NCBI RefSeq assembly: GCF_003471585.1
Contig: NZ_QRJO01000004.1
Span: 128,313 to 179,816, forward strand
Length of the DNA: 51,504 nucleotides
Reading direction: 5' to 3'
DNA from: Collinsella sp. AM18-10
GTDB taxonomy: Bacteria > Actinomycetota > Coriobacteriia > Coriobacteriales > Coriobacteriaceae
Below are positions 1 to 51,504 of the stretch, in pieces. How positions within the stretch are numbered: the stretch's first letter is position 1; each line of letters opens with the position of its first letter. Both the position numbers and the translations under genes were made by a program. The notes under the pieces are model-generated. The model was not told where the DNA came from. It was given only the letters and a program-made list of their open reading frames with translations, and made no database searches.

Positions 1-2
1 CC

Positions 3-74
3 CCCGCCTATATCATCCCGTGCTCAAACATTCTCGCTGCGCTGCGAAACTGCGCGCGGGACGATATAGGCGGG
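3..74. repeat. long inverted repeat / hairpin
   Basis: Positions 3-20 (CCCGCCTATATCATCCCG) pair with 57-74 (CGGGACGATATAGGCGGG) with a single G-T wobble, giving an 18-bp stem around a 36-nt GC-rich loop. There is no T-run after either arm, so it is not a canonical terminator. It could be an intergenic repeat or the end of a transcript lying left of the window. Confidence 0.6.
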
Positions 75-307
75 CGCCCCGGGGACTACGTTGACGCTGC
101 TTGTCTCGCCCGGGTACCGTCGGGCCAGGGAGGGGCGTCTTCGCTGATAATTGCTTTGTTGAGAGAGAGCTGCTTTTATTGCGGCTCTTTCTTTGGTTTT
201 GGGTATATTTGTTCTTGTTGAATTGTTATTGCGGATGGGCGCGCATGCGGCCTGGAACGCTTCTTTTGTAGCCGTCTCGGCTCGTTATTGAGAGGAGACA
301 AACTTAT

Positions 308-1228
308 ATGCGTATTGTGTTTATGGGTACGCCTGATTTTGCTGTGCCTTCGCTGACTTCGCTTGTCGAGGCTGGGAACGAGATTGCGCTTGTTATTACT
401 CGTCCCGATGCTGTTCGTGGGCGTGGTAAGAAGCTTGAGCCTTCTCCTGTTAAGGCCAAGGCGCTTGAGCTGGGGTTGCCGGTTGTTGAGGCCAATCGCA
501 TGACGCCTGAGGTTGTTGAGGCGCTCCAGGCTGCGCAGGCTGATATTTTCTGTGTGGCTGCCTATGGCTGCATTTTGCCTGATGAGGTGCTGCATATGGC
601 GCCGCTTGGTATTGTGAATGTTCATGCGTCCTTGTTGCCTCGTTGGCGTGGGGCTGCTCCCATTCAGCGTTCCATTCTTGCTGGTGATGAGGTTGCTGGC
701 GTTTCCATTATGCGCATTGGGCATGGCGTGGATACGGGCGCTTATTGTGCGCAGGCCTCTACGTCGGTTGCCGGTAAGCATGCCGAGGCACTGACCATGG
801 AGCTTGGTGAGCTTGGCGGTAAGTTGCTTGCCGATACACTGCCGTCGCTTGCCGATGGCTCGGCTGTTTGGATTGAGCAGGATGAGTCGCTCGTCACGCA
901 TGCTGCCAAGATTTCCAAGCAGGAGATGCGTCTGGATCCGCAGATGACAGCGCTCGATTGCGTGCGTCATGTGCTTGCTTCGTCTGATACCGCTCCTGCT
1001 CGTTGCGTGATTGTCGGCAAGACGGTTCGCGTCCTCGATGCTGCGCTGGCCGATGTGTCGCTTGTCGAGGGAGCTGTTGCCGTCAAGAGCAAGCGCGTCT
1101 ACCTGGGCCTTTCCGATGGTGCGGTTGAGCTGTTCGAGGTTAAGCCCGACGGCAAGCGTGCCATGGCTGCTTCTGCCTGGGCTTCCGGCCTGCAGGGTGC
1201 CGAACTTAGGTGGGGTGTACTGTCATGA
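308..1228 (+). CDS. fmt: methionyl-tRNA formyltransferase
   Basis: Formylates the initiator Met-tRNA using 10-formyltetrahydrofolate, in the cytoplasm at translation initiation. The 306-residue protein has the usual family length. It opens with the formyltransferase beta strand MRIVFMGTPDFAVPSL, carries the folate-site signature around residues 105-116 (HASLLPRWRGAAPIQ) and the catalytic Asp region GHGVDTGA, and ends in a C-terminal OB-like domain. The ATG is preceded by GAGAGGAG at a suitable distance. It overlaps rsmB by 4 bases (ATGA), so the two are translationally coupled, an arrangement common in many bacteria. The codons are rich in T at third positions compared with the glycogen genes. 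Confidence 0.97.
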   Translation: MRIVFMGTPDFAVPSLTSLVEAGNEIALVITRPDAVRGRGKKLEPSPVKAKALELGLPVVEANRMTPEVVEALQAAQADIFCVAAYGCILPDEVLHMAPLGIVNVHASLLPRWRGAAPIQRSILAGDEVAGVSIMRIGHGVDTGAYCAQASTSVAGKHAEALTMELGELGGKLLADTLPSLADGSAVWIEQDESLVTHAAKISKQEMRLDPQMTALDCVRHVLASSDTAPARCVIVGKTVRVLDAALADVSLVEGAVAVKSKRVYLGLSDGAVELFEVKPDGKRAMAASAWASGLQGAELRWGVLS

Positions 1229-2625
1229 GCAAGTTGTCTCCCGCGCGCAAGCTTGCGCTCGATGTGTTGATGGAGGCCGATCGCCGCGGTATGTACGCAC
1301 GCGACGTGTTGTCTTCCCGTGCTTCCGCTAAGGCCATTGACCAGCGCGATTCTGCTTTTGCCGCCCGTTTGGCGCTCGGTGTTGCCGCCACGCAGGGTAT
1401 TTTGGATGAGTTGCTCGATCAGTTTTTGGATAAGCCCAAAAAGGTTGCGCCGCGCGTTCGCATGGCGCTTCGTATCTCGGCCTTCGAGATGCTTTATCTG
1501 CATACGCCTGGTCGCGTTGCCGTGAGCCAGGGTGTTGAGCTGGTGCGCAGCGGTGCTAAGTCTGCTGCGGGCCTGGCAAACGCGGTACTGCACAAGGTTG
1601 CGGACAACGTTGAGGACTTTGCCACGGCATCCGACGTGGATGAGTCCGAGCGCCGCCTGGTTCGCCTTTCGCGTTTGATGGGTCTCCCTCGCTGGCTGTG
1701 CGCCCGCATTATGGCGTCGTTCGATACGCCCGAGGGCGTGCTCAACTTTGCCGGCAATCTGGCGCCTGCGCCGCTTGCGCTGCACGAGAATGCGTTTGCG
1801 ACCAAGGACGACCCGAATATCTCGCAGCTCGTTGCGCCTGTCTTTCCGGGCTGTCATGCTCCGGTCGATGCGCAGGTCACGGTTGCATCGGGCGTGTTTG
1901 AGCGTGCGGCCGCGGTTGCCTCGGACCTCAACGCCCAGCTTATCGCTACTGCCGCGACACGTCCCGGTCGTTGCTTGGAGATTGGTGCCGGTCGCGGAAC
2001 CAAGACCTATGTGATGATGTGCCAGGCCAAACGTGCCGGGTACGAGCGCCAGCATACCGCGCTCGATCTGCATGATCGTAAATGTGATCAGAATCTCGCG
2101 CGCCTGCATAAGGCGGGCATCTCGGGTGTTCGTACGGTGTCGGGCGATGCCTGCGAGCTCAATGAGGTGCTTACGTCGTTTGATGCCATGCTCGGCGAGC
2201 CCGCCCTGTTCGACACGGTGTTTATCGATGCGCCGTGCTCTGGCACCGGCACCATGCGCCGTCATCCCGAGATTCCGTGGCGCCTGACCGAGAACGATGT
2301 TACGACCGAGTTGCCCCGCCTGCAGCTGACGATGCTCAAGGAAGCAGCCGCGCGCGTGGCTGCCGGCGGTGAGCTTATCTATGCTACCTGCTCGGTTTTT
2401 GATGAAGAGAACACGCAGGTCGTGGATGCTTTCCTGGCTTCTCCCGAGGGCGCCGGCTTTACCGTTGCACCGCTCTCCGAAGCCCAGATTCTGCAGCTGC
2501 CCGAGTACGATCACGCCAAGAGCCTCGTCACCCTGCGCCAAAACGCTCGAGGCCTCTTCCAAAGTGTCCCCGTAAATGCTGACGCCTACGACGGCCACTT
2601 CTGCGCAAGGCTCGTCCGCCAGTAA
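1225..2625 (+). CDS. rsmB: 16S rRNA (cytosine-967-C5)-methyltransferase
   Basis: SAM-dependent m5C methyltransferase of the RsmB/Sun family acting on 16S rRNA. The N-terminal ~140 residues form a NusB-like RNA-binding domain (ARKLALDVLMEADRRG; later RVAVSQGVELVRSGAKSAAG). The catalytic domain shows the SAM-binding stretch CLEIGAGRGTKT, motif IV DAPCSGTGTMRRHPE and motif VI YATCSVFDEEN, which contain the two conserved cysteines. I start it at the ATG inside the ATGA overlap with fmt; an ATG 15 bases further up is possible but lies deeper in fmt. It is the last gene of this short operon, followed directly by a terminator. Confidence 0.95.
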   Translation: MSKLSPARKLALDVLMEADRRGMYARDVLSSRASAKAIDQRDSAFAARLALGVAATQGILDELLDQFLDKPKKVAPRVRMALRISAFEMLYLHTPGRVAVSQGVELVRSGAKSAAGLANAVLHKVADNVEDFATASDVDESERRLVRLSRLMGLPRWLCARIMASFDTPEGVLNFAGNLAPAPLALHENAFATKDDPNISQLVAPVFPGCHAPVDAQVTVASGVFERAAAVASDLNAQLIATAATRPGRCLEIGAGRGTKTYVMMCQAKRAGYERQHTALDLHDRKCDQNLARLHKAGISGVRTVSGDACELNEVLTSFDAMLGEPALFDTVFIDAPCSGTGTMRRHPEIPWRLTENDVTTELPRLQLTMLKEAAARVAAGGELIYATCSVFDEENTQVVDAFLASPEGAGFTVAPLSEAQILQLPEYDHAKSLVTLRQNARGLFQSVPVNADAYDGHFCARLVRQ

Positions 2626-2630
2626 ATCGA

Positions 2631-2672
2631 AGCCCCGTCCCAAATCAGCTAATTTGGGACGGGGCTATTTTA
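2631..2672 (+). terminator. Rho-independent terminator after rsmB
   Basis: A perfect 15-bp stem (AGCCCCGTCCCAAAT with ATTTGGGACGGGGCT) encloses a 6-base loop at 2646-2651 and is followed by ATTTTAG. It sits 5 bases after the rsmB stop codon. Confidence 0.9.
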
Positions 2673-2715
2673 GCTACTTTGTGCCTCTTCGATTCGTTCG
2701 CCATGAAATGTGGTT

Positions 2716-2843
2716 ATCTACTACGTTTAACCGGTTGTCCTCATTCATGCCGAATTTTGTGAAATCAAAACCGCAGGTAGACGGCTCGTCGATTTTGTAA
2801 AAAGGCGGCTATGCTCGACCAATACGGGTCAAACGTAGTAGAT
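2716..2843. repeat. spaced inverted repeat in the rsmB / zinc ribbon gap
   Basis: ATCTACTACGTTTAACC at 2716-2732 recurs inverted at 2827-2843 (GGTCAAACGTAGTAGAT), 16 of 17 identical, separated by 94 bases that hold no credible gene. The arrangement resembles the ends of a small non-autonomous element or a pair of regulatory sites. No terminal duplication was identified. Confidence 0.45.
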
Positions 2844-2905
2844 GGGCCGTTTTCGTGGCACGGCCCCAAATTGACTACTCACATGGCAACGAGACCGCTC
2901 GGCTG

Positions 2906-3142
2906 TTAGTGGTTGTGCGGGCAGTTGGCGCAGCAGCCGTTGGTGGCGCTGGTGCTGGAACCACCGCTGCGCTGGTCGGTGTTGTAGAAGCCGCTGCCCT
3001 CAAACTTGATGCCACTGGCCGAGAACGTCTTGGCCGCCGGAGCGCCGCAGTTCGGGCACACGACCTCGGGGGTCTCGGACATGGGATGCTCAACCTCAAA
3101 CACGTTGCCGCAGCTCGAGCACTTGTAATCGTAGCGCGCCAT
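2906..3142 (-). CDS. FmdB-family zinc ribbon protein
   Basis: A 78-residue protein with the typical N-terminal zinc ribbon: MARYDYKCSSCGNVFEVEHPM followed by VVCPNCGAPAAK, giving two CxxC knuckles expected to bind one zinc. The rest (FSASGIKFEGSGFYNTDQR) matches the conserved continuation of this family, whose members are small putative regulators; the tail ends in CCANCPHNH, a further Cys/His cluster. The start is the ATG after AAAAGGAAG. It lies last in the minus-strand series, beyond a hairpin that separates it from the amylase/MalQ gene, so it is probably independently transcribed. The function is not known from the sequence. Confidence 0.85.
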   Translation of the reverse strand: MARYDYKCSSCGNVFEVEHPMSETPEVVCPNCGAPAAKTFSASGIKFEGSGFYNTDQRSGGSSTSATNGCCANCPHNH

Positions 3143-3164
3143 AATACTTCCTTTTCAGCACAAA

Positions 3165-3186
3165 GCGGGCAGATCGCTCTGCCCGC
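3165..3186 (-). terminator. hairpin after the amylase/MalQ gene
   Basis: GCGGGCAGA and TCTGCCCGC form a perfect 9-bp stem with a 4-base loop. Read on the minus strand it is followed by TTTGTG, so it may end the amylase/MalQ transcript just ahead of the zinc ribbon gene, although the T-run is short. Confidence 0.55.
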
Positions 3187-3230
3187 ATAAATTCAAACAG
3201 CTGTAACTGTACCCTATATCGGGGGTTTTA

Positions 3231-6200
3231 TCACGCTTCGCCCCAGAATCTATGGGTGTTGCGCAGGAGCTGTGCAGTTTTGCCCTCGGCGGCCGCAACG
3301 TCGGCCTCGTCGGCCTGCCAGGTCCAGTTGCCCGTGGCCACGCCCGGAACGTTCATGCGTGCATCGTCGCCAAGCCCCAGGACATCCTGCAGCGGCATCA
3401 TCACCAGGGGAGCGTCGCTTGCCAGCGCGTCGTTCATCAGCTTGGCCGCCACCTCAACACCGCTCGGCTCGTCGCCGCCTGCGAAGGAGCGCGTGCACCA
3501 ACCGGCGAGCGTCGACGTGTCGTGCGTCGAGGTGTATAGAATCTTGCCCGGCGTTGGATGCACGCCGCAGCGAACGTCGTAATCGCTAAACTCCAGCACG
3601 TCCATGCCGGGGAAGCCGCAGGTCGAAGCCATGGCGCGAACACCGGGCGTCAGGTAGCCCAGGTCCTCGGCGATAAAATTGAGCGGACCCAGCTCGTCAA
3701 AGGCGGTTTGGAACAGGTCCTTGCCCGGACCCGCCAGCCAGCGGCCGTCGGCGCAGGCCTTGCCTGCGGGAATGCTAAAGTAGCTGTGGAAGCCCAGGAA
3801 GTGGTCCAGGCGCACACGGTCGTAGAGCGAGAACGCGCGACGCAGGCGGTCCATCCACCAGCGGTAGCCGTTCTGCTTCATGTGGTCCCAGCGGAACGTC
3901 GGGTTGCCCCACACCTGGCCCTCGGGCGCAAAGTTATCGGGCGGCGCACCGGAGATCTCGATTGCCTTGCCGGTATCGGAAAGCCAGAAGTTTTCGGGCT
4001 CGCTCCACGCGTCGGCCGAATCGTCCGAAACGTACATGGGAATGTCGCCGATGACCTCGATGCCCTTCTTGTGCGCATAGTTCATGAGCTCGCACCAGGC
4101 AAGGTCAAAGCGGTACTGCATGTACGCCTGCAGCTCTGCCTCGTCGTGGAAACGCTTGTCGTCAATCAGATGCTCGTTGTAGCACGCGACATCGGCCGGC
4201 CAATCGTGACGCGATTCACCTTCAAAGTACTTCTTGACGGCCATGTAGACGCAGTACTTCTCGAGCCAATCGGCGTTGCGATGTTTAAACGCCGTGTAGA
4301 GCGGGTCTGCATCCTCGCCGCCACGGGCCTTCCAAGTCTCAAAGTCGGCCGCCAGTTCCACTTGGCTCTCGGGCAGCAGGTCAACATTGCCCGCAAAAGC
4401 CGAAGGCCCAGCGTATGGGGAGCGGAAGAAGTCCGTCGGGTTGACAGGCAGGACCTGCCAGTAGCGCATGCCCATAGCGGACAGATGGTCGATAAAGTGA
4501 CGCGTGGGTGCGCCGATCGTGCCGGGCTTGCCGTCATCGGTCGGCACCGAGGTGATGTGGCACACGACGCCCGCGCCGTGATCGAGCGGCTCCTGCAGGC
4601 GCTGCTCGGCATGGTGATAGATGATCGACGAGCCCAGCGGATACAGATCGAGCGTGACCGTACCGTTGTGGATCTCGCACTCGTGACCGCTGATGACGTC
4701 ACTCGCGCATTCGCCGAGCGCCGGAATCGTCACGCGGTGCGAATTGCGCAGGCTGCGGTTGATGATAACCGTCGCGGACTCGCCATCCTTGCCCGTGCGG
4801 TTGTAGGCCAGCACCTCATCGTTGAGCGCGAAGGCCTTGATCTCGCCGTCGATCATAAACGGCAGTGCGCGGCGTACGGCAGAGGCGTTCTTGACAATAG
4901 CCAGCGTGTCGAAGTCGTGCAGTTGGTCCTTGGTCGGCAGGGTGCGGCGGTTGCCCGGATCGGTAAGGCCCTCCAGGCCGTATTCGTCGCCGTAGTAGAT
5001 CGAAGGCACGCCGGGGAAGGTCATCTGCATGAGCGTTGCAAGCCAAAAACGGCTCTTGGCCAGGCCCATCGAGTTCTCGTCCAGACGCCACTTGCTGCGC
5101 TCGCACTCGGGTAGCTGCGACTCGTCGGGGCCGCCGCCGAGCACCGAGATGATGCGCGGGCGGTCGTGGCTCGAAAGCAAATTGAGCGCGCAGGACAATG
5201 CCTCGCTCGGGTAGTTCTCGCGCAGGGTTTCGATATCCTCAGCTGCCTGGTAGGCGTTCTTATATCCCATCAAAAAGCCGATGACCATGTCGCGGAAGGG
5301 GTAATCCATAGCAGAGTCCAGCTCGGATCCCTGCAGATAGCGGCGCAGATGGCCGTAGCTAATTTTGTTTGAGGCGTCTTCCCAGACTTCGCCGAGCAAA
5401 AGTGCATCAGGCTTTTCGGCAAGTACGGCCTTCTTGATCTCGGCCAGGAAGTCGTCGGAAAGCTCGTCAGCGACGTCCAGGCGCCAACCATGGGCACCGG
5501 CGCGCAGCCATTTACGGATCACGCCGTCCTTGCCCAGGAGCCGCTCGCGTACCAGCTCGGAGCTCTCATTGATGGCAGGCATATTGCCCACGCCCCACCA
5601 GCAGTCGTACGAACCGTCCTCGTGGAAATAAAACGCATCGCGCCACGGCGAATCCTCGCTCTGCCAGGCACCTACGCCGGGGTAGTTGCCATAGCGGTTG
5701 AAATAGATGGAGTCGTCACCCGTGTGGTTGAAGACGCCGTCCAGGATGATGGAGATGCCTAGCTTCTCGGCTGCCTGGCACAGCTCGGTAAAGTCCTGCT
5801 CGGTGCCCAGAATCGGGTCGATCTTGGTGTAGTCGGCCGTGTCGTAGCGGTGGTTGCTCGCGGCCTCAAAGATGGGGTTGAGGTAGATGGCCGTAAAGCC
5901 CAGCTCTGCGATGCGGGGCAGGTCATTTTGGATACCCTTGAGCGAGCCGCCGTAGAAGTCCCAGGTCTTGATGGAGCCGTCCTCGGCGCGCTCGTATACG
6001 GGAGGCTCGTCCCAGTCCTCGATCATGCGGCGCTGGATTCCGTTGCGCGGTTTTTCGACCTCGGCCAGCGTGCGCTCGTGCCAGTTTTCGTCGCGGGCAT
6101 AGCGGTCGGGGAAGATCTGGTACACCATGCCGCGCTCGTACCAGGTGGGGCGGTTCTCGCGGTGCTTGTAGACGGTAATCTGGAAGGACGGCACCTCGGC

Positions 6201-6527
6201 GTAGTCGTAGGTTACGCCCTCGCCGCCGGTGCGGCCTTGCGGCGCGCCCAGGCGAACCTCGGGCTGGCCCTCGATATTGCAGATAAAGCTGTACCACACC
6301 AGACAAGGTTCAGTGCATTTGAGCTCGCCGGTAAAAATGCCATCACCTTCGTGCTCCATTGGAATCAGGGTCTCGCCGACTTCATCGACCCAGGTGCGCA
6401 GGGTGAGTGTTGCCTGGTTGGGATCGGCATCCTCCAAAATCACCGAGAGTGCAACGGAAGTTCCGGTGGTCACAGCGCCAAACGGAGTGCGAAACTGCGG
6501 TAGGCGGCTGTTGTGAATCAATCTCAT
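3231..6527 (-). CDS. bifunctional GH13 alpha-amylase / 4-alpha-glucanotransferase fusion
   Basis: A 1098-residue protein that joins two alpha-glucan enzymes. Residues 1-~130 look like a CBM34-type beta domain. Residues ~140-600 are a GH13 neopullulanase-like barrel: the nucleophile Asp is in GWRLDVADE, the acid Glu in LLGEVWED and the third Asp in LLSSHDRPRI. From ~640 to the end is a MalQ-type GH77 disproportionating enzyme (SPYAGPSAFAGN, RLDHFLGFHSYFSIPAG, FIAEDLGYLTPGVR). Such a fusion can hydrolyse linear glucans and rearrange the products, fitting glycogen or maltodextrin breakdown beside the glg genes. It has its own likely promoter and an operator-like motif upstream. All expected catalytic motifs are visible, so both halves are probably active. 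Whether the substrate is internal glycogen or imported dextrins cannot be told; no signal peptide is seen. Confidence 0.93.
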   Translation of the reverse strand: MRLIHNSRLPQFRTPFGAVTTGTSVALSVILEDADPNQATLTLRTWVDEVGETLIPMEHEGDGIFTGELKCTEPCLVWYSFICNIEGQPEVRLGAPQGRTGGEGVTYDYAEVPSFQITVYKHRENRPTWYERGMVYQIFPDRYARDENWHERTLAEVEKPRNGIQRRMIEDWDEPPVYERAEDGSIKTWDFYGGSLKGIQNDLPRIAELGFTAIYLNPIFEAASNHRYDTADYTKIDPILGTEQDFTELCQAAEKLGISIILDGVFNHTGDDSIYFNRYGNYPGVGAWQSEDSPWRDAFYFHEDGSYDCWWGVGNMPAINESSELVRERLLGKDGVIRKWLRAGAHGWRLDVADELSDDFLAEIKKAVLAEKPDALLLGEVWEDASNKISYGHLRRYLQGSELDSAMDYPFRDMVIGFLMGYKNAYQAAEDIETLRENYPSEALSCALNLLSSHDRPRIISVLGGGPDESQLPECERSKWRLDENSMGLAKSRFWLATLMQMTFPGVPSIYYGDEYGLEGLTDPGNRRTLPTKDQLHDFDTLAIVKNASAVRRALPFMIDGEIKAFALNDEVLAYNRTGKDGESATVIINRSLRNSHRVTIPALGECASDVISGHECEIHNGTVTLDLYPLGSSIIYHHAEQRLQEPLDHGAGVVCHITSVPTDDGKPGTIGAPTRHFIDHLSAMGMRYWQVLPVNPTDFFRSPYAGPSAFAGNVDLLPESQVELAADFETWKARGGEDADPLYTAFKHRNADWLEKYCVYMAVKKYFEGESRHDWPADVACYNEHLIDDKRFHDEAELQAYMQYRFDLAWCELMNYAHKKGIEVIGDIPMYVSDDSADAWSEPENFWLSDTGKAIEISGAPPDNFAPEGQVWGNPTFRWDHMKQNGYRWWMDRLRRAFSLYDRVRLDHFLGFHSYFSIPAGKACADGRWLAGPGKDLFQTAFDELGPLNFIAEDLGYLTPGVRAMASTCGFPGMDVLEFSDYDVRCGVHPTPGKILYTSTHDTSTLAGWCTRSFAGGDEPSGVEVAAKLMNDALASDAPLVMMPLQDVLGLGDDARMNVPGVATGNWTWQADEADVAAAEGKTAQLLRNTHRFWGEA

Positions 6528-6588
6528 AGTACGGTCCAGTTCTATACAGTCATGGCCAGCGGGCCATGGGCATAACGCACAATAGATA

Positions 6589-6617
6589 AGTATATCCGTT
6601 ACACTTTAGTTGTATAA
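6589..6617 (-). promoter_or_regulatory. probable promoter of the amylase/MalQ gene
   Basis: On the minus strand TATACT (6589-6594) follows TTATAC (6612-6617) with a 17-base spacer. The -10 box is good and the -35 box weak. The start codon lies about 60 bases downstream. Confidence 0.5.
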
Positions 6618-6654
6618 ACTACAGCCGCTCATCATCGGCGAACGGTTGTCCTAG

Positions 6655-6669
6655 AAAAACGTATTACCA
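6655..6669 (-). promoter_or_regulatory. operator-like motif TGGTAATACGTTTTT
   Basis: The minus strand reads TGGTAATACGTTTTT, matching 14 of 15 bases of the motif at 16601-16615 before glgB. It lies about 40 bases upstream of the -35 box of the amylase/MalQ gene. A CG-centred half-palindrome of this kind is typical of LacI/GalR-family operators; the regulator is not in the window. Confidence 0.5.
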
Positions 6670-6682
6670 ACTATCTACAGAG

Positions 6683-6709
6683 AAGGGGCGCCCGGTTGGA
6701 GCGCCCCTT
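6683..6709 (-). terminator. hairpin after glgA
   Basis: AAGGGGCGC and GCGCCCCTT form a perfect 9-bp stem around a 9-base loop, 37 bases after the glgA stop codon on the minus strand. No clear T-run follows, so termination is only probable. Confidence 0.5.
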
Positions 6710-6745
6710 GCTTAGGGTTTGATGAGGTTTTAGATTGTCTGTGGG

Positions 6746-9064
6746 CTAGCGGCGCTTGCGGGTGGCCGTTGCCTTGCGGACGGAGGTCTTCTTGGTCGGA
6801 GCCTTTTCCTCAGTGGGAGCGGCGGGGGAGACCGGGGCCTCCTTGGTGGGCTCGGTCTTTGTCGTAGCCTTCGGAGTGGTCTTGACCTCGGCGGCCTTCG
6901 GTGCCGGCTTGGCCTTTACTGCGGGCTTTTCCTCGACCTTAGCCTCTGCCTTTGGAGCAGCGGTCTTGGCCGTGGCCTTTTTGACCGTCGTCGTAGCGCG
7001 CTTGCGCGTGGTGGTCTTGGCGGCCGGCTTAGCTTCGACAGCTTCCTCAGCCTTAGGCGCAGCGGGCGTCTCCTCGACTTTGGCGGCCGGCTTTGCGGCT
7101 GCCTTGGTCGTGGCGGCCTTCTTGGTCGTCGACTTCGTAGCCGTGGTCTTCTTGGCGATCGTGGTCTTGGACGCGGTCGTCTTCTTGGCAGCGGTCTTGG
7201 CCGGAGCCTTTGCCGCAGGCTTTGCCTCGGCGGCAGCCTCAGCCTTTACCTCGGGAGCAGCCTCGGCCTCGGCGGCCTTCTTGGCAGCGGCGGTCGTACG
7301 CTTGCGCGTGGTCGTTGCCTTGGCAGCGGTGGCCTTGCTCGCAGTCGCAGCCTTGCTCGCAGCGGCCTTCGTGGTCGTGGCCTTTTTAGCCGTCGTCTTA
7401 CGAGTCGTGGTCTTCTTTGCCGCAGGCTTTGCAGCGGGCTTCGCCTCAGGCTCGGGCTCGGGAGTAGCCTCGACCTTCACCTCAGGATCGGCCTTAACGG
7501 GCTCAGCTTTAACCGGCTTCTCTTCGGCCTTGGGCTCCTCAGCGGCCACCGGCTCAGCCACAGCCTCAGGCTCGTCGACAACAGCCGCAGGCCTCTCAAT
7601 CTCCGGATGCATAAAGAAGTACAGGTCCAGATACTTGTCGGCCGAGCGCGTCCAGCTAAAGTCCTGGCTCATGGCCTGCGTGACCAGCTGGTTCCAGGCA
7701 TCGCGGTTGTCCCAGAACAGGCGCGCCGCGCGGAATACGGCGTCGCCCATCTCGTCGCCGTTAAAGTTACTAAACGAGAAACCCGTGCCCTCGCCGGTAA
7801 ACTCGTTATACGGGATCACCGTGTCCTTCAGGCCGCCGGTCTCGCGAACAATCGGCAGGGTGCCGTAGCGCATGGCGATGATCTGCGACAGGCCGCAGGG
7901 CTCAAACTTCGAAGGCATCAGGAACATGTCGGCGGCGGCATACATACGCTGCGACAGCACCGGATCAAACTCGATGCGTGCGGCCATGGTGCCGGGGTAC
8001 TTGTCCTGGAAGTAGCGCAGGCCGTCCTCGTAATCGCGGTCGCCGGTGCCCAGCACTGCTACCTGCACGCCGCCGGCCAAAGTGCGGTCGAGCGCGTACA
8101 TGACCAGGTCCATGCCCTTCTGGCGCGTCAGGCGCGTGACCATCACCATGAGCGGACGGTCGTCGCGAACCTCGAGCCCCAGCTCTTCCTGCAGCTTGGC
8201 CTTGCACACGGCCTTGCCAGAACGGTCCTCGACGGTGTAGTTTGCCGCGATGCGCTTGTCGGTCGCCGGGTCAAAGCCCGCCACGTCAATGCCGTTGAGG
8301 ATGCCCTGCAGCGCATAGGAGCGCTCGCGCAGCACACCGTCCAGGCCCTCGCCAAACTCGGGCGTCTGGATCTCGTTGGCATAGGTGGGGCTCACCGTGG
8401 TGATGGCATCGGCATAGCGCAGCGCGCCCAGCATGTAGTTGATGCTGCAGGCGTCGCAACGCAGCTGCGAGGCGGCCGCCGGAATATGCGCCACGCCCAG
8501 GATGTCCTCCATCACGGTGTCGCTGAACTGGCCCTGGAACGCCACGTTGTGGATCGAGAACACGGTCTTGACGCGGTCGTACAGCGGCAGGCCCTGGTAG
8601 AACTCGCGCAAGAATACGGGCGCCAGTGCCGTCTGCCAGTCATTGCAGTGCAGGATGTCGCACTCAAAGCCGGCCGGCAGGTGCTGCAGGCTCTCGGTGA
8701 TGGCCTTGGAGAAGAACGCAAAGCGCTCACCGTCATCAAAGAAGCCGTACGGATAGTCGCGCGCAAAGTAACGCTCGTTGTCGATGAACATATACGTGAC
8801 GCCGTCGTGCTCGAGCTTCTCCAGCCCGCAGTATTCATTGCGCCAGCCAAGGCTCACGTAAAAGTCGGCAAAGTGCTCCATTTGCGCCTTGTATTCGTCC
8901 TTGATGGTGGCGTACTTGGGCACCATCACGATAACTTCGGCGCCGGCGCGCACAAGCGCCGCAGGCAGCGAGCCCGCCACGTCTCCCAGGCCACCGGTCT
9001 TAACAAACGGTGCGCACTCGGCCGAGGCAAACACGATCTGCATCTTTTTGCTGGAATCTGCCAT
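6746..9064 (-). CDS. glgA: glycogen synthase with a long basic C-terminal tail
   Basis: Transfers glucose from ADP-glucose to growing glycogen. Residues 1-~485 are a full GT5 glycogen synthase: the N-terminal KTGGLGDVAGSLPAAL nucleotide-sugar loop, HNVAFQGQF, and the C-terminal MPSKFEPCGLSQIIAMRYG segment containing the conserved acidic residues. Family members normally end near there. This protein instead continues for about 285 residues of low-complexity Lys/Ala/Thr repeats (AAKKTTTRKTTAKK and similar) interspersed with Glu/Pro-rich patches, ending in TRKRR, much like histone H1 tails. I prefer the second ATG because GGGAGA sits 6 bases before it; the first ATG would add MGDN. It follows glgD after a hairpin-containing gap, so it is probably co-transcribed with glgC and glgD but may be tuned separately. 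Confidence 0.95.
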   Translation of the reverse strand: MADSSKKMQIVFASAECAPFVKTGGLGDVAGSLPAALVRAGAEVIVMVPKYATIKDEYKAQMEHFADFYVSLGWRNEYCGLEKLEHDGVTYMFIDNERYFARDYPYGFFDDGERFAFFSKAITESLQHLPAGFECDILHCNDWQTALAPVFLREFYQGLPLYDRVKTVFSIHNVAFQGQFSDTVMEDILGVAHIPAAASQLRCDACSINYMLGALRYADAITTVSPTYANEIQTPEFGEGLDGVLRERSYALQGILNGIDVAGFDPATDKRIAANYTVEDRSGKAVCKAKLQEELGLEVRDDRPLMVMVTRLTRQKGMDLVMYALDRTLAGGVQVAVLGTGDRDYEDGLRYFQDKYPGTMAARIEFDPVLSQRMYAAADMFLMPSKFEPCGLSQIIAMRYGTLPIVRETGGLKDTVIPYNEFTGEGTGFSFSNFNGDEMGDAVFRAARLFWDNRDAWNQLVTQAMSQDFSWTRSADKYLDLYFFMHPEIERPAAVVDEPEAVAEPVAAEEPKAEEKPVKAEPVKADPEVKVEATPEPEPEAKPAAKPAAKKTTTRKTTAKKATTTKAAASKAATASKATAAKATTTRKRTTAAAKKAAEAEAAPEVKAEAAAEAKPAAKAPAKTAAKKTTASKTTIAKKTTATKSTTKKAATTKAAAKPAAKVEETPAAPKAEEAVEAKPAAKTTTRKRATTTVKKATAKTAAPKAEAKVEEKPAVKAKPAPKAAEVKTTPKATTKTEPTKEAPVSPAAPTEEKAPTKKTSVRKATATRKRR

Positions 9065-9088
9065 ATTGTCTCCCATGTTGCAATTCGA

Positions 9089-9122
9089 GAATAGCCGCCT
9101 GGCGCTAACCGGGCGGCTATTC
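9089..9122 (-). promoter_or_regulatory. intercistronic hairpin between glgD and glgA
   Basis: GAATAGCCGCC pairs perfectly with GGCGGCTATTC (11 bp, 12-base loop). No T-run follows on either strand. It lies 25 bases before the preferred glgA start and may act as an mRNA stability or processing element, or a leaky terminator, inside the glg operon. Confidence 0.5.
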
Positions 9123-9154
9123 TACATGTTACGAGCGATGTTGCGGTGCCAACG

Positions 9155-10282
9155 TTAACGTACGATGGTGGTGTCGGAAGTTAACGGAGCCTTGCCCAGC
9201 ACCAGGATGTTCTCGGGTGTGCCGCGAAGCTCGGTGTTGGTGGGGACCACGTTGTTCTTGTCCAGGATGGCGTTCTCGACGCGGGCGCCGCTCTTGATGA
9301 TGCAGCTTTGGTTGATGATCGAGTTGGTCACCGAAGCACCTTCCTCGACCACGACGCCGCGCGACAGGATCGAGTTGCGCACGGTGCCCTTGATGATGCA
9401 GCCGGCCGAGATGATCGAGTTGCACGCGTGGCTGCCGGTCGCATAGCGCGAAGGCGGCACATCGTGGGCCTTGGTCAGGATCGGGCGCTCGGGGTCAAAG
9501 AGATGGTCGGCCACGGTCTGGTCGAGCAGGTCCATGCTGCGGCGATACAGCGACTTCTCGCTAAACACGCCCACGACCTCGCCCTTGTACTCGTAGCTGC
9601 ACACGTCGATGTTGCCAAAGTCGCCCTGGAGTGCCTCGAGCAGGTCCAGATAGTCGGCGGCCTGGTAGTGATCGATGATCTCGAGCAGCGTCTCGCGGTT
9701 AACGATGCAGCAGTCCATGGAGGCGTTGTCACCGTACGCGACGCCGGCGCTCACGCCCGTCAGGCGGCCGTTCTCGTTAATCTCGAGTTTGGTCTCGTCC
9801 TCGACATTGCGCGTGGCCTTGCAGTACACCACGGTCATCTGGGCACCGGAGTTCTCGTGCGCCTCGATGATGGTGTTGAGGTCCATGTTAAAGATGATGT
9901 TGGTGCCCATCATCACGACATAGGGCTTCTCCGAGCGCTGGAACAGCGTCTTGTTGGAGATGATGTCGCGCAGCAGGAAGCGCATGCCGCCCTTGGTGGT
10001 GCCATAAGCGTTGCCGGGCACCATGAACAGGCCGCCCTTCTTGCGGTCCAGGCCCCAGTCCTTGCCCGAGCCCACGTGGTCGATCAGCGAACGGTAGTTG
10101 CCCGGCATGACGACGCCGACGGTCTTGATGCCGGCATTCATCATGTTGGACAGCGGAAAGTCGATCAGGCGGTAGCGGCCCAAAAACGGAACGGACGCGA
10201 TGGGGCGGTCCTTGAGCAGGACACTGCCGTAGGACGAAGAGTAGTTAGCGGTGATATAACCGATGGCCTTGCGATTGATCAT
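9155..10282 (-). CDS. glgD: glucose-1-phosphate adenylyltransferase, GlgD subunit
   Basis: The GlgD-type partner of ADP-glucose pyrophosphorylase, homologous to GlgC but usually lacking full catalytic activity and serving to modulate GlgC. The 375-residue protein shows the nucleotidyltransferase fold (GRYRLIDFPLSNMMNAGI, VMMGTNIIFNMDL) and a C-terminal left-handed beta helix (GTVRNSILSRGVVVEEGASV). The N-terminus MINRKAIGYITANYSSSYGSVLLKDRPIAS lacks the GGxGxRL pyrophosphorylase loop of GlgC, the standard hallmark of GlgD. The start follows GGGGGA and lies 4 bases after the glgC stop codon, so the subunits are made together. Confidence 0.94.
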   Translation of the reverse strand: MINRKAIGYITANYSSSYGSVLLKDRPIASVPFLGRYRLIDFPLSNMMNAGIKTVGVVMPGNYRSLIDHVGSGKDWGLDRKKGGLFMVPGNAYGTTKGGMRFLLRDIISNKTLFQRSEKPYVVMMGTNIIFNMDLNTIIEAHENSGAQMTVVYCKATRNVEDETKLEINENGRLTGVSAGVAYGDNASMDCCIVNRETLLEIIDHYQAADYLDLLEALQGDFGNIDVCSYEYKGEVVGVFSEKSLYRRSMDLLDQTVADHLFDPERPILTKAHDVPPSRYATGSHACNSIISAGCIIKGTVRNSILSRGVVVEEGASVTNSIINQSCIIKSGARVENAILDKNNVVPTNTELRGTPENILVLGKAPLTSDTTIVR

Positions 10283-10286
10283 CGGA

Positions 10287-11435
10287 TCATTCCCCCTTCC
10301 CGATAACGACGTCATTTCCAACGACGGCCGTATCCTTGGTGGTATCGACAGAGCCGAGCTTCACGCCCTCTTCGACCGTGGAGTTCTCGCCCAAAATAGC
10401 GCGGCAGATGTGCGCGCCGCTCTTAACGTGCGCACCCGGCAGCAGCACGGAGTCCTCGACCACGGCGCGCTCCTCGATGATGACATCGGTCGAAAGGATC
10501 GAATGGCGAGCGGTGCCGTAGATCTTGCAGCCGTTGGAGACCAGGCAGTCGTCCAGGCGGCCGTCCGGTCCAATGTAGTGCGGCGGACGCGTGGTGATGT
10601 TGGACATGATGGGGAAGTGCTTGTCAAACAGATCGAACTCGGGGTTGTTGCCCAGCAGGTCCATCGAGGTCTCATGGAAGCTGGCGATGGTGCCGACGTC
10701 CTTCCAAAAGCCGTGGAACTCGTAACTGTACAGGCGCTTGTTCTCCCCGAGCAGCTTTGGGATGATGTCCTTGCCAAAGTCGTGGCTCGAGCGCTGGTCC
10801 AGAGCGTCCTCCTCGAGCGCCTCGATCAGGACGTCGGCCGAGAAGATGTAGATGCCCATGGAAGCGAGGTTCGAATCGGGCTTCTCGGGCTTCTCGGTAA
10901 ACTTGGTGATGCGGCCGTCCTCGGGGTCGGTGGTCAGGATGCCAAAGCGGCTGGCCTCCTCCCACGGCACGGGCATAACGCTCACCGTGAGGTCGGCGTT
11001 GTTCTCAATGTGCGTCTTGAGCATCTTGCGGTAGTCCATGCGATACAAGTGATCGCCCGAAAGAATCAGGACGTACTTGGGGTCGTTGGCCTTGATGTAG
11101 TCGAGGTTCTGCGTAATGGCGTCGGCCGTGCCCGCATACCAGGCGCCGCCGGTCTGCGTCTCGTACGGCGGCAGAATCGACACGCCGCCGTCGCGGCTGT
11201 CCAGATCCCACGCCTCGCCGGAGCCCACGTAGGCATGCAGCAGGTAGGGACGGTACTGCGTCAGAACGCCCACCGTGTCGATGCCCGAGTTGGAGCAGTT
11301 GGAGAGCGAAAAGTCGATAATGCGGAACTTGCCACCAAAGCTAACCGCCGGCTTAGCGATCTTTTGGGTGAGTGCCCCCAATCGGCTGCCCTGTCCTCCT
11401 GCGAGGAGCATCGCGATGCATTCTTTCTTACTCAT
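10287..11435 (-). CDS. glgC: glucose-1-phosphate adenylyltransferase, GlgC subunit
   Basis: Makes ADP-glucose and pyrophosphate from glucose-1-phosphate and ATP, the committed step of bacterial glycogen synthesis. The 382-residue protein carries the catalytic loop [20 protein letters not shown], the conserved [16 protein letters not shown], the substrate-site region [11 protein letters not shown] and [20 protein letters not shown], and a C-terminal beta-helix domain that holds allosteric sites in the family. The start codon follows AAGGAG. It is tightly coupled to glgD downstream; glgP lies 106 bases upstream across a hairpin. Confidence 0.96.
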
Positions 11436-11475
11436 CGATTTCTCCTTCTGTCATCGATGTTCCTAAACCCATTAG

Positions 11476-11506
11476 CGACGGGCGCGGCGCTCGGTCGCGC
11501 CCGTCG
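11476..11506 (-). terminator. hairpin between glgP and glgC
   Basis: CGACGGGCGCG and CGCGCCCGTCG form a perfect 11-bp stem with a 9-base loop in the gap downstream of glgP. No T-run follows, so it may be a partial terminator or a processing/stability element separating glgP expression from glgC-glgD. Confidence 0.5.
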
Positions 11507-11541
11507 AGTAATGCCGTGCGGCAAAGGGAGCTCGCGCGCCT

Positions 11542-13968
11542 TTACGCGTGCCAGATCTCGTCGCGGTACTCGCGAATGGTGCGGTCGCTCGAGAACCAGC
11601 CGCTCGAGGCGGTGTTGAGCAGGGCCTTGCGGTTCCAGGTCTCCTGGTCGCCGTAGCTGTTCGTGAGCTTCTCCCAGGCGTCGACGTAGCTGCGGAAGTC
11701 GGCCATGACCAGGTCGGGGTCGTTGTTGTTCATGAGCTCGTTGTAGATGCTCTCGAAGTTGCCCGAAAGACCCGCAAAGGTGTTGTCCTTGAGCTCGTCC
11801 ATCACGCGGCCCAGACGCTCGCGGTCGCCGTTGAGTGTATCCCATGCAAAGTAGCTGTTCGACGCCCAGAGCTGCTCGACCTCGGGGGCGGTCAGGCCAA
11901 AGATGGCCTCGTTCTCGCGACCGGCCAGGTCGGCGATCTCGATGTTGGCGCCGTCGAGGGTGCCCAGCGTAATGGCGCCGTTCATCATGAGCTTCATGTT
12001 GGACGTGCCCGAGGCTTCTTTGCCGGCCGTGGAAATCTGCTCCGAGATCTCGGCGGCGGGGTAGATGAGCTGGGCGTTGCTCACGCGGAAGTTGGGGATG
12101 AAGCAGACCTTCATGACCTCGTTGACGCGGGCGTCGTTGTTGATGACGTCGGCAACGGAGTTAATGAGGCGGATGGTCTCCTTGGCAAAGGTGTAGCTCG
12201 AGGCAGCCTTGCCGCTAAAGATGAAGGTCGTCGGCGTCACGTGGAAGTTGGGATCGGCGATGCGGCGGTTGTAGATGTCCATCACCTTCATGATGTTCAT
12301 GAGCTGGCGCTTGTAGGCGTGGAAGCGCTTCACCTGAACATCGAAGACGGTGTTGGGGTCGATGACCAGACCGGTTTCGGCCTTAACGTAGGCGGCCAGG
12401 CGCTCCTTGTTGGCGCGCTTGGAGGCACCCACGGCCTTCAGGAACTCGGTGTCGTTCTGGAATTCCTTGAGCTTCTCCAGCTCAAAGGCGTCCTTCAGCC
12501 AGCCATCGCCAATGGCCTCGGTCACGAGCTTGGCATAGGTGGGGTTGGCCTCGGCAAAGAAACGACGGTGCGAGATGCCGTTGGTCTTGTTGTTGAACTT
12601 CTCGGGCGTCAGGGCATAGAAGTCCTTGAGCACGATGTTCTTGATGATGTCGGAGTGGATCTTGGCCACGCCGTTGACGCTATGGCTGCAGATCACGGAC
12701 AGGTTGGCCATGCGAATCTCGCCGTCCCACAGAATGGCGGTCTGGCGCAGGCGCTCCTGCCAGCCCTCCTGCGTGGTGTCGAACGACTCGTGCCAACGAC
12801 GGCTGATCTCGTCGATGATCTGGTACACGCGGGGGAGGAGCTTGGAGAAAGTACCGATGGGCCACTTCTCCAGAGCCTCGGGCAGGATGGTGTGGTTGGT
12901 GTAGCTCACGACCTGCGTCACGATGTTCCAGGCGTCGTCCCACTCGAGCTTCTTCTCGTCGATGAGGATGCGCATGAGTTCGGGGCCGCACATGGCGGGG
13001 TGCGTGTCGTTGGTGTGGATGGCCACAAACTGCGGCAGCAGCTCCCAGTTCTCACCGTGCTCCTTCTCAAAGGTGTCGAGCAGGCTGTAGATGCCGGCAG
13101 AGACAAACAGGTACTCCTGCTTCAGGCGCAGCAGACGGCCGTGCTCGCCGGCGTCGTTGGGGTAGAGGATGGCGCTGATGGCCTCGGCCTCGGCGCGCTC
13201 GGCATCGGCCAGGGCGTAATCGCCGCGGTTGAAGGCCTCAAGGTCAAAGTGCTCCTCGACCGGCTCGGCGGCCCAGACGCGCAGCTTGTTGACGGTCTCG
13301 CCGGCATAGCCCACCACGGGGATGTCATAAGGGACGGCCAGGATGTCCTGCGTGTCCACCGTGCGGTAGAACGTGCGACCGTTCTCCTCAAAGCCCTCGA
13401 CATGGCCACCAAACTTGATGGTCACGGCCTTGTCCTGACGACGGACCTCCCAGGGATAGCCGTGGGTGAGCCACTCGTCGGTGGCCTCGACCTGGCTGCC
13501 GTTGACAATCTCCTGCTTAAACAGGCCGTAGCGGTAGCGCATGCCGTTGCCGTAGCCGGCAATGCCCTCGGCTGCCATGGAATCCAGGAAGCATGCGGCC
13601 AGACGGCCCAGGCCACCGTTGCCCAGAGCCGGATCGGGCTCCTGGTTCTCGATGACGGAAAGGTCAAAGCCCATGTCGTCGAGCGCCTCGGCGACCATGT
13701 CGCGCACGCCAAAGTTGAGCAGGTAGTTGTCGAGCAGGCGACCGATCAAAAACTCGATCGAGAAGTAGTACACGCGCTTTTTGCCCTCGGCGGTGGCGCG
13801 GGCGTCACTTTTGGTGGCAACGGTGCGCGCCTTCTCGGCCACGAGCTTGGCCAGGGCGTTAAAGCGGTCGAGGTCGCTGGCGGCCTCGACGCTCTTGCCG
13901 CTGATGCTCATGACGGCATCGCGATAGAGCTCGGTAAACTCCTGCTTGTTGTCAAAGATCTTATTCAT
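11542..13968 (-). CDS. glgP: glycogen phosphorylase
   Basis: Releases glucose-1-phosphate from the non-reducing ends of glycogen using phosphate and pyridoxal phosphate. At 808 residues it has the usual GT35 length. Clear signatures include NGGLGRLAACFLDSMA, VAIHTNDTHPAM, the HAYKRQLMNIMKV stretch and the PLP lysine segment KEASGTSNMKLMMNGAITLG, followed by LDGANIEI. The ATG is preceded by GGGGGAAAGGAACGT. It lies second in the minus-strand glg series after glgB, placing a degradative enzyme inside a biosynthetic operon, as is common for glycogen clusters. Confidence 0.97.
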   Translation of the reverse strand: MNKIFDNKQEFTELYRDAVMSISGKSVEAASDLDRFNALAKLVAEKARTVATKSDARATAEGKKRVYYFSIEFLIGRLLDNYLLNFGVRDMVAEALDDMGFDLSVIENQEPDPALGNGGLGRLAACFLDSMAAEGIAGYGNGMRYRYGLFKQEIVNGSQVEATDEWLTHGYPWEVRRQDKAVTIKFGGHVEGFEENGRTFYRTVDTQDILAVPYDIPVVGYAGETVNKLRVWAAEPVEEHFDLEAFNRGDYALADAERAEAEAISAILYPNDAGEHGRLLRLKQEYLFVSAGIYSLLDTFEKEHGENWELLPQFVAIHTNDTHPAMCGPELMRILIDEKKLEWDDAWNIVTQVVSYTNHTILPEALEKWPIGTFSKLLPRVYQIIDEISRRWHESFDTTQEGWQERLRQTAILWDGEIRMANLSVICSHSVNGVAKIHSDIIKNIVLKDFYALTPEKFNNKTNGISHRRFFAEANPTYAKLVTEAIGDGWLKDAFELEKLKEFQNDTEFLKAVGASKRANKERLAAYVKAETGLVIDPNTVFDVQVKRFHAYKRQLMNIMKVMDIYNRRIADPNFHVTPTTFIFSGKAASSYTFAKETIRLINSVADVINNDARVNEVMKVCFIPNFRVSNAQLIYPAAEISEQISTAGKEASGTSNMKLMMNGAITLGTLDGANIEIADLAGRENEAIFGLTAPEVEQLWASNSYFAWDTLNGDRERLGRVMDELKDNTFAGLSGNFESIYNELMNNNDPDLVMADFRSYVDAWEKLTNSYGDQETWNRKALLNTASSGWFSSDRTIREYRDEIWHA

Positions 13969-14022
13969 ACGTTCCTTTCCCCCGGGGATGTTTCTCCCGG
14001 AACGGTTATGACTTGTATCCTA

Positions 14023-14054
14023 CGCCCCGTCGGGGCGGGTGATTACAGCTGTAA
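14023..14054 (-). promoter_or_regulatory. hairpin and palindrome between glgB and glgP
   Basis: The 116-base gap holds a compact GC hairpin (CGCCCCG/CGGGGCG, 14023-14037) and a perfect 12-bp palindrome TTACAGCTGTAA (14043-14054). The palindrome could be a protein-binding site. A related partial sequence, CAGCTGTAACTGTA, occurs around 3199-3212. No obvious promoter boxes were found. Confidence 0.35.
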
Positions 14055-14084
14055 CGGCTTTGTTACGCATCCTTGGCAGACGGC

Positions 14085-16322
14085 TTAACACGAAGCAGAC
14101 TTGGCCTTGGTAGCGGCCTTTTTGGCAGCCGGCTTCTTGGCCGCGGTAGCTTTAGCAGCGGGCTTTGCGTCAGCCTTTGCCTTCGCCTTAGCCGGAGCCT
14201 TCTTGGCTGCCGCGGTCTTGGGCTTCACCGGGGACGCACGCTTGCGCGTCGCCTTCTTGGGCTCCTCAACCACCGGCGGCTTGTAGCTGCTGGGACCGCG
14301 GCGCTTAAGCACCACGCCAGCTAGGCCGGGCACCTTAATCTCAATGGAGTCCATCTGCCCGTTCCAGGGATAGGGCTCGCTCGAGCAGGTGTAAGGCTCC
14401 TCACCGGCGTATCCGCTGCCGCCAAACTCGGGACGGTCGGAGTCAAAGATGACCTCCCAGTCGCCCTCGCGCGGCACGCCCACGCGGAAGCTCTCGTAGC
14501 TCGCCGGGTCAAAGTTGATCAGGATCACCAGGTCGTCATCGACGTCCTCGCCCTGACGCACAAAGCTCACGATGGACTGCTTGGAGTTGTCCGCGTCGAT
14601 CCAGGTAAAGCCGTCGTCGGTGTAGCCGCGCTCGTACAGGGCGGGCTCGTCGGTGTATAGGTGATTGAGCGCCTTGATGAATGCCTGATGATGACGGTGG
14701 GTCTCGTACTCCTCGGTCAGGAACCACTGGATGGACTCGTAGTAGCGCCACTCGATAAACTGGCCGATCTCGTTGCCCATAAAGTTGAGCTTGGCACCGG
14801 GGTGCGTCATCTGGTAGAAGGCGAGCGTGCGCAGGCCGGCAAACTGGCGCCACCAGTCGCCCGGCATGCGACCGATGAGCGAGCACTTGCCGTGCACGAC
14901 CTCGTCGTGGCTCAACGGGCAAATGAAGTTCTCGGTAAAGGCGTACATGATGGAGAACGTGAGCAGCCCGTGGTTGCCGGGGCGCCACGGAAAATCGGTC
15001 TGCATGTAGTGCAGGGTGTCGTTCATCCAGCCCATGTCCCACTTGTAGTGGAAGCCCAGGCCGCCGTCCTGCGGCGGATAGGTCACGAGCGGCCACGCGG
15101 TGGACTCCTCGGCCATCATCATCACGTCGGGGTAGTGCGCCTCCACGGCGCAGTTGACCTGGCGGATAAACGCGCTGGCGTCCAGATCCTCCTCGGTACC
15201 GTACTTGTTGAACTTCTTTTGCCCCGGATCGTCGATGCCAAAGTTGAGGTACAGCATGCTGGACACGCCGTCCATGCGAATGCCGTCCACGTGGAAGTTC
15301 TCGAGCCAGTACAGCACGTTGGAGACCAGGAAGGAGCGGACCTCGCCGCGGGCAAAGTCGAACTTGTGCGTGCCCCAGTTGGGGTGAATCTCGTGCTCAA
15401 ACAGCATGTGGCCGTTAAAGGTGGCCAGGCCGTGGGAGTCGGCGCAAAAACCGCCGGGCACCCAGTCCATGATCACGCCGATGCCAGCCTCGTGGCACGC
15501 ATCGATAAAGTGCATGAGCTGCTGTGGGTTGCCGTAGCGCGACGTGGCGGCATAGTAGCCGGTCGTCTGGTAGCCCCAGGAGCCATCGAAGGGATGCTCC
15601 ATAAGCGGCATGACCTCGATATGTGTGTAGCCCATGTCGCGCACGTAGTCCACGAGCTCCACCGACAGGTCGTCGTAGGTGTAAAACTCGCCGCGCTGCG
15701 CGGGGAAGGGATCCATGGGGCCGGGGTAGTTACCGAACTCGTCCGGCTCGCCCTGCGGCGCGTCGCCGTGGCGCTTCCATGAGCCAATATGCACCTCGTA
15801 GATGTTGAGTGGCTGTGACATGTGGTTATGGCCGGCGCGGCGCTTGAGCCACGCGGCGTCGTTCCACTTGTAGCCATCCAGGGTCCACAGCACGCTGGCG
15901 GTACCCGGAGGGCACTCGGCCTTAAAGGCATACGGATCGGCCTTATAGAGCTTTTCTCCCTCGTTTGTCTCGATGAGATATTTATAGAGTTGGCCCTGCT
16001 CGGCGCCAGGAATAAAGCCTTCCCAGATAGCGCTCGTATGCACGGGCACCAGCGGGTTGGCTTCCTCATCCCAGTCGTTAAATTCGCCAATGACATGGAC
16101 GCTCTTTACGTCGGGCGCCCAAACGCAAAAACGCCAGCCGCGCGTACGGTTCTGCGTGTCGGGGTGCGCGCCCATCTTTTCCCAGCTGCGCTCCCACGTG
16201 CCGATGCCAAATAGATAGACATCGTCCTTGGTGAGCTCCGGTGCGTGCGGGGCGGCTTTACGGGTTGCGGGCTTTTTAGCCGTTGGCTTTAGCTTTGTAT
16301 CGCTCACGTTTGATCCCATCAT
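14085..16322 (-). CDS. glgB: 1,4-alpha-glucan branching enzyme with basic tail
   Basis: Creates alpha-1,6 branches in glycogen. It has an N-terminal CBM48-like region (FCVWAPDVKSVHVIGEFNDW) and a GH13 catalytic barrel with GIRMDGVSSMLYL (nucleophile Asp), MMAEEST (acid Glu) and LSHDEVVHGKCSL (third Asp). Residues after about 670 form a Lys/Ala-rich tail (KKATRKRASPVKPKTAAAKK and onward), and the N-terminus has a shorter one (KLKPTAKKPATRKAAPHAPE). Both resemble the glgA tail and are not part of the usual enzyme. The start is uncertain: adjacent ATGs at 16322 and 16319 lack a good ribosome site, and a GTG at 16307 follows GGGATC at plausible spacing. It is first in the operon and divergent from the HAD gene. 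Confidence 0.93.
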   Translation of the reverse strand: MMGSNVSDTKLKPTAKKPATRKAAPHAPELTKDDVYLFGIGTWERSWEKMGAHPDTQNRTRGWRFCVWAPDVKSVHVIGEFNDWDEEANPLVPVHTSAIWEGFIPGAEQGQLYKYLIETNEGEKLYKADPYAFKAECPPGTASVLWTLDGYKWNDAAWLKRRAGHNHMSQPLNIYEVHIGSWKRHGDAPQGEPDEFGNYPGPMDPFPAQRGEFYTYDDLSVELVDYVRDMGYTHIEVMPLMEHPFDGSWGYQTTGYYAATSRYGNPQQLMHFIDACHEAGIGVIMDWVPGGFCADSHGLATFNGHMLFEHEIHPNWGTHKFDFARGEVRSFLVSNVLYWLENFHVDGIRMDGVSSMLYLNFGIDDPGQKKFNKYGTEEDLDASAFIRQVNCAVEAHYPDVMMMAEESTAWPLVTYPPQDGGLGFHYKWDMGWMNDTLHYMQTDFPWRPGNHGLLTFSIMYAFTENFICPLSHDEVVHGKCSLIGRMPGDWWRQFAGLRTLAFYQMTHPGAKLNFMGNEIGQFIEWRYYESIQWFLTEEYETHRHHQAFIKALNHLYTDEPALYERGYTDDGFTWIDADNSKQSIVSFVRQGEDVDDDLVILINFDPASYESFRVGVPREGDWEVIFDSDRPEFGGSGYAGEEPYTCSSEPYPWNGQMDSIEIKVPGLAGVVLKRRGPSSYKPPVVEEPKKATRKRASPVKPKTAAAKKAPAKAKAKADAKPAAKATAAKKPAAKKAATKAKSASC

Positions 16323-16543
16323 GACGCGGCAGCGTGTTGCCTTGGTGACTAGATGCGAAAGGTCCAAGGCTGCACGAATCGAAGGGACGGCGATAGTTCT
16401 ATGATTCGTTCCACCTCGCGTGCTCGGTGGAACTTTCGGCAGAAACTACGATAACACCTGTACGTTACTTTTATGAAGGAAAGTGGTTTTAGGGCGGCGT
16501 TTAATCGGTAAGCGCCATGTTTAGACCACTGGCAGAATTGCCG

Positions 16544-16634
16544 TGGTAAAACTCTTGACAGTTTTACCAATTAGGGTTTCAAGATTGTTAGTCTGACGTT
16601 TGGTAAAACGTTTTTAGCAGGATGTTTACCATTT
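16544..16634. promoter_or_regulatory. repeated TGGTAAAAC operator cluster between glgB and the HAD gene
   Basis: Three related sites lie in the divergent gap. TGGTAAAAC-8-GTTTTACCA forms a perfect 9-bp dyad at 16544-16569, with TTGACA inside its spacer. TGGTAAAACGTTTTTAGCA at 16601-16619 is a near-palindrome centred on CG. A half-site GTTTACCA follows at 16624-16631. The second matches 14 of 15 bases of the site before the amylase/MalQ gene. Together they look like operators of one sugar-responsive repressor, perhaps LacI/GalR type. Which of the two flanking genes is controlled cannot be decided from the sequence. Confidence 0.6.
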
Positions 16635-16653
16635 GACATCGAAAGGTTCGTTT

Positions 16654-17343
16654 ATGTCCCAGACCGCCGCCCCCAACGTTGCTTTTATTTTCGATTGCGA
16701 CGGCACACTGGTTAATAGCACCCCCGTTTGGGGCCATGCACAGACTGAGTTATTGCGCCGCCATGGCATTGATGTAACGGTCGACGATTTTGCCCAGTTT
16801 GAACATCTTTCGCTGGAGGACGAGTGCCAGGCCTACCACGACACCTGGGGCATTGGCGCAAATGGCGAGGAGCTCTATCGCGAGCTGAGCGACATTCTGA
16901 TTGATGGGTACTCCAAGGTGCCGCCGCGCGAGGGGCTTCTGGCATTTTTGGAGCAGGCGAAGGCGGCGGGCATTGCCATGTGCGTTGCCACGTCTACGCC
17001 AGCCGAGCTGGTTAAGTCTGCGCTTGCGGGCGCCGGGCTCGATGCCTACATGGAGTTTGTTACCACGACGGGTGAGGCAGGACGCTCCAAACGGTTCCCC
17101 GACGTATACGAGTTGGCGCTGCGCCGTCTGGAGGAGCGCCACGGGCACAAGTTTGAGCGCACGTGGGTGTTTGAGGACGCGGTTTTTGGCCTTAAGAGTT
17201 CTGGGGTCGCCGGCTTTAAGCGCGTGGGCATTTATGACCCGCTCGGCCGTATGGAGCGCGACGAGGTTCGCGAAAACTGCGACATCTTTATCGATAGCTA
17301 TGAGGACCTGGATCTGGCCCGCGTGCTTTCGTTTGAGGGATAG
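16654..17343 (+). CDS. HAD-family hydrolase (beta-phosphoglucomutase / phosphatase-like)
   Basis: A 229-residue haloacid-dehalogenase hydrolase of subfamily I. Motif I is FDCDGTLVNSTPVWGH (nucleophile and acid Asp), motif II is the Thr in CVATSTPAEL, motif III is the Lys of SKRFPDVY, and motif IV is WVFEDAVFGLKSS. A helical cap domain lies between motifs I and II. Relatives dephosphorylate sugar phosphates or isomerise beta-glucose phosphates; the exact substrate cannot be read here. The ATG 14 bases after GAAAGG is preferred over an upstream start at 16633. Its position beside the glycogen operators makes a sugar-phosphate role attractive, but this is inference. Confidence 0.85.
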   Translation: MSQTAAPNVAFIFDCDGTLVNSTPVWGHAQTELLRRHGIDVTVDDFAQFEHLSLEDECQAYHDTWGIGANGEELYRELSDILIDGYSKVPPREGLLAFLEQAKAAGIAMCVATSTPAELVKSALAGAGLDAYMEFVTTTGEAGRSKRFPDVYELALRRLEERHGHKFERTWVFEDAVFGLKSSGVAGFKRVGIYDPLGRMERDEVRENCDIFIDSYEDLDLARVLSFEG

Positions 17344-17352
17344 GCGAGGGCT

Positions 17353-17994
17353 GTGGCTTGCAAGGTATTAGTGGTCTGCGGCTCGCCCGTGGTGGCGAGC
17401 GCGGATCTGTTGCGTAGGCTAGCAGGGGAGTGCGACCACGTTGTCGCCGTGGACCGCGGACTCGATGCGCTGCTGAGCGCCGGTCTGGGCTGCGACGTTT
17501 ATGTGGGGGATGCCGACACGGTGAGCGACGCGGGTCGCGCGTTGGTGGATGCCGCCACCGACTTTGAAGTTGAGCGCCATGACCCGTACAAGGACTATAC
17601 CGATCTGGCGCTGGCGCTCGATTCCGTCCGCCGCCGCTGGCCGGGTGCCGAAGTAGTTGCGACTTGCGCTACGGGCGGCCGCCCGGATATGGCGCTTTCC
17701 GTACTGGGCCTGCTTGCAGGCTACGATGACGCCCCAGTCTGGATTGCCGAAAACAATGTGGTCGCCCGCATCCTTCGCGCAGGCGAATCCTGGATCATCG
17801 AAGGCTCCGAAGGCAAGACGTTCTCCATCATTGCCATTGCCCCCAACACCGAGGTAAGCGAACATGGCCTAGAATGGGAACTAGACCACAACCCCCTGGG
17901 CCTTTTAGCCGACACAGGCATTAGCAACATAGTTCGATCCACCGCAGAGATCGAAGTCCACACCGGCACCGCCATCGCTTACCTATACCAATAA
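17353..17994 (+). CDS. thiN: thiamine diphosphokinase
   Basis: Transfers pyrophosphate from ATP to thiamine to give the active cofactor. The 213-residue protein shows the family landmarks: VAVDRGLDALLSAGL near the N-terminus, YVGDADTVSD with the conserved acidic pair, and KDYTDLALALDSV, then a C-terminal beta sandwich ending in GTAIAYLYQ. The start is a GTG only 9 bases after the HAD stop codon, with AGGCGAGGG immediately upstream, so it is probably co-transcribed with the HAD gene. Confidence 0.88.
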   Translation: MACKVLVVCGSPVVASADLLRRLAGECDHVVAVDRGLDALLSAGLGCDVYVGDADTVSDAGRALVDAATDFEVERHDPYKDYTDLALALDSVRRRWPGAEVVATCATGGRPDMALSVLGLLAGYDDAPVWIAENNVVARILRAGESWIIEGSEGKTFSIIAIAPNTEVSEHGLEWELDHNPLGLLADTGISNIVRSTAEIEVHTGTAIAYLYQ

Positions 17995-18021
17995 AGATTT
18001 AGAGCGTGCCCAAAAAAGTCC

Positions 18022-18050
18022 TTGCACGCCGCTCCAACTTCCCCTATAGT
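18022..18050 (+). promoter_or_regulatory. promoter of tRNA-Ala
   Basis: TTGCAC (18022-18027) and TATAGT (18045-18050) are 17 bases apart, a near-consensus vegetative promoter ending 13 bases before the tRNA 5' end. Confidence 0.8.
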
Positions 18051-18063
18051 ACTACCTCGTCAC

Positions 18064-18139
18064 GGGGGCGTAGCTCAGCTGGGAGAGCGCTTGACTGGCA
18101 GTCAAGAGGTCAGGGGTTCGATCCCCCTCGTCTCCACCA
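18064..18139 (+). tRNA. tRNA-Ala(GGC)
   Basis: A complete cloverleaf: 7-bp acceptor stem with the G3-U70 wobble that marks alanine tRNAs, D-stem GCTC/GAGC, anticodon stem CTTGA/TCAAG with loop CTGGCAG (anticodon GGC at 18097-18099), T-arm around GGTTCGATCC, and an encoded CCA at 18137-18139. Confidence 0.97.
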
Positions 18140-18149
18140 TCGTGAATGC

Positions 18150-18177
18150 AAGGCCACTCAATCGAGTGGCCTTTTTA
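18150..18177 (+). terminator. terminator after tRNA-Ala
   Basis: AAGGCCACTC and GAGTGGCCTT form a 10-bp stem with a 4-base loop, followed by TTTATTT, 10 bases after the tRNA. Confidence 0.9.
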
Positions 18178-18197
18178 TTTGCAAAAGTTTGCCATAA

Positions 18198-18232
18198 GGT
18201 GCAGTTGTCGCAAAATTTGCGACAACTGCACC
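18198..18232. repeat. 35-bp near-perfect palindrome
   Basis: Two 17-base arms (GGTGCAGTTGTCGCAAA and its exact complement) flank a single A. The tight symmetry with almost no loop suits a protein-binding site better than an RNA hairpin, and no T-run follows. It lies between the tRNA terminator and the leader of the capsule operon. Confidence 0.7.
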
Positions 18233-18460
18233 CCAAAAAGTTGCGCAATTCCTTCCCGGTTTTGTACAAAGTTTGTTAGCCAAACTTAATAGTTTGAGCA
18301 ATTCACGCCGGCAGCAATGCAACTCAGGCAGTGCTCATTAACCAACATACCCCCATAAACCTGCGGCAATGTGTGCAAGACGGCACAATATCCCTCATAA
18401 CCACGGTGAATAAACAATATGTTGCTCAACACACCCCAAAACGTATGGGCCACCTGCTGT
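18233..18460. other. non-coding stretch before the capsule operon leader
   Basis: No convincing gene, RNA gene or strong promoter is seen. The sequence is moderately AT-rich compared with flanking genes and may hold upstream regulatory sites for the capsule operon. Confidence 0.4.
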
Positions 18461-18462
18461 GC

Positions 18463-18475
18463 TAGGATAGCTAAC
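18463..18475 (+). promoter_or_regulatory. possible extended -10 promoter of the capsule operon
   Basis: TGTGCTAGGAT provides an extended -10 element (TAGGAT at 18463-18468), but no good -35 box is present. It would start a leader of about 450 bases that contains all the RNA structures listed next. Confidence 0.3.
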
Positions 18476-18497
18476 GTTACATGGGTTCAACTGTGCC

Positions 18498-18560
18498 CAC
18501 GGCTCCACCAGGCCGCAAAGCGCAGGGTCGATCAGCATCCGGCCGTAACGGCGGTGCCAG
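18498..18560 (+). promoter_or_regulatory. riboswitch-like segment (cyclic-di-GMP-I / GEMM-like words)
   Basis: The order CACGGC, ACC, GG, CGCAAAGC, CAGGGTC and GCCAG matches conserved words of the GEMM (cyclic-di-GMP-I) aptamer in sequence order. However, the P2 hairpin with its GNRA loop, expected between ACC and GG, is reduced to one base. It could be a highly derived aptamer, a decayed one, or coincidence. Its place ahead of an attenuator-like structure and a polysaccharide operon makes a ligand-sensing role reasonable. Confidence 0.25.
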
Positions 18561-18676
18561 AAAAACCACGAGCTCCAGTAGCGTCGTCATGCGTATCGCA
18601 TCGAAAGGCTTTGTTTTTGTCTACGGGCAAGCTGTTCTTTCGATTTGATATTCGATGACTAATCGCAGCAGTCCTT

Positions 18677-18752
18677 CAGCTGGCTGCATGCGGTCCAGTT
18701 TTGTACCTGCTTGACTGGGCCGCATGCAGCCAGCTGGGGATGCGGTCTTTTT
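18677..18752 (+). promoter_or_regulatory. attenuator-like mutually exclusive hairpins
   Basis: A 17-bp perfect inverted repeat (CAGCTGGCTGCATGCGG at 18677-18693 with 18720-18736), extended inside by CCAG/CTGG, competes with a second hairpin CCGCAT (18720-18725) / ATGCGG (18740-18745) that is followed directly by TCTTTTT. The shared segment 18720-18725 cannot pair both ways. This is the layout of an antiterminator versus terminator switch in a leader RNA. Confidence 0.6.
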
Positions 18753-18832
18753 GCGATACACGTCCGCGTCTCTAGCAACTGCGTTTATACATACCGTTCA
18801 CGGTGGGGCAGAGCCACGTGCTTGTCTAACTG

Positions 18833-18905
18833 GGCTCAGGGTTTGAATATGGAGCGCCTTCGCGCACAAGCGCCCTGGCGAAGCCATACCCAAACCCCGT
18901 GAGCC
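18833..18905 (+). promoter_or_regulatory. large dumbbell-like leader hairpin before loaP
   Basis: GGCTCAGGGTTTG (18833-18845) pairs with CAAACCC (18891-18897) and TGAGCC (18900-18905) across a 2-base bulge. TATGG (18848-18852) then pairs with CCATA (18884-18888), and CTTCGC (18858-18863) with GCGAAG (18878-18883), leaving an apical loop and internal loops. LoaP, a NusG paralogue, is known to bind a dumbbell-shaped RNA hairpin in leaders of its target operons. This structure ends about 20 bases before the loaP start. Confidence 0.65.
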
Positions 18906-18925
18906 ACACGTAAGACAGCAAGGGG

Positions 18926-19480
18926 GTGGTGCTCGTGTGGTATGTGATCCAGGTCATTAACGGTCGCGAAGACGTAATGCGCGAGCGCATCGAGCGCGTG
19001 GTGCCGGCTGGCGCCATGCAGGAGCTCTTTTATCCCCAATTTCAAACCGAGATCAAGGTACACGGCGAATGGGTCAACACGACCAAGCCGCTCTTTCCCG
19101 GTTATCTGATCTGCGATACGGCAGATCCTCGCACCGTGCAACGGTATCTGCTGCGCATGGACGACTTTGCCCGAGTGCTTGCCCAGGACGGTCAGTTTGT
19201 GCCGCTGGCAAAAGAAGAGGCCCAACTCATAAGCAGCATTACGCATAGGGGAGACCGCGTAGTGCCCATGAGTGAGGCCCTAAAAAACGGCGACCAGGTC
19301 GTAGTAACGGCTGGTCCACTGCTGGGCCACGAAGGCCTTATCAAAACCATTAACAGACGCAAGAGCACTGCTTATCTGGAGCTCGATCTGTGCGGCCGAC
19401 GTGTAACCACCCGCGTTGGCCTCGCCGTGCTTTCGGCTGAGCAGCGCGTGATGCGAAACCTAAAAAAGGCGATCGCCTAG
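18926..19480 (+). CDS. loaP: LoaP-type transcription antitermination protein (NusG paralogue)
   Basis: A 184-residue specialised NusG paralogue. The N-terminal NGN domain (VWYVIQVINGREDVMRERI, then TTKPLFPGYLICD) should bind RNA polymerase. The C-terminal KOW domain is GDQVVVTAGPLLGHEGLIKTI followed by NRRKSTAYLELDLCG, close to the form seen in LoaP proteins at the head of polysaccharide operons. It probably suppresses premature termination across the following 15 kb of capsule genes. The start is one of several in-phase GTG codons (18926, 18929, 18935); the one at 18935 has the best spacing from AAGGGGG and would begin VWYVIQV. It precedes the dehydratase gene by 81 bases. Confidence 0.85.
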   Translation: MVLVWYVIQVINGREDVMRERIERVVPAGAMQELFYPQFQTEIKVHGEWVNTTKPLFPGYLICDTADPRTVQRYLLRMDDFARVLAQDGQFVPLAKEEAQLISSITHRGDRVVPMSEALKNGDQVVVTAGPLLGHEGLIKTINRRKSTAYLELDLCGRRVTTRVGLAVLSAEQRVMRNLKKAIA

Positions 19481-19561
19481 CTGCAGGCGACTGTTTAACG
19501 GGACAGGGAGGAGCCCTGGGGGCGGGGACAACGGGATCAATAGGGAAGAGAAGTATAAATC

Positions 19562-21442
19562 TTGAACACTGAATCTAAGAGCGCAAAGCAAAAGGGGAAG
19601 CTGAGCGCCTTTGAACCGTATGCGTTGATGGCATATGACATCGCGGCAACTTTTATCGCCGTGTTTGTTGCATCGTGGGGAACGCAGCAATGGGCGACGC
19701 TCAGCGGAGCAGCCGGCGCATGCCCGGCTATTCTTGTTCTTGCGCTTGTTAACGTTGTCGTCTTTTGGTTCTTCCATATGTATAGCAGCTTGTGGCGCTA
19801 TGCGAGCATTTCCGAGGCCGGACGTATTGTTGCTGCTGTAACGGTAGGCTCAGTAATTGGCGACGTTATCTTTAACGTGTTATTTGGCAAGGGCATGACC
19901 CTTCGTGAGGACGTTATGGCGTGGGCTGTCGTCCTCATTATTTGCGGTGGCGGCCGTTTTGCCATTCGCGCAATTTATGGTAGCCAGCTCTGGCGCTTTA
20001 AAAGCAATTCCGATGCGCATCTCCCGCGTACGCTCATCGTAGGAGCAGGGGAGACCGGCTCTCTTTCCATCAAACGTATGCTCAACGGAGACCCCGATAT
20101 GATCGGAGATCCAGTTGCCGTTGTTGACGATGATCCCAATAAGCAAAATCAGCGTATTCATGACGTTAAGGTCTGTGGTACTTGCGCCGATATCCCTACT
20201 ATTGCGCACGATTGTGAGGCTGAACAGATTGTCGTGGCAATTCCGAGTGCCACGCATGAAGAACGTCAGCGAATCTATGACCTGTGCATGAAGACGGGAC
20301 TTAGGGTCCTCACGCTTCCCAATGTCCGCGATATTCCGCAGGATGGTATAGGTAGGGTTGCCCTTCGTGAGGTCGAAATCAGCGACTTGCTTTCTCGCGA
20401 GGAGAAATCGCTTGACCTTAACCAGATGGGCTACGTTACCGGTAAGCGCGTTTTGGTCACGGGTGGCGGCGGATCTATTGGCTCAGAGCTTGTACGTCAG
20501 CTGCTTCCGGCGAAGCCTGCGCAAATCGTGTTGTTCGACATTTACGAGAACACAACCTACGAGTTGTATCACGACATCATCAAGACCGCTCATGATCAAG
20601 GCACTGATATTCAAGTTTATATCGGTTCCATTACGCATCTCCCAGCGATTACCAAGGTCTTTGAGAAGTACCGTCCTCAAGTCGTTTTCCACGCTGCAGC
20701 CCACAAGCACGTTCCTCTTATGGAACACAACGCCCGCGAGGCAATCGAGAATAACGTCTTTGGCACGCTCAATGTTGTACGTCTTGCCGACAAGTACCAG
20801 TGCAGCCACTACGTGCAGATTTCTACTGATAAGGCCGTTAATCCCACGAACGTAATGGGTGCCACCAAGCGTATGGACGAGATGATCGTTCAGTATTATG
20901 CGGCCAACAGCAAGACCATTTTTACTGCTGTTCGCTTTGGCAATGTTCTGGGTAGTCATGGATCGGTCATTCCGCTGTTTAAGCGCCAGCTTCGCGAGGG
21001 TGGCCCTATCACCATTACGCACAAGGACATCACGCGTTATTTCATGACCATCCCGGAGGCCAGCAAGCTTGTCATTACTGCCGGCGCTTTGGCGCATGGC
21101 GGCGAAATTTTTGTACTGGACATGGGTGAGCCGGTCAAGATCTACGACCTTGCCATCAACCTAATTACGCTCAGCGGTCTTAAGCCTGGGAAAGATATCC
21201 AGATCAAAGAAGTCGGCCTGCGTCCTGGCGAGAAGATGTACGAGGAGCTCCTTATGGACAACGAGCAGCTCCTGCCTACCGAGCATTCCGAGATTCGCAT
21301 CTCCACAGCCGAGGCCGACAAGATGGAAGAGATCAAAGACAAGCTTGAGAAGCTTCATGACTGCTTCGACAAGGATAACGACACGGTTAAGTCCGTTCTC
21401 GCCGAGGTTGTACCTACGTATCATCCGCAGTTTAACGATTAG
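19562..21442 (+). CDS. membrane UDP-N-acetylglucosamine 4,6-dehydratase (CapD/PglF/WbpM-like)
   Basis: Makes a 4-keto-6-deoxy sugar nucleotide, the first step to sugars such as QuiNAc, FucNAc or bacillosamine in capsule units. The 626-residue protein has four N-terminal membrane helices (residues ~20-140), a first Rossmann-like domain (TLIVGAGETGSLSIKRML) and a second, catalytic short-chain dehydrogenase domain from ~290 (VLVTGGGGSIGSELVRQLL). The catalytic segment STDKAVNPTNVMGATKR has Met where short-chain dehydrogenases normally have Tyr, as in WbpM/PglF-type enzymes. The start is a TTG; a GGGAAGAGAAG lies upstream. It overlaps nothing and is followed 6 bases later by the priming transferase. 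Confidence 0.9.
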   Translation: MNTESKSAKQKGKLSAFEPYALMAYDIAATFIAVFVASWGTQQWATLSGAAGACPAILVLALVNVVVFWFFHMYSSLWRYASISEAGRIVAAVTVGSVIGDVIFNVLFGKGMTLREDVMAWAVVLIICGGGRFAIRAIYGSQLWRFKSNSDAHLPRTLIVGAGETGSLSIKRMLNGDPDMIGDPVAVVDDDPNKQNQRIHDVKVCGTCADIPTIAHDCEAEQIVVAIPSATHEERQRIYDLCMKTGLRVLTLPNVRDIPQDGIGRVALREVEISDLLSREEKSLDLNQMGYVTGKRVLVTGGGGSIGSELVRQLLPAKPAQIVLFDIYENTTYELYHDIIKTAHDQGTDIQVYIGSITHLPAITKVFEKYRPQVVFHAAAHKHVPLMEHNAREAIENNVFGTLNVVRLADKYQCSHYVQISTDKAVNPTNVMGATKRMDEMIVQYYAANSKTIFTAVRFGNVLGSHGSVIPLFKRQLREGGPITITHKDITRYFMTIPEASKLVITAGALAHGGEIFVLDMGEPVKIYDLAINLITLSGLKPGKDIQIKEVGLRPGEKMYEELLMDNEQLLPTEHSEIRISTAEADKMEEIKDKLEKLHDCFDKDNDTVKSVLAEVVPTYHPQFND

Positions 21443-21448
21443 GCACTT

Positions 21449-22204
21449 ATGACTGAAATCAAGACTATCGAACAGGCTATGAACGCCAACCTTTCACCTT
21501 CTGATGCACCTGCAGTGTATGCCCTTACCTCTGTTCCTGATTCGGTTGCGGATGAGCTTGATCTTGATGGAAAGCTTGGATATCGCTTCGTTAAGCGTGC
21601 GTTTGACATTATCTCAAGCGGTTTAGGACTTATCGTGCTGAGTCCGGTAATTGCAGGAACAGCTCTGGCTGTAAAGCTCACGAGTCCAGGTCCTGTCATC
21701 TTTAAACAGAAGCGTGTCGGAAGAGATAAGAATCTTTTCGACATCTATAAGTTTCGAACAATGCGGATTGATACCCCAGATTTGCCTAGTCATATGATCA
21801 ATGCGAGTGACTGGTTGACTCCTGTTGGTCCTACCCTGCGCAAGCTTAGCTTGGATGAGCTGCCGCAACTTCTGAACATCTTCAAGGGCGATATGTCTGT
21901 CGTTGGACCTCGTCCTGCGTTGTGGAGCCAGTTTGACCTCGTGGCTGAGCGCGACGCTTGCGGCGCAAACAACGTACGCCCCGGGCTTACTGGTTGGGCT
22001 CAAATTAATGGACGCGATGAGTTAACCATTGATGTGAAATCCGCTCTTGATGGCGAGTATGTTCGTCGTCGTTGTGTCGCCTTTGATCTCAGGTGTTTTT
22101 TCGGCACGTTCTCCAAGCTGTCTGGCTCTGAGGTGGTCGAGGGCAATCAATCAGAGTCCACGACCTCTGCTGTATCTATCGAAAGTACTAATGCCAATGA
22201 ATAA
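21449..22204 (+). CDS. priming sugar-phosphate transferase (monotopic PGT)
   Basis: Transfers the first sugar-1-phosphate of the repeat unit to undecaprenyl phosphate. The 251-residue protein has a ~45-residue leader, one re-entrant hydrophobic segment (AFDIISSGLGLIVLSPVIAG), then the conserved core: KLTSPGPVIFKQKRVGRDK, IYKFRTM, LDELPQLLNIFKGDMSVVGP and RPAL, with RPGLTGWAQINGRDEL after that. It lacks the large N-terminal polytopic region of WbaP-type enzymes, so it belongs to the short PglC/CpsE-core class. Coupled to the dehydratase upstream, whose product could be its substrate. Confidence 0.92.
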   Translation: MTEIKTIEQAMNANLSPSDAPAVYALTSVPDSVADELDLDGKLGYRFVKRAFDIISSGLGLIVLSPVIAGTALAVKLTSPGPVIFKQKRVGRDKNLFDIYKFRTMRIDTPDLPSHMINASDWLTPVGPTLRKLSLDELPQLLNIFKGDMSVVGPRPALWSQFDLVAERDACGANNVRPGLTGWAQINGRDELTIDVKSALDGEYVRRRCVAFDLRCFFGTFSKLSGSEVVEGNQSESTTSAVSIESTNANE

Positions 22205-23048
22205 TTCCGCCATAAAATACAGCGTGCTGATGTCTGTCTACCGCAACGACAAGCCAGCTTATCTTGATGATGCCATTGAGTCCATGGCCAATCAGACGCT
22301 TCCTTTCAATGACTTGGTCCTCGTCTGCGACGGTCCACTAAATGATGAATTGGACTATAAAATCTCAATATGGCAAGACAAACTCGGGTCGAGTCTTAAT
22401 GTAGTTCGCCTCAGCGAGAACCATGGTCTTGGTTACGCCTTAAATGCGGGCTTACCGGCCTGCGCGTGCGGCATAGTCGCGCGTATGGACTCCGATGACA
22501 TCTCACGACCCGATCGCTGCGAGAGGCTAATCTCTTGCCTTATTGAAGATAAGCTGGATCTTGTTGGCGGAATGATTGAAGAGTTCGACAAAACTCCCGG
22601 CGACATGGGGTCTATCAGAAATGTTCCTCTTACACGAGAGGAGATCATTAAATGGGCCAGGAATAGGAATCCTTTTAACCATGTAACCGTTATGTTTAGA
22701 CGTGACGCGGTCGAGTCCGCTGGAGGCTATCAGCCCTTCTCTTGGATGGAGGATTATTGGCTTTGGGTTCGTATGCTCTCTCTTGGCTGCGCATGCGCGA
22801 ATATTCCTGATGTTCTTGTTGACGTTCGAACCGGTGACGGCATGTATGCCCGACGTTCCAACATTGCCTACCTCAAGAGCAATGCCGCATTCTTCAGGGA
22901 GCTTCGTAAACTCGGCCTTACTTCGCGCTTTGGGGAGTTTTTCTCTGTTCTCCAGCGTGTTCTTGTCACTTTCATGCCTGCCGATCTGGTGAAGGTCGCC
23001 TATAACAAGTTCCTGCGTTCCAAGGCAGGTGGCAACATTGATCGGTAG
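22191..23048 (+). CDS. glycosyltransferase family 2
   Basis: A 285-residue GT-A glycosyltransferase. It begins YSVLMSVYRNDKPAYLDDAIES, has a VCDGP segment, and the nucleotide/metal motif ARMDSDDISRPDRCERLI (DxDD) around residue 100, followed by HVTVMFRRDAVESAGGY and EDYWLWVRM, which place it near rhamnosyl- or galactosyltransferases of capsule loci. The donor sugar is unknown. The start ATG overlaps the end of the priming transferase gene by 14 bases; a second ATG 6 bases later is equally possible. Confidence 0.88.
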   Translation: MPMNNSAIKYSVLMSVYRNDKPAYLDDAIESMANQTLPFNDLVLVCDGPLNDELDYKISIWQDKLGSSLNVVRLSENHGLGYALNAGLPACACGIVARMDSDDISRPDRCERLISCLIEDKLDLVGGMIEEFDKTPGDMGSIRNVPLTREEIIKWARNRNPFNHVTVMFRRDAVESAGGYQPFSWMEDYWLWVRMLSLGCACANIPDVLVDVRTGDGMYARRSNIAYLKSNAAFFRELRKLGLTSRFGEFFSVLQRVLVTFMPADLVKVAYNKFLRSKAGGNIDR

Positions 23049-23976
23049 CGGCTTGCCCCTTGTGAGCGTAATCATGCCGACGTATCGCAGGACCGACACT
23101 CTGGGCCGCGCTATTGGTAGCGTCTTGAGTCAAACCTATCGGAATCTCGAGCTCATCATTGTTAATGACAACGGCGGCGAAGATTGCTTTACACCCCGCG
23201 TGCACGAGATTGTTTCGTCGTTTTCCTCTTCAGATTCAAGAGTACGCCTTCTCGAACCTTCCATTCATAAGAACGGCGCCTTTGCGCGCAACAGGGGAGT
23301 CGAATCGTCGTCTGGCTCCTACCTCGCTTTTTTAGACGACGACGACTGGTGGGAGCCTGAGAAGATTGAACGTCAGGTTGAGGCGTTTACATCGCTATCC
23401 GATGATTGGGGAGTTGTTTCATGTCGCGTTAAACGCTTCAGGGGGGATGATCTGATAAGTGTTCTCCCCAAACATCCTGATGGGCATGTTTACAAGGACA
23501 TCATGCTCATTGTCTCCGACTTTCCCACAGGCACGCTCTTGGTTCGCCGCGATCTCTTTGAGCAAGTCGGGGGGTTCGATGAGGAGCTCATTCGTCATCA
23601 GGACCTTCAGCTCCTTATCGAGCTCACTTTTCGAAAAAAGTTGTACCAACTCAATGAACCTCTTCATTGCTGTGATGTTAGCGACGGGCAGAATAGACTT
23701 GGCCCCGATGACCTCATTAAGGCAAAGAAGGCCCTCTTTACCTCAGTAGCTGACGTATATGGCAGCCTAACGCTATTCGAGAAACATGCCGTGGCGTCGG
23801 CTCAGCGTGCGGAGGTTGGTCGGATGAGGATCAAGAATGGTCAGAAACTGCAGGGGATTGTCGACATTCTTGGTTTGCTCTCAGCTCCTGAAGCTCTGTG
23901 GAAGACTGCAGAAAAGACAATGCTCAGGATGCGCGGAAATCATAACGCACGCAAGGCGGGCGATATCTCATGTTAG
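23029..23976 (+). CDS. glycosyltransferase family 2
   Basis: A 315-residue GT-A enzyme: PLVSVIMPTYRRTDTLGRAI, the IVNDNGGED segment, and LAFLDDDDWWEPEKIERQVEAF containing the DDDD metal-binding run, then GTLLVRRDLFEQVGGFDEEL and HQDLQLLIEL. It should add one sugar of the repeat unit on the inner face of the membrane. The start is a GTG overlapping the previous gene by 20 bases; an in-phase TTG at 23038 is better spaced from AAGGCAGG. Confidence 0.88.
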   Translation: MATLIGSGLPLVSVIMPTYRRTDTLGRAIGSVLSQTYRNLELIIVNDNGGEDCFTPRVHEIVSSFSSSDSRVRLLEPSIHKNGAFARNRGVESSSGSYLAFLDDDDWWEPEKIERQVEAFTSLSDDWGVVSCRVKRFRGDDLISVLPKHPDGHVYKDIMLIVSDFPTGTLLVRRDLFEQVGGFDEELIRHQDLQLLIELTFRKKLYQLNEPLHCCDVSDGQNRLGPDDLIKAKKALFTSVADVYGSLTLFEKHAVASAQRAEVGRMRIKNGQKLQGIVDILGLLSAPEALWKTAEKTMLRMRGNHNARKAGDISC

Positions 23977-25262
23977 CTGACAAGGCCATGCGTGTTTCAA
24001 GGCGCATTGAGTTAAGGCGACCCAAGAATGAGGATGTGGCCCTTGAGGCTAGAGTCATTGACTGCTTTCCTGCCATTGCTTTATTCATTTTCGTTGCCTA
24101 CCACGGTCTTCGCGACTTCATTGCTTCGACCATCGGGATGTATGGGGCTGTCGTTTATACGTTAACCGGAATCTCTTATCTCCTGCTTATTGTTTACTGG
24201 TTTCGTTGTGGTTTGAGGTTGAGCGGAAGGGTAATCCTGCCCGCCGTCGCTGTATTCGCAATTTTTTCTATATATGTGGTGCTCTGCGATGTCGACTACT
24301 TCATCTTTGATGATTATGCCCTTCCGCAGGCGATTAATCCGATGGGAGGCATGATTGCGTTCCTATTTCTTGCTTCTCAGAACGATGCCAAACGCGCTGA
24401 TGCGGCACTCAAGTTTGCTTGCATCATCATGACCTTATACCTACAGGCCTCCCTGAGCTCGGTTATGCAGGCCACGACGCTATATGGCTACGACATGGGG
24501 CTTGGCTTCGATGCTATGTTTTTCGCCTTGCTCTCTCTTCACTTCATCGTAGACGATGCAGACGGATTCAATATCCCCTCCTTTGTCCTTTGGCTTGTGT
24601 GTGCGCTTTCGAATATTGCGCTTATCCTTTCGTACGGCTCCCGTGGACCCCTTCTCGGCATTATCGCTTTTGCAGCCCTCAGGTTCCTGGTCTTTGTTTT
24701 CGGTTCAAAGACTTCCGTCATTAAGAAGTTCTTAATATCTGCCGCGATTCTCTGTGCTGCGTTGATCCTGGTATTTTCGCTCACAGATCTGGCTTTGGCG
24801 CTTAATCATCAACTTAATTCGATGGGTATAACCTCGCGCACCTTGGAAAAGTTCCTATACGCCGACGTTATGAGTGACAGTGGTCGTTCCACCATCTGGA
24901 ATGCCTTGACTCCGCGCATTTCGTTGTTCGGTAACGGGCCTTTTTCGGATCAGGCGTATCTGGGGCCCGGCAACTACTGCCACAACTTCTTTCTCGAGGT
25001 CTTTTATGACTTTGGTATTCCGTTCGGAATTGTCATTTTGTGCGTCCTCGCCTGGTTCCTCATTCTCTCATTTAGGAGCTGCAACGTGTCCCCCTGGTTC
25101 CCCATTTTCCTTACTCTTCTGGCGTTTTGCATCGGGCGCCTCGGACTCTCCGGCACTTTCTGGACGGAAACCTATTTCTGGGGGCTGCTCGCGGTTATGG
25201 GGCTTTGCACCGCCGACCTCAAAAAGAATGCAGCCGCCGCTTCGAAGGAGGCCGCTCGCTGA
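23970..25262 (+). CDS. O-antigen/capsule polymerase (Wzy-like)
   Basis: A 430-residue membrane protein with roughly ten to twelve hydrophobic segments and little sequence identity to a named family, as is typical of Wzy polymerases. Two features support the call: the SYGSRGPLLGIIAF loop, like the RxxxxG motif seen in Wzy/O-antigen ligase proteins, and a long outer loop with HNFFLEVFYDFGIPFG. It would polymerise flipped repeat units outside the membrane. It overlaps the preceding gene by 7 bases and the flippase by 1 base (TGATG). Confidence 0.82.
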   Translation: MLADKAMRVSRRIELRRPKNEDVALEARVIDCFPAIALFIFVAYHGLRDFIASTIGMYGAVVYTLTGISYLLLIVYWFRCGLRLSGRVILPAVAVFAIFSIYVVLCDVDYFIFDDYALPQAINPMGGMIAFLFLASQNDAKRADAALKFACIIMTLYLQASLSSVMQATTLYGYDMGLGFDAMFFALLSLHFIVDDADGFNIPSFVLWLVCALSNIALILSYGSRGPLLGIIAFAALRFLVFVFGSKTSVIKKFLISAAILCAALILVFSLTDLALALNHQLNSMGITSRTLEKFLYADVMSDSGRSTIWNALTPRISLFGNGPFSDQAYLGPGNYCHNFFLEVFYDFGIPFGIVILCVLAWFLILSFRSCNVSPWFPIFLTLLAFCIGRLGLSGTFWTETYFWGLLAVMGLCTADLKKNAAAASKEAAR

Positions 25263-26797
25263 TGGCATCCAGACGATACAACGCTGCCCGAAACATCGTT
25301 TGGGCAGTCATTAATAAGATTTTCGTAATCATCATGCCGTTCGCAGCGCGCACGGCCATGATTTACTACCTGGGTGTTGAGTACACCGGCCTGGGAAGCC
25401 TTTTCACTTCAGTCCTTACTGTCCTGTCGCTTGCCGAACTCGGTTTCAGTAGTGCGATGGTCTTTAGTATGTACGAGCCCATCAACAAGCGCGCCAAGCC
25501 GAAGCTTTGCGCGCTTCTTTCGTTCTACCGCCTCGTATACCGCGTTATCGGCATCGCCGTACTCATCGTCGGCGTCGCCCTTATGCCATTCCTGCCGTCT
25601 CTCATTAAAGGCAGCGCCCCCGGCGGTATCAATATCTACCTCTTATATGCCATCTACCTTTCGAACACCGTCATCGGTTACTTCCTGTATGCGTATAAGG
25701 TCTCCTTGCTTACCGCTTACCAGCGCGGCGATGTGGTGAGCAAGGTAGGCCTGGTTACGAGTGTAGGGATGTACACCTTTCAAATCGCCGCCCTCGTTCT
25801 CACCCAGAACTTCTACGTCTATGCGGTGCTGTTGCCCCTCTCAACTATCGTCAATAATATCGTCTGCAACGTTGTCTCGAACCGGCTTTACCCGGACATT
25901 GTCTGTGAAGGCGAGCTCGATCGTGAGACCGTCAGCGACATTGCAAAGCGCGTCTCAGGCGTGTTCCTTTATAAACTCAGTTCAACGACCAGGACCTCAT
26001 TCGACAGCGTCGTAATTTCTGCGTTCCTAGGCCTTTCGGTGCTAACGCAGTACCAGAACTACTTCATGATTGTCAGTTCGGTGTCAGGTATGCTCGCCGT
26101 TGTCATCAACGCAATTACGGCAAGTGTCGGCGACGGCATTGTTTCAAAATCTCGCGAAGAAAACTATGGAGACTTCAGAGTCTTCGTGTTTCTCTACATG
26201 GTAATTGCTGCCGTCTGCTCATCTTGTCTTCTTTGCCTCATTCAACCCTTCATGAAAATTTGGGTTGGTAGTGATCTGTCAATCGCGGACGGCCTCGCTG
26301 CGCTATTCGTCCTTTATTTCTATGTCCAGACAATGGGCGATATCGTATATCTCTATAGGACAGCAGCTGGGCTTTGGTGGCAGGACCGCATGCGACCGAT
26401 TATCGAATCTATCGCTAATGTCATTCTGAATCTGTTGTTCGTCCAACTCTGGGGATTTGCCGGTATCCTGCTGGCCACGATCACGACCCTCTTGCTCATC
26501 AATTTCGGCTGGGGTGCGTACATCCTTTTCAAGCACTACTTTAAGCGTGGTATAGGTGATTACCTCGCCCTTCAGGCGCGGCAGCTCATTGCCATGATCG
26601 CCGCCTGCGCCGTCTCATATTTCATTTGCGGCTTCATCGGTGTCGCCGGCCTCCCTGGGCTCTGCCTGAAGCTCGCTTGCTCACTCATGTTGTCATTGGC
26701 GGTCCTATGGGCCTTCAGCTTTAAGTCCGACCTGTTCAGCCAGAGCTTGGACTTCATGAAGGGGACCCTGCGACTCCTATCCAGTAAAACAGTCTAA
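25262..26797 (+). CDS. polysaccharide flippase (Wzx-like, MOP superfamily)
   Basis: A 511-residue protein with about 14 membrane segments, starting MASRRYNAARNIVWAVINKI and containing LGVEYTGLGSLFTSVLTVLS, a pattern common to Wzx-type flippases of Gram-positive capsule loci, and LWGFAGILLATITTLLLIN near the end. It would move undecaprenyl-linked repeat units across the membrane for Wzy. The ATG follows GAAGGAGG with good spacing; a longer upstream reading frame exists but lies inside the polymerase gene. Confidence 0.9.
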   Translation: MASRRYNAARNIVWAVINKIFVIIMPFAARTAMIYYLGVEYTGLGSLFTSVLTVLSLAELGFSSAMVFSMYEPINKRAKPKLCALLSFYRLVYRVIGIAVLIVGVALMPFLPSLIKGSAPGGINIYLLYAIYLSNTVIGYFLYAYKVSLLTAYQRGDVVSKVGLVTSVGMYTFQIAALVLTQNFYVYAVLLPLSTIVNNIVCNVVSNRLYPDIVCEGELDRETVSDIAKRVSGVFLYKLSSTTRTSFDSVVISAFLGLSVLTQYQNYFMIVSSVSGMLAVVINAITASVGDGIVSKSREENYGDFRVFVFLYMVIAAVCSSCLLCLIQPFMKIWVGSDLSIADGLAALFVLYFYVQTMGDIVYLYRTAAGLWWQDRMRPIIESIANVILNLLFVQLWGFAGILLATITTLLLINFGWGAYILFKHYFKRGIGDYLALQARQLIAMIAACAVSYFICGFIGVAGLPGLCLKLACSLMLSLAVLWAFSFKSDLFSQSLDFMKGTLRLLSSKTV

Positions 26798-26808
26798 AGG
26801 AGGAAATA

Positions 26809-27924
26809 ATGGAGTTTATCAACCTTAAGAAGCAGTATGAGCTGCTCCGACCGACCCTTTCCGTAAAGGTCGAAGAGATCATGGCCGGTGCTCATTTCAT
26901 CGGAGGTTCAGAAGTGGGTGAGCTCGAGGAGAGGCTAGCAGACTACGTTGGCCGATCTCACTGCCTCGGGTGTGGCAATGGCACGGAGGCGCTCCAGCTC
27001 GCTTATATGGCTTACGGAATCGGCGCTGGCGACGCAGTCTTCTGCCCCGCGATGACTTTTATTGCATCCGTGGAGCCCGCCGCGATGCTTGGCGCCACCC
27101 CGGTCTTCTGCGATATCGAGCCTGACACCTTCAACCTTTCGCCAAGCTCTCTCGTAGAACAGATAGAGAGCGTCGAGCGCGAGGGCAAGCTTAGGCCTCG
27201 CGCGGTCGTCGCGGTTGACTTCCTTGGCAATCCTGCCCGCTTCGACGAGATTTCTAAAATTTGCGCTGACCACGGTCTTCTGCTGATCGAGGACGCCGCA
27301 CAAGGTACTGGTGCCTCTTACAAGGGTTCCCGATGCGGCTCGTTTGGCGACATCTCCTGCACGAGTTTCTTCCCCTCGAAGCCGCTCGGCTGTTACGGTG
27401 ACGGCGGTGCTGTCTTTACCGATGACAATGAGGTTGCCGGCCTAATCTCCTCTTTGAAGGTGCACGGCAAAGGGTCGAGCAAGTACGACAACGTCCGCGT
27501 TGGCATGAATTCGCGTCTCGACACTATTCAGGCGGCGGTCCTTCTTGCGAAGATGGACTTGCTCGACACCGAGATGGATAAACGTCAGGAAGTCGCAGCT
27601 CGTTATTGGAAGGCATTTGAGGGCAAGATTCAAACCCCGAAGATCACTGAGGATTCCACGAGTTCCTTCGCTCAGTTCGTGCTTATCGCAGAGTCCGAGG
27701 AGCAACGAGATCATGTTGTCGCTTCCATGAAGAAAGTGGGCGTGCCATCCCTCGTCTACTACCCGAAGTCCCTTCACCAGATGAAGGCCTTCGGCGGTCA
27801 CGTCGTCCAATCGTTCCCAAACGCCGAACACTACGCGCGGTGCAACTTTGGCATCCCATTTTCACCCTACATTACCGAGGAGGAGCAGGACGAGGTCGTC
27901 TCTGCTGTCCTCGCAGCTCTCTAG
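26809..27924 (+). CDS. DegT/DnrJ/EryC1/StrS-family sugar aminotransferase
   Basis: PLP-dependent aminotransferase of nucleotide sugars. The 371-residue protein starts EFINLKKQYELLRPTLSVKV and shows GCGNGTEALQLAYMA, the LIEDAAQGTGASYKG segment (with the Asp that contacts PLP), and FFPSKPLGCYGDGGAVFTDD, whose Lys is the expected PLP anchor. Closest in character to WbpE/PglE/DesV-type enzymes. With the next gene it may form a WbpB-WbpE-like oxidation/transamination pair, or it may act on the 4-keto sugar of the dehydratase. A strong AAAGGAGGAAATA site precedes the ATG. Confidence 0.92.
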   Translation: MEFINLKKQYELLRPTLSVKVEEIMAGAHFIGGSEVGELEERLADYVGRSHCLGCGNGTEALQLAYMAYGIGAGDAVFCPAMTFIASVEPAAMLGATPVFCDIEPDTFNLSPSSLVEQIESVEREGKLRPRAVVAVDFLGNPARFDEISKICADHGLLLIEDAAQGTGASYKGSRCGSFGDISCTSFFPSKPLGCYGDGGAVFTDDNEVAGLISSLKVHGKGSSKYDNVRVGMNSRLDTIQAAVLLAKMDLLDTEMDKRQEVAARYWKAFEGKIQTPKITEDSTSSFAQFVLIAESEEQRDHVVASMKKVGVPSLVYYPKSLHQMKAFGGHVVQSFPNAEHYARCNFGIPFSPYITEEEQDEVVSAVLAAL

Positions 27925-27950
27925 ACCAGCACGTATGGGAAGGAAGGAAC

Positions 27951-29033
27951 ATGAAATACGCTCTTATTGGCTGTGGAAGAATCGCAGTCAACCATATCAA
28001 GGCTGTCGCCAACAACAACTTGGATCTCATTGCCGTCTGTGACATAGACCCTTCCAAGTTCGATACCATGTTCGAGAAGGCCGGCTTCGGTGACTTCCCC
28101 GGAACTGAGCGTTGCAGTGACTACTCCGCGATGCTCGACGCTCACCCTGAGATCGAGCTCGTTGGCATCGCGACCGAGAGCGGCGAGCATGCGAAGATCG
28201 CCCTCGACTGCATCGAGCGCGGCATCAACGTTATCATCGAGAAACCGATGGCAATGTCCATGCAGGACGCCGACCTGATCGTCGAGCGATCCCACGAGAA
28301 GGGCGTTAAAGTCTCCGTCTGTCATCAGAACCGCTTTAATCTCGCTATCCAAAAGCTGAGGGAGGCACTAGACGGGGGTCGTTTTGGGACTATCTCCCAT
28401 GGTTCGATCAATGTTCGCTGGAACCGTGGCAAATCCTATTACGATCAGGCACCCTGGCGAGGAACATGGGAGCAGGATGGCGGCACGCTCATGAACCAGT
28501 GCATCCATGGCATCGACCTGCTCAGATGGATGCTCGGAAACGAGGTCGAAGAAGTCTACGGTGCCACGCGACAGCGTTTTCATGACTACCTTGAGGCCGA
28601 AGATGTGGGCGTTGCCGTCCTGAAGTTCAAGAACGGCGCTGTTGGCACCATAGAAGGCACCGCAAACGTTTACCCAAAGAATCTCGAGGAGACGCTCTAC
28701 GTTTTCGGAGAGACAGGCACCGTCAAGGTCGGCGGCACCTCGACGAACAACATTGACGTATGGGACTTCGCTGAGGAGACCGGTGCCGATGCAGAGACGA
28801 AGAGACTTCATGAGGTCACGAGCAATGTTTACGGCAATGGACACACCGCGCTCTATGCTGACATGATTGACGCCATCAAGAATGACCGCGCACCCTATGT
28901 GGATGCCATTGCCGGTAGGAATGCACTTGAAATCGTGCTTGCGATTTACAAGAGTCAGAAGACCGACGAGCCTGTCAAGCTCCCTCTACAAAATTTTGCC
29001 TCCATTGACATGGCCGGCGAGTTCGGCAAATAG
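27951..29033 (+). CDS. Gfo/Idh/MocA-family sugar dehydrogenase
   Basis: NAD-dependent oxidoreductase of 360 residues. The N-terminal Rossmann fold is MKYALIGCGRIAVNHIKAV with LIAVCDIDPSKF; the family catalytic Lys is in VIIEKPMAMS; the C-terminal domain carries GGTLMNQCIHGIDLLRWMLG with the conserved His. Together with the adjacent aminotransferase this is reminiscent of WbpB/WlbA, which oxidise C3 of UDP-N-acetylglucosaminuronate before amination. A WbpA-type enzyme is not seen here, so the substrate is uncertain. The ATG follows GGAAGGAAC. Confidence 0.9.
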   Translation: MKYALIGCGRIAVNHIKAVANNNLDLIAVCDIDPSKFDTMFEKAGFGDFPGTERCSDYSAMLDAHPEIELVGIATESGEHAKIALDCIERGINVIIEKPMAMSMQDADLIVERSHEKGVKVSVCHQNRFNLAIQKLREALDGGRFGTISHGSINVRWNRGKSYYDQAPWRGTWEQDGGTLMNQCIHGIDLLRWMLGNEVEEVYGATRQRFHDYLEAEDVGVAVLKFKNGAVGTIEGTANVYPKNLEETLYVFGETGTVKVGGTSTNNIDVWDFAEETGADAETKRLHEVTSNVYGNGHTALYADMIDAIKNDRAPYVDAIAGRNALEIVLAIYKSQKTDEPVKLPLQNFASIDMAGEFGK

Positions 29034-29041
29034 GAGCTAAT

Positions 29042-30010
29042 TTGCCTATTCTGAAACATATCCAAACGTTGCGACACGTTGGAGTTGGACCATCTGCTAA
29101 ATGGGCACGGGACAGGGCCGTTGCACCTCTAGTCCCCGCTATCCACAAGATGCGCTGGTCGAAACACTCATCTGAGGCTGGGTATTCCGGGCTCTCCGCC
29201 GAGCACCACGAGGTTCCTCTCGTAATCTCGCTAACAACGTTTCCTGCGAGGACGAGGACTGTGCATCTCGTTGTCGAGTCATTGCTCATGCAGACCTGTA
29301 AGCCTGACGTGCTTGTACTTTGGCTCGCGCGCGAACAGTACCCGGGCGGCGAGGCCGATTTGCCAGAGAGCTTAACCGGATTGAAGAGGTACGGCCTCGA
29401 TATACGCTGGTGCAGTGACATGCGCTCATATAAGAAGCTCATACCGACACTGCGCGAGTTTCCAGGGGCCGTAGTGATTACGGCGGACGATGACATCTAC
29501 TACGGACCGCATTGGGCCGAAAAGCTTTACCGTGCCTATATGGAGAATCCTAGGGCGGTGCATTGTCACCGGGTGACGAAGTTCTACAAGGACGAGGGTC
29601 AGTGGCGCACTTCTCCCGGCGGATACGATGTGTACCCGTTTCCGACCTACCTCCATAAGCTGACGGGGAGCAGTGGCGCGATCTATCCGCCCGCACCACT
29701 GCCCCCCGAGATGGTGGACGAATCGCTGTTCATGAAGATCGCCCCAACAAACGACGACATTTGGTTTTGGCTGATGGCGGCCCGTGCGGGCCTGCCCTGC
29801 AACGTGGTGCGGGGCAGCGAGCCCGCGCTCTTCTATGTGGAGGGCTCGCAGGAGCAGGCGCTTACCAAGGTTAACGATCAGGGGGAAAGGCTGTTCTGGA
29901 AGCAGTTTGGCGCGGTACTGGAGAAGTTTCCCGATGCAGCGAGGTTGCTCGACAATGAATGGAGCAGGGTCCGAGCTATTAACGGCGCGGGTGCCCTTAA
30001 GGAGGAATAA
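29042..30010 (+). CDS. predicted glycosyltransferase
   Basis: A 322-residue protein that looks like a GT-A glycosyltransferase from capsule clusters: EVPLVISLTTFPARTRTVHL, LLMQTCKPDVLVLWLAREQ, and VVITADDDIYYGPHWAEKLY with a DDD metal-binding run, then a TNDDIWFWLMAARAG segment typical of the catalytic base region. The exact family is not certain and the acceptor is unknown. The start is a TTG 4 bases after TAGGAGC; it follows the dehydrogenase gene by 8 bases and is only 3 bases ahead of the next gene. Confidence 0.75.
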   Translation: MPILKHIQTLRHVGVGPSAKWARDRAVAPLVPAIHKMRWSKHSSEAGYSGLSAEHHEVPLVISLTTFPARTRTVHLVVESLLMQTCKPDVLVLWLAREQYPGGEADLPESLTGLKRYGLDIRWCSDMRSYKKLIPTLREFPGAVVITADDDIYYGPHWAEKLYRAYMENPRAVHCHRVTKFYKDEGQWRTSPGGYDVYPFPTYLHKLTGSSGAIYPPAPLPPEMVDESLFMKIAPTNDDIWFWLMAARAGLPCNVVRGSEPALFYVEGSQEQALTKVNDQGERLFWKQFGAVLEKFPDAARLLDNEWSRVRAINGAGALKEE

Positions 30011-30013
30011 ACC

Positions 30014-31003
30014 GTGACAATCAGCTCTAAGCTTAAGCGTCTGGCAGCAAGTGTCGACACGTACGGGTTCGCCTATATTATCGAGCGCGCAAGAGCACCG
30101 CACAACCAGATCGGTAGTCTTCCCTGCATGAGGAAGAGGCAGGAGCTTTATGCCGGCATGTCGGTGGCGGAGCGCGCTGCCGAGCTCAAGAGACTCTTCA
30201 TGTGCGGCACGGGAAGGAGGCTCGACCTCTCCAATCCTAAAACCTTCGACGAGAAGATGCAGTGGCTCAAGCTCTACGGTGAATCAGACCTAAGGGCACG
30301 CCTCATCGACAAGGTGGTCGCCCGCGAATGGGTCGCCGAAAAGGTTGGCGAGAAGTACGTCGTGCCAATGCTCGGCGTTTGGGATTCCTTCGATGAGATT
30401 GACTTCGATACGCTGCCTGACCGGTTCGCTCTCAAGTGCAATCATGGCGCAGGTTACAACATTATCGTCCATGACAAGTCGAACCTTGATCTTGCAGATG
30501 CGAAGGTCAAGGTCGATGGATGGATGAGTGAGAACTATGCCTACGGCCAGATGATGGAGCTGCAGTACGAACATATTGCGCCCAAGGTCTTTGCCGAAGA
30601 ATACATGGAGAACGCCGGCGGCGACATCTATGACTATAAGATTTATTGCTACGACGGTGAGCCGCTCTACACCCAGTTCCTCTGTGACAGGGCAACGGGT
30701 CTTCGCATGGCATATTTCGACAACGAATGGAATAAGCAGACGTTCCGAAATTCTCAGCATGCTCTCATTACTGAGAATATTGAGCGTCCTGACAATTTTG
30801 ACGAGATGCTCGACGTGGCCCGTGCACTCTCGGAAGACTGGCCATTCGTGCGCGTCGACCTGTACCGTCTGGACGACGGGACAGTCAAATTCGGCGAGAT
30901 GACTTTCATCCCTGCCGGCGGCATGATCGACTGGGTCCCAGCGAGCACCGACCTGTTGCTCGGCGAGGGCATTGAGCTGCCGCTTGGCAAAGCCGGGAGG
31001 TAG
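30014..31003 (+). CDS. TupA-like ATP-grasp protein
   Basis: A 329-residue protein of the TupA (teichuronopeptide biosynthesis) ATP-grasp type found in many capsule loci. Landmarks are NPKTFDEKMQWLKLYGE, RFALKCNHGAGYNIIVHDKS, DYKIYCYDGEPLYTQFL and FVRVDLYRLDDGTVKFGEM. ATP-grasp enzymes form amide or similar bonds, so it may decorate the polysaccharide with an amino acid or small acid, though some are annotated as glycosyltransferases. The start is GTG after GGAGGAATAAACC. Confidence 0.82.
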   Translation: MTISSKLKRLAASVDTYGFAYIIERARAPHNQIGSLPCMRKRQELYAGMSVAERAAELKRLFMCGTGRRLDLSNPKTFDEKMQWLKLYGESDLRARLIDKVVAREWVAEKVGEKYVVPMLGVWDSFDEIDFDTLPDRFALKCNHGAGYNIIVHDKSNLDLADAKVKVDGWMSENYAYGQMMELQYEHIAPKVFAEEYMENAGGDIYDYKIYCYDGEPLYTQFLCDRATGLRMAYFDNEWNKQTFRNSQHALITENIERPDNFDEMLDVARALSEDWPFVRVDLYRLDDGTVKFGEMTFIPAGGMIDWVPASTDLLLGEGIELPLGKAGR

Positions 31004-31006
31004 TCC

Positions 31007-32215
31007 ATGCGCATACTGATCATCGCCCCCTACTTCGCCCCGAACCCAGAGGTTGCTTCTGTTCGCATGGTGAGCCTGTCGTCGCAGCTCGTCTCTGACG
31101 GCCATTCCGTTACTGTGCTATGCCTCTCTCGAAAGGGTCTGCTGCGCGAGAACACACCCGAGGAGCTGACTGCTAGCGTGCCCGACGGAGTGCGGACCAT
31201 ACGTTTCGATTTGGACTATTCGACCGCACCGCTGGTAGCCGATTACCTGAACGGCAAGCGGTTCGCTCGAGCCCTTTCGAGCTTGGTGGACCCTGCGAAC
31301 TACGACGTCGTGCTCAATACCTGCGGGCCGTATTACCCGCTGGAGGCAGCATCGATCATTGGGCGCTGGGGAATCCCCTACGTTCTGGACTTCCGCGACC
31401 TGGGGGCTATCAACTATCGGCCTGCGATTGTATCAGGTTCCGGGGCCGGCGCGGCCAAAGCTGCGCTCAAGCGGCTCTATGGCAAGCTCATAAAGCGCCG
31501 CGAGCGCAGGGCGGTGAGCCTTGCCGACCGCGTCATTTGCATCAGCGGCATCGACCTCGAGGCGATGGAGCGGGCCTACGGCCTGGGCTCGAAGGCGAGC
31601 GTCGCCACCAACGGCTTCGACGAAGCCAGGCTCGTCTCCATTCGTCCAAGTGGCGATAAGCCCTTTGACCTCACCGCCGCCGTCTTTGGCAAGTTCATGT
31701 ACTACGACAAAGACAAGGCGGCTGCCATTTTGGAGGCGATTTGTGAGATTCGGGCGCGTGGCGTTGACGCTGGACTCGCCCACATCGGAAAGAAGTACGA
31801 CTGGATTGATGGGGTCATGAAGTCCAAGGGCATCGATTCGGCCTGCTACTTGAACCTTGGGCTGATGGAATACCAAGCAGGTATGGCGCGTCTGGGAGAC
31901 GCCGATTTCTTTGTGGTGGAGGACACCTCGCCTGATGACGTGGGTACCAAGATCTACGACTACATCTTCTGGAACAAGCCGGTTGTCGCGGTGGTGCCGC
32001 CCGAGGGGCCGCTCGCCAAGCTGCTCTCGGGCTTTGCCAACGGTTTTGTGTGTACGACGAGCGACGAGGTTCGCGCTGCGGTGGAGAGGATTGCGGCGGA
32101 GCGCTTGGACTGCCTTGACCCGAACCTTGACCGCGACCGGTTCTCGCGTAGGCACCAGAACAAGCTCATAGAGGGCATCTTGGAAGACGCAGTGAAGGAG
32201 GCACGCCAGCGATGA
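31007..32215 (+). CDS. glycosyltransferase family 4
   Basis: A 402-residue GT-B type enzyme. The N-terminal domain begins MRILIIAPYFAPNPEVASVR with HSVTVLCLSRKG, and the central region has DRVICISGIDLEAMERAYGL and VATNGFDEAR, typical of the GT4 hinge. The C-terminal donor domain ends with DVGTKIYDYIFWNKPVVAVVPP, where a canonical EX7E motif is hard to place. It overlaps the acetyltransferase downstream by 4 bases. GC content is high compared with the genes near 22-25 kb. Confidence 0.82.
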   Translation: MRILIIAPYFAPNPEVASVRMVSLSSQLVSDGHSVTVLCLSRKGLLRENTPEELTASVPDGVRTIRFDLDYSTAPLVADYLNGKRFARALSSLVDPANYDVVLNTCGPYYPLEAASIIGRWGIPYVLDFRDLGAINYRPAIVSGSGAGAAKAALKRLYGKLIKRRERRAVSLADRVICISGIDLEAMERAYGLGSKASVATNGFDEARLVSIRPSGDKPFDLTAAVFGKFMYYDKDKAAAILEAICEIRARGVDAGLAHIGKKYDWIDGVMKSKGIDSACYLNLGLMEYQAGMARLGDADFFVVEDTSPDDVGTKIYDYIFWNKPVVAVVPPEGPLAKLLSGFANGFVCTTSDEVRAAVERIAAERLDCLDPNLDRDRFSRRHQNKLIEGILEDAVKEARQR

Positions 32216-32781
32216 TACGCACGAAGGAAGACCTGCGCCGCTACATGGAAGCTGACAAGAGGATGCTCGAACGGGGGGGGGTTCGTCCCGGTCCTGTGGA
32301 TTACGTCTGGAAGTTCGAGCGGCTGCTGCGCCGGTCGGAGTACTGGCACAACCGGCCCAAGACGCCCCTCACCGTGTTTTGGGGCAAGTTTCTCTCGCTA
32401 CGGCTGGCGCGCATGGAAGCTCGGCTCGGGTTCTCGATCCCGCTCAACGTCTTCGACAGCGGGCTCAGCATCGCGCATGTTGGCCCTATCGTCGTCAGCC
32501 CCTATGCGCGCATCGGCAGGAACTGCAGAATCCACGTGGGCGTGAACATAGGTACGCGGGCTGGCGTGCCCGATGAGGCTCCGACCATTGGCGACGACGT
32601 CTACATTGGGCCGGGTGCGAAGCTGTTCGGGCGCATTGAGGTGTCCGACCGCATCGCCGTGGGGGCGAACGCCGTGGTGAACAAGAGTTTCGGCGAGCCG
32701 GGTATCTCTATCGGTGGAGTGCCAGCCAAGAAAATCAGCGACAAGGGAAACCCCGACTACAAGGGAGGCAAGCCTGAATGA
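32212..32781 (+). CDS. serine O-acetyltransferase-like sugar acetyltransferase (left-handed beta helix)
   Basis: A 189-residue acyltransferase resembling CysE/WcaB. An N-terminal helical part (res. 1-75) precedes hexapeptide repeats SIAHVGPIVVSPYARIGRN, CRIHVGVNIGTRAG, APTIGDDVYIGPGAKLFGRI, ending ISIGGVPAKKISD. It probably O-acetylates the polysaccharide or its precursor using acetyl-CoA. A run of nine G (32273-32281) codes for part of ERGGVRPG; it is currently in phase, but a one-base slip would stop the protein early, so expression may be phase variable. It overlaps both flanking genes by 4 bases. Confidence 0.85.
   Translation: MIRTKEDLRRYMEADKRMLERGGVRPGPVDYVWKFERLLRRSEYWHNRPKTPLTVFWGKFLSLRLARMEARLGFSIPLNVFDSGLSIAHVGPIVVSPYARIGRNCRIHVGVNIGTRAGVPDEAPTIGDDVYIGPGAKLFGRIEVSDRIAVGANAVVNKSFGEPGISIGGVPAKKISDKGNPDYKGGKPE
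32273..32281 (+). repeat. G9 homopolymer tract in first acetyltransferase
   Basis: Nine consecutive G near codon 22 of the first acetyltransferase gene, inside the reading frame (CGG GGG GGG GTT). Tracts of this length are typical sites of slipped-strand mispairing. Confidence 0.75.
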
Positions 32782-33494
32782 TAAAGGAGCTAGCCAAGAG
32801 GATCCTCTATCCGCATGCTCACTCGTCCGAGGCGTTCGCGGACTATCTTAGGCGCAGGGGCGTCGAGGTCGGCGAGGGGTGCTACTTCTTCGACGCGCAG
32901 ACCATCAACGTCGACCTGCAGCGGCCGCACATGCTTCGGTTTGGGAAGTACGTGAAGGTAACCGGGTATGTGCACATTCTCTGCCATGACTACAGTCGCT
33001 CAGTAGTGTTGCAATCTGGGGGGGGGCATTTCGGAGAGGCTGGAGAAACAGTCATTGGGGACAATGTCTTCATTGGCGCTCACGCCATCGTGCTGATGGG
33101 ATCCAATATTGGCGCAAACTCAATTATTGGCGCAGGTGCGGTTGTCTCCGGCTCATGGCCCGAAGGCTCTGTAATCGCTGGCAACCCAGCCAAGCTCGTT
33201 TGTTCTTTATCGGAATTTGCCTCGAAACGCAAGGAACGTGAACTCAAGAGCGCAGTTTCATATGCGAACGCGTTTAAAAAGAGTAATGGTTGCTGGCCAA
33301 ACATTAATCAAATGTCCAATGCTTTTGTATGGCTCTATTTGCCACATTCTGAAGAGACTCTTCATAAATATGCAGGGCTTTTCAAGCTGAATGGAGTCGA
33401 TCCAGATGTACTCAAAAAGGCATTTCTTGCTTCGAAGCCAAAGTTTGATAGCTATCAAGATTTTTTGGATTATTGTGCCAATAATTCAGTTTGA
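32778..33494 (+). CDS. hexapeptide-repeat acetyltransferase
   Basis: A 238-residue WcaF/maltose-acetyltransferase-like protein. Hexapeptide repeats run from VEVGEGCYFFDAQTINVDLQ to AGETVIGDNVFIGAHAIVLM and GANSIIGAGAVVSGSWPEGS, with VIAGNPAKLVCSL at the end of the helix; the last ~75 residues are an unusual extension. The first ~75 codons are GC-rich like the upstream genes, while everything after about 33005 is AT-rich, so the gene looks chimeric. A G9 tract (33018-33026) lies just after that composition break, coding SGGGH, and could make it phase variable. Confidence 0.83.
   Translation: MIKELAKRILYPHAHSSEAFADYLRRRGVEVGEGCYFFDAQTINVDLQRPHMLRFGKYVKVTGYVHILCHDYSRSVVLQSGGGHFGEAGETVIGDNVFIGAHAIVLMGSNIGANSIIGAGAVVSGSWPEGSVIAGNPAKLVCSLSEFASKRKERELKSAVSYANAFKKSNGCWPNINQMSNAFVWLYLPHSEETLHKYAGLFKLNGVDPDVLKKAFLASKPKFDSYQDFLDYCANNSV
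33018..33026 (+). repeat. G9 homopolymer tract in second acetyltransferase
   Basis: Nine consecutive G at about codon 81 of the second acetyltransferase gene (TCT GGG GGG GGG CAT), in phase here. It repeats the situation in the gene immediately upstream. Confidence 0.75.
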
Positions 33495-33551
33495 AATTAA
33501 AAGGTTAGACGGAAGTCCTGCACTGAGGGCCTGCATCCAAGCTTAGGAAGG

Positions 33552-33580
33552 TCCTACATTCATTTAAATGAAATGTAGGA
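33552..33580 (+). promoter_or_regulatory. AT-rich hairpin before ugd
   Basis: TCCTACATT pairs with AATGTAGGA around an inner CATTTAAATG, giving a near-continuous stem with one bulged base. It lies in the 163-base gap between the acetyltransferase and ugd. With no T-run it may be an inefficient terminator or an RNA element. Confidence 0.4.
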
Positions 33581-33657
33581 GCGAGCAATTAACCATGACC
33601 CTGCGGTAATAGCCACATTTCGCATGAATTATTGTTCTTTGACAATTGGAGAATGAC

Positions 33658-34917
33658 ATGAAGATCGCTGTCGCCGGTACCGGCTACGTCGGCCTGTCCC
33701 TCGCCGTCCTGCTCTCGCAGCACAACGAGGTGCACGCGCTGGACATCGTGCCCGAGAAGGTCGAGAAGATCAACGACTACCAGTCGCCCATCCAGGACGA
33801 CGAGATCGAGCGCTTCCTGGCGGAGGCCGAGGCGGGGGAGCGCGAGCTCGACCTGCACGCCACCGTCGACGTGGCAGAGGCCTACGCGGGTGCCGACTAC
33901 GCCGTCATCGCCACGCCCACCAACTACGACTCGGACAAGAACTTCTTCGACACGAGCTCCGTCGAGGCCGCCATCGCCGCCGTGCGCTCGGTGAACCCGG
34001 ACGCCTGGATCGTCATCAAATCGACCATCCCCGTCGGCTACACCGCGGGCCTTCGCGAGAGGCTCGGCGACGCGAAGATATTCTTCAGCCCCGAGTTTCT
34101 GCGCGAGAGCAAGGCGCTCTACGACAACCTGCACCCCAGCCGCATCGTGGTGGGCGCGCCCAAGGATGACGCCGACGCCGTCGCGGCCGCCGAGCGCTTC
34201 GCACGCCTGCTTGCCCAAGGGGCGGACCCCGCCGAGCTGGAGCGCGTGAACGCCGACGGAACTATCGGCATCCCGGAGCTCGTGCTGGGCACCACCGAGG
34301 CCGAGGCGGTGAAGCTCTTCGCCAACACCTACCTGGCGCTGCGCGTGGCCTACTTCAACGAGCTCGACACCTACTGCGAGGTCCGCGGCCTCAACACCCG
34401 CGATGTCATCGACGGCGTGTGCCTGGAGCCGCGCATCGGCAGCCACTACAACAACCCCAGCTTCGGATACGGCGGCTACTGCCTGCCCAAGGACACCAAG
34501 CAGCTGCTGGCCAACTACAAGGACGTGCCGCAGAACCTGATCGAGGCCATCGTGGAGGCCAACCGCACCCGCAAGGACTTCGTGGCCGAAGAGGTGCTGC
34601 AGATGGTGTGGGACCGCGTGTACGAGGGCAAGCCGAAGCCGGTCGTGGGCGTCTACCGCCTGACGATGAAGTCCAACTCCGACAACTTCCGCGCGAGCTC
34701 CATCCAGGGCGTCATGAAGCGCGTGAAGGCCAAGGGCGTGCCCGTGGTGGTCTACGAGCCCACGCTGGACGCGCCGGAGTTCTTCGGCTCCGAAGTGACC
34801 CACGACCTGGAGGCCTTCAAGGCCGGCTGCGACGTGATCGTGGCCAACCGCTGGAGCGACGAGCTCGCGGACGTGGCGGACAAGGTGTACACAAGAGATT
34901 TGTTTAAGAGGGACTAG
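33658..34917 (+). CDS. ugd: UDP-glucose 6-dehydrogenase
   Basis: Oxidises UDP-glucose to UDP-glucuronate with two NAD, supplying an acidic sugar for the capsule. The 419-residue protein has the N-terminal Rossmann motif [20 protein letters not shown], the [18 protein letters not shown] segment, [20 protein letters not shown], and the catalytic Cys in [20 protein letters not shown], then the C-terminal UDP-binding domain. The ATG follows TTGGAGAATGAC. It is markedly GC-richer than its neighbours. Its last 196 bases recur at 37861-38056 with about 95 percent identity. Earlier reading frames upstream are extensions only. Confidence 0.95.
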
Positions 34918-35105
34918 TCGTGATCTTTGTTTCTTTGCGTGTTTGATATATGTCTCTTTGCCTCATAGCCTTTATTGCTGTTAGGGCCATGATTTAGTTC
35001 GCATGGCGATGCAATGAATGTGCCCCTTATACGAATGAGACTATCTAGAACTATTTGTTGTCGTATACATCACGACTAAATTGGGTTCTATTAAGGAGGA
35101 AAGGA

Positions 35106-35270
35106 ATGTTTGGAAAAGTCAGGAAAACCAGAAGTGATTGTACGGTTGGTACCTACGAGAAGAAGCATGACCTTCCTGCAGGAACACTTAGGAACTCTGA
35201 TGGTCGTAAGGCCAGAAAGGATAAAACTCTGAAATTCCTTCGAAAAGAAACTGGAAGCGACTATCGATAA
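35106..35270 (+). CDS. small basic protein of unknown function
   Basis: A 54-residue, Lys/Arg-rich protein (MFGKVRKTRSDCTVGTYEKK and so on; net strongly positive) with no motif I recognise. It is credible as a gene because AAGGAGGAAAGG precedes the ATG and it lies 30 bases before the STAND ATPase gene in the same direction. A role as a nucleic-acid-binding partner or sensor of that ATPase is possible but is only inference. Confidence 0.55.
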   Translation: MFGKVRKTRSDCTVGTYEKKHDLPAGTLRNSDGRKARKDKTLKFLRKETGSDYR

Positions 35271-35300
35271 CTTCTGAAACTATAAGATTGGGGTACTGCA

Positions 35301-37700
35301 ATGGGAACTGATGTCTTTGTTCTTGGCGACGATCAGAGCTATGCAGCAAGCATGGCCAATGACTACACCTTGAAGCCGTCGTCTGAGATGAGCGGTCGTT
35401 CAAGTTCGCGAGCGCATATTCAAGAAGTTGCTGCCGAAGTGCTTTCGAAGGAAAACGGGACTGGCAAGGTCTTTTCGATCTACGGGACCGGCGGGCTTGG
35501 GAAGACGTTCCTCATGGAAGAGTTGTATTCCGACTTTACACATAGGTTTACCCACAATACCGTTGTTACTAGGCATAGCTTTGAAGGCGAAGAGATAACC
35601 TCTGAAGAGAAGATTCTAAAAGAGCTCTCGGATCTTCTTGCATGCAACGGAGTGCCAAGTCCAACTTTTAGGATGAATTACTACGCATGGAGAGCAAAAG
35701 CATCGAATTTTGCATTGGCTAAAGCCGAGTTCTGCGCTGATTTTGAGCAAGCAAAAAATAAGGGAGTCGAGATTTCGACGATGTTGTCGGGTCTTGCTGC
35801 TCCCTTTATTGATCAATTTACCCAAGGCCTTGGTGGCTCTATTCTTAATGCTGCCATTGAGATTGGGGTTTATACAGCCGATTCTATTAAAAGTGCCAAA
35901 GCGTGTAATGAATGGAAGAGCCTAACGGAAGAGAAAACCTCCAGTGATTTGAAAAGGTCATTGGCGGCTAGTCTTAAGTCTGATATCGAAGCGTGGACTG
36001 GTCGCAATGAACGGAAGCTTATCTTCTTTCTGGATACATTTGAGAAGCTGGGTTGGGTTGCTGGTGAATGGCGAATAGGTCGATACGATTGGGCAAAGAC
36101 CATCTCGGAGGCAAAGGGGTCTCTCTGGATTGTCGCTGGGCGCTGCAGACTTGCATGGAAAAATGTGGTTCGTTTTCCTGTTCAGCTTGAGCCCATGAGC
36201 TCATCTGAAGCAGACGACCTGTTGGTGAAATGCGGAGTCAGTGATTCCGAGCTGCGTAGCTTGGCTGTGGAGAAAGCCAGAGGAATACCCGTATACTTAA
36301 TAATGCTTGCTGACATGATTAATAGATCGTCAGTCGCGGAGGCAAGGCGCGACCTTCTTTGCATTGTTGATTATGATAATCTCGTCGAAGTGTATTTACG
36401 GGGCCTCGATGCCTCCCTTAAGCCTGCCATCTATACCGCTGCTTTTATTGAGTACTGGGACTACGAATTTATGATGGCAGTGGGGGAATCCTTCATTGAT
36501 CCTAATGCTATTGCTCAACTTGAAAATCTTTCCTTTGTATGGAAGCGGCAAGATAGCTTTGAAATGCATGAGGTTGTCGCCGATCTCATTCGTAGATCTG
36601 CTAAGGGCCCTGTCATATTGAAGCTTTTCAAGGCATGCGGAGATTTGCTCGGGCAGCTGGGCTCAGACGATAAAAGGACTGCCTATGCAAAGGATACATA
36701 TAGACTTCATGTGCTCAAGGCAAGGCAACTTCTTGCTGTAGAAGGTGCGGACGTTCTTGGATCCGAGGCAGCTTTTAATGCTCGCATGCAATATGCCGAG
36801 GCGGCATGGCATAACGGTCAAGTTGAGCAGGCATATGACCTTTATAAAGAAATTCAATGTTCTTACGCTCCTACAAGCTCTGCGGATGAACCCAGCATTT
36901 ATTTCTTGAAAGCAAAACTCAAGACTGCAGCTCTTAAAACTCAGCTTTGGTTAAGCAGGGGTGAAAGAAGATGGCATGAAGAAGCCATCGAAGATACCGT
37001 CGAAGTTCTAGATGCCGTAAAGAAGTATTATCCGAGCGAACGACTCATTTATCTCTCTGCTCTTAACGACCTTGGTATTTCCTGGAAACGATTCAAAGAC
37101 TTCGACCAAGCTTTCTTCTACCAGGATCAAGTTGTGAGAGCTCTTAAGGATAAAAAAGCCAAGGAACTAGATGCTGATGAGGCTCGCTTTATTAACAACT
37201 ACGGAGCAACATGCCAACAATACGGTGCTAAGCTTAAACAAGAGGGCAACGCTTCCGAAGGGCAAGAGTACCTTAAAAGGGCTTTGAAGTATTACGACAA
37301 GGCCTACAAAGCGCGTAAGGCTCTGTTTGGCACAAACAGCCTTCAGGCTTTAATCGTGCTTACCAACAAGGGCGTTGCCAACATGTTGATGGGCAAGTAT
37401 CCTGAAGCTGAAAACATGCTTGAAAAAGCCTATAGAGGCTTTAAAAGCGGTGGTTTCCCCACGGGAGATTCCTCTTATTTGAGAGCTAGATTTCAGCTGG
37501 CCAATGTTAGTTCTAACAAAGCAAGAGAGCTCAAGGATGCTGGCTTGATCGATGAGGCGCGCATCGAGGGGCGTAAAGCGCTTGAGTTGCACCAGAAGGT
37601 TTATAACGACAAGAAGGAATGCCTGACTGAATGGGCTGTCGATACGGGAAAGTCGAGAGATGCAGTAAAGGCTGCTGAAAAGTTTTTGGCAGAGCTTTAG
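35301..37700 (+). CDS. STAND-type ATPase with C-terminal TPR-like repeats
   Basis: A 799-residue signalling ATPase. Residues 62-69 are a Walker A loop (GTGGLGKT), the Walker B is KLIFFLDTFEKLG near 240, and the R/W-rich WIVAGRCRLAW after it fits the sensor region of STAND NTPases. From about residue 440 the protein is helical with TPR-like repeats (ALKYYDKAYKARKALFGTNS, MLMGKYPEAENMLEKAYRGF). No obvious enzymatic effector domain is present at the N-terminus. STAND proteins with such repeats often sense ligands, including phage proteins in the Avs class, so a defence role is plausible. It sits between ugd and a duplicated ugd end, in AT-rich DNA, suggesting acquisition as a cassette. Confidence 0.75.
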   Translation: MGTDVFVLGDDQSYAASMANDYTLKPSSEMSGRSSSRAHIQEVAAEVLSKENGTGKVFSIYGTGGLGKTFLMEELYSDFTHRFTHNTVVTRHSFEGEEITSEEKILKELSDLLACNGVPSPTFRMNYYAWRAKASNFALAKAEFCADFEQAKNKGVEISTMLSGLAAPFIDQFTQGLGGSILNAAIEIGVYTADSIKSAKACNEWKSLTEEKTSSDLKRSLAASLKSDIEAWTGRNERKLIFFLDTFEKLGWVAGEWRIGRYDWAKTISEAKGSLWIVAGRCRLAWKNVVRFPVQLEPMSSSEADDLLVKCGVSDSELRSLAVEKARGIPVYLIMLADMINRSSVAEARRDLLCIVDYDNLVEVYLRGLDASLKPAIYTAAFIEYWDYEFMMAVGESFIDPNAIAQLENLSFVWKRQDSFEMHEVVADLIRRSAKGPVILKLFKACGDLLGQLGSDDKRTAYAKDTYRLHVLKARQLLAVEGADVLGSEAAFNARMQYAEAAWHNGQVEQAYDLYKEIQCSYAPTSSADEPSIYFLKAKLKTAALKTQLWLSRGERRWHEEAIEDTVEVLDAVKKYYPSERLIYLSALNDLGISWKRFKDFDQAFFYQDQVVRALKDKKAKELDADEARFINNYGATCQQYGAKLKQEGNASEGQEYLKRALKYYDKAYKARKALFGTNSLQALIVLTNKGVANMLMGKYPEAENMLEKAYRGFKSGGFPTGDSSYLRARFQLANVSSNKARELKDAGLIDEARIEGRKALELHQKVYNDKKECLTEWAVDTGKSRDAVKAAEKFLAEL

Positions 37701-37860
37701 CGGAATATGGTTAACGTCGAACCGCCGAAGAATGCGTATCCGTAGAAAGCTTTCTTGCCGTGTTAGCGCCAGAGGATTTTGCCACTAATGGTCTAGCTGT
37801 TTTGACCAATCCCAGTCGTCGAATAATGACCACCATGACTCCCCGCCGCCACTATGCTGA

Positions 37861-38056
37861 CGTGAAGGCCAAGGGCGTGCCCGTAGTGGTCTACGAGCCC
37901 ACGCTGGACGCGCCGGAGTTCTTCGGCTCCGAAGTGACCCACGACCTGGAGGCCTTCAAGGCCGGCTGCGACGTGATTGTCGCCAACCGCTGGAGCGACG
38001 AGCTTGCGGACGTGGCAGACAAGGTGTACACGTGGGATCTGTTTAAGAGGGACTAG
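37861..38056 (+). pseudogene. duplicated 3' end of ugd
   Basis: This 196-base stretch, from GTGAAGGCCAAGGGCGTGC to the stop codon, aligns without gaps to the end of ugd (34722-34917) with about nine substitutions and encodes the last ~65 residues ([20 protein letters not shown] onward). It has no matching 5' part. It looks like the old ugd terminus left behind when a new ugd copy plus the STAND cassette entered the locus. The real ugd terminator follows it at 38102. Confidence 0.85.
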
Positions 38057-38101
38057 CGCAGACGGGGTCTCTGTTTGGTGGCGATTCTGCTGGATTGAAT
38101 C

Positions 38102-38140
38102 GAGAGGTGTATCGGCTTGCGCCGGTGCACCTCTCTTTTA
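38102..38140 (+). terminator. Rho-independent terminator after the ugd remnant
   Basis: GAGAGGTG (38102-38109) pairs with CACCTCTC (38128-38135), with CGG/CCG in the inner part, followed by TTTTAG. It was probably the original terminator of the capsule operon. Confidence 0.8.
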
Positions 38141-38231
38141 GTGTGGGCTGAGGCGAGTTTTGTGTTTGGCTTGGGCGGCGCGCAGCACGGGGTTGGGTGA
38201 CGCGCGCATAATCGTGCGAGCTGAGGTTTGC

Positions 38232-38296
38232 ATACTCGCTAGAAGCTTCGTGAGCGCATTCCGGGGAGCACTCAGACAGCGATATCGACCAAAAGG
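38232..38296 (+). pseudogene. degenerate remnant of an MNT nucleotidyltransferase gene
   Basis: The stretch around 38250-38295 translates in pieces as GEHSDSDIDQK, matching the RGEQTPDSDIDLR core of the two MNT genes at 42.3 and 46.3 kb, with similar DNA around CTCGCT and GAAGCT. Stop codons and short deletions make it non-functional. Confidence 0.4.
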
Positions 38297-38399
38297 GTCG
38301 GCTTTTATCCTCTAATGGCTGCATCCTGTACAATCAACATCAGAGCGTTTGTCTGCGTCCGTGCGGCGCGGATTTAGATAAGGTACAACGGAGGGCGAA

Positions 38400-41300
38400 A
38401 TGCAGATTCTCTTTCTCCATCTCAGCGATATTCACCTTCAGGTGAACCACGACTACTCATCGGATAAGATTCGCCGAATCGTCGATACTGTTCCATGCGA
38501 ATTACCGTTCGGCTGCGCATTCCTCATAATTTCTGGCGACCTTGCGAAATCAGGAAGTGCAGCCGAGTATCACGTCGCAAAACGCCTGATCGATGATTTG
38601 ATTTGCGGGTTTCGTTCCAAAGGAATAAAACCAGGGATTCTCTTTGTTCCAGGAAATCATGATATCTCGATACCGCAAGGCTCCCCGACTGCAGAAATGC
38701 TAATCGAAAGAAAACGCAATTCCTTGGATGACGCATACGCGCATGAACTCGAGAAAATGGATCCATTTTTCGAGTTCGCAAACGAGCACCGCCTCTTTCG
38801 CAGTGAATACTCGGATTCCACTGAACAATTCGACATCGGGGATCAAGCCTACTGCATCAAGGCGACGATGCTCAATAGTGCTCCGTTTTCAACCAGAGAG
38901 CGAACAGACAAAGAGATACATTACCTTCCCGAAAGAGCGATATGCTCAATTGAGAAAAGTAGCAATACGAATCTCAATATTGTAATAATGCACCATGGCT
39001 GTGAGTGGTTCGACGATGAATCGAAAAGACGTCTCGAGCAGCGACTGTATGAGCATTGCGACATTTTGTTTATAGGACATGAGCACGATGGCTTCGCCGA
39101 GTCGTATACAAATAGTAATAGACAGCACTTAACCGTTTCAAGGGGCGGTGTTATAAGTACCTCATCATACGACGAGTCGTCATTCTCGCTACTACATTAC
39201 AACTCTGAGACGATGCTGCTCACAACAATTTACTTCATTTGGGACAGGCAATGTTCCATATACACCGAACACAACCGTGAATTAATGACTTTGAGACCGA
39301 AAACACCTGGTCAAGCCATTCCCAATACGGAATTCATAGAAGCGCTGAAACCAAACTTCAACCTAATCAACGCCCCATTGGAAAGCTATTTCGTTTTTCC
39401 AGTCCTTGAAACCAGCATTCATGTTGACGATGGCCCCTTTCCCGTCATCGCGTCAGACAGTGAGTTCTTTGATTTCATCAGCACAAACCCATGCCTTAAT
39501 ATCGTTGGCTCAAAAAGTTCGGGTAAAACGGCGCTCTTAATGCATCTGTACAATTCAAGTATCGCCCAAGGCTACAGCCCGCTATTTCTCGGCGAAAGCA
39601 ATAGTAGACCATCAATTAAGTATCTTTTTGACGACTTGATTGGAGAGCAATACGGCCGTAATGAGTCAGCCTCAGCGAGATTTAAACAATCTTCCATCCA
39701 GAAGAAAGTCCTATTTATCGATGATTTCGACAGACTAAAACGCAACGGATCAGATGCAGCGTTCATTCGAGAGGCCCTGAACAATGTCGGTTGCGTCGTC
39801 CTTACTTCATCTCAAAAAATCGACACAGGCATCATCGAAGATGTTCGGAGAGAATTGGGGGACGACGATGCCATAGTCACCTATAGCATCAAAAACTTCT
39901 TTAAAGGTAAAAGGGACGAGCTGGTATACAACACATGTCGAGAACTACATGTTGCACCCAATAATATCCAGGGGGTTATTGGAGCAATCGATAGGGCTGT
40001 CCATTCGCATAGCGACATCTTCTCCCTCAGCCCGGAGTTCATCCTTCAAAGTGTCATCTACTATGCCGATAAAAACCCTACAGGCAGGGAAAAGACAATT
40101 CCTTTTAACGAAATCTTCGAAGCTAATATTGTAAACCGGCTAAGACAAGCATGGAGCAAATCGAAATACGGAGCGACAAAGGAGGGCGGGGTCCGCGAAG
40201 CCCTCGCGCTTCTAGGCGAGATCGCGTACCGCATGCATAAAGCCAAAAACGCCACAATTGAGGCCAGCACCCTTTTCGATAAAATCCAGCAATACGCTGA
40301 TGAGTATGCCCTCGAAAGCTGCCCAAGAGATTTCGTTGAGCTCGCATGCGAAGCAGACATAATACGCATGGGGGAGACGGCACCATGCTACTATTTCATT
40401 TCTACCACTGTCTTCGCTTACTTTGTCGCAAGGCGAATTAACCTTATGAAAGATAAGGGAGATGATATACACGGTGACGTAGATTACCTGGTCGAGAACA
40501 TCTGCTTCAACATCAATGAGAATATTCTTCTCTTCTTATCGTATCTGCGAAATAATTCTAGCTTTGCAGGAAAGCTTCTCTCTTGCGCAGAAGAAGCACT
40601 CTCCCCGTTCGAGGAGTTTTCCGTTGAAGCGAAAAACATTCGCTTTTTGACTACCGGTCAATATGCAAAAATAAATATGGCAAACGAGGACGATCGACAC
40701 GCTGCTGACAAAATGGTTTCACAGTGCGAGGAAGAGATATCCAATAAGCGCCAGGAAGAAGGCCTACTGGAATATGCCGGCCTTTACGACTACGACGAAA
40801 AGGACCGGCTCACCAACAGCAATAGAATACTGCGCGCGCTTAAGTATCTCGAAATAGCTGGAAAATCATTCGTCATGCATTTTGCAACAACACCCAAAAT
40901 TGAAAAATACCAGACAATTAAGGCTCTTTATGAATTGCCCAACAGAATTATTTTCGGAATGCTGCACAAAACAGATGAAAACTATGACGAAATAATCGAC
41001 CAATTGCTTGAGATTATTTCTGAGGATGGTAGCCTATCGAATATCACAAAAGACGAGCTGAAAGATATCCTATACAAGGTTGGAATTGCCACCTGTCTCA
41101 GCGTTTACGACCAAGCTTCATATTATTGTTCTACAGGAGATACCGTTAAGCTACTCAGCACACGCGAACAAGAGTGCTCGACGTATCGAATTCAGCGTCT
41201 CATGATGATGGAAAACTCCACATTCTCTTCAGAGGATTATATAGACCAAGCAGTAACGTTAATGGAAAAAGCGCAGAAGGAGAACAGGCGTTTCGAGATT

Positions 41301-41474
41301 CTTTGCATTCAGGTAATAACGAACAAACACATCATCAATACGCCAAACATCAAGCCAAGCACGCTGCAAAAAGCAAGCAAAAAGATCTTCTTTTGTGATT
41401 CGCCAAAATCGCTAATTGCGAGAAATAGGCAGAGTACCGCGGAAAACCGAAACGGCGATTACGGGGCCTTATGA
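38400..41474 (+). CDS. metallophosphoesterase fused to a STAND-type NTPase
   Basis: A 1024-residue protein. Residues 1-~290 are a calcineurin-like phosphoesterase with all metal motifs in order: LHLSDIHLQ, ISGDLAKSG, VPGNHDIS, IMHHGCEWF and FIGHEHDGF. After a linker come a Walker A (GSKSSGKTAL, ~370) and a Walker B (KVLFIDDFDRL, ~436), followed by a ~450-residue helical region without a clear family match. The domain order, effector then NTPase then long helical sensor, is that of bacterial immune STAND proteins, so a nuclease or nucleotide phosphoesterase triggered by infection is a reasonable idea but unproven. The ATG follows GGAGGGCGAA. The neighbourhood (STAND cassette, toxin-antitoxin genes, IS remnants) is consistent with a defence island. 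Confidence 0.78.
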   Translation: MQILFLHLSDIHLQVNHDYSSDKIRRIVDTVPCELPFGCAFLIISGDLAKSGSAAEYHVAKRLIDDLICGFRSKGIKPGILFVPGNHDISIPQGSPTAEMLIERKRNSLDDAYAHELEKMDPFFEFANEHRLFRSEYSDSTEQFDIGDQAYCIKATMLNSAPFSTRERTDKEIHYLPERAICSIEKSSNTNLNIVIMHHGCEWFDDESKRRLEQRLYEHCDILFIGHEHDGFAESYTNSNRQHLTVSRGGVISTSSYDESSFSLLHYNSETMLLTTIYFIWDRQCSIYTEHNRELMTLRPKTPGQAIPNTEFIEALKPNFNLINAPLESYFVFPVLETSIHVDDGPFPVIASDSEFFDFISTNPCLNIVGSKSSGKTALLMHLYNSSIAQGYSPLFLGESNSRPSIKYLFDDLIGEQYGRNESASARFKQSSIQKKVLFIDDFDRLKRNGSDAAFIREALNNVGCVVLTSSQKIDTGIIEDVRRELGDDDAIVTYSIKNFFKGKRDELVYNTCRELHVAPNNIQGVIGAIDRAVHSHSDIFSLSPEFILQSVIYYADKNPTGREKTIPFNEIFEANIVNRLRQAWSKSKYGATKEGGVREALALLGEIAYRMHKAKNATIEASTLFDKIQQYADEYALESCPRDFVELACEADIIRMGETAPCYYFISTTVFAYFVARRINLMKDKGDDIHGDVDYLVENICFNINENILLFLSYLRNNSSFAGKLLSCAEEALSPFEEFSVEAKNIRFLTTGQYAKINMANEDDRHAADKMVSQCEEEISNKRQEEGLLEYAGLYDYDEKDRLTNSNRILRALKYLEIAGKSFVMHFATTPKIEKYQTIKALYELPNRIIFGMLHKTDENYDEIIDQLLEIISEDGSLSNITKDELKDILYKVGIATCLSVYDQASYYCSTGDTVKLLSTREQECSTYRIQRLMMMENSTFSSEDYIDQAVTLMEKAQKENRRFEILCIQVITNKHIINTPNIKPSTLQKASKKIFFCDSPKSLIARNRQSTAENRNGDYGAL

Positions 41475-41589
41475 GCAAGGCATTTGCATTAATATATGGA
41501 GGTAATGTCGAGAATGTTGACGTAAGCCGTTCTTGCTAGGCACTGCGAAGGCAGCCCGAGCGAGAACGGCGAAACGGAACGGCGAGGGG

Positions 41590-41840
41590 CTTCGGCCGTC
41601 GTACAGCTCCTGCATCTTGTCGTAGGCGAAGCACCGCGAAGCGGACCACTGTTCGTCCTGCTTGCACAACACGGCCCCGACCAGGTGCTCAAGCGACCTC
41701 TCCGTCGGGAACACCTGCACCACACGGCTGCGGCGCTTTCTCTCGCGGTTCGCGCGCTCCTCCACGTTGTTCGTGCGCAGCCGCTTCCAGCGCGCCGGCG
41801 GGAAGGCGAGGTGGGCCAGCGCGTCGGGTTCGGCCTCCTT
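41590..41840 (-). pseudogene. remnant of an IS256-family transposase
   Basis: The minus strand encodes EAEPDALAHLAFPPARWKRL followed by RTNNVEERANRERKRRSRVV, closely similar to residues ~310-375 of the intact transposase at 43.6 kb. The N-terminal two thirds are missing, and the sequence after YDGRS no longer matches, so it is a dead fragment. Confidence 0.8.
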
Positions 41841-41852
41841 TAATCCGCCCCG

Positions 41853-41965
41853 TTTTCGTTGACAGGTTCTATGCCGTCTTCGATCGGCCTTTGCTTGCGT
41901 GCCTCTCCTCGAACTCCGCCGGGTTGATCCAACCAAGCGCAGAGTGAAACGCCTTGAGTAAGTCC
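41853..41965 (-). pseudogene. 3' end of an IS3-family transposase
   Basis: The minus strand reads AFHSALGWINPAEFEERHA and then SKGRSKTA with a stop, the usual C-terminus of an IS3-type OrfB integrase. It is followed by AACCTGTCAACGAAAACGGG, probably the terminal repeat of that element. It abuts the IS256 remnant, implying insertion of one element into the other followed by deletion. Confidence 0.65.
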
Positions 41966-42270
41966 GCTTATTCTTCAGTATTTAAAATAAAGCTCGCCGC
42001 GGGCGAGTTAAAGACACGGATGCCATTCTGAACCGTCTTGATTCCAAAGTTCTCCACCCAGAAATACTTGATGCCATTTGTAAAGACCTAGCTTAATGCT
42101 ACGGAGGAATTTACTCGTCCTAACAACGCTGCCAATCTAAACGTTACGACTCCATAAAGCCCCGACGCTTAAGGCGCTTCAACTTGCTATCTGACTCAAC
42201 ATCTAATAACACCGGCCTGTTGACTAGACGCGTAAGAATTGCCTTCCGTGCAATCGGTAAGTAAAATTGA
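41966..42270 (-). other. decayed minus-strand coding sequence, unidentified
   Basis: Pieces of open frame on the minus strand (for example GIKYFWVENFGIKTVQNGIR and ILTRLVNRPVLLDVESD) are interrupted by stops and frameshifts. It looks like a gene remnant, but I cannot name the family. No intact gene lies in this stretch. Confidence 0.3.
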
Positions 42271-42273
42271 GCC

Positions 42274-42573
42274 ATGATTACTCTTGTCGACATATCCGCT
42301 GCTGTTTCTCGTGTACTGTCTCGTTACGACGTCCGCGAGGCATATCTATTTGGCTCATTCGCCCGCGGCGAGCAGACGCCAGATAGCGATATTGACCTGC
42401 GTCTTGTTTGCGGAGATAGCATGACGTTTGGCACGCTATACGAACTGTCCCTTGAACTCGAAGAGGAACTCGGGCGAGAGGTTGAGATTGTGACTAATCC
42501 GCCTGAGCACATGCGTCCGGCTTTCCGCAAAAACATTGAACAGGATGAGGTGCGTCTTTATGAAGCGGCGTAA
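42274..42573 (+). CDS. mntA: MNT-type nucleotidyltransferase antitoxin
   Basis: A 99-residue minimal nucleotidyltransferase. The active site GSFARGEQTPDSDIDLRLV has the GS-x-D-x-D arrangement, and a third acidic residue lies in REVEIVTNP. In HEPN/MNT modules this protein neutralises the HEPN RNase by adding AMP to it. It overlaps the HEPN gene by 14 bases. A close copy exists at 46.3 kb. The start is the ATG about 30 bases after GGTAAGT; no strong ribosome site is seen. Confidence 0.88.
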   Translation: MITLVDISAAVSRVLSRYDVREAYLFGSFARGEQTPDSDIDLRLVCGDSMTFGTLYELSLELEEELGREVEIVTNPPEHMRPAFRKNIEQDEVRLYEAA

Positions 42574-42928
42574 GCGAGACGCTGAGCTCATCGATGTCAT
42601 TCTGTCTGATTGCGAGACGCTGGCTAAACGTATCGACCATTTTGGCTCTACGGAGAGTTCCTTTGTTTGCGATAGGAGCGAGGAAGGCGAACTTGCCTAC
42701 GACGCGATCATGAGCCCTGTTTACAGAATCGCCGAGGACGCACTCCATCTATCTGATGAGGTCCAATCAGCTTTTCCGGAGTATCCCTGGAATGATATTA
42801 GGGGTTTTCGCAACTTCGTAGCTCATGGTTATCGAGAGGTTGATCGATCCCTTGCTTGGAAAGTAATCGTCGATGATATTCCCGAGCTAGAGAAAGCTTT
42901 GCGAATCTTTAAGGAGCGTCAGAGCTGA
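42560..42928 (+). CDS. hepT: HEPN-family RNase toxin (DUF86/HepT-like)
   Basis: A 122-residue helical protein with the RX4HXY motif in RGFRNFVAHGYREVD, the catalytic signature of HepT RNases. DALHLSDEVQSAFPEYPWND just before is typical of the same family. Toxic unless AMPylated by MntA. Start is the ATG inside mntA; an in-frame ATG at 42536 lies deeper in mntA and is less likely. Confidence 0.88.
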   Translation: MKRRKRDAELIDVILSDCETLAKRIDHFGSTESSFVCDRSEEGELAYDAIMSPVYRIAEDALHLSDEVQSAFPEYPWNDIRGFRNFVAHGYREVDRSLAWKVIVDDIPELEKALRIFKERQS

Positions 42929-43082
42929 TGTGTCGTTGGCTGTCGCTTTGCCCTCGACAGTCTACGGAGCTTCGTCGAACTTAGCTTCCTTTCACCGATT
43001 GGCAAAACGATTTACGCCTAATTACCGGGTTCGCTTACAGGTAATTCGTTCGCCACTCGCACGATCTCGCTACACTAATAAC

Positions 43083-43113
43083 AGCTGCTACCAGGACATT
43101 TCCTGAAGCAGCT
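43083..43113 (+). promoter_or_regulatory. hairpin upstream of the surface protein gene
   Basis: AGCTGCT and AGCAGCT form a 7-bp stem, with AGGA/TCCT pairing inside. It lies about 30 bases before the surface protein start in the 216-base gap after hepT, which otherwise shows no clear site. Confidence 0.4.
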
Positions 43114-43144
43114 TCCATTGGCTCTTGCGAAGATCGGAACGGTT

Positions 43145-43479
43145 ATGTTTACTGCCGCGTTCCACACTAGCCGTCACTACATCCTGATTACTGCCATGGC
43201 CTGCCTATGCGTTTTGCTGGGCGGGCCTTCTTATGCCGCGGGCGCGGAAAGCCTGTTCATTGCGGGCGCCACGTACTACGAGCCGGGTGTATCGGGTCAC
43301 GGGTGGGCCTGGACCGATGCCGACCATCTGGAGCTTAACGGCTACACTGGCGAGGCCATCGGCGCCGACGACGACCTGGTGGTGACGCTGACCGGACAGA
43401 ACGCTGTTGTCGAGACGAGCGCGCCCGACGTGGACATCTCGCGTTGCGGCATGGAGGTGTGGGGCGATCTGACGATCGC
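43145..43479 (+). pseudogene. N-terminal part of a secreted surface protein, split by IS
   Basis: Begins MFTAAFHTSRHYILITAMAC with a hydrophobic segment and an AxA-type cleavage site (SYAAGA), i.e. a signal peptide. It then runs ESLFIAGATYYEPGVSGHGW, LELNGYTGEAIGADDDLVV and WGDLTIAS, resembling the repeat-rich beta-helix start of large cell-wall proteins. The frame enters the inserted element at about 43480 and stops at 43498. The C-terminal part resumes at 44952. Confidence 0.8.
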
Positions 43480-43529
43480 GTCGAAAATGTTGGTGTAAGG
43501 GTGGCGCCCTAGAGTCCGTTTAACGAAGA

Positions 43530-43593
43530 GCGGCCTTCGTCCTAGAATCTGAAATCACCACAACAACAGGTTCTAGGAAAGGACGAAGACCGC
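43530..43593 (+). promoter_or_regulatory. long hairpin over the transposase ribosome site
   Basis: GCGGCCTTCGTCC (43530-43542) pairs with GGACGAAGACCGC (43581-43593) with one mismatch, extended by TAGAA/TTCTA. The right arm ends one base before the transposase ATG and covers part of the AGGAAAGGA site, so read-through transcripts would have poor translation, a common way for IS elements to limit expression. Confidence 0.6.
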
Positions 43594-43594
43594 T

Positions 43595-44875
43595 ATGGAA
43601 ATCTTATCAGACCCGAAGCCGGACATGCTCGCCATGCCGCGGTTCGACGACGGTGCCATCGACATGCAGGAGCTGCTCAGGCGCCTCGCCGAGCAGGTCG
43701 TGAACGCCGTGATGGACGCCGAGGCCGACCAGCTGTGCGGAGGCGGGGCGAACAGCCGCAACGGCTACCGGGAGCGCGGCCTCGCCACCTGCATCGGCAC
43801 GCTGACGCTGCGCATCCCGAAGCTCCGCACCGGCAGCTTCTTCCCGGACGACGTGATCGAGCGCTACCAGCGCGCGGACCGCGCCCTCGTGGCCGCCGTC
43901 GCCGAGATGTACGCCACCGGCACGAGCACCCGCAAGGTGCGGCGCGTCGCGGAGAAGATGGGCGTGTCCAGGCTCTCCAAGGACCAGGTGAGCGCCATCG
44001 CGTCGAGCCTTGACGCCGACATCGAGGAGCTCTGCGCGAGGCCCCTCGACGGCTCGCCGGTGCCCTACGTCTGGCTCGATGCCACCTACGTCAAATGCCG
44101 CCGCGGGGGCCGCGTGGCCTCCACGGCCGTCGTCACGGCCATCGGCTGCGACGCGGGCGGCTGGAGGCGCGTCCTGGGCGTCGACGTGGTGGACACGGAG
44201 TCGTACGACTCGTGGCTGGCATTCCTCAGGAAGATCCGCGACCGCGGCGTCTCCGGCGTGGAGCTCGTCGTCTCCGATGCGCACGCGGGCCTCGCCGCGG
44301 CCGCGGCGGAGGTCTTCCAGGGGGCGGCATGGCAGCGCTGCGCCGTCCACCTCATGCGCGACTGCATGCGCGAGGCGGGCTCCTGGCAGCTCAGGCGCCG
44401 CGTGGGCAGGATCGTCTCGCAGGTGTTCCGCGGGCGCGACGCCGCCACCGTGACCGCCATGTACCACGTGGCGTGCGACATGCTGGAGGGGTGCTGCCCG
44501 AGGGCGGCGGCGATCCTCGAGGAGGCCGAGCCGGACGCCCTGGCATACCTCGACTTCCCGCCGTCGCACTGGAAGCGCCTGCGCACCAACAACGTCCAGG
44601 AGCGGACGAACCGCGAGATAAAGCGCAGGTCGAGGGTGGTGCAGGCGTTCCCCTCGACGGCGTCGCTGGTGCGGCTGGCAGGCGCGGTCATGTGCGAGCA
44701 GGACGAGACATGGCAGGAGTCCAGGTACTTCTCGGAGGCGAAGATGAGGGAGCTCTACGACGAGGGCCGAACGCGCGGGGTCGACGGGACGGTCGACTGG
44801 TCGCGGCTGGAGGCTGAGGCCAGGAAGATGATCGAATCCGGCCTCGAGCTTGCGGACAGGATCGAGACGGCATAG
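43595..44875 (+). CDS. IS256/mutator-family transposase
   Basis: A 426-residue DDE transposase. The N-terminal half includes NSRNGYRERGLATCIGTLTL and RIPKLRTGSFFPDDVIERYQ typical of the mutator group; catalytic motifs are YVWLDATYVKCRRGG (first Asp), VVSDAHAGLAAA (second Asp) and the Glu in NNVQERTNREIKRRSRVV. It looks intact and could be active. A truncated relative lies at 41.6 kb. Confidence 0.95.
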   Translation: MEILSDPKPDMLAMPRFDDGAIDMQELLRRLAEQVVNAVMDAEADQLCGGGANSRNGYRERGLATCIGTLTLRIPKLRTGSFFPDDVIERYQRADRALVAAVAEMYATGTSTRKVRRVAEKMGVSRLSKDQVSAIASSLDADIEELCARPLDGSPVPYVWLDATYVKCRRGGRVASTAVVTAIGCDAGGWRRVLGVDVVDTESYDSWLAFLRKIRDRGVSGVELVVSDAHAGLAAAAAEVFQGAAWQRCAVHLMRDCMREAGSWQLRRRVGRIVSQVFRGRDAATVTAMYHVACDMLEGCCPRAAAILEEAEPDALAYLDFPPSHWKRLRTNNVQERTNREIKRRSRVVQAFPSTASLVRLAGAVMCEQDETWQESRYFSEAKMRELYDEGRTRGVDGTVDWSRLEAEARKMIESGLELADRIETA

Positions 44876-44951
44876 GATATCAAACGTATTCCAGGTTCCT
44901 GGACGCCGGGCCGACTCGCTTCGGATCGGGCGCTACACCAACTTTCTCGAC

Positions 44952-45725
44952 ACTACCGATCTGACGCTCCGCGGCTCCGGGTCGCTGGTGGCCACGGGCT
45001 CGCAGTGCGGAATCTACGTGTCGGGGACGCTCGCGGTGGACGGCTGCAAGGTTGACGCGCGGGCCGACGGCGCCGACATCGCGGATGCGCGGGTGGCCGG
45101 CGTGATCGCGGACGGACTTGCCGTTCGCGGCGATGGGCGCGTTGTCGCCGCGGGCACGGGCTCCGGGACGAGCGTACGCGTCTATGGTGTGTGTTTGCTG
45201 GGCGGGGCTGCCGGCGGTGGCGCGGCCGGGCAGCTTACCGTCGATGCGTCCTGGCTTGATGCGTCGGGCACCGACGGCGGCGTCGCCTGCCTGGGCGGGT
45301 CGCTTGCATCCGCGCGCTTTGTGGCGCCTGCGGGCGGGGCCTTTGGCGCAGGCGGCGTGGTGGATGCCGATGGGTCCGTGGCAGCGCATGTGACGATCGA
45401 GCCCGTGGATGCCACGGCGTCGGCGGGGGAGACCGGTGGGCCCGAGGTGCCGGGCGATGGTCCGTCCGCCCCTGGCACCGACCCCGCTACCGGCGAGCCC
45501 GCTGCGGATCCGTCGACGATTCCCACGCTGAAGCCCGCGGCCGCGACTAAGACGGTGACCACGACTACAGTGACCAACACCACGGCCGCCAAGGCCTCTA
45601 GGCCCAAGACCGCCACCGCGACCTCCTCATCACTTCCCAAAACCAGCGACAACAACTGGATCGCCGTGTCCGGCTTGCTGTTCGTGCTGGGAACAGCGGT
45701 TCTTAAAGCTGCGCGCCGTTGCTGA
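44952..45725 (+). pseudogene. C-terminal part of the split sortase-anchored surface protein
   Basis: Continues the surface protein with beta-helix-like repeats (TDLTLRGSGSLVATGSQCGI, LAVDGCKVDARADGADIADA), a Pro/Thr-rich wall-spanning linker, then SSSLPKTSDNN, a sortase-type signal with Ser in place of the usual Gly of LPxTG, a hydrophobic helix (WIAVSGLLFVLGTAVL) and a KAARRC tail. Together with the 43145 part it would be a secreted, wall-linked protein of about 370 residues before the insertion. Confidence 0.8.
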
Positions 45726-45964
45726 TGCTCCCGATTTCCGTATGTGCGGGAAAACCGGAGCCCGCCGAGCGCAAGCCAAATTCTGTTAATAAAACCGCAG
45801 GTCGCGAAAGCGCAAAACCGGGTTCTGGTCGGCAGAACTCGGCCCCCACCACTTCTGGACAAGGCCAGCTGTCAGAGTTCGTGTCTTATAGGAATAATTT
45901 AATTCACGCCGCGTTAAGTCTAGTCTGCTCTTTATACTCGAATATAAACACTAAGGAGGTAGTC
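45726..45964. other. gap between surface protein and small protein gene
   Basis: No gene seen. TTTATA-6-TATAAA at 45931-45948, just before the ribosome site of the next gene, includes a -10-like TATACT and may be its promoter/operator. Confidence 0.35.
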
Positions 45965-46243
45965 ATGTTTTGGAGCTATGTTCAGCTTGATGATGGCACC
46001 CAATTTGCCTACTCAGAGACAAGAGAAGACGGAACCGTTCGCGTGGCCGTCGAGCGCCCGGTTGACTTTGGCTTTGACCATGCGGAATGCTTCTTGCCTG
46101 CGGTCAAATGGTTCAACGTCGAAGGATTTACTGCTGATGACCTCAATTTCTTGACCGAATTTGTTAGATCAAACGCCCCGTTTATCTTCGAGCTCGCCGA
46201 ACGCCAAAAAGCCGGACCGGCGGTTTCGGCGCTGGCCCGCTGA
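45965..46243 (+). CDS. small protein of unknown function (MxWSxVQxDDG family)
   Basis: A 92-residue acidic protein, MFWSYVQLDDGTQFAYSETR and on to APFIFELAERQKAGPAVS. The ATG follows a strong AAGGAGG. Its first 12 residues match those of the 61-residue protein at 48119, which is coupled to a Doc toxin; here it sits 27 bases before an MNT antitoxin gene. A toxin-antitoxin role is inferred from this context only; the central part matches no family I recognise. Confidence 0.65.
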   Translation: MFWSYVQLDDGTQFAYSETREDGTVRVAVERPVDFGFDHAECFLPAVKWFNVEGFTADDLNFLTEFVRSNAPFIFELAERQKAGPAVSALAR

Positions 46244-46270
46244 CTTTCTACTGTTGTACGGCAATTATCC

Positions 46271-46570
46271 ATGATCTCGCCTACCGACATATCCACTGCG
46301 GTCTCCCGCGTGCTGGCTCGCTACGACGCCAGCGAGGCATATTTATTTGGTTCGTTTGCCCGAGGCGAGCAAACGCCTGATAGCGATATTGACTTGCGCC
46401 TAGTCTGCGGCAACACCATGACGTTCTGCACGCTTTACGAACTCTCCCATGAGCTCGAGAAGGAGCTTGGGCGAAAGGTTGATATCGTCACCAACCCACC
46501 AGAGCACATGCGCCCGGCCTTCCGCAAAAGCATCGAGCAGGATGAGGTGTGCATCTATGAAGTGCTGTAG
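46271..46570 (+). CDS. MNT-type nucleotidyltransferase, second copy
   Basis: A 99-residue protein about 85 percent identical to MntA at 42.3 kb, with the same GSFARGEQTPDSDIDLRLV active site and PPEHMRPAFRKSIEQDEV ending. Its HEPN partner is reduced to a ten-codon remnant (46557-46586), so it is an orphan antitoxin. It could still neutralise the HEPN toxin of the first module. Confidence 0.87.
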   Translation: MISPTDISTAVSRVLARYDASEAYLFGSFARGEQTPDSDIDLRLVCGNTMTFCTLYELSHELEKELGRKVDIVTNPPEHMRPAFRKSIEQDEVCIYEVL

Positions 46571-46586
46571 CAGGCTGAGGCGTTAG
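46557..46586 (+). pseudogene. remnant start of a HEPN toxin gene
   Basis: ATGAAG followed by eight codons and a stop, at the same overlapping position as hepT after mntA and with similar DNA (GAAG.GGCGTA versus GAAGTGCTGTA). Only the first codons survive. Confidence 0.5.
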
Positions 46587-46703
46587 CGTGCTCCGTCGTG
46601 ATCAGCAAGTCTGAATTTTGCAGCATACTTCCGGACTCGGAGAGTCTTGGAAGCCAGTATTGAACTCAAAACTCGGTTCTACGCACCCTCTTGCTCTTTG
46701 AAT

Positions 46704-46756
46704 ACAGGTATCGCCCTAGCGATAGTGTGCTATACTATCGCTAGGGCGATACCTGT
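46704..46756 (+). promoter_or_regulatory. double-dyad operator and promoter of the DUF3990/XRE module
   Basis: A 23-bp perfect inverted repeat (46704-46726 with 46734-46756, 7-base spacer). Each arm is itself a dyad, TATCGC-4-GCGATA, so two operator units face each other around an extended -10 (TGCTATACT) in the spacer. This is ideal for autorepression by the XRE protein encoded downstream. It ends 12 bases before the toxin start, just before AGGAGA. Confidence 0.8.
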
Positions 46757-46768
46757 TAGGAGACTCGC

Positions 46769-47437
46769 GTGGAACTGTGGCATGGTTCTCAGAAAATCAT
46801 TGAGACTCCCCAGCTTGGCCTGGGGAAAGTCCATAACGACTATGGACAGGGATTCTATTGCACAGAGAGCCTCGACCTTGCAAGGGAATGGGCATGTTCG
46901 CGTGATGCCGATGGCTTTGCGAATCGCTATGAACTCGATATGGCCAATCTCAAGGAACTCGACCTGCTATCGCCGCAATATTCAGTTCTGCATTGGATAG
47001 AGTTGCTTGTAGAACATCGTTCTTTTCGCAAGGACACCGCTATTGCCGTGGGGGCGTGCGAATATCTCCACGATCATTTTCTACCTGACACTAGCACTTG
47101 CGACGTAATAAGGGGATGGCGCGCGGACGACTCGTACTTTAGCTATGCCAGAGCTTTTGTGAACAATACGATTACCGTCGATCAGCTTGGTCGATCTATG
47201 AGGCTCGGCAACTTGGGAGATCAGATTGCACTCAAAAGCGATCGCGCGTTTAAGAGCATTCGTTTTGCTGGGTTTGAACGTGCTCCGCAAGCTCTGTATG
47301 GTCCATTGGCCAAGGAACGAGATGAAGTGGCAAGGGCGCAGTATCGTGAGCTACTTGCCGAAAATCCATTTGAGGGAATCCGTATCGTCGATATCATTCG
47401 AGAGGGGATGACGGGCGATGACCCACGCCTACAGTGA
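46769..47437 (+). CDS. DUF3990-like (ADP-ribosyltransferase-fold) toxin
   Basis: A 222-residue protein starting ELWHGSQKIIETPQLGLGKV then NDYGQGFYCTESLDLAREWA. The HGS and GQGFYCT motifs resemble the NAD-binding core of ADP-ribosyltransferases as in DUF3990 proteins. It is followed by an overlapping XRE antitoxin gene, the usual toxin-then-antitoxin order of these modules. The start is a GTG after AGGAGA. Target and chemistry are not shown by the sequence. Confidence 0.78.
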   Translation: MELWHGSQKIIETPQLGLGKVHNDYGQGFYCTESLDLAREWACSRDADGFANRYELDMANLKELDLLSPQYSVLHWIELLVEHRSFRKDTAIAVGACEYLHDHFLPDTSTCDVIRGWRADDSYFSYARAFVNNTITVDQLGRSMRLGNLGDQIALKSDRAFKSIRFAGFERAPQALYGPLAKERDEVARAQYRELLAENPFEGIRIVDIIREGMTGDDPRLQ

Positions 47438-48107
47438 GATGTATCTCGAGGATGCCATGAGAACGCTGGGCGAGGCGGTCGATTTTGCCCTCTGTGACCA
47501 AGGGCTGACTCCCACCGAGTTGACGGCGATCCTGTCGAACGCTTTTGAGATGAAACAGTTTGAGCGCGGTATACCTCGCGTCGTCTGCGGCATGGCGGGC
47601 GACGAGCTCGCGCGCGATATTATCGCACATGCGGGACTGACCCCCGTCGAATGCAGGGAGACCTATTCGTTCGACCGTTCGCCTCAGTATTGGGCGGGCT
47701 GGGTTTTGGCCTATGCGCAATGGATGTGCAGCCTGGGCTTTAATGAGCTACTCGAAGTCGCTCCGCTCGATTGGATTATCGGCTCGTACCATCCGCTCCA
47801 CGAGGTCTCCGAAGACAAATTCGCCCAGATTGTCATTGATAAATGGAACAACGCCCAGGCAGACAAAAAGGGCCTCAAAGCGGCACGAAAGGCGGCCGGC
47901 CTAACGCAAAAACAGCTCGCAGCCCAATCGGGGGTTAAACTTCGCGCCATACAACTCTACGAGCAGAACCAGCTCGACCTACGCCGCGCCTCGGTCTCCT
48001 CGGCATTGGCGCTCGCAAACACGCTCGACTGCACTATCGAAGACCTCATCTGGCAACCGATCGTTCTGGAGTACGACTCGCAGTCTTTTCCATCTACGAA
48101 GCTATAA
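47418..48107 (+). CDS. XRE-family antitoxin/regulator
   Basis: A 229-residue protein with an N-terminal region of unknown fold and a C-terminal helix-turn-helix: GLKAARKAAGLTQKQLAAQS then GVKLRAIQLYEQNQLDLRRA, and DCTIEDLIWQP. It overlaps the toxin by 20 bases. Likely neutralises the toxin by binding through the N-terminal part and represses the operon through the 46.7 kb operator. An ATG at 47439 is an alternative start. Confidence 0.83.
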   Translation: MTHAYSEMYLEDAMRTLGEAVDFALCDQGLTPTELTAILSNAFEMKQFERGIPRVVCGMAGDELARDIIAHAGLTPVECRETYSFDRSPQYWAGWVLAYAQWMCSLGFNELLEVAPLDWIIGSYHPLHEVSEDKFAQIVIDKWNNAQADKKGLKAARKAAGLTQKQLAAQSGVKLRAIQLYEQNQLDLRRASVSSALALANTLDCTIEDLIWQPIVLEYDSQSFPSTKL

Positions 48108-48118
48108 AGGAGACGCAC

Positions 48119-48304
48119 ATGCTTTGGAGTCATGTTCAGCCAGATGACGGCAATGGTCGCGCTACTCAAGAAGATTACTCAGTAGCGCACGAGGCAAATT
48201 CAGCATCACCGATTTTGCTCGACGGCTTTATGTCGATCGACCATGCAGTTGAGTTAACCATCGCTGCCATGCCCAACGCGCTCAGACTCTTGGAGAACTC
48301 ATGA
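48119..48304 (+). CDS. small putative antitoxin paired with Doc
   Basis: A 61-residue protein, MLWSHVQPDDGNGRATQEDY then DGFMSIDHAVELTIAAMPNA. AAAGGAGACGCAC precedes the ATG and it overlaps the doc gene by ATGA, the standard antitoxin-toxin coupling. It is not a Phd-type sequence that I recognise. The N-terminal dozen residues match the 45965 protein. Confidence 0.65.
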   Translation: MLWSHVQPDDGNGRATQEDYSVAHEANSASPILLDGFMSIDHAVELTIAAMPNALRLLENS

Positions 48305-48816
48305 TGGCGACTACGCAGCGAGGCGCGCATCCGTTAGCGCCGCTCGTGCTCGATGATGCCGGTTCGCTCGAAGCTATGGCCGCGGCCGTGATGCGCCTAC
48401 ACAGCACGCTGATGACGGTCGGGCGCTGCTATACGACCGACGCCACAGGCGACCGGGCCGCGCTTGAGCTTGGACGCATCGAGTCCGTGCTTGCGGGTGC
48501 ATTCTGTACGATATTCGGCCAATCGCCAACCGATCGCTTCGCAGACATCTTTGACCAGGTCACCCACGTGGCCGAGCACATGGTCAAGGACCACATCTTT
48601 GAAGACGGTAATAAACGAACCAGCCTTGTCTTTGCGTTGTCCGTCTTAAGGTTCGCAGGCACTCCGGTCATGCTGTCCGACAGCCCCGAGCCCAAAGACA
48701 ACCAGTACTACGCCTGGATCCAGGACCTCGTATCCGGAAACCGTACGACCGGCGGGCTCGCCGAGGAGCTGCGCCGCGGTTGCATTGCGGGCATGGGCGA
48801 CCCGTCGCACGTATAG
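48301..48816 (+). CDS. Fic/Doc-family toxin
   Basis: A 171-residue Fido-fold protein. The active loop is HIFEDGNKRTSLVFA, the Doc-type HxFxDxNKR with Lys where AMPylating Fic proteins have Gly, so it may phosphorylate its target like Doc. A helical N-terminal part carries RAALELGRIESVLAG. A four-base overlap links it to the small upstream gene. Confidence 0.85.
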   Translation: MMATTQRGAHPLAPLVLDDAGSLEAMAAAVMRLHSTLMTVGRCYTTDATGDRAALELGRIESVLAGAFCTIFGQSPTDRFADIFDQVTHVAEHMVKDHIFEDGNKRTSLVFALSVLRFAGTPVMLSDSPEPKDNQYYAWIQDLVSGNRTTGGLAEELRRGCIAGMGDPSHV

Positions 48817-48861
48817 AATCAAAGCATCCGCACGCCTGCCATTATCTTGATTGGAAGCCAT

Positions 48862-49650
48862 ATGGAGATCCCCATCACCTTGTGCAGCAATGTGTACGAC
48901 TTCGCGTTTTGCCCCGAGCCCTGCTACGACCGCCTGGCCGACCTCGCCGATCCCGAAGACTGGGGTCCCAGCAACCGCATCCTCAAAAACTACCTGTCGT
49001 TTTAGTTTAGCCGCGCGGTGCTTTTGACCGAGCGCGACGTGGACCACACCGCGCCGTCCAACCTGCCGTTGTTGTTCGACGAGGACCGCTGCCTGTTCAA
49101 CACCGGCCTGTACACGCGCCGCTACGAGACCATCTACGGCCTGTTTGAGCCCAACACCAAGACCGACGCGCGCCAGCGCTGGTTTTTAAAGGGCTTCTTT
49201 AAGGAAAGCGACCCCATGCTGGTCTCGTTTGAGTACCTGCCATGCCGCGTGCGCTTTGCCGAGGGCCCTTCCGAGCTGGTTTTTGACTATCGACTGCCCA
49301 TCCGCTCCAACATCGACCACATTCTGGGCGACGAGGAAAACCTTACGCGTATTCCCGCCAGCCTGATGGGGGAGGGCAACTCGCTGCTGCTACGCCGCGC
49401 CTTTGAGGGCGCCGTCGTCGAGGCCGCCCGCCGCGCCGCCGCCAACTACACGCTCGCCGTGCCGCAGTTCTACGGCGGCCGGATCCAGCTGCTGCTGCCG
49501 CTGTGCCTGACCGGCGACAACCCCGAGCTGGCGCTGACCATCCAGCGCGAGGACGGCTTTTACGCCGCGCGCACCTGCCTCACGCTCGACATGGCCTACA
49601 ACAACGCGCGGTTGATCTGCCGCCCAGAGACTTCGTGGATCAAGCGGTAA
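48862..49650 (+). pseudogene. DUF3825-like protein gene with in-frame amber codon
   Basis: An otherwise continuous 262-codon frame from MEIPITLCSNVYDFAFCPEP, interrupted by one TAG at 49003-49005 (LSF-stop-FSRAVLL). The remainder is well conserved in look: LFDEDRCLFNTGLYTRRYET, FEYLPCRVRFAEGPSELVF, NLTRIPASLMGEGNSLLL, consistent with the DUF3825 domain. Either a recent nonsense mutation or a sequencing error; a downstream start at 49018 (MLLTERD) would produce a short form. Cysteine and charged residues do not suggest a specific activity. Confidence 0.7.
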
Positions 49651-49734
49651 ATGGTGGTTTAGCTGCGGTTTGCCGATTGCTTTGGTTGCTTTGGCTTGGC
49701 TAGCGCCCACGAATTTAAAATCGAGGGCAAAAAG

Positions 49735-49765
49735 TTCTTGGTAAACCACGCGAGGCTATGATAGT
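49735..49765 (+). promoter_or_regulatory. possible promoter of tRNA-Val
   Basis: TTCTTG and TATGAT are 16 bases apart (or TTGGTA and TAGTAT, 18 apart), ending 20-30 bases before the tRNA. Confidence 0.4.
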
Positions 49766-49787
49766 ATCTCTTTTGCCGAAAGGCGAC

Positions 49788-49862
49788 GGGCGATTGGCTC
49801 AGGGGTAGAGCATATCCTTCACACGGATGGGGTCACAAGTTCGAATCTTGTATCGCCCACCA
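49788..49862 (+). tRNA. tRNA-Val(CAC)
   Basis: Acceptor GGGCGAT with ATCGCCC, D-stem GCTC/GAGC, anticodon stem TATCC/GGATG with loop TTCACAC (anticodon CAC at 49820-49822), T-stem ACAAG/CTTGT around TTCGAAT, and encoded CCA at 49860-49862. It decodes GTG. Confidence 0.96.
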
Positions 49863-49873
49863 TCTAAAGCGCA

Positions 49874-49908
49874 GGTCAGAGGTGTTAAGCCTCTGGCCTT
49901 TTTCTTTT
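49874..49908 (+). terminator. terminator after tRNA-Val
   Basis: GGTCAGAGG and CCTCTGGCC form a 9-bp stem with a 7-base loop, followed by TTTTTCTTTTT. Confidence 0.9.
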
Positions 49909-49944
49909 TGACACCAAGGGTGACACCAAAACTGACACCAAAAA
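49909..49944. repeat. three tandem 12-bp repeats TGACACCAANNN
   Basis: TGACACCAAGGG, TGACACCAAAAC and TGACACCAAAAA follow without gaps, directly after the tRNA-Val terminator. Regular short repeats beside a tRNA resemble integrase arm sites or the end of an integrase gene. Confidence 0.65.
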
Positions 49945-50254
49945 ATTAATCGTAGTCTAAGGCATCATTTTATATCGCACCCTTTTTGCTGACGCCATTG
50001 CACGTTTTGTATAAAACGCATGCGTAATTTCATTGAATTACTCATATGATCCGAGCACAAATGTGGAGACGGGGACCACACGCCCAGAGCTCTTTCCAGC
50101 GGATTTCTGTCACACGAGGGATTTTCGACAGAACTCGTCAAGCTTTTGGTCAGCGTTTGGTCAGCTTCCGGTACTTACCCGCATGATGCCCCACTAGATA
50201 ATCGGCGATGTCCGCAATCCGCACAGCCTATGGCCGATACCAAGGGAGGCGCAA
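49945..50254. other. gap between tRNA-Val repeats and next gene
   Basis: AT-rich at first, then mixed. No gene recognised. TTTGGTCAGCGTTTGGTCAGC around 50144-50165 is a short direct repeat. GGGAGG just before 50255 is the next ribosome site. Confidence 0.4.
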
Positions 50255-51412
50255 ATGGACGAAATCGTCTGCGCAAACACCGCATTCCGCTACTGGCGCT
50301 GCCCGCCGCAAGTGTGCGATCTCTACCCGCGCCTGCCCAACTCCGAAGACGGTTGGCGAGCTCTATCCCAAGCCCCTTTCGTAACCGACGTCCTCAAGAC
50401 CCCGATCATCGCTGTTGCTTCGCCAGATTGTTGTAATCACCACTCAGGATTGCGCTCTACAATTCGCTGGGATGGGGCATCGGATGCCGGCACAACAATC
50501 GACACTCATTTTGGCTTTAGTGTCACCAATCCGCTAAACACGTTATTTACTATGACACGCTTTGTGTCTCAAATAGATCTCGTACTGGCTATGTACGAAC
50601 TTTGCGGCTGGTTTTCTGTTTTCGAGCCGGCTCCCGCTGCCGAAATGCGGTTAAAACTGGCGGTAGAAAAGAATCGCAATTCCAGCACGCAGGATCTGTT
50701 CGAACTTGGAGAAGGCGAAGACGAGATTCCCTGGAAACGAGTTTATGCCCGCGCAACCGTAAAGGACCCAGATAGTGATGGCCAAACAAGCAAGCGTGAG
50801 GATGGAAGAGAGGTTACGAAACTCAAAGGTACTTCTCTTTGGATGAGAAAGCCGCTCATCGAACTGAGCGACCTGCATCGTTTCGCCGACAAGGTCAAAA
50901 GTCAAATGTGGGGAAAGCAGTTTTATGATGCCGCTCAGCAGGTTATCGGCATTGCTGCATCTCCACTCGAGGTTGCGGGGGTCCTGCTCCTAAGTCGTTC
51001 TCGACGTCTAGGTGGTTCAGGATTCAGATACGTGTACCTCAACGATTTAACCCCTCTATCCGAGGCTGCCCAAAGCATCGCTGGTCAAAAGGTCTGCTAC
51101 GGGGACATCGTGATTGTAAACCCAATGCTAATGAAGGCAGTAATTATCGAGATCCAAGGTGAGGTCATCCATGGCTCAGGCGCGGTACTTGATCACGATG
51201 CGGAGCGCATGACTGCGCTCCAGAGCATGGGTTTCGACGTGTTCCTGGTAACCCACGATATGCTTAACGATAAAAAGCAACTAGATACCATAGTCAAAAG
51301 CGTTTGCAGCCGTTTGGGGATTCGATATAAAGCCAAATCCGAGGCAATGAAGTGCGCCGAGACGCGACTGCGAGCAAATGTTTTGTGCAACTGGATGGAC
51401 ATCGGAAATTAG
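50255..51412 (+). CDS. predicted PD-(D/E)XK-fold (DUF559/Vsr-like) protein
   Basis: A 385-residue protein beginning MDEIVCANTAFRYWRCPPQV, with VCYGDIVIVNPMLMKAVIIE followed by IQGEVIHG, i.e. a D...ExQ signature like the core of Vsr/DUF559 nucleases, in the C-terminal third. The N-terminal part resembles AbiEi-type or homing-like adaptors only vaguely. Clear AAGGGAGGCGCAA ribosome site. The function is unknown; DNA cleavage or defence is possible. It lies close to an integration-like tRNA site. Confidence 0.55.
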   Translation: MDEIVCANTAFRYWRCPPQVCDLYPRLPNSEDGWRALSQAPFVTDVLKTPIIAVASPDCCNHHSGLRSTIRWDGASDAGTTIDTHFGFSVTNPLNTLFTMTRFVSQIDLVLAMYELCGWFSVFEPAPAAEMRLKLAVEKNRNSSTQDLFELGEGEDEIPWKRVYARATVKDPDSDGQTSKREDGREVTKLKGTSLWMRKPLIELSDLHRFADKVKSQMWGKQFYDAAQQVIGIAASPLEVAGVLLLSRSRRLGGSGFRYVYLNDLTPLSEAAQSIAGQKVCYGDIVIVNPMLMKAVIIEIQGEVIHGSGAVLDHDAERMTALQSMGFDVFLVTHDMLNDKKQLDTIVKSVCSRLGIRYKAKSEAMKCAETRLRANVLCNWMDIGN

Positions 51413-51504
51413 CCGGCGATAAGGAACTAGATCGATCTAGTTTGGTTGCCAGTGAATTAGTGTCATTTCAAAACTATGTCGGATTACGGGGCTGGACCCG
51501 GACC

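Follow-up and report, generated by a model that had tools for sequence, protein, structure and literature searches.

The leader of loaP in Collinsella sp. AM18-10 carries an RNA module that we consider likely to be a two-part, cis-acting LoaP loading site for loaP's own operon, composed of a hairpin followed by a pause (about 18789-18888; positions are those of the window, i.e. the whole 51,504-nucleotide stretch of DNA that was analysed). The module is conserved in related leaders, its helices covary, the spacing of its parts is near-fixed and it is linked to loaP. The relatives share the same order of parts, which are ACAUA, a closing helix (S1), a twice-bulged hairpin (S2), the motif A consensus GRNYGMAUA, a second hairpin (H1 in the window) and the 12-base motif GGCGNAGCCNTR. 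This arrangement is described by R1, a covariance model built from 28 Coriobacteriia loaP leaders. The features of the window are collected in Table 1.

Table 1. Features of the loaP leader and of the operon that follows it, in window coordinates
Feature	Position	Strand	Remarks
ACAUA, 5' end of the leader element	18789..18793	+	CATAY-type block, conserved
Closing helix S1, 5' strand CCGU	18794..18797	+	Alignment A5, covariation
Bulged hairpin S2, GGG-G-CA-G-AGC[CACGU]GCU-UG-UCU	18805..18827	+	8/8 pairs possible in the window (A5)
Long hairpin of the initial annotation	18833..18905	+	Alternative, Collinsella-type fold; not general in relatives
Closing helix S1, 3' strand CAGG	18837..18840	+	A5 columns 56-59; overlaps the GGGTTTG stem of the initial annotation
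Motif A GTTTGAATA, variant of GRNYGMATA	18841..18849	+	GTTTG form of the window deviates from the strict pattern
Hairpin H1, GCGC-ACAA-GCGC	18862..18873	+	Ends 3 nt upstream of the 12-mer
12-base motif GGCGAAGCCATA	18877..18888	+	GNA mini-hairpin, then T11 A12; ops-like pause register
loaP	18926..19480	+	NF033641 antiterm_LoaP match; NusG and KOW Pfam domains
Polysaccharide biosynthesis genes	19562..33494	+ (strand of loaP)	ORF list, Pfam

The loaP product passes the NF033641 profile narrowly (128.5 bits for a curated cut-off of 125). The true start of the gene is probably the GTG at 18935 rather than 18926, since homologues begin with MWYVIQV and a purine run, AAGGGGG, is found at 18920-18926. 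Twenty of the 53 related loci found, Collinsella L001 to L020, have a loaP 88-96% identical to that of the window. According to the available text of PMC12691694, the LoaP of Bacillus velezensis needs E40 and R41 for dfn binding; the window protein has I43 and K44 at the corresponding positions, in an alignment from which the B. velezensis LoaP itself is absent and whose numbering was transferred from another Bacilli LoaP. Among 20 Coriobacteriia-type LoaP proteins, K44 is invariant and I43 nearly so. The downstream genes up to 30010 have Polysacc_synt_2, Bac_transf, Glycos_transf_2, DegT aminotransferase and Gfo/Idh/MocA matches in Pfam. A Wzy_C match in the operon scores 31.1 bits, slightly below the cut-off of 31.7, the Pfam search gave no match for 25127-26797, and the acetyltransferase-like matches at 32212-33494 are all under the curated cut-offs. 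The number of intrinsic terminators in 17900-35500 (15) does not exceed that of shuffled sequences (17.7). Upstream of the leader, an inverted repeat with 23-base arms (18677-18736; 96% complementary, 14 nt apart) is followed by TTTTT at 18748-18752, and its conservation in Collinsella is moderate.

R1 matches the window, whose leader is among its 28 training rows, at 18789-18926 with 72.1 bits. RNAalifold analyses of 28 leaders paired YCUU with RAGR to form S1, which encloses S2. In the MAFFT alignment of the 28 leaders, 94.3% of the cells are paired and 41 cells show double changes, compared with 14.8 in shuffled alignments; sliding the helix partners lowers every measure. The 88 R1 matches contain 188 double-change cells (45.5 in the controls), in an alignment fitted to the model. 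For 29 rows that had no part in training, from which the training rows L284 and L319 were left out, three S1 pairs exceeded every one of 1000 shuffles and four S2 pairs exceeded at least 99%, the alignment again being a fitted one; in all these covariation measures, pairs that hardly vary are uninformative. At E<=0.005, R1 recovers 33 of 35 loci that were not used to build it, and 17 of the 18 devoid of the 12-mer are among those recovered (the 35 loci are the 37 further leaders described below minus L284 and L319, which were used in R1). Of 96 sources, 87 have a match at E<=0.01, which gives the 88 matches, and nine have none; these 96 do not include near-duplicates or the four weak loci L299, L306, L309 and L317. 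Rfam gave no match at the gathering threshold for the window leader, and up to E 5 its sole match was a ribosomal protein leader, with 12.8 of the 37.8 bits of the cut-off.

Sequence blocks are also conserved. The CATAY-type block (ACATAYCTT) was found at 45 sites, only sites with a downstream 12-mer being retained, and 42 of these are located 82-114 nt upstream of the 12-mer. Strict motif A is present at 41 of 75 sites, near-identical ones not being collapsed, compared with 0.3 in shuffles, and it is absent from the downstream 65 nt. Of 56 sites, 41 have a hairpin that ends 0-8 nt upstream of the 12-mer with a score of at least 6 (13.9 in shuffles, maximum 22 in 200, z 7.1). At 25 of these 41 sites, 2-3 nt separate the base of this H1-type hairpin from the motif, and the sequence of the hairpin is not conserved. 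The window's copy of the module is divergent: two of the four S1 pairs can form, GTTTGAATA takes the place of motif A, the 12-mer ends in A12, and S2, with CA/UG middle pairs and G bulges, lacks a UNCG loop. When the window sequence is folded alone, S2 is not favoured (z 0.0 and 0.25). The function predicted for the window's copy rests on its relatives. In L021 and other leaders, a palindrome, GCAGGAAACTGC, is found upstream of ACATAYCTT; its 11-mers occur in 17 of 67 leaders, and GCGGGAAACCGC variants exist.

For the 12-base motif, we analysed 67 leaders of up to 260 nt each, after dropping the near-duplicates L104, L143, L153 and L154. The commonest 9-mer is GGCGAAGCC (38), and GGCGNAGC[CTA] is present in 52 of the leaders, against control values of 3.6 (Markov shuffles), 2 (reverse strand), 3 (inside loaP) and 3/66 (far upstream). 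The full 12-mer is found in 45/67 and neither form in 18/67. At 56 nonredundant sites from 50 loci, two positions stand out beyond the searched bases, T11 (49/56) and R12 (51/56, with 33 G and 18 A); sites more than 85% alike were collapsed in the 56-site sets and in the pair-extension set. The GNA mini-hairpin is retained through compensatory changes, as GCC-GNA-GGC with T11G12 kept is found in 4 of 22 non-canonical leaders (L103, L105, L123 and L158; expected 0.3, maximum 2). The C3:G7 pair is present in 53/53 paired sites, and the flips occur at pair 2:8. A further 37 leaders, which had played no part in finding the motif and are mostly extra loaP copies of sampled genomes, remained after 20 of 57 loci were dropped as redundant with the first set or with each other, L285 having been seen earlier; 19 of them harbour the paired 12-mer with T11R12, with no occurrence on the reverse strand and 0.49 in shuffles (maximum 3 in 300). 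The 12-mer is present in 59 of the 88 R1 matches and missing in 29. In those 59 Coriobacteriia matches it is located at a median distance of 76 nt from the S2 start (interquartile range 73-79.5), and in the window at 72 nt.

The mini-hairpin alone is weak (-3.0 as RNA, -1.7 as DNA). A longer GNA stem that includes pair 0:10 was rejected, with 48 paired sites for 52.5 expected; as this pair does not covary, a longer stem does not explain T11. Pair -1:11 shows a slight Watson-Crick excess (p 0.016). These counts come from a looser site rule, with 105 sites of which 73 have T11R12, chance sites included, and the search demanded pairs 1:9 and 2:8, whose counts are thus uninformative. Leaders with at least two copies of the GGCGNAGC-type motif were observed (L130, L146, L327 and L297).

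Analyses of the genetic environments showed that the module is linked to loaP. LoaP was found at E<=1e-25 in 113 of 396 Coriobacteriia-class genomes, and an R1 scan of 149 genomes of the class yielded 55 matches in 36 genomes. Based on coordinates and tblastn, 52 of these directly precede loaP, two precede loaP remnants, and one marginal match (E 0.0078) is elsewhere; the scan scored 21 candidates per genome, and rare other targets may be missed. The placement of the interval in the leader of loaP's own operon, as proposed in the initial annotation, is borne out by the 52 of 55 matches. Among 87 alignment rows of R1 matches that were checked, 85 are on the strand of loaP and between -20 and 400 nt of its start; the second match of L157 is 521 nt off, and that of L305 overlaps by 34 nt. 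The window's leader matches one place each in 22 of 43 Collinsella-genus genomes, in one of them only partly, and the plasmid search gave no match. A search for other targets with GAATA-N22-52-GGCGNAGCCNTG was abandoned as too loose, with 40 hits in 32 of 246 genomes and 18 in the backward control. Leader RNA is retained upstream of the loaP remnants of L365 and L368 (residues about 3-68 and 1-48; G063 and G102). Some Coriobacteriia genomes have up to seven LoaP matches, with several adjacent pairs (G231, G299, G043, G102 and G364). In Eggerthella lenta, inversions shift capsule clusters relative to loaP, as described in the available part of PMC13174815.

LoaP was also identified at E<=1e-35 in 29 of 398 Bacilli genomes. 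As reported in the accessible sections of PMC12691694, the LoaP of B. velezensis binds a UNCG-type hairpin; dfn requires this hairpin and benefits from a downstream pause, and deletion of the 10 nt directly 5' of the hairpin abolishes activity, while mln has no similar sequence there. The dfn and mln system resembles the one described here by a LoaP-family gene and a bulged hairpin of the type found at loaP loci of Bacilli; the downstream pause is reported for dfn (PMC12691694, same sections). We searched for the bulged-hairpin layout using a criterion taken from Bacilli loci and not from the published dfn sequence. It was found in 15 of 33 Bacilli loci (null 2.3, maximum 5), for example as TAA-T-CG-T-TGT[TTCG]GCA-CG-TTA, and in 48 of 108 Coriobacteriia leaders (null 5.2, maximum 9; reverse 3), where near-identical loci were not collapsed and a few hits look like chance. 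S2 of the window and the Collinsella-type L002 and L104 have a stem, a 1-nt bulge, 2 bp, a 1-nt bulge, 3 bp and a loop. In contrast with dfn and mln, the loop of the window hairpin is CACGU and not UNCG, and its bulges and middle pairs differ, the comparison being made with the letters of the Bacilli loci. No pair-closed UNCG loop was seen by eye in the window leader. A TTCG loop is present in two of the listed Coriobacteriia leaders, L157 (GAA-T-CG-T-CGC[TTCG]GCG-CG-TTC) and L317. The Coriobacteriia leader differs further by its covarying closing helix, motif A and GGCGNAGCCNTR, and by its location before loaP itself.

Ten of the 15 Bacilli loci have the hairpin on the strand that does not encode loaP, consistent with the targeting of a different operon there. 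In L170, L172, L174, L176, L177, L178 and L194 of Bacilli, a UNCG hairpin is located on the opposite strand 219-229 nt before loaP, which suggests a divergent target. The flanks of the Bacilli hairpins pair with their own partners above those of other loci (p 0.007, 12 loci), and in several loci, e.g. L184 and L189, the best pairing is elsewhere. RNAalifold analyses of 14 Bacilli leaders (L193 left out) found the bulged hairpin and not S1. S1 is likely to exist in Bacilli. When 52 loci from Bacilli, Clostridia and phages were searched, R1 had no match at E<=0.1 (best E 0.19); the whole-leader model is therefore specific to Coriobacteriia, and the link with Bacilli rests on hairpin layout and spacing. 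Regarding the latter, GG-N8-T[GA] is found at +74..+92 from the hairpin in 12 of the 15 Bacilli leaders (null 2.8, maximum 10 in 1000), in a range set post hoc, with four close relatives among the 12 and the L193 pattern added by hand. The spaced copies of Bacilli include GGCGAAGCTATG, GGCGATAGCCTG, GGCGGGAGCCTG and GGGGAAGCTCTG among others. Their loop varies and the mini-hairpin is sometimes lost, while the GG-to-TG distance is constant at 12 bases. In many leaders of both phyla, GG-N8-T[GA] lies about 76-80 nt downstream of the hairpin. We propose that a strand of a covarying closing helix resides in the 10 nt preceding the dfn hairpin, which would explain both the loss of activity upon deletion and the lack of likeness in mln.

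The initial annotation had drawn 18833-18905 as a dumbbell hairpin, a structure that it took to be the known target of LoaP. Most of the segments that it named are indeed present and complementary, namely GGCTCA (18833-18838) with TGAGCC (18900-18905), or P0, GGGTTTG (18839-18845) with CAAACCC (18891-18897), or P1, and TATGG (18848-18852) with CCATA (18884-18888). The 73 bases fold at -39.1 kcal/mol, compared with -21.0 for shuffled sequences (z -6.5), and better than all 200 dinucleotide shuffles. Conversely, the CTTCGC/GCGAAG pairing does not appear in the minimum-energy fold, which has CGCC/GGCG and GCGC/GCGC instead, and it is broken in three Collinsella loci (L003, L009 and L020), which have GCGTAG. 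That LoaP binds the long hairpin itself is very improbable. In favour of this idea are the high stability of the fold and the near-invariant sequence in 32 Collinsella-type leaders. However, the stability of a fold in one sequence carries no information on LoaP, and the invariance is not particular to the hairpin: 18788-18925 as a whole is almost invariant in the alignment of these leaders, the window among them, where some rows are possibly one genome twice. This leaves no covariation test of the stems within the genus. The leaders of relatives, read and folded, show that the inner pairings are lost outside Collinsella. P1 has counterparts in some relatives, e.g. L021, L095, L096 and L097, yet it was rejected as a general helix (permutation p 0.11). 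Furthermore, the target of LoaP in the published work is a small UNCG-type hairpin, and the word 'dumbbell' does not occur in the text of PMC12691694. The dumbbell was thus rejected as the LoaP site, as it is not conserved in relatives; as drawn, it is a Collinsella-type variant fold that pairs GGCGAAGCC (18877-18885) and 18839-18840 differently. Within 18833-18905, the relatives share the pause-like 12-mer and its 3-bp GNA mini-hairpin, while S2, which has the layout of the UNCG-type class, is located upstream of this interval. A 73-nt fold that retains the conserved mini-hairpin is about 10 kcal/mol worse than the minimum-energy fold, and the long hairpin takes up 18820-18827 and 18839-18840, which the conserved fold also uses. 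The long hairpin might alternatively belong to a translational or attenuation switch, in which the S2 3' strand is paired with the region ahead of the loaP start, so that LoaP binding and the long hairpin are mutually exclusive. Consistent with this, the minimum-energy fold of the whole leader pairs GCUUGUCU (18820-18827, the S2 3' strand) with AGACAGCAAG (18913-18922), next to the likely ribosome site. Nevertheless, the near-invariance in Collinsella deprives this pairing of a covariation test and P1 is not general in other relatives, and we regard such a switch as unlikely.

Other readings take the conserved blocks as DNA. They might be promoter or activator sites rather than transcribed RNA, since ACATAYCTT holds a TANNNT-like -10 element (TAYCTT), usually 82-114 nt before the 12-mer. 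However, covariation links YCUU to RAGR some 50 nt downstream, which is unexpected for a -10 element, no -35 element is visible by eye at the right spacing, and a consensus scan found no promoter there. We thus hold this reading to be quite improbable. It is somewhat easier to envisage, albeit doubtful, that the 12-mer is more than a pause or an RNA motif, and that LoaP binds it as a non-template DNA hairpin in the manner of RfaH with ops. The 12-base register with T11 is that of ops12, GGCGGTAGCGTG, the C:G closing pair and the GNA loop are kept while the next pair flips, the loop size changes in Bacilli (GGCGATAGCCTG and GGCGGGAGCCTG) with the GG-to-TG distance kept, and the lack of covariation at pair 0:10 implies that T11 is not due to a longer stem. 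On the other hand, some Bacilli copies (GGGGAAGCTCTG) retain GG and TG and lose the hairpin, the RNA can form an identical hairpin, and pair -1:11 has the Watson-Crick excess described above. Moreover, the dfn LoaP bound single-stranded DNA upstream of its hairpin non-specifically, according to the available text of PMC12691694, although this is a different element.

For the two-part loading site, we infer the following course of LoaP binding, pausing, antitermination and feedback. The nascent RNA would fold the twice-bulged hairpin within the closing helix, and LoaP would bind this hairpin. About 75 nt on, the polymerase would meet the pause-like GGCGAAGCCATA, with H1 close to the opening of the RNA exit channel, and the pause would give the hairpin-bound LoaP time to dock on the polymerase. 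The polymerase loaded with LoaP would then read the roughly 14.6-kb polysaccharide operon processively and resist termination. As loaP is the first gene of the operon, LoaP would raise the transcription of its own operon in cis. Thus, of the autoregulated antitermination put forward in the initial annotation, the cis element of loaP's own operon is retained, based on linkage, and the dumbbell as the LoaP site is not; the feedback would follow from gene order, and autoregulated antitermination is plausible. The mini-hairpin would be an addition to the pause motif.

In E. coli, capsule and O-antigen operons have JUMPstart-ops leaders, in which a structured leader and a pause element precede the polysaccharide genes. 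The loaP leaders are similar to those in layout, and the regulator differs. The 12-mer shares with the RfaH-dependent ops of E. coli a length of 12 bases, the GG start, T11, a small hairpin closed at C3 (available text of PMC5995543) and a location in a polysaccharide-operon leader. According to the same text, positions 11-12 of ops, GGCGGTAGCGTG, are the pause-inducing TG, with T11 in the polymerase active site, and ops-like sequences pause diverse polymerases, as reported in the accessible part of PMC7593976; we therefore read the 12-mer, by analogy, as a putative pause. The ops-like GG-N8-TG register is present in many relatives, and the window, which reads GGCGAAGCCATA and not the ops sequence, has GG and T11 but A12. 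The 12-mer has a GNA triloop with C3:G7, whereas ops has a G4-A7 loop closed by C3:G8. In addition, RfaH of E. coli acts in trans on several operons, while the pausing and binding proposed here are predictions from sequence.

A hairpin and an ops-register motif at a near-fixed distance in two phyla suggest that the LoaP and RfaH modes are less different. It is conceivable, if speculative, that the RNA-guided mode of LoaP and the DNA-guided mode of RfaH are halves of a single recruitment scheme. We found no report of this leader element in the LoaP literature covered, from which subscription papers are mostly absent. The leader provides a cis element for annotating and testing loaP-linked capsule operons of gut Coriobacteriia.

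Lastly, LoaP-like genes were observed in the phage-like viral contigs L054 to L062. A GGTTGATTCGTCC-type stretch and GGCGNAGC are located about 510-660 nt after the start of the gene. GGCGNAGC is present in all nine contigs and the GGTTGATTCGTCC-type stretch in the seven that were read, six of which have an apparent intrinsic terminator with a T run around it. LoaP control of phage genes is possible.
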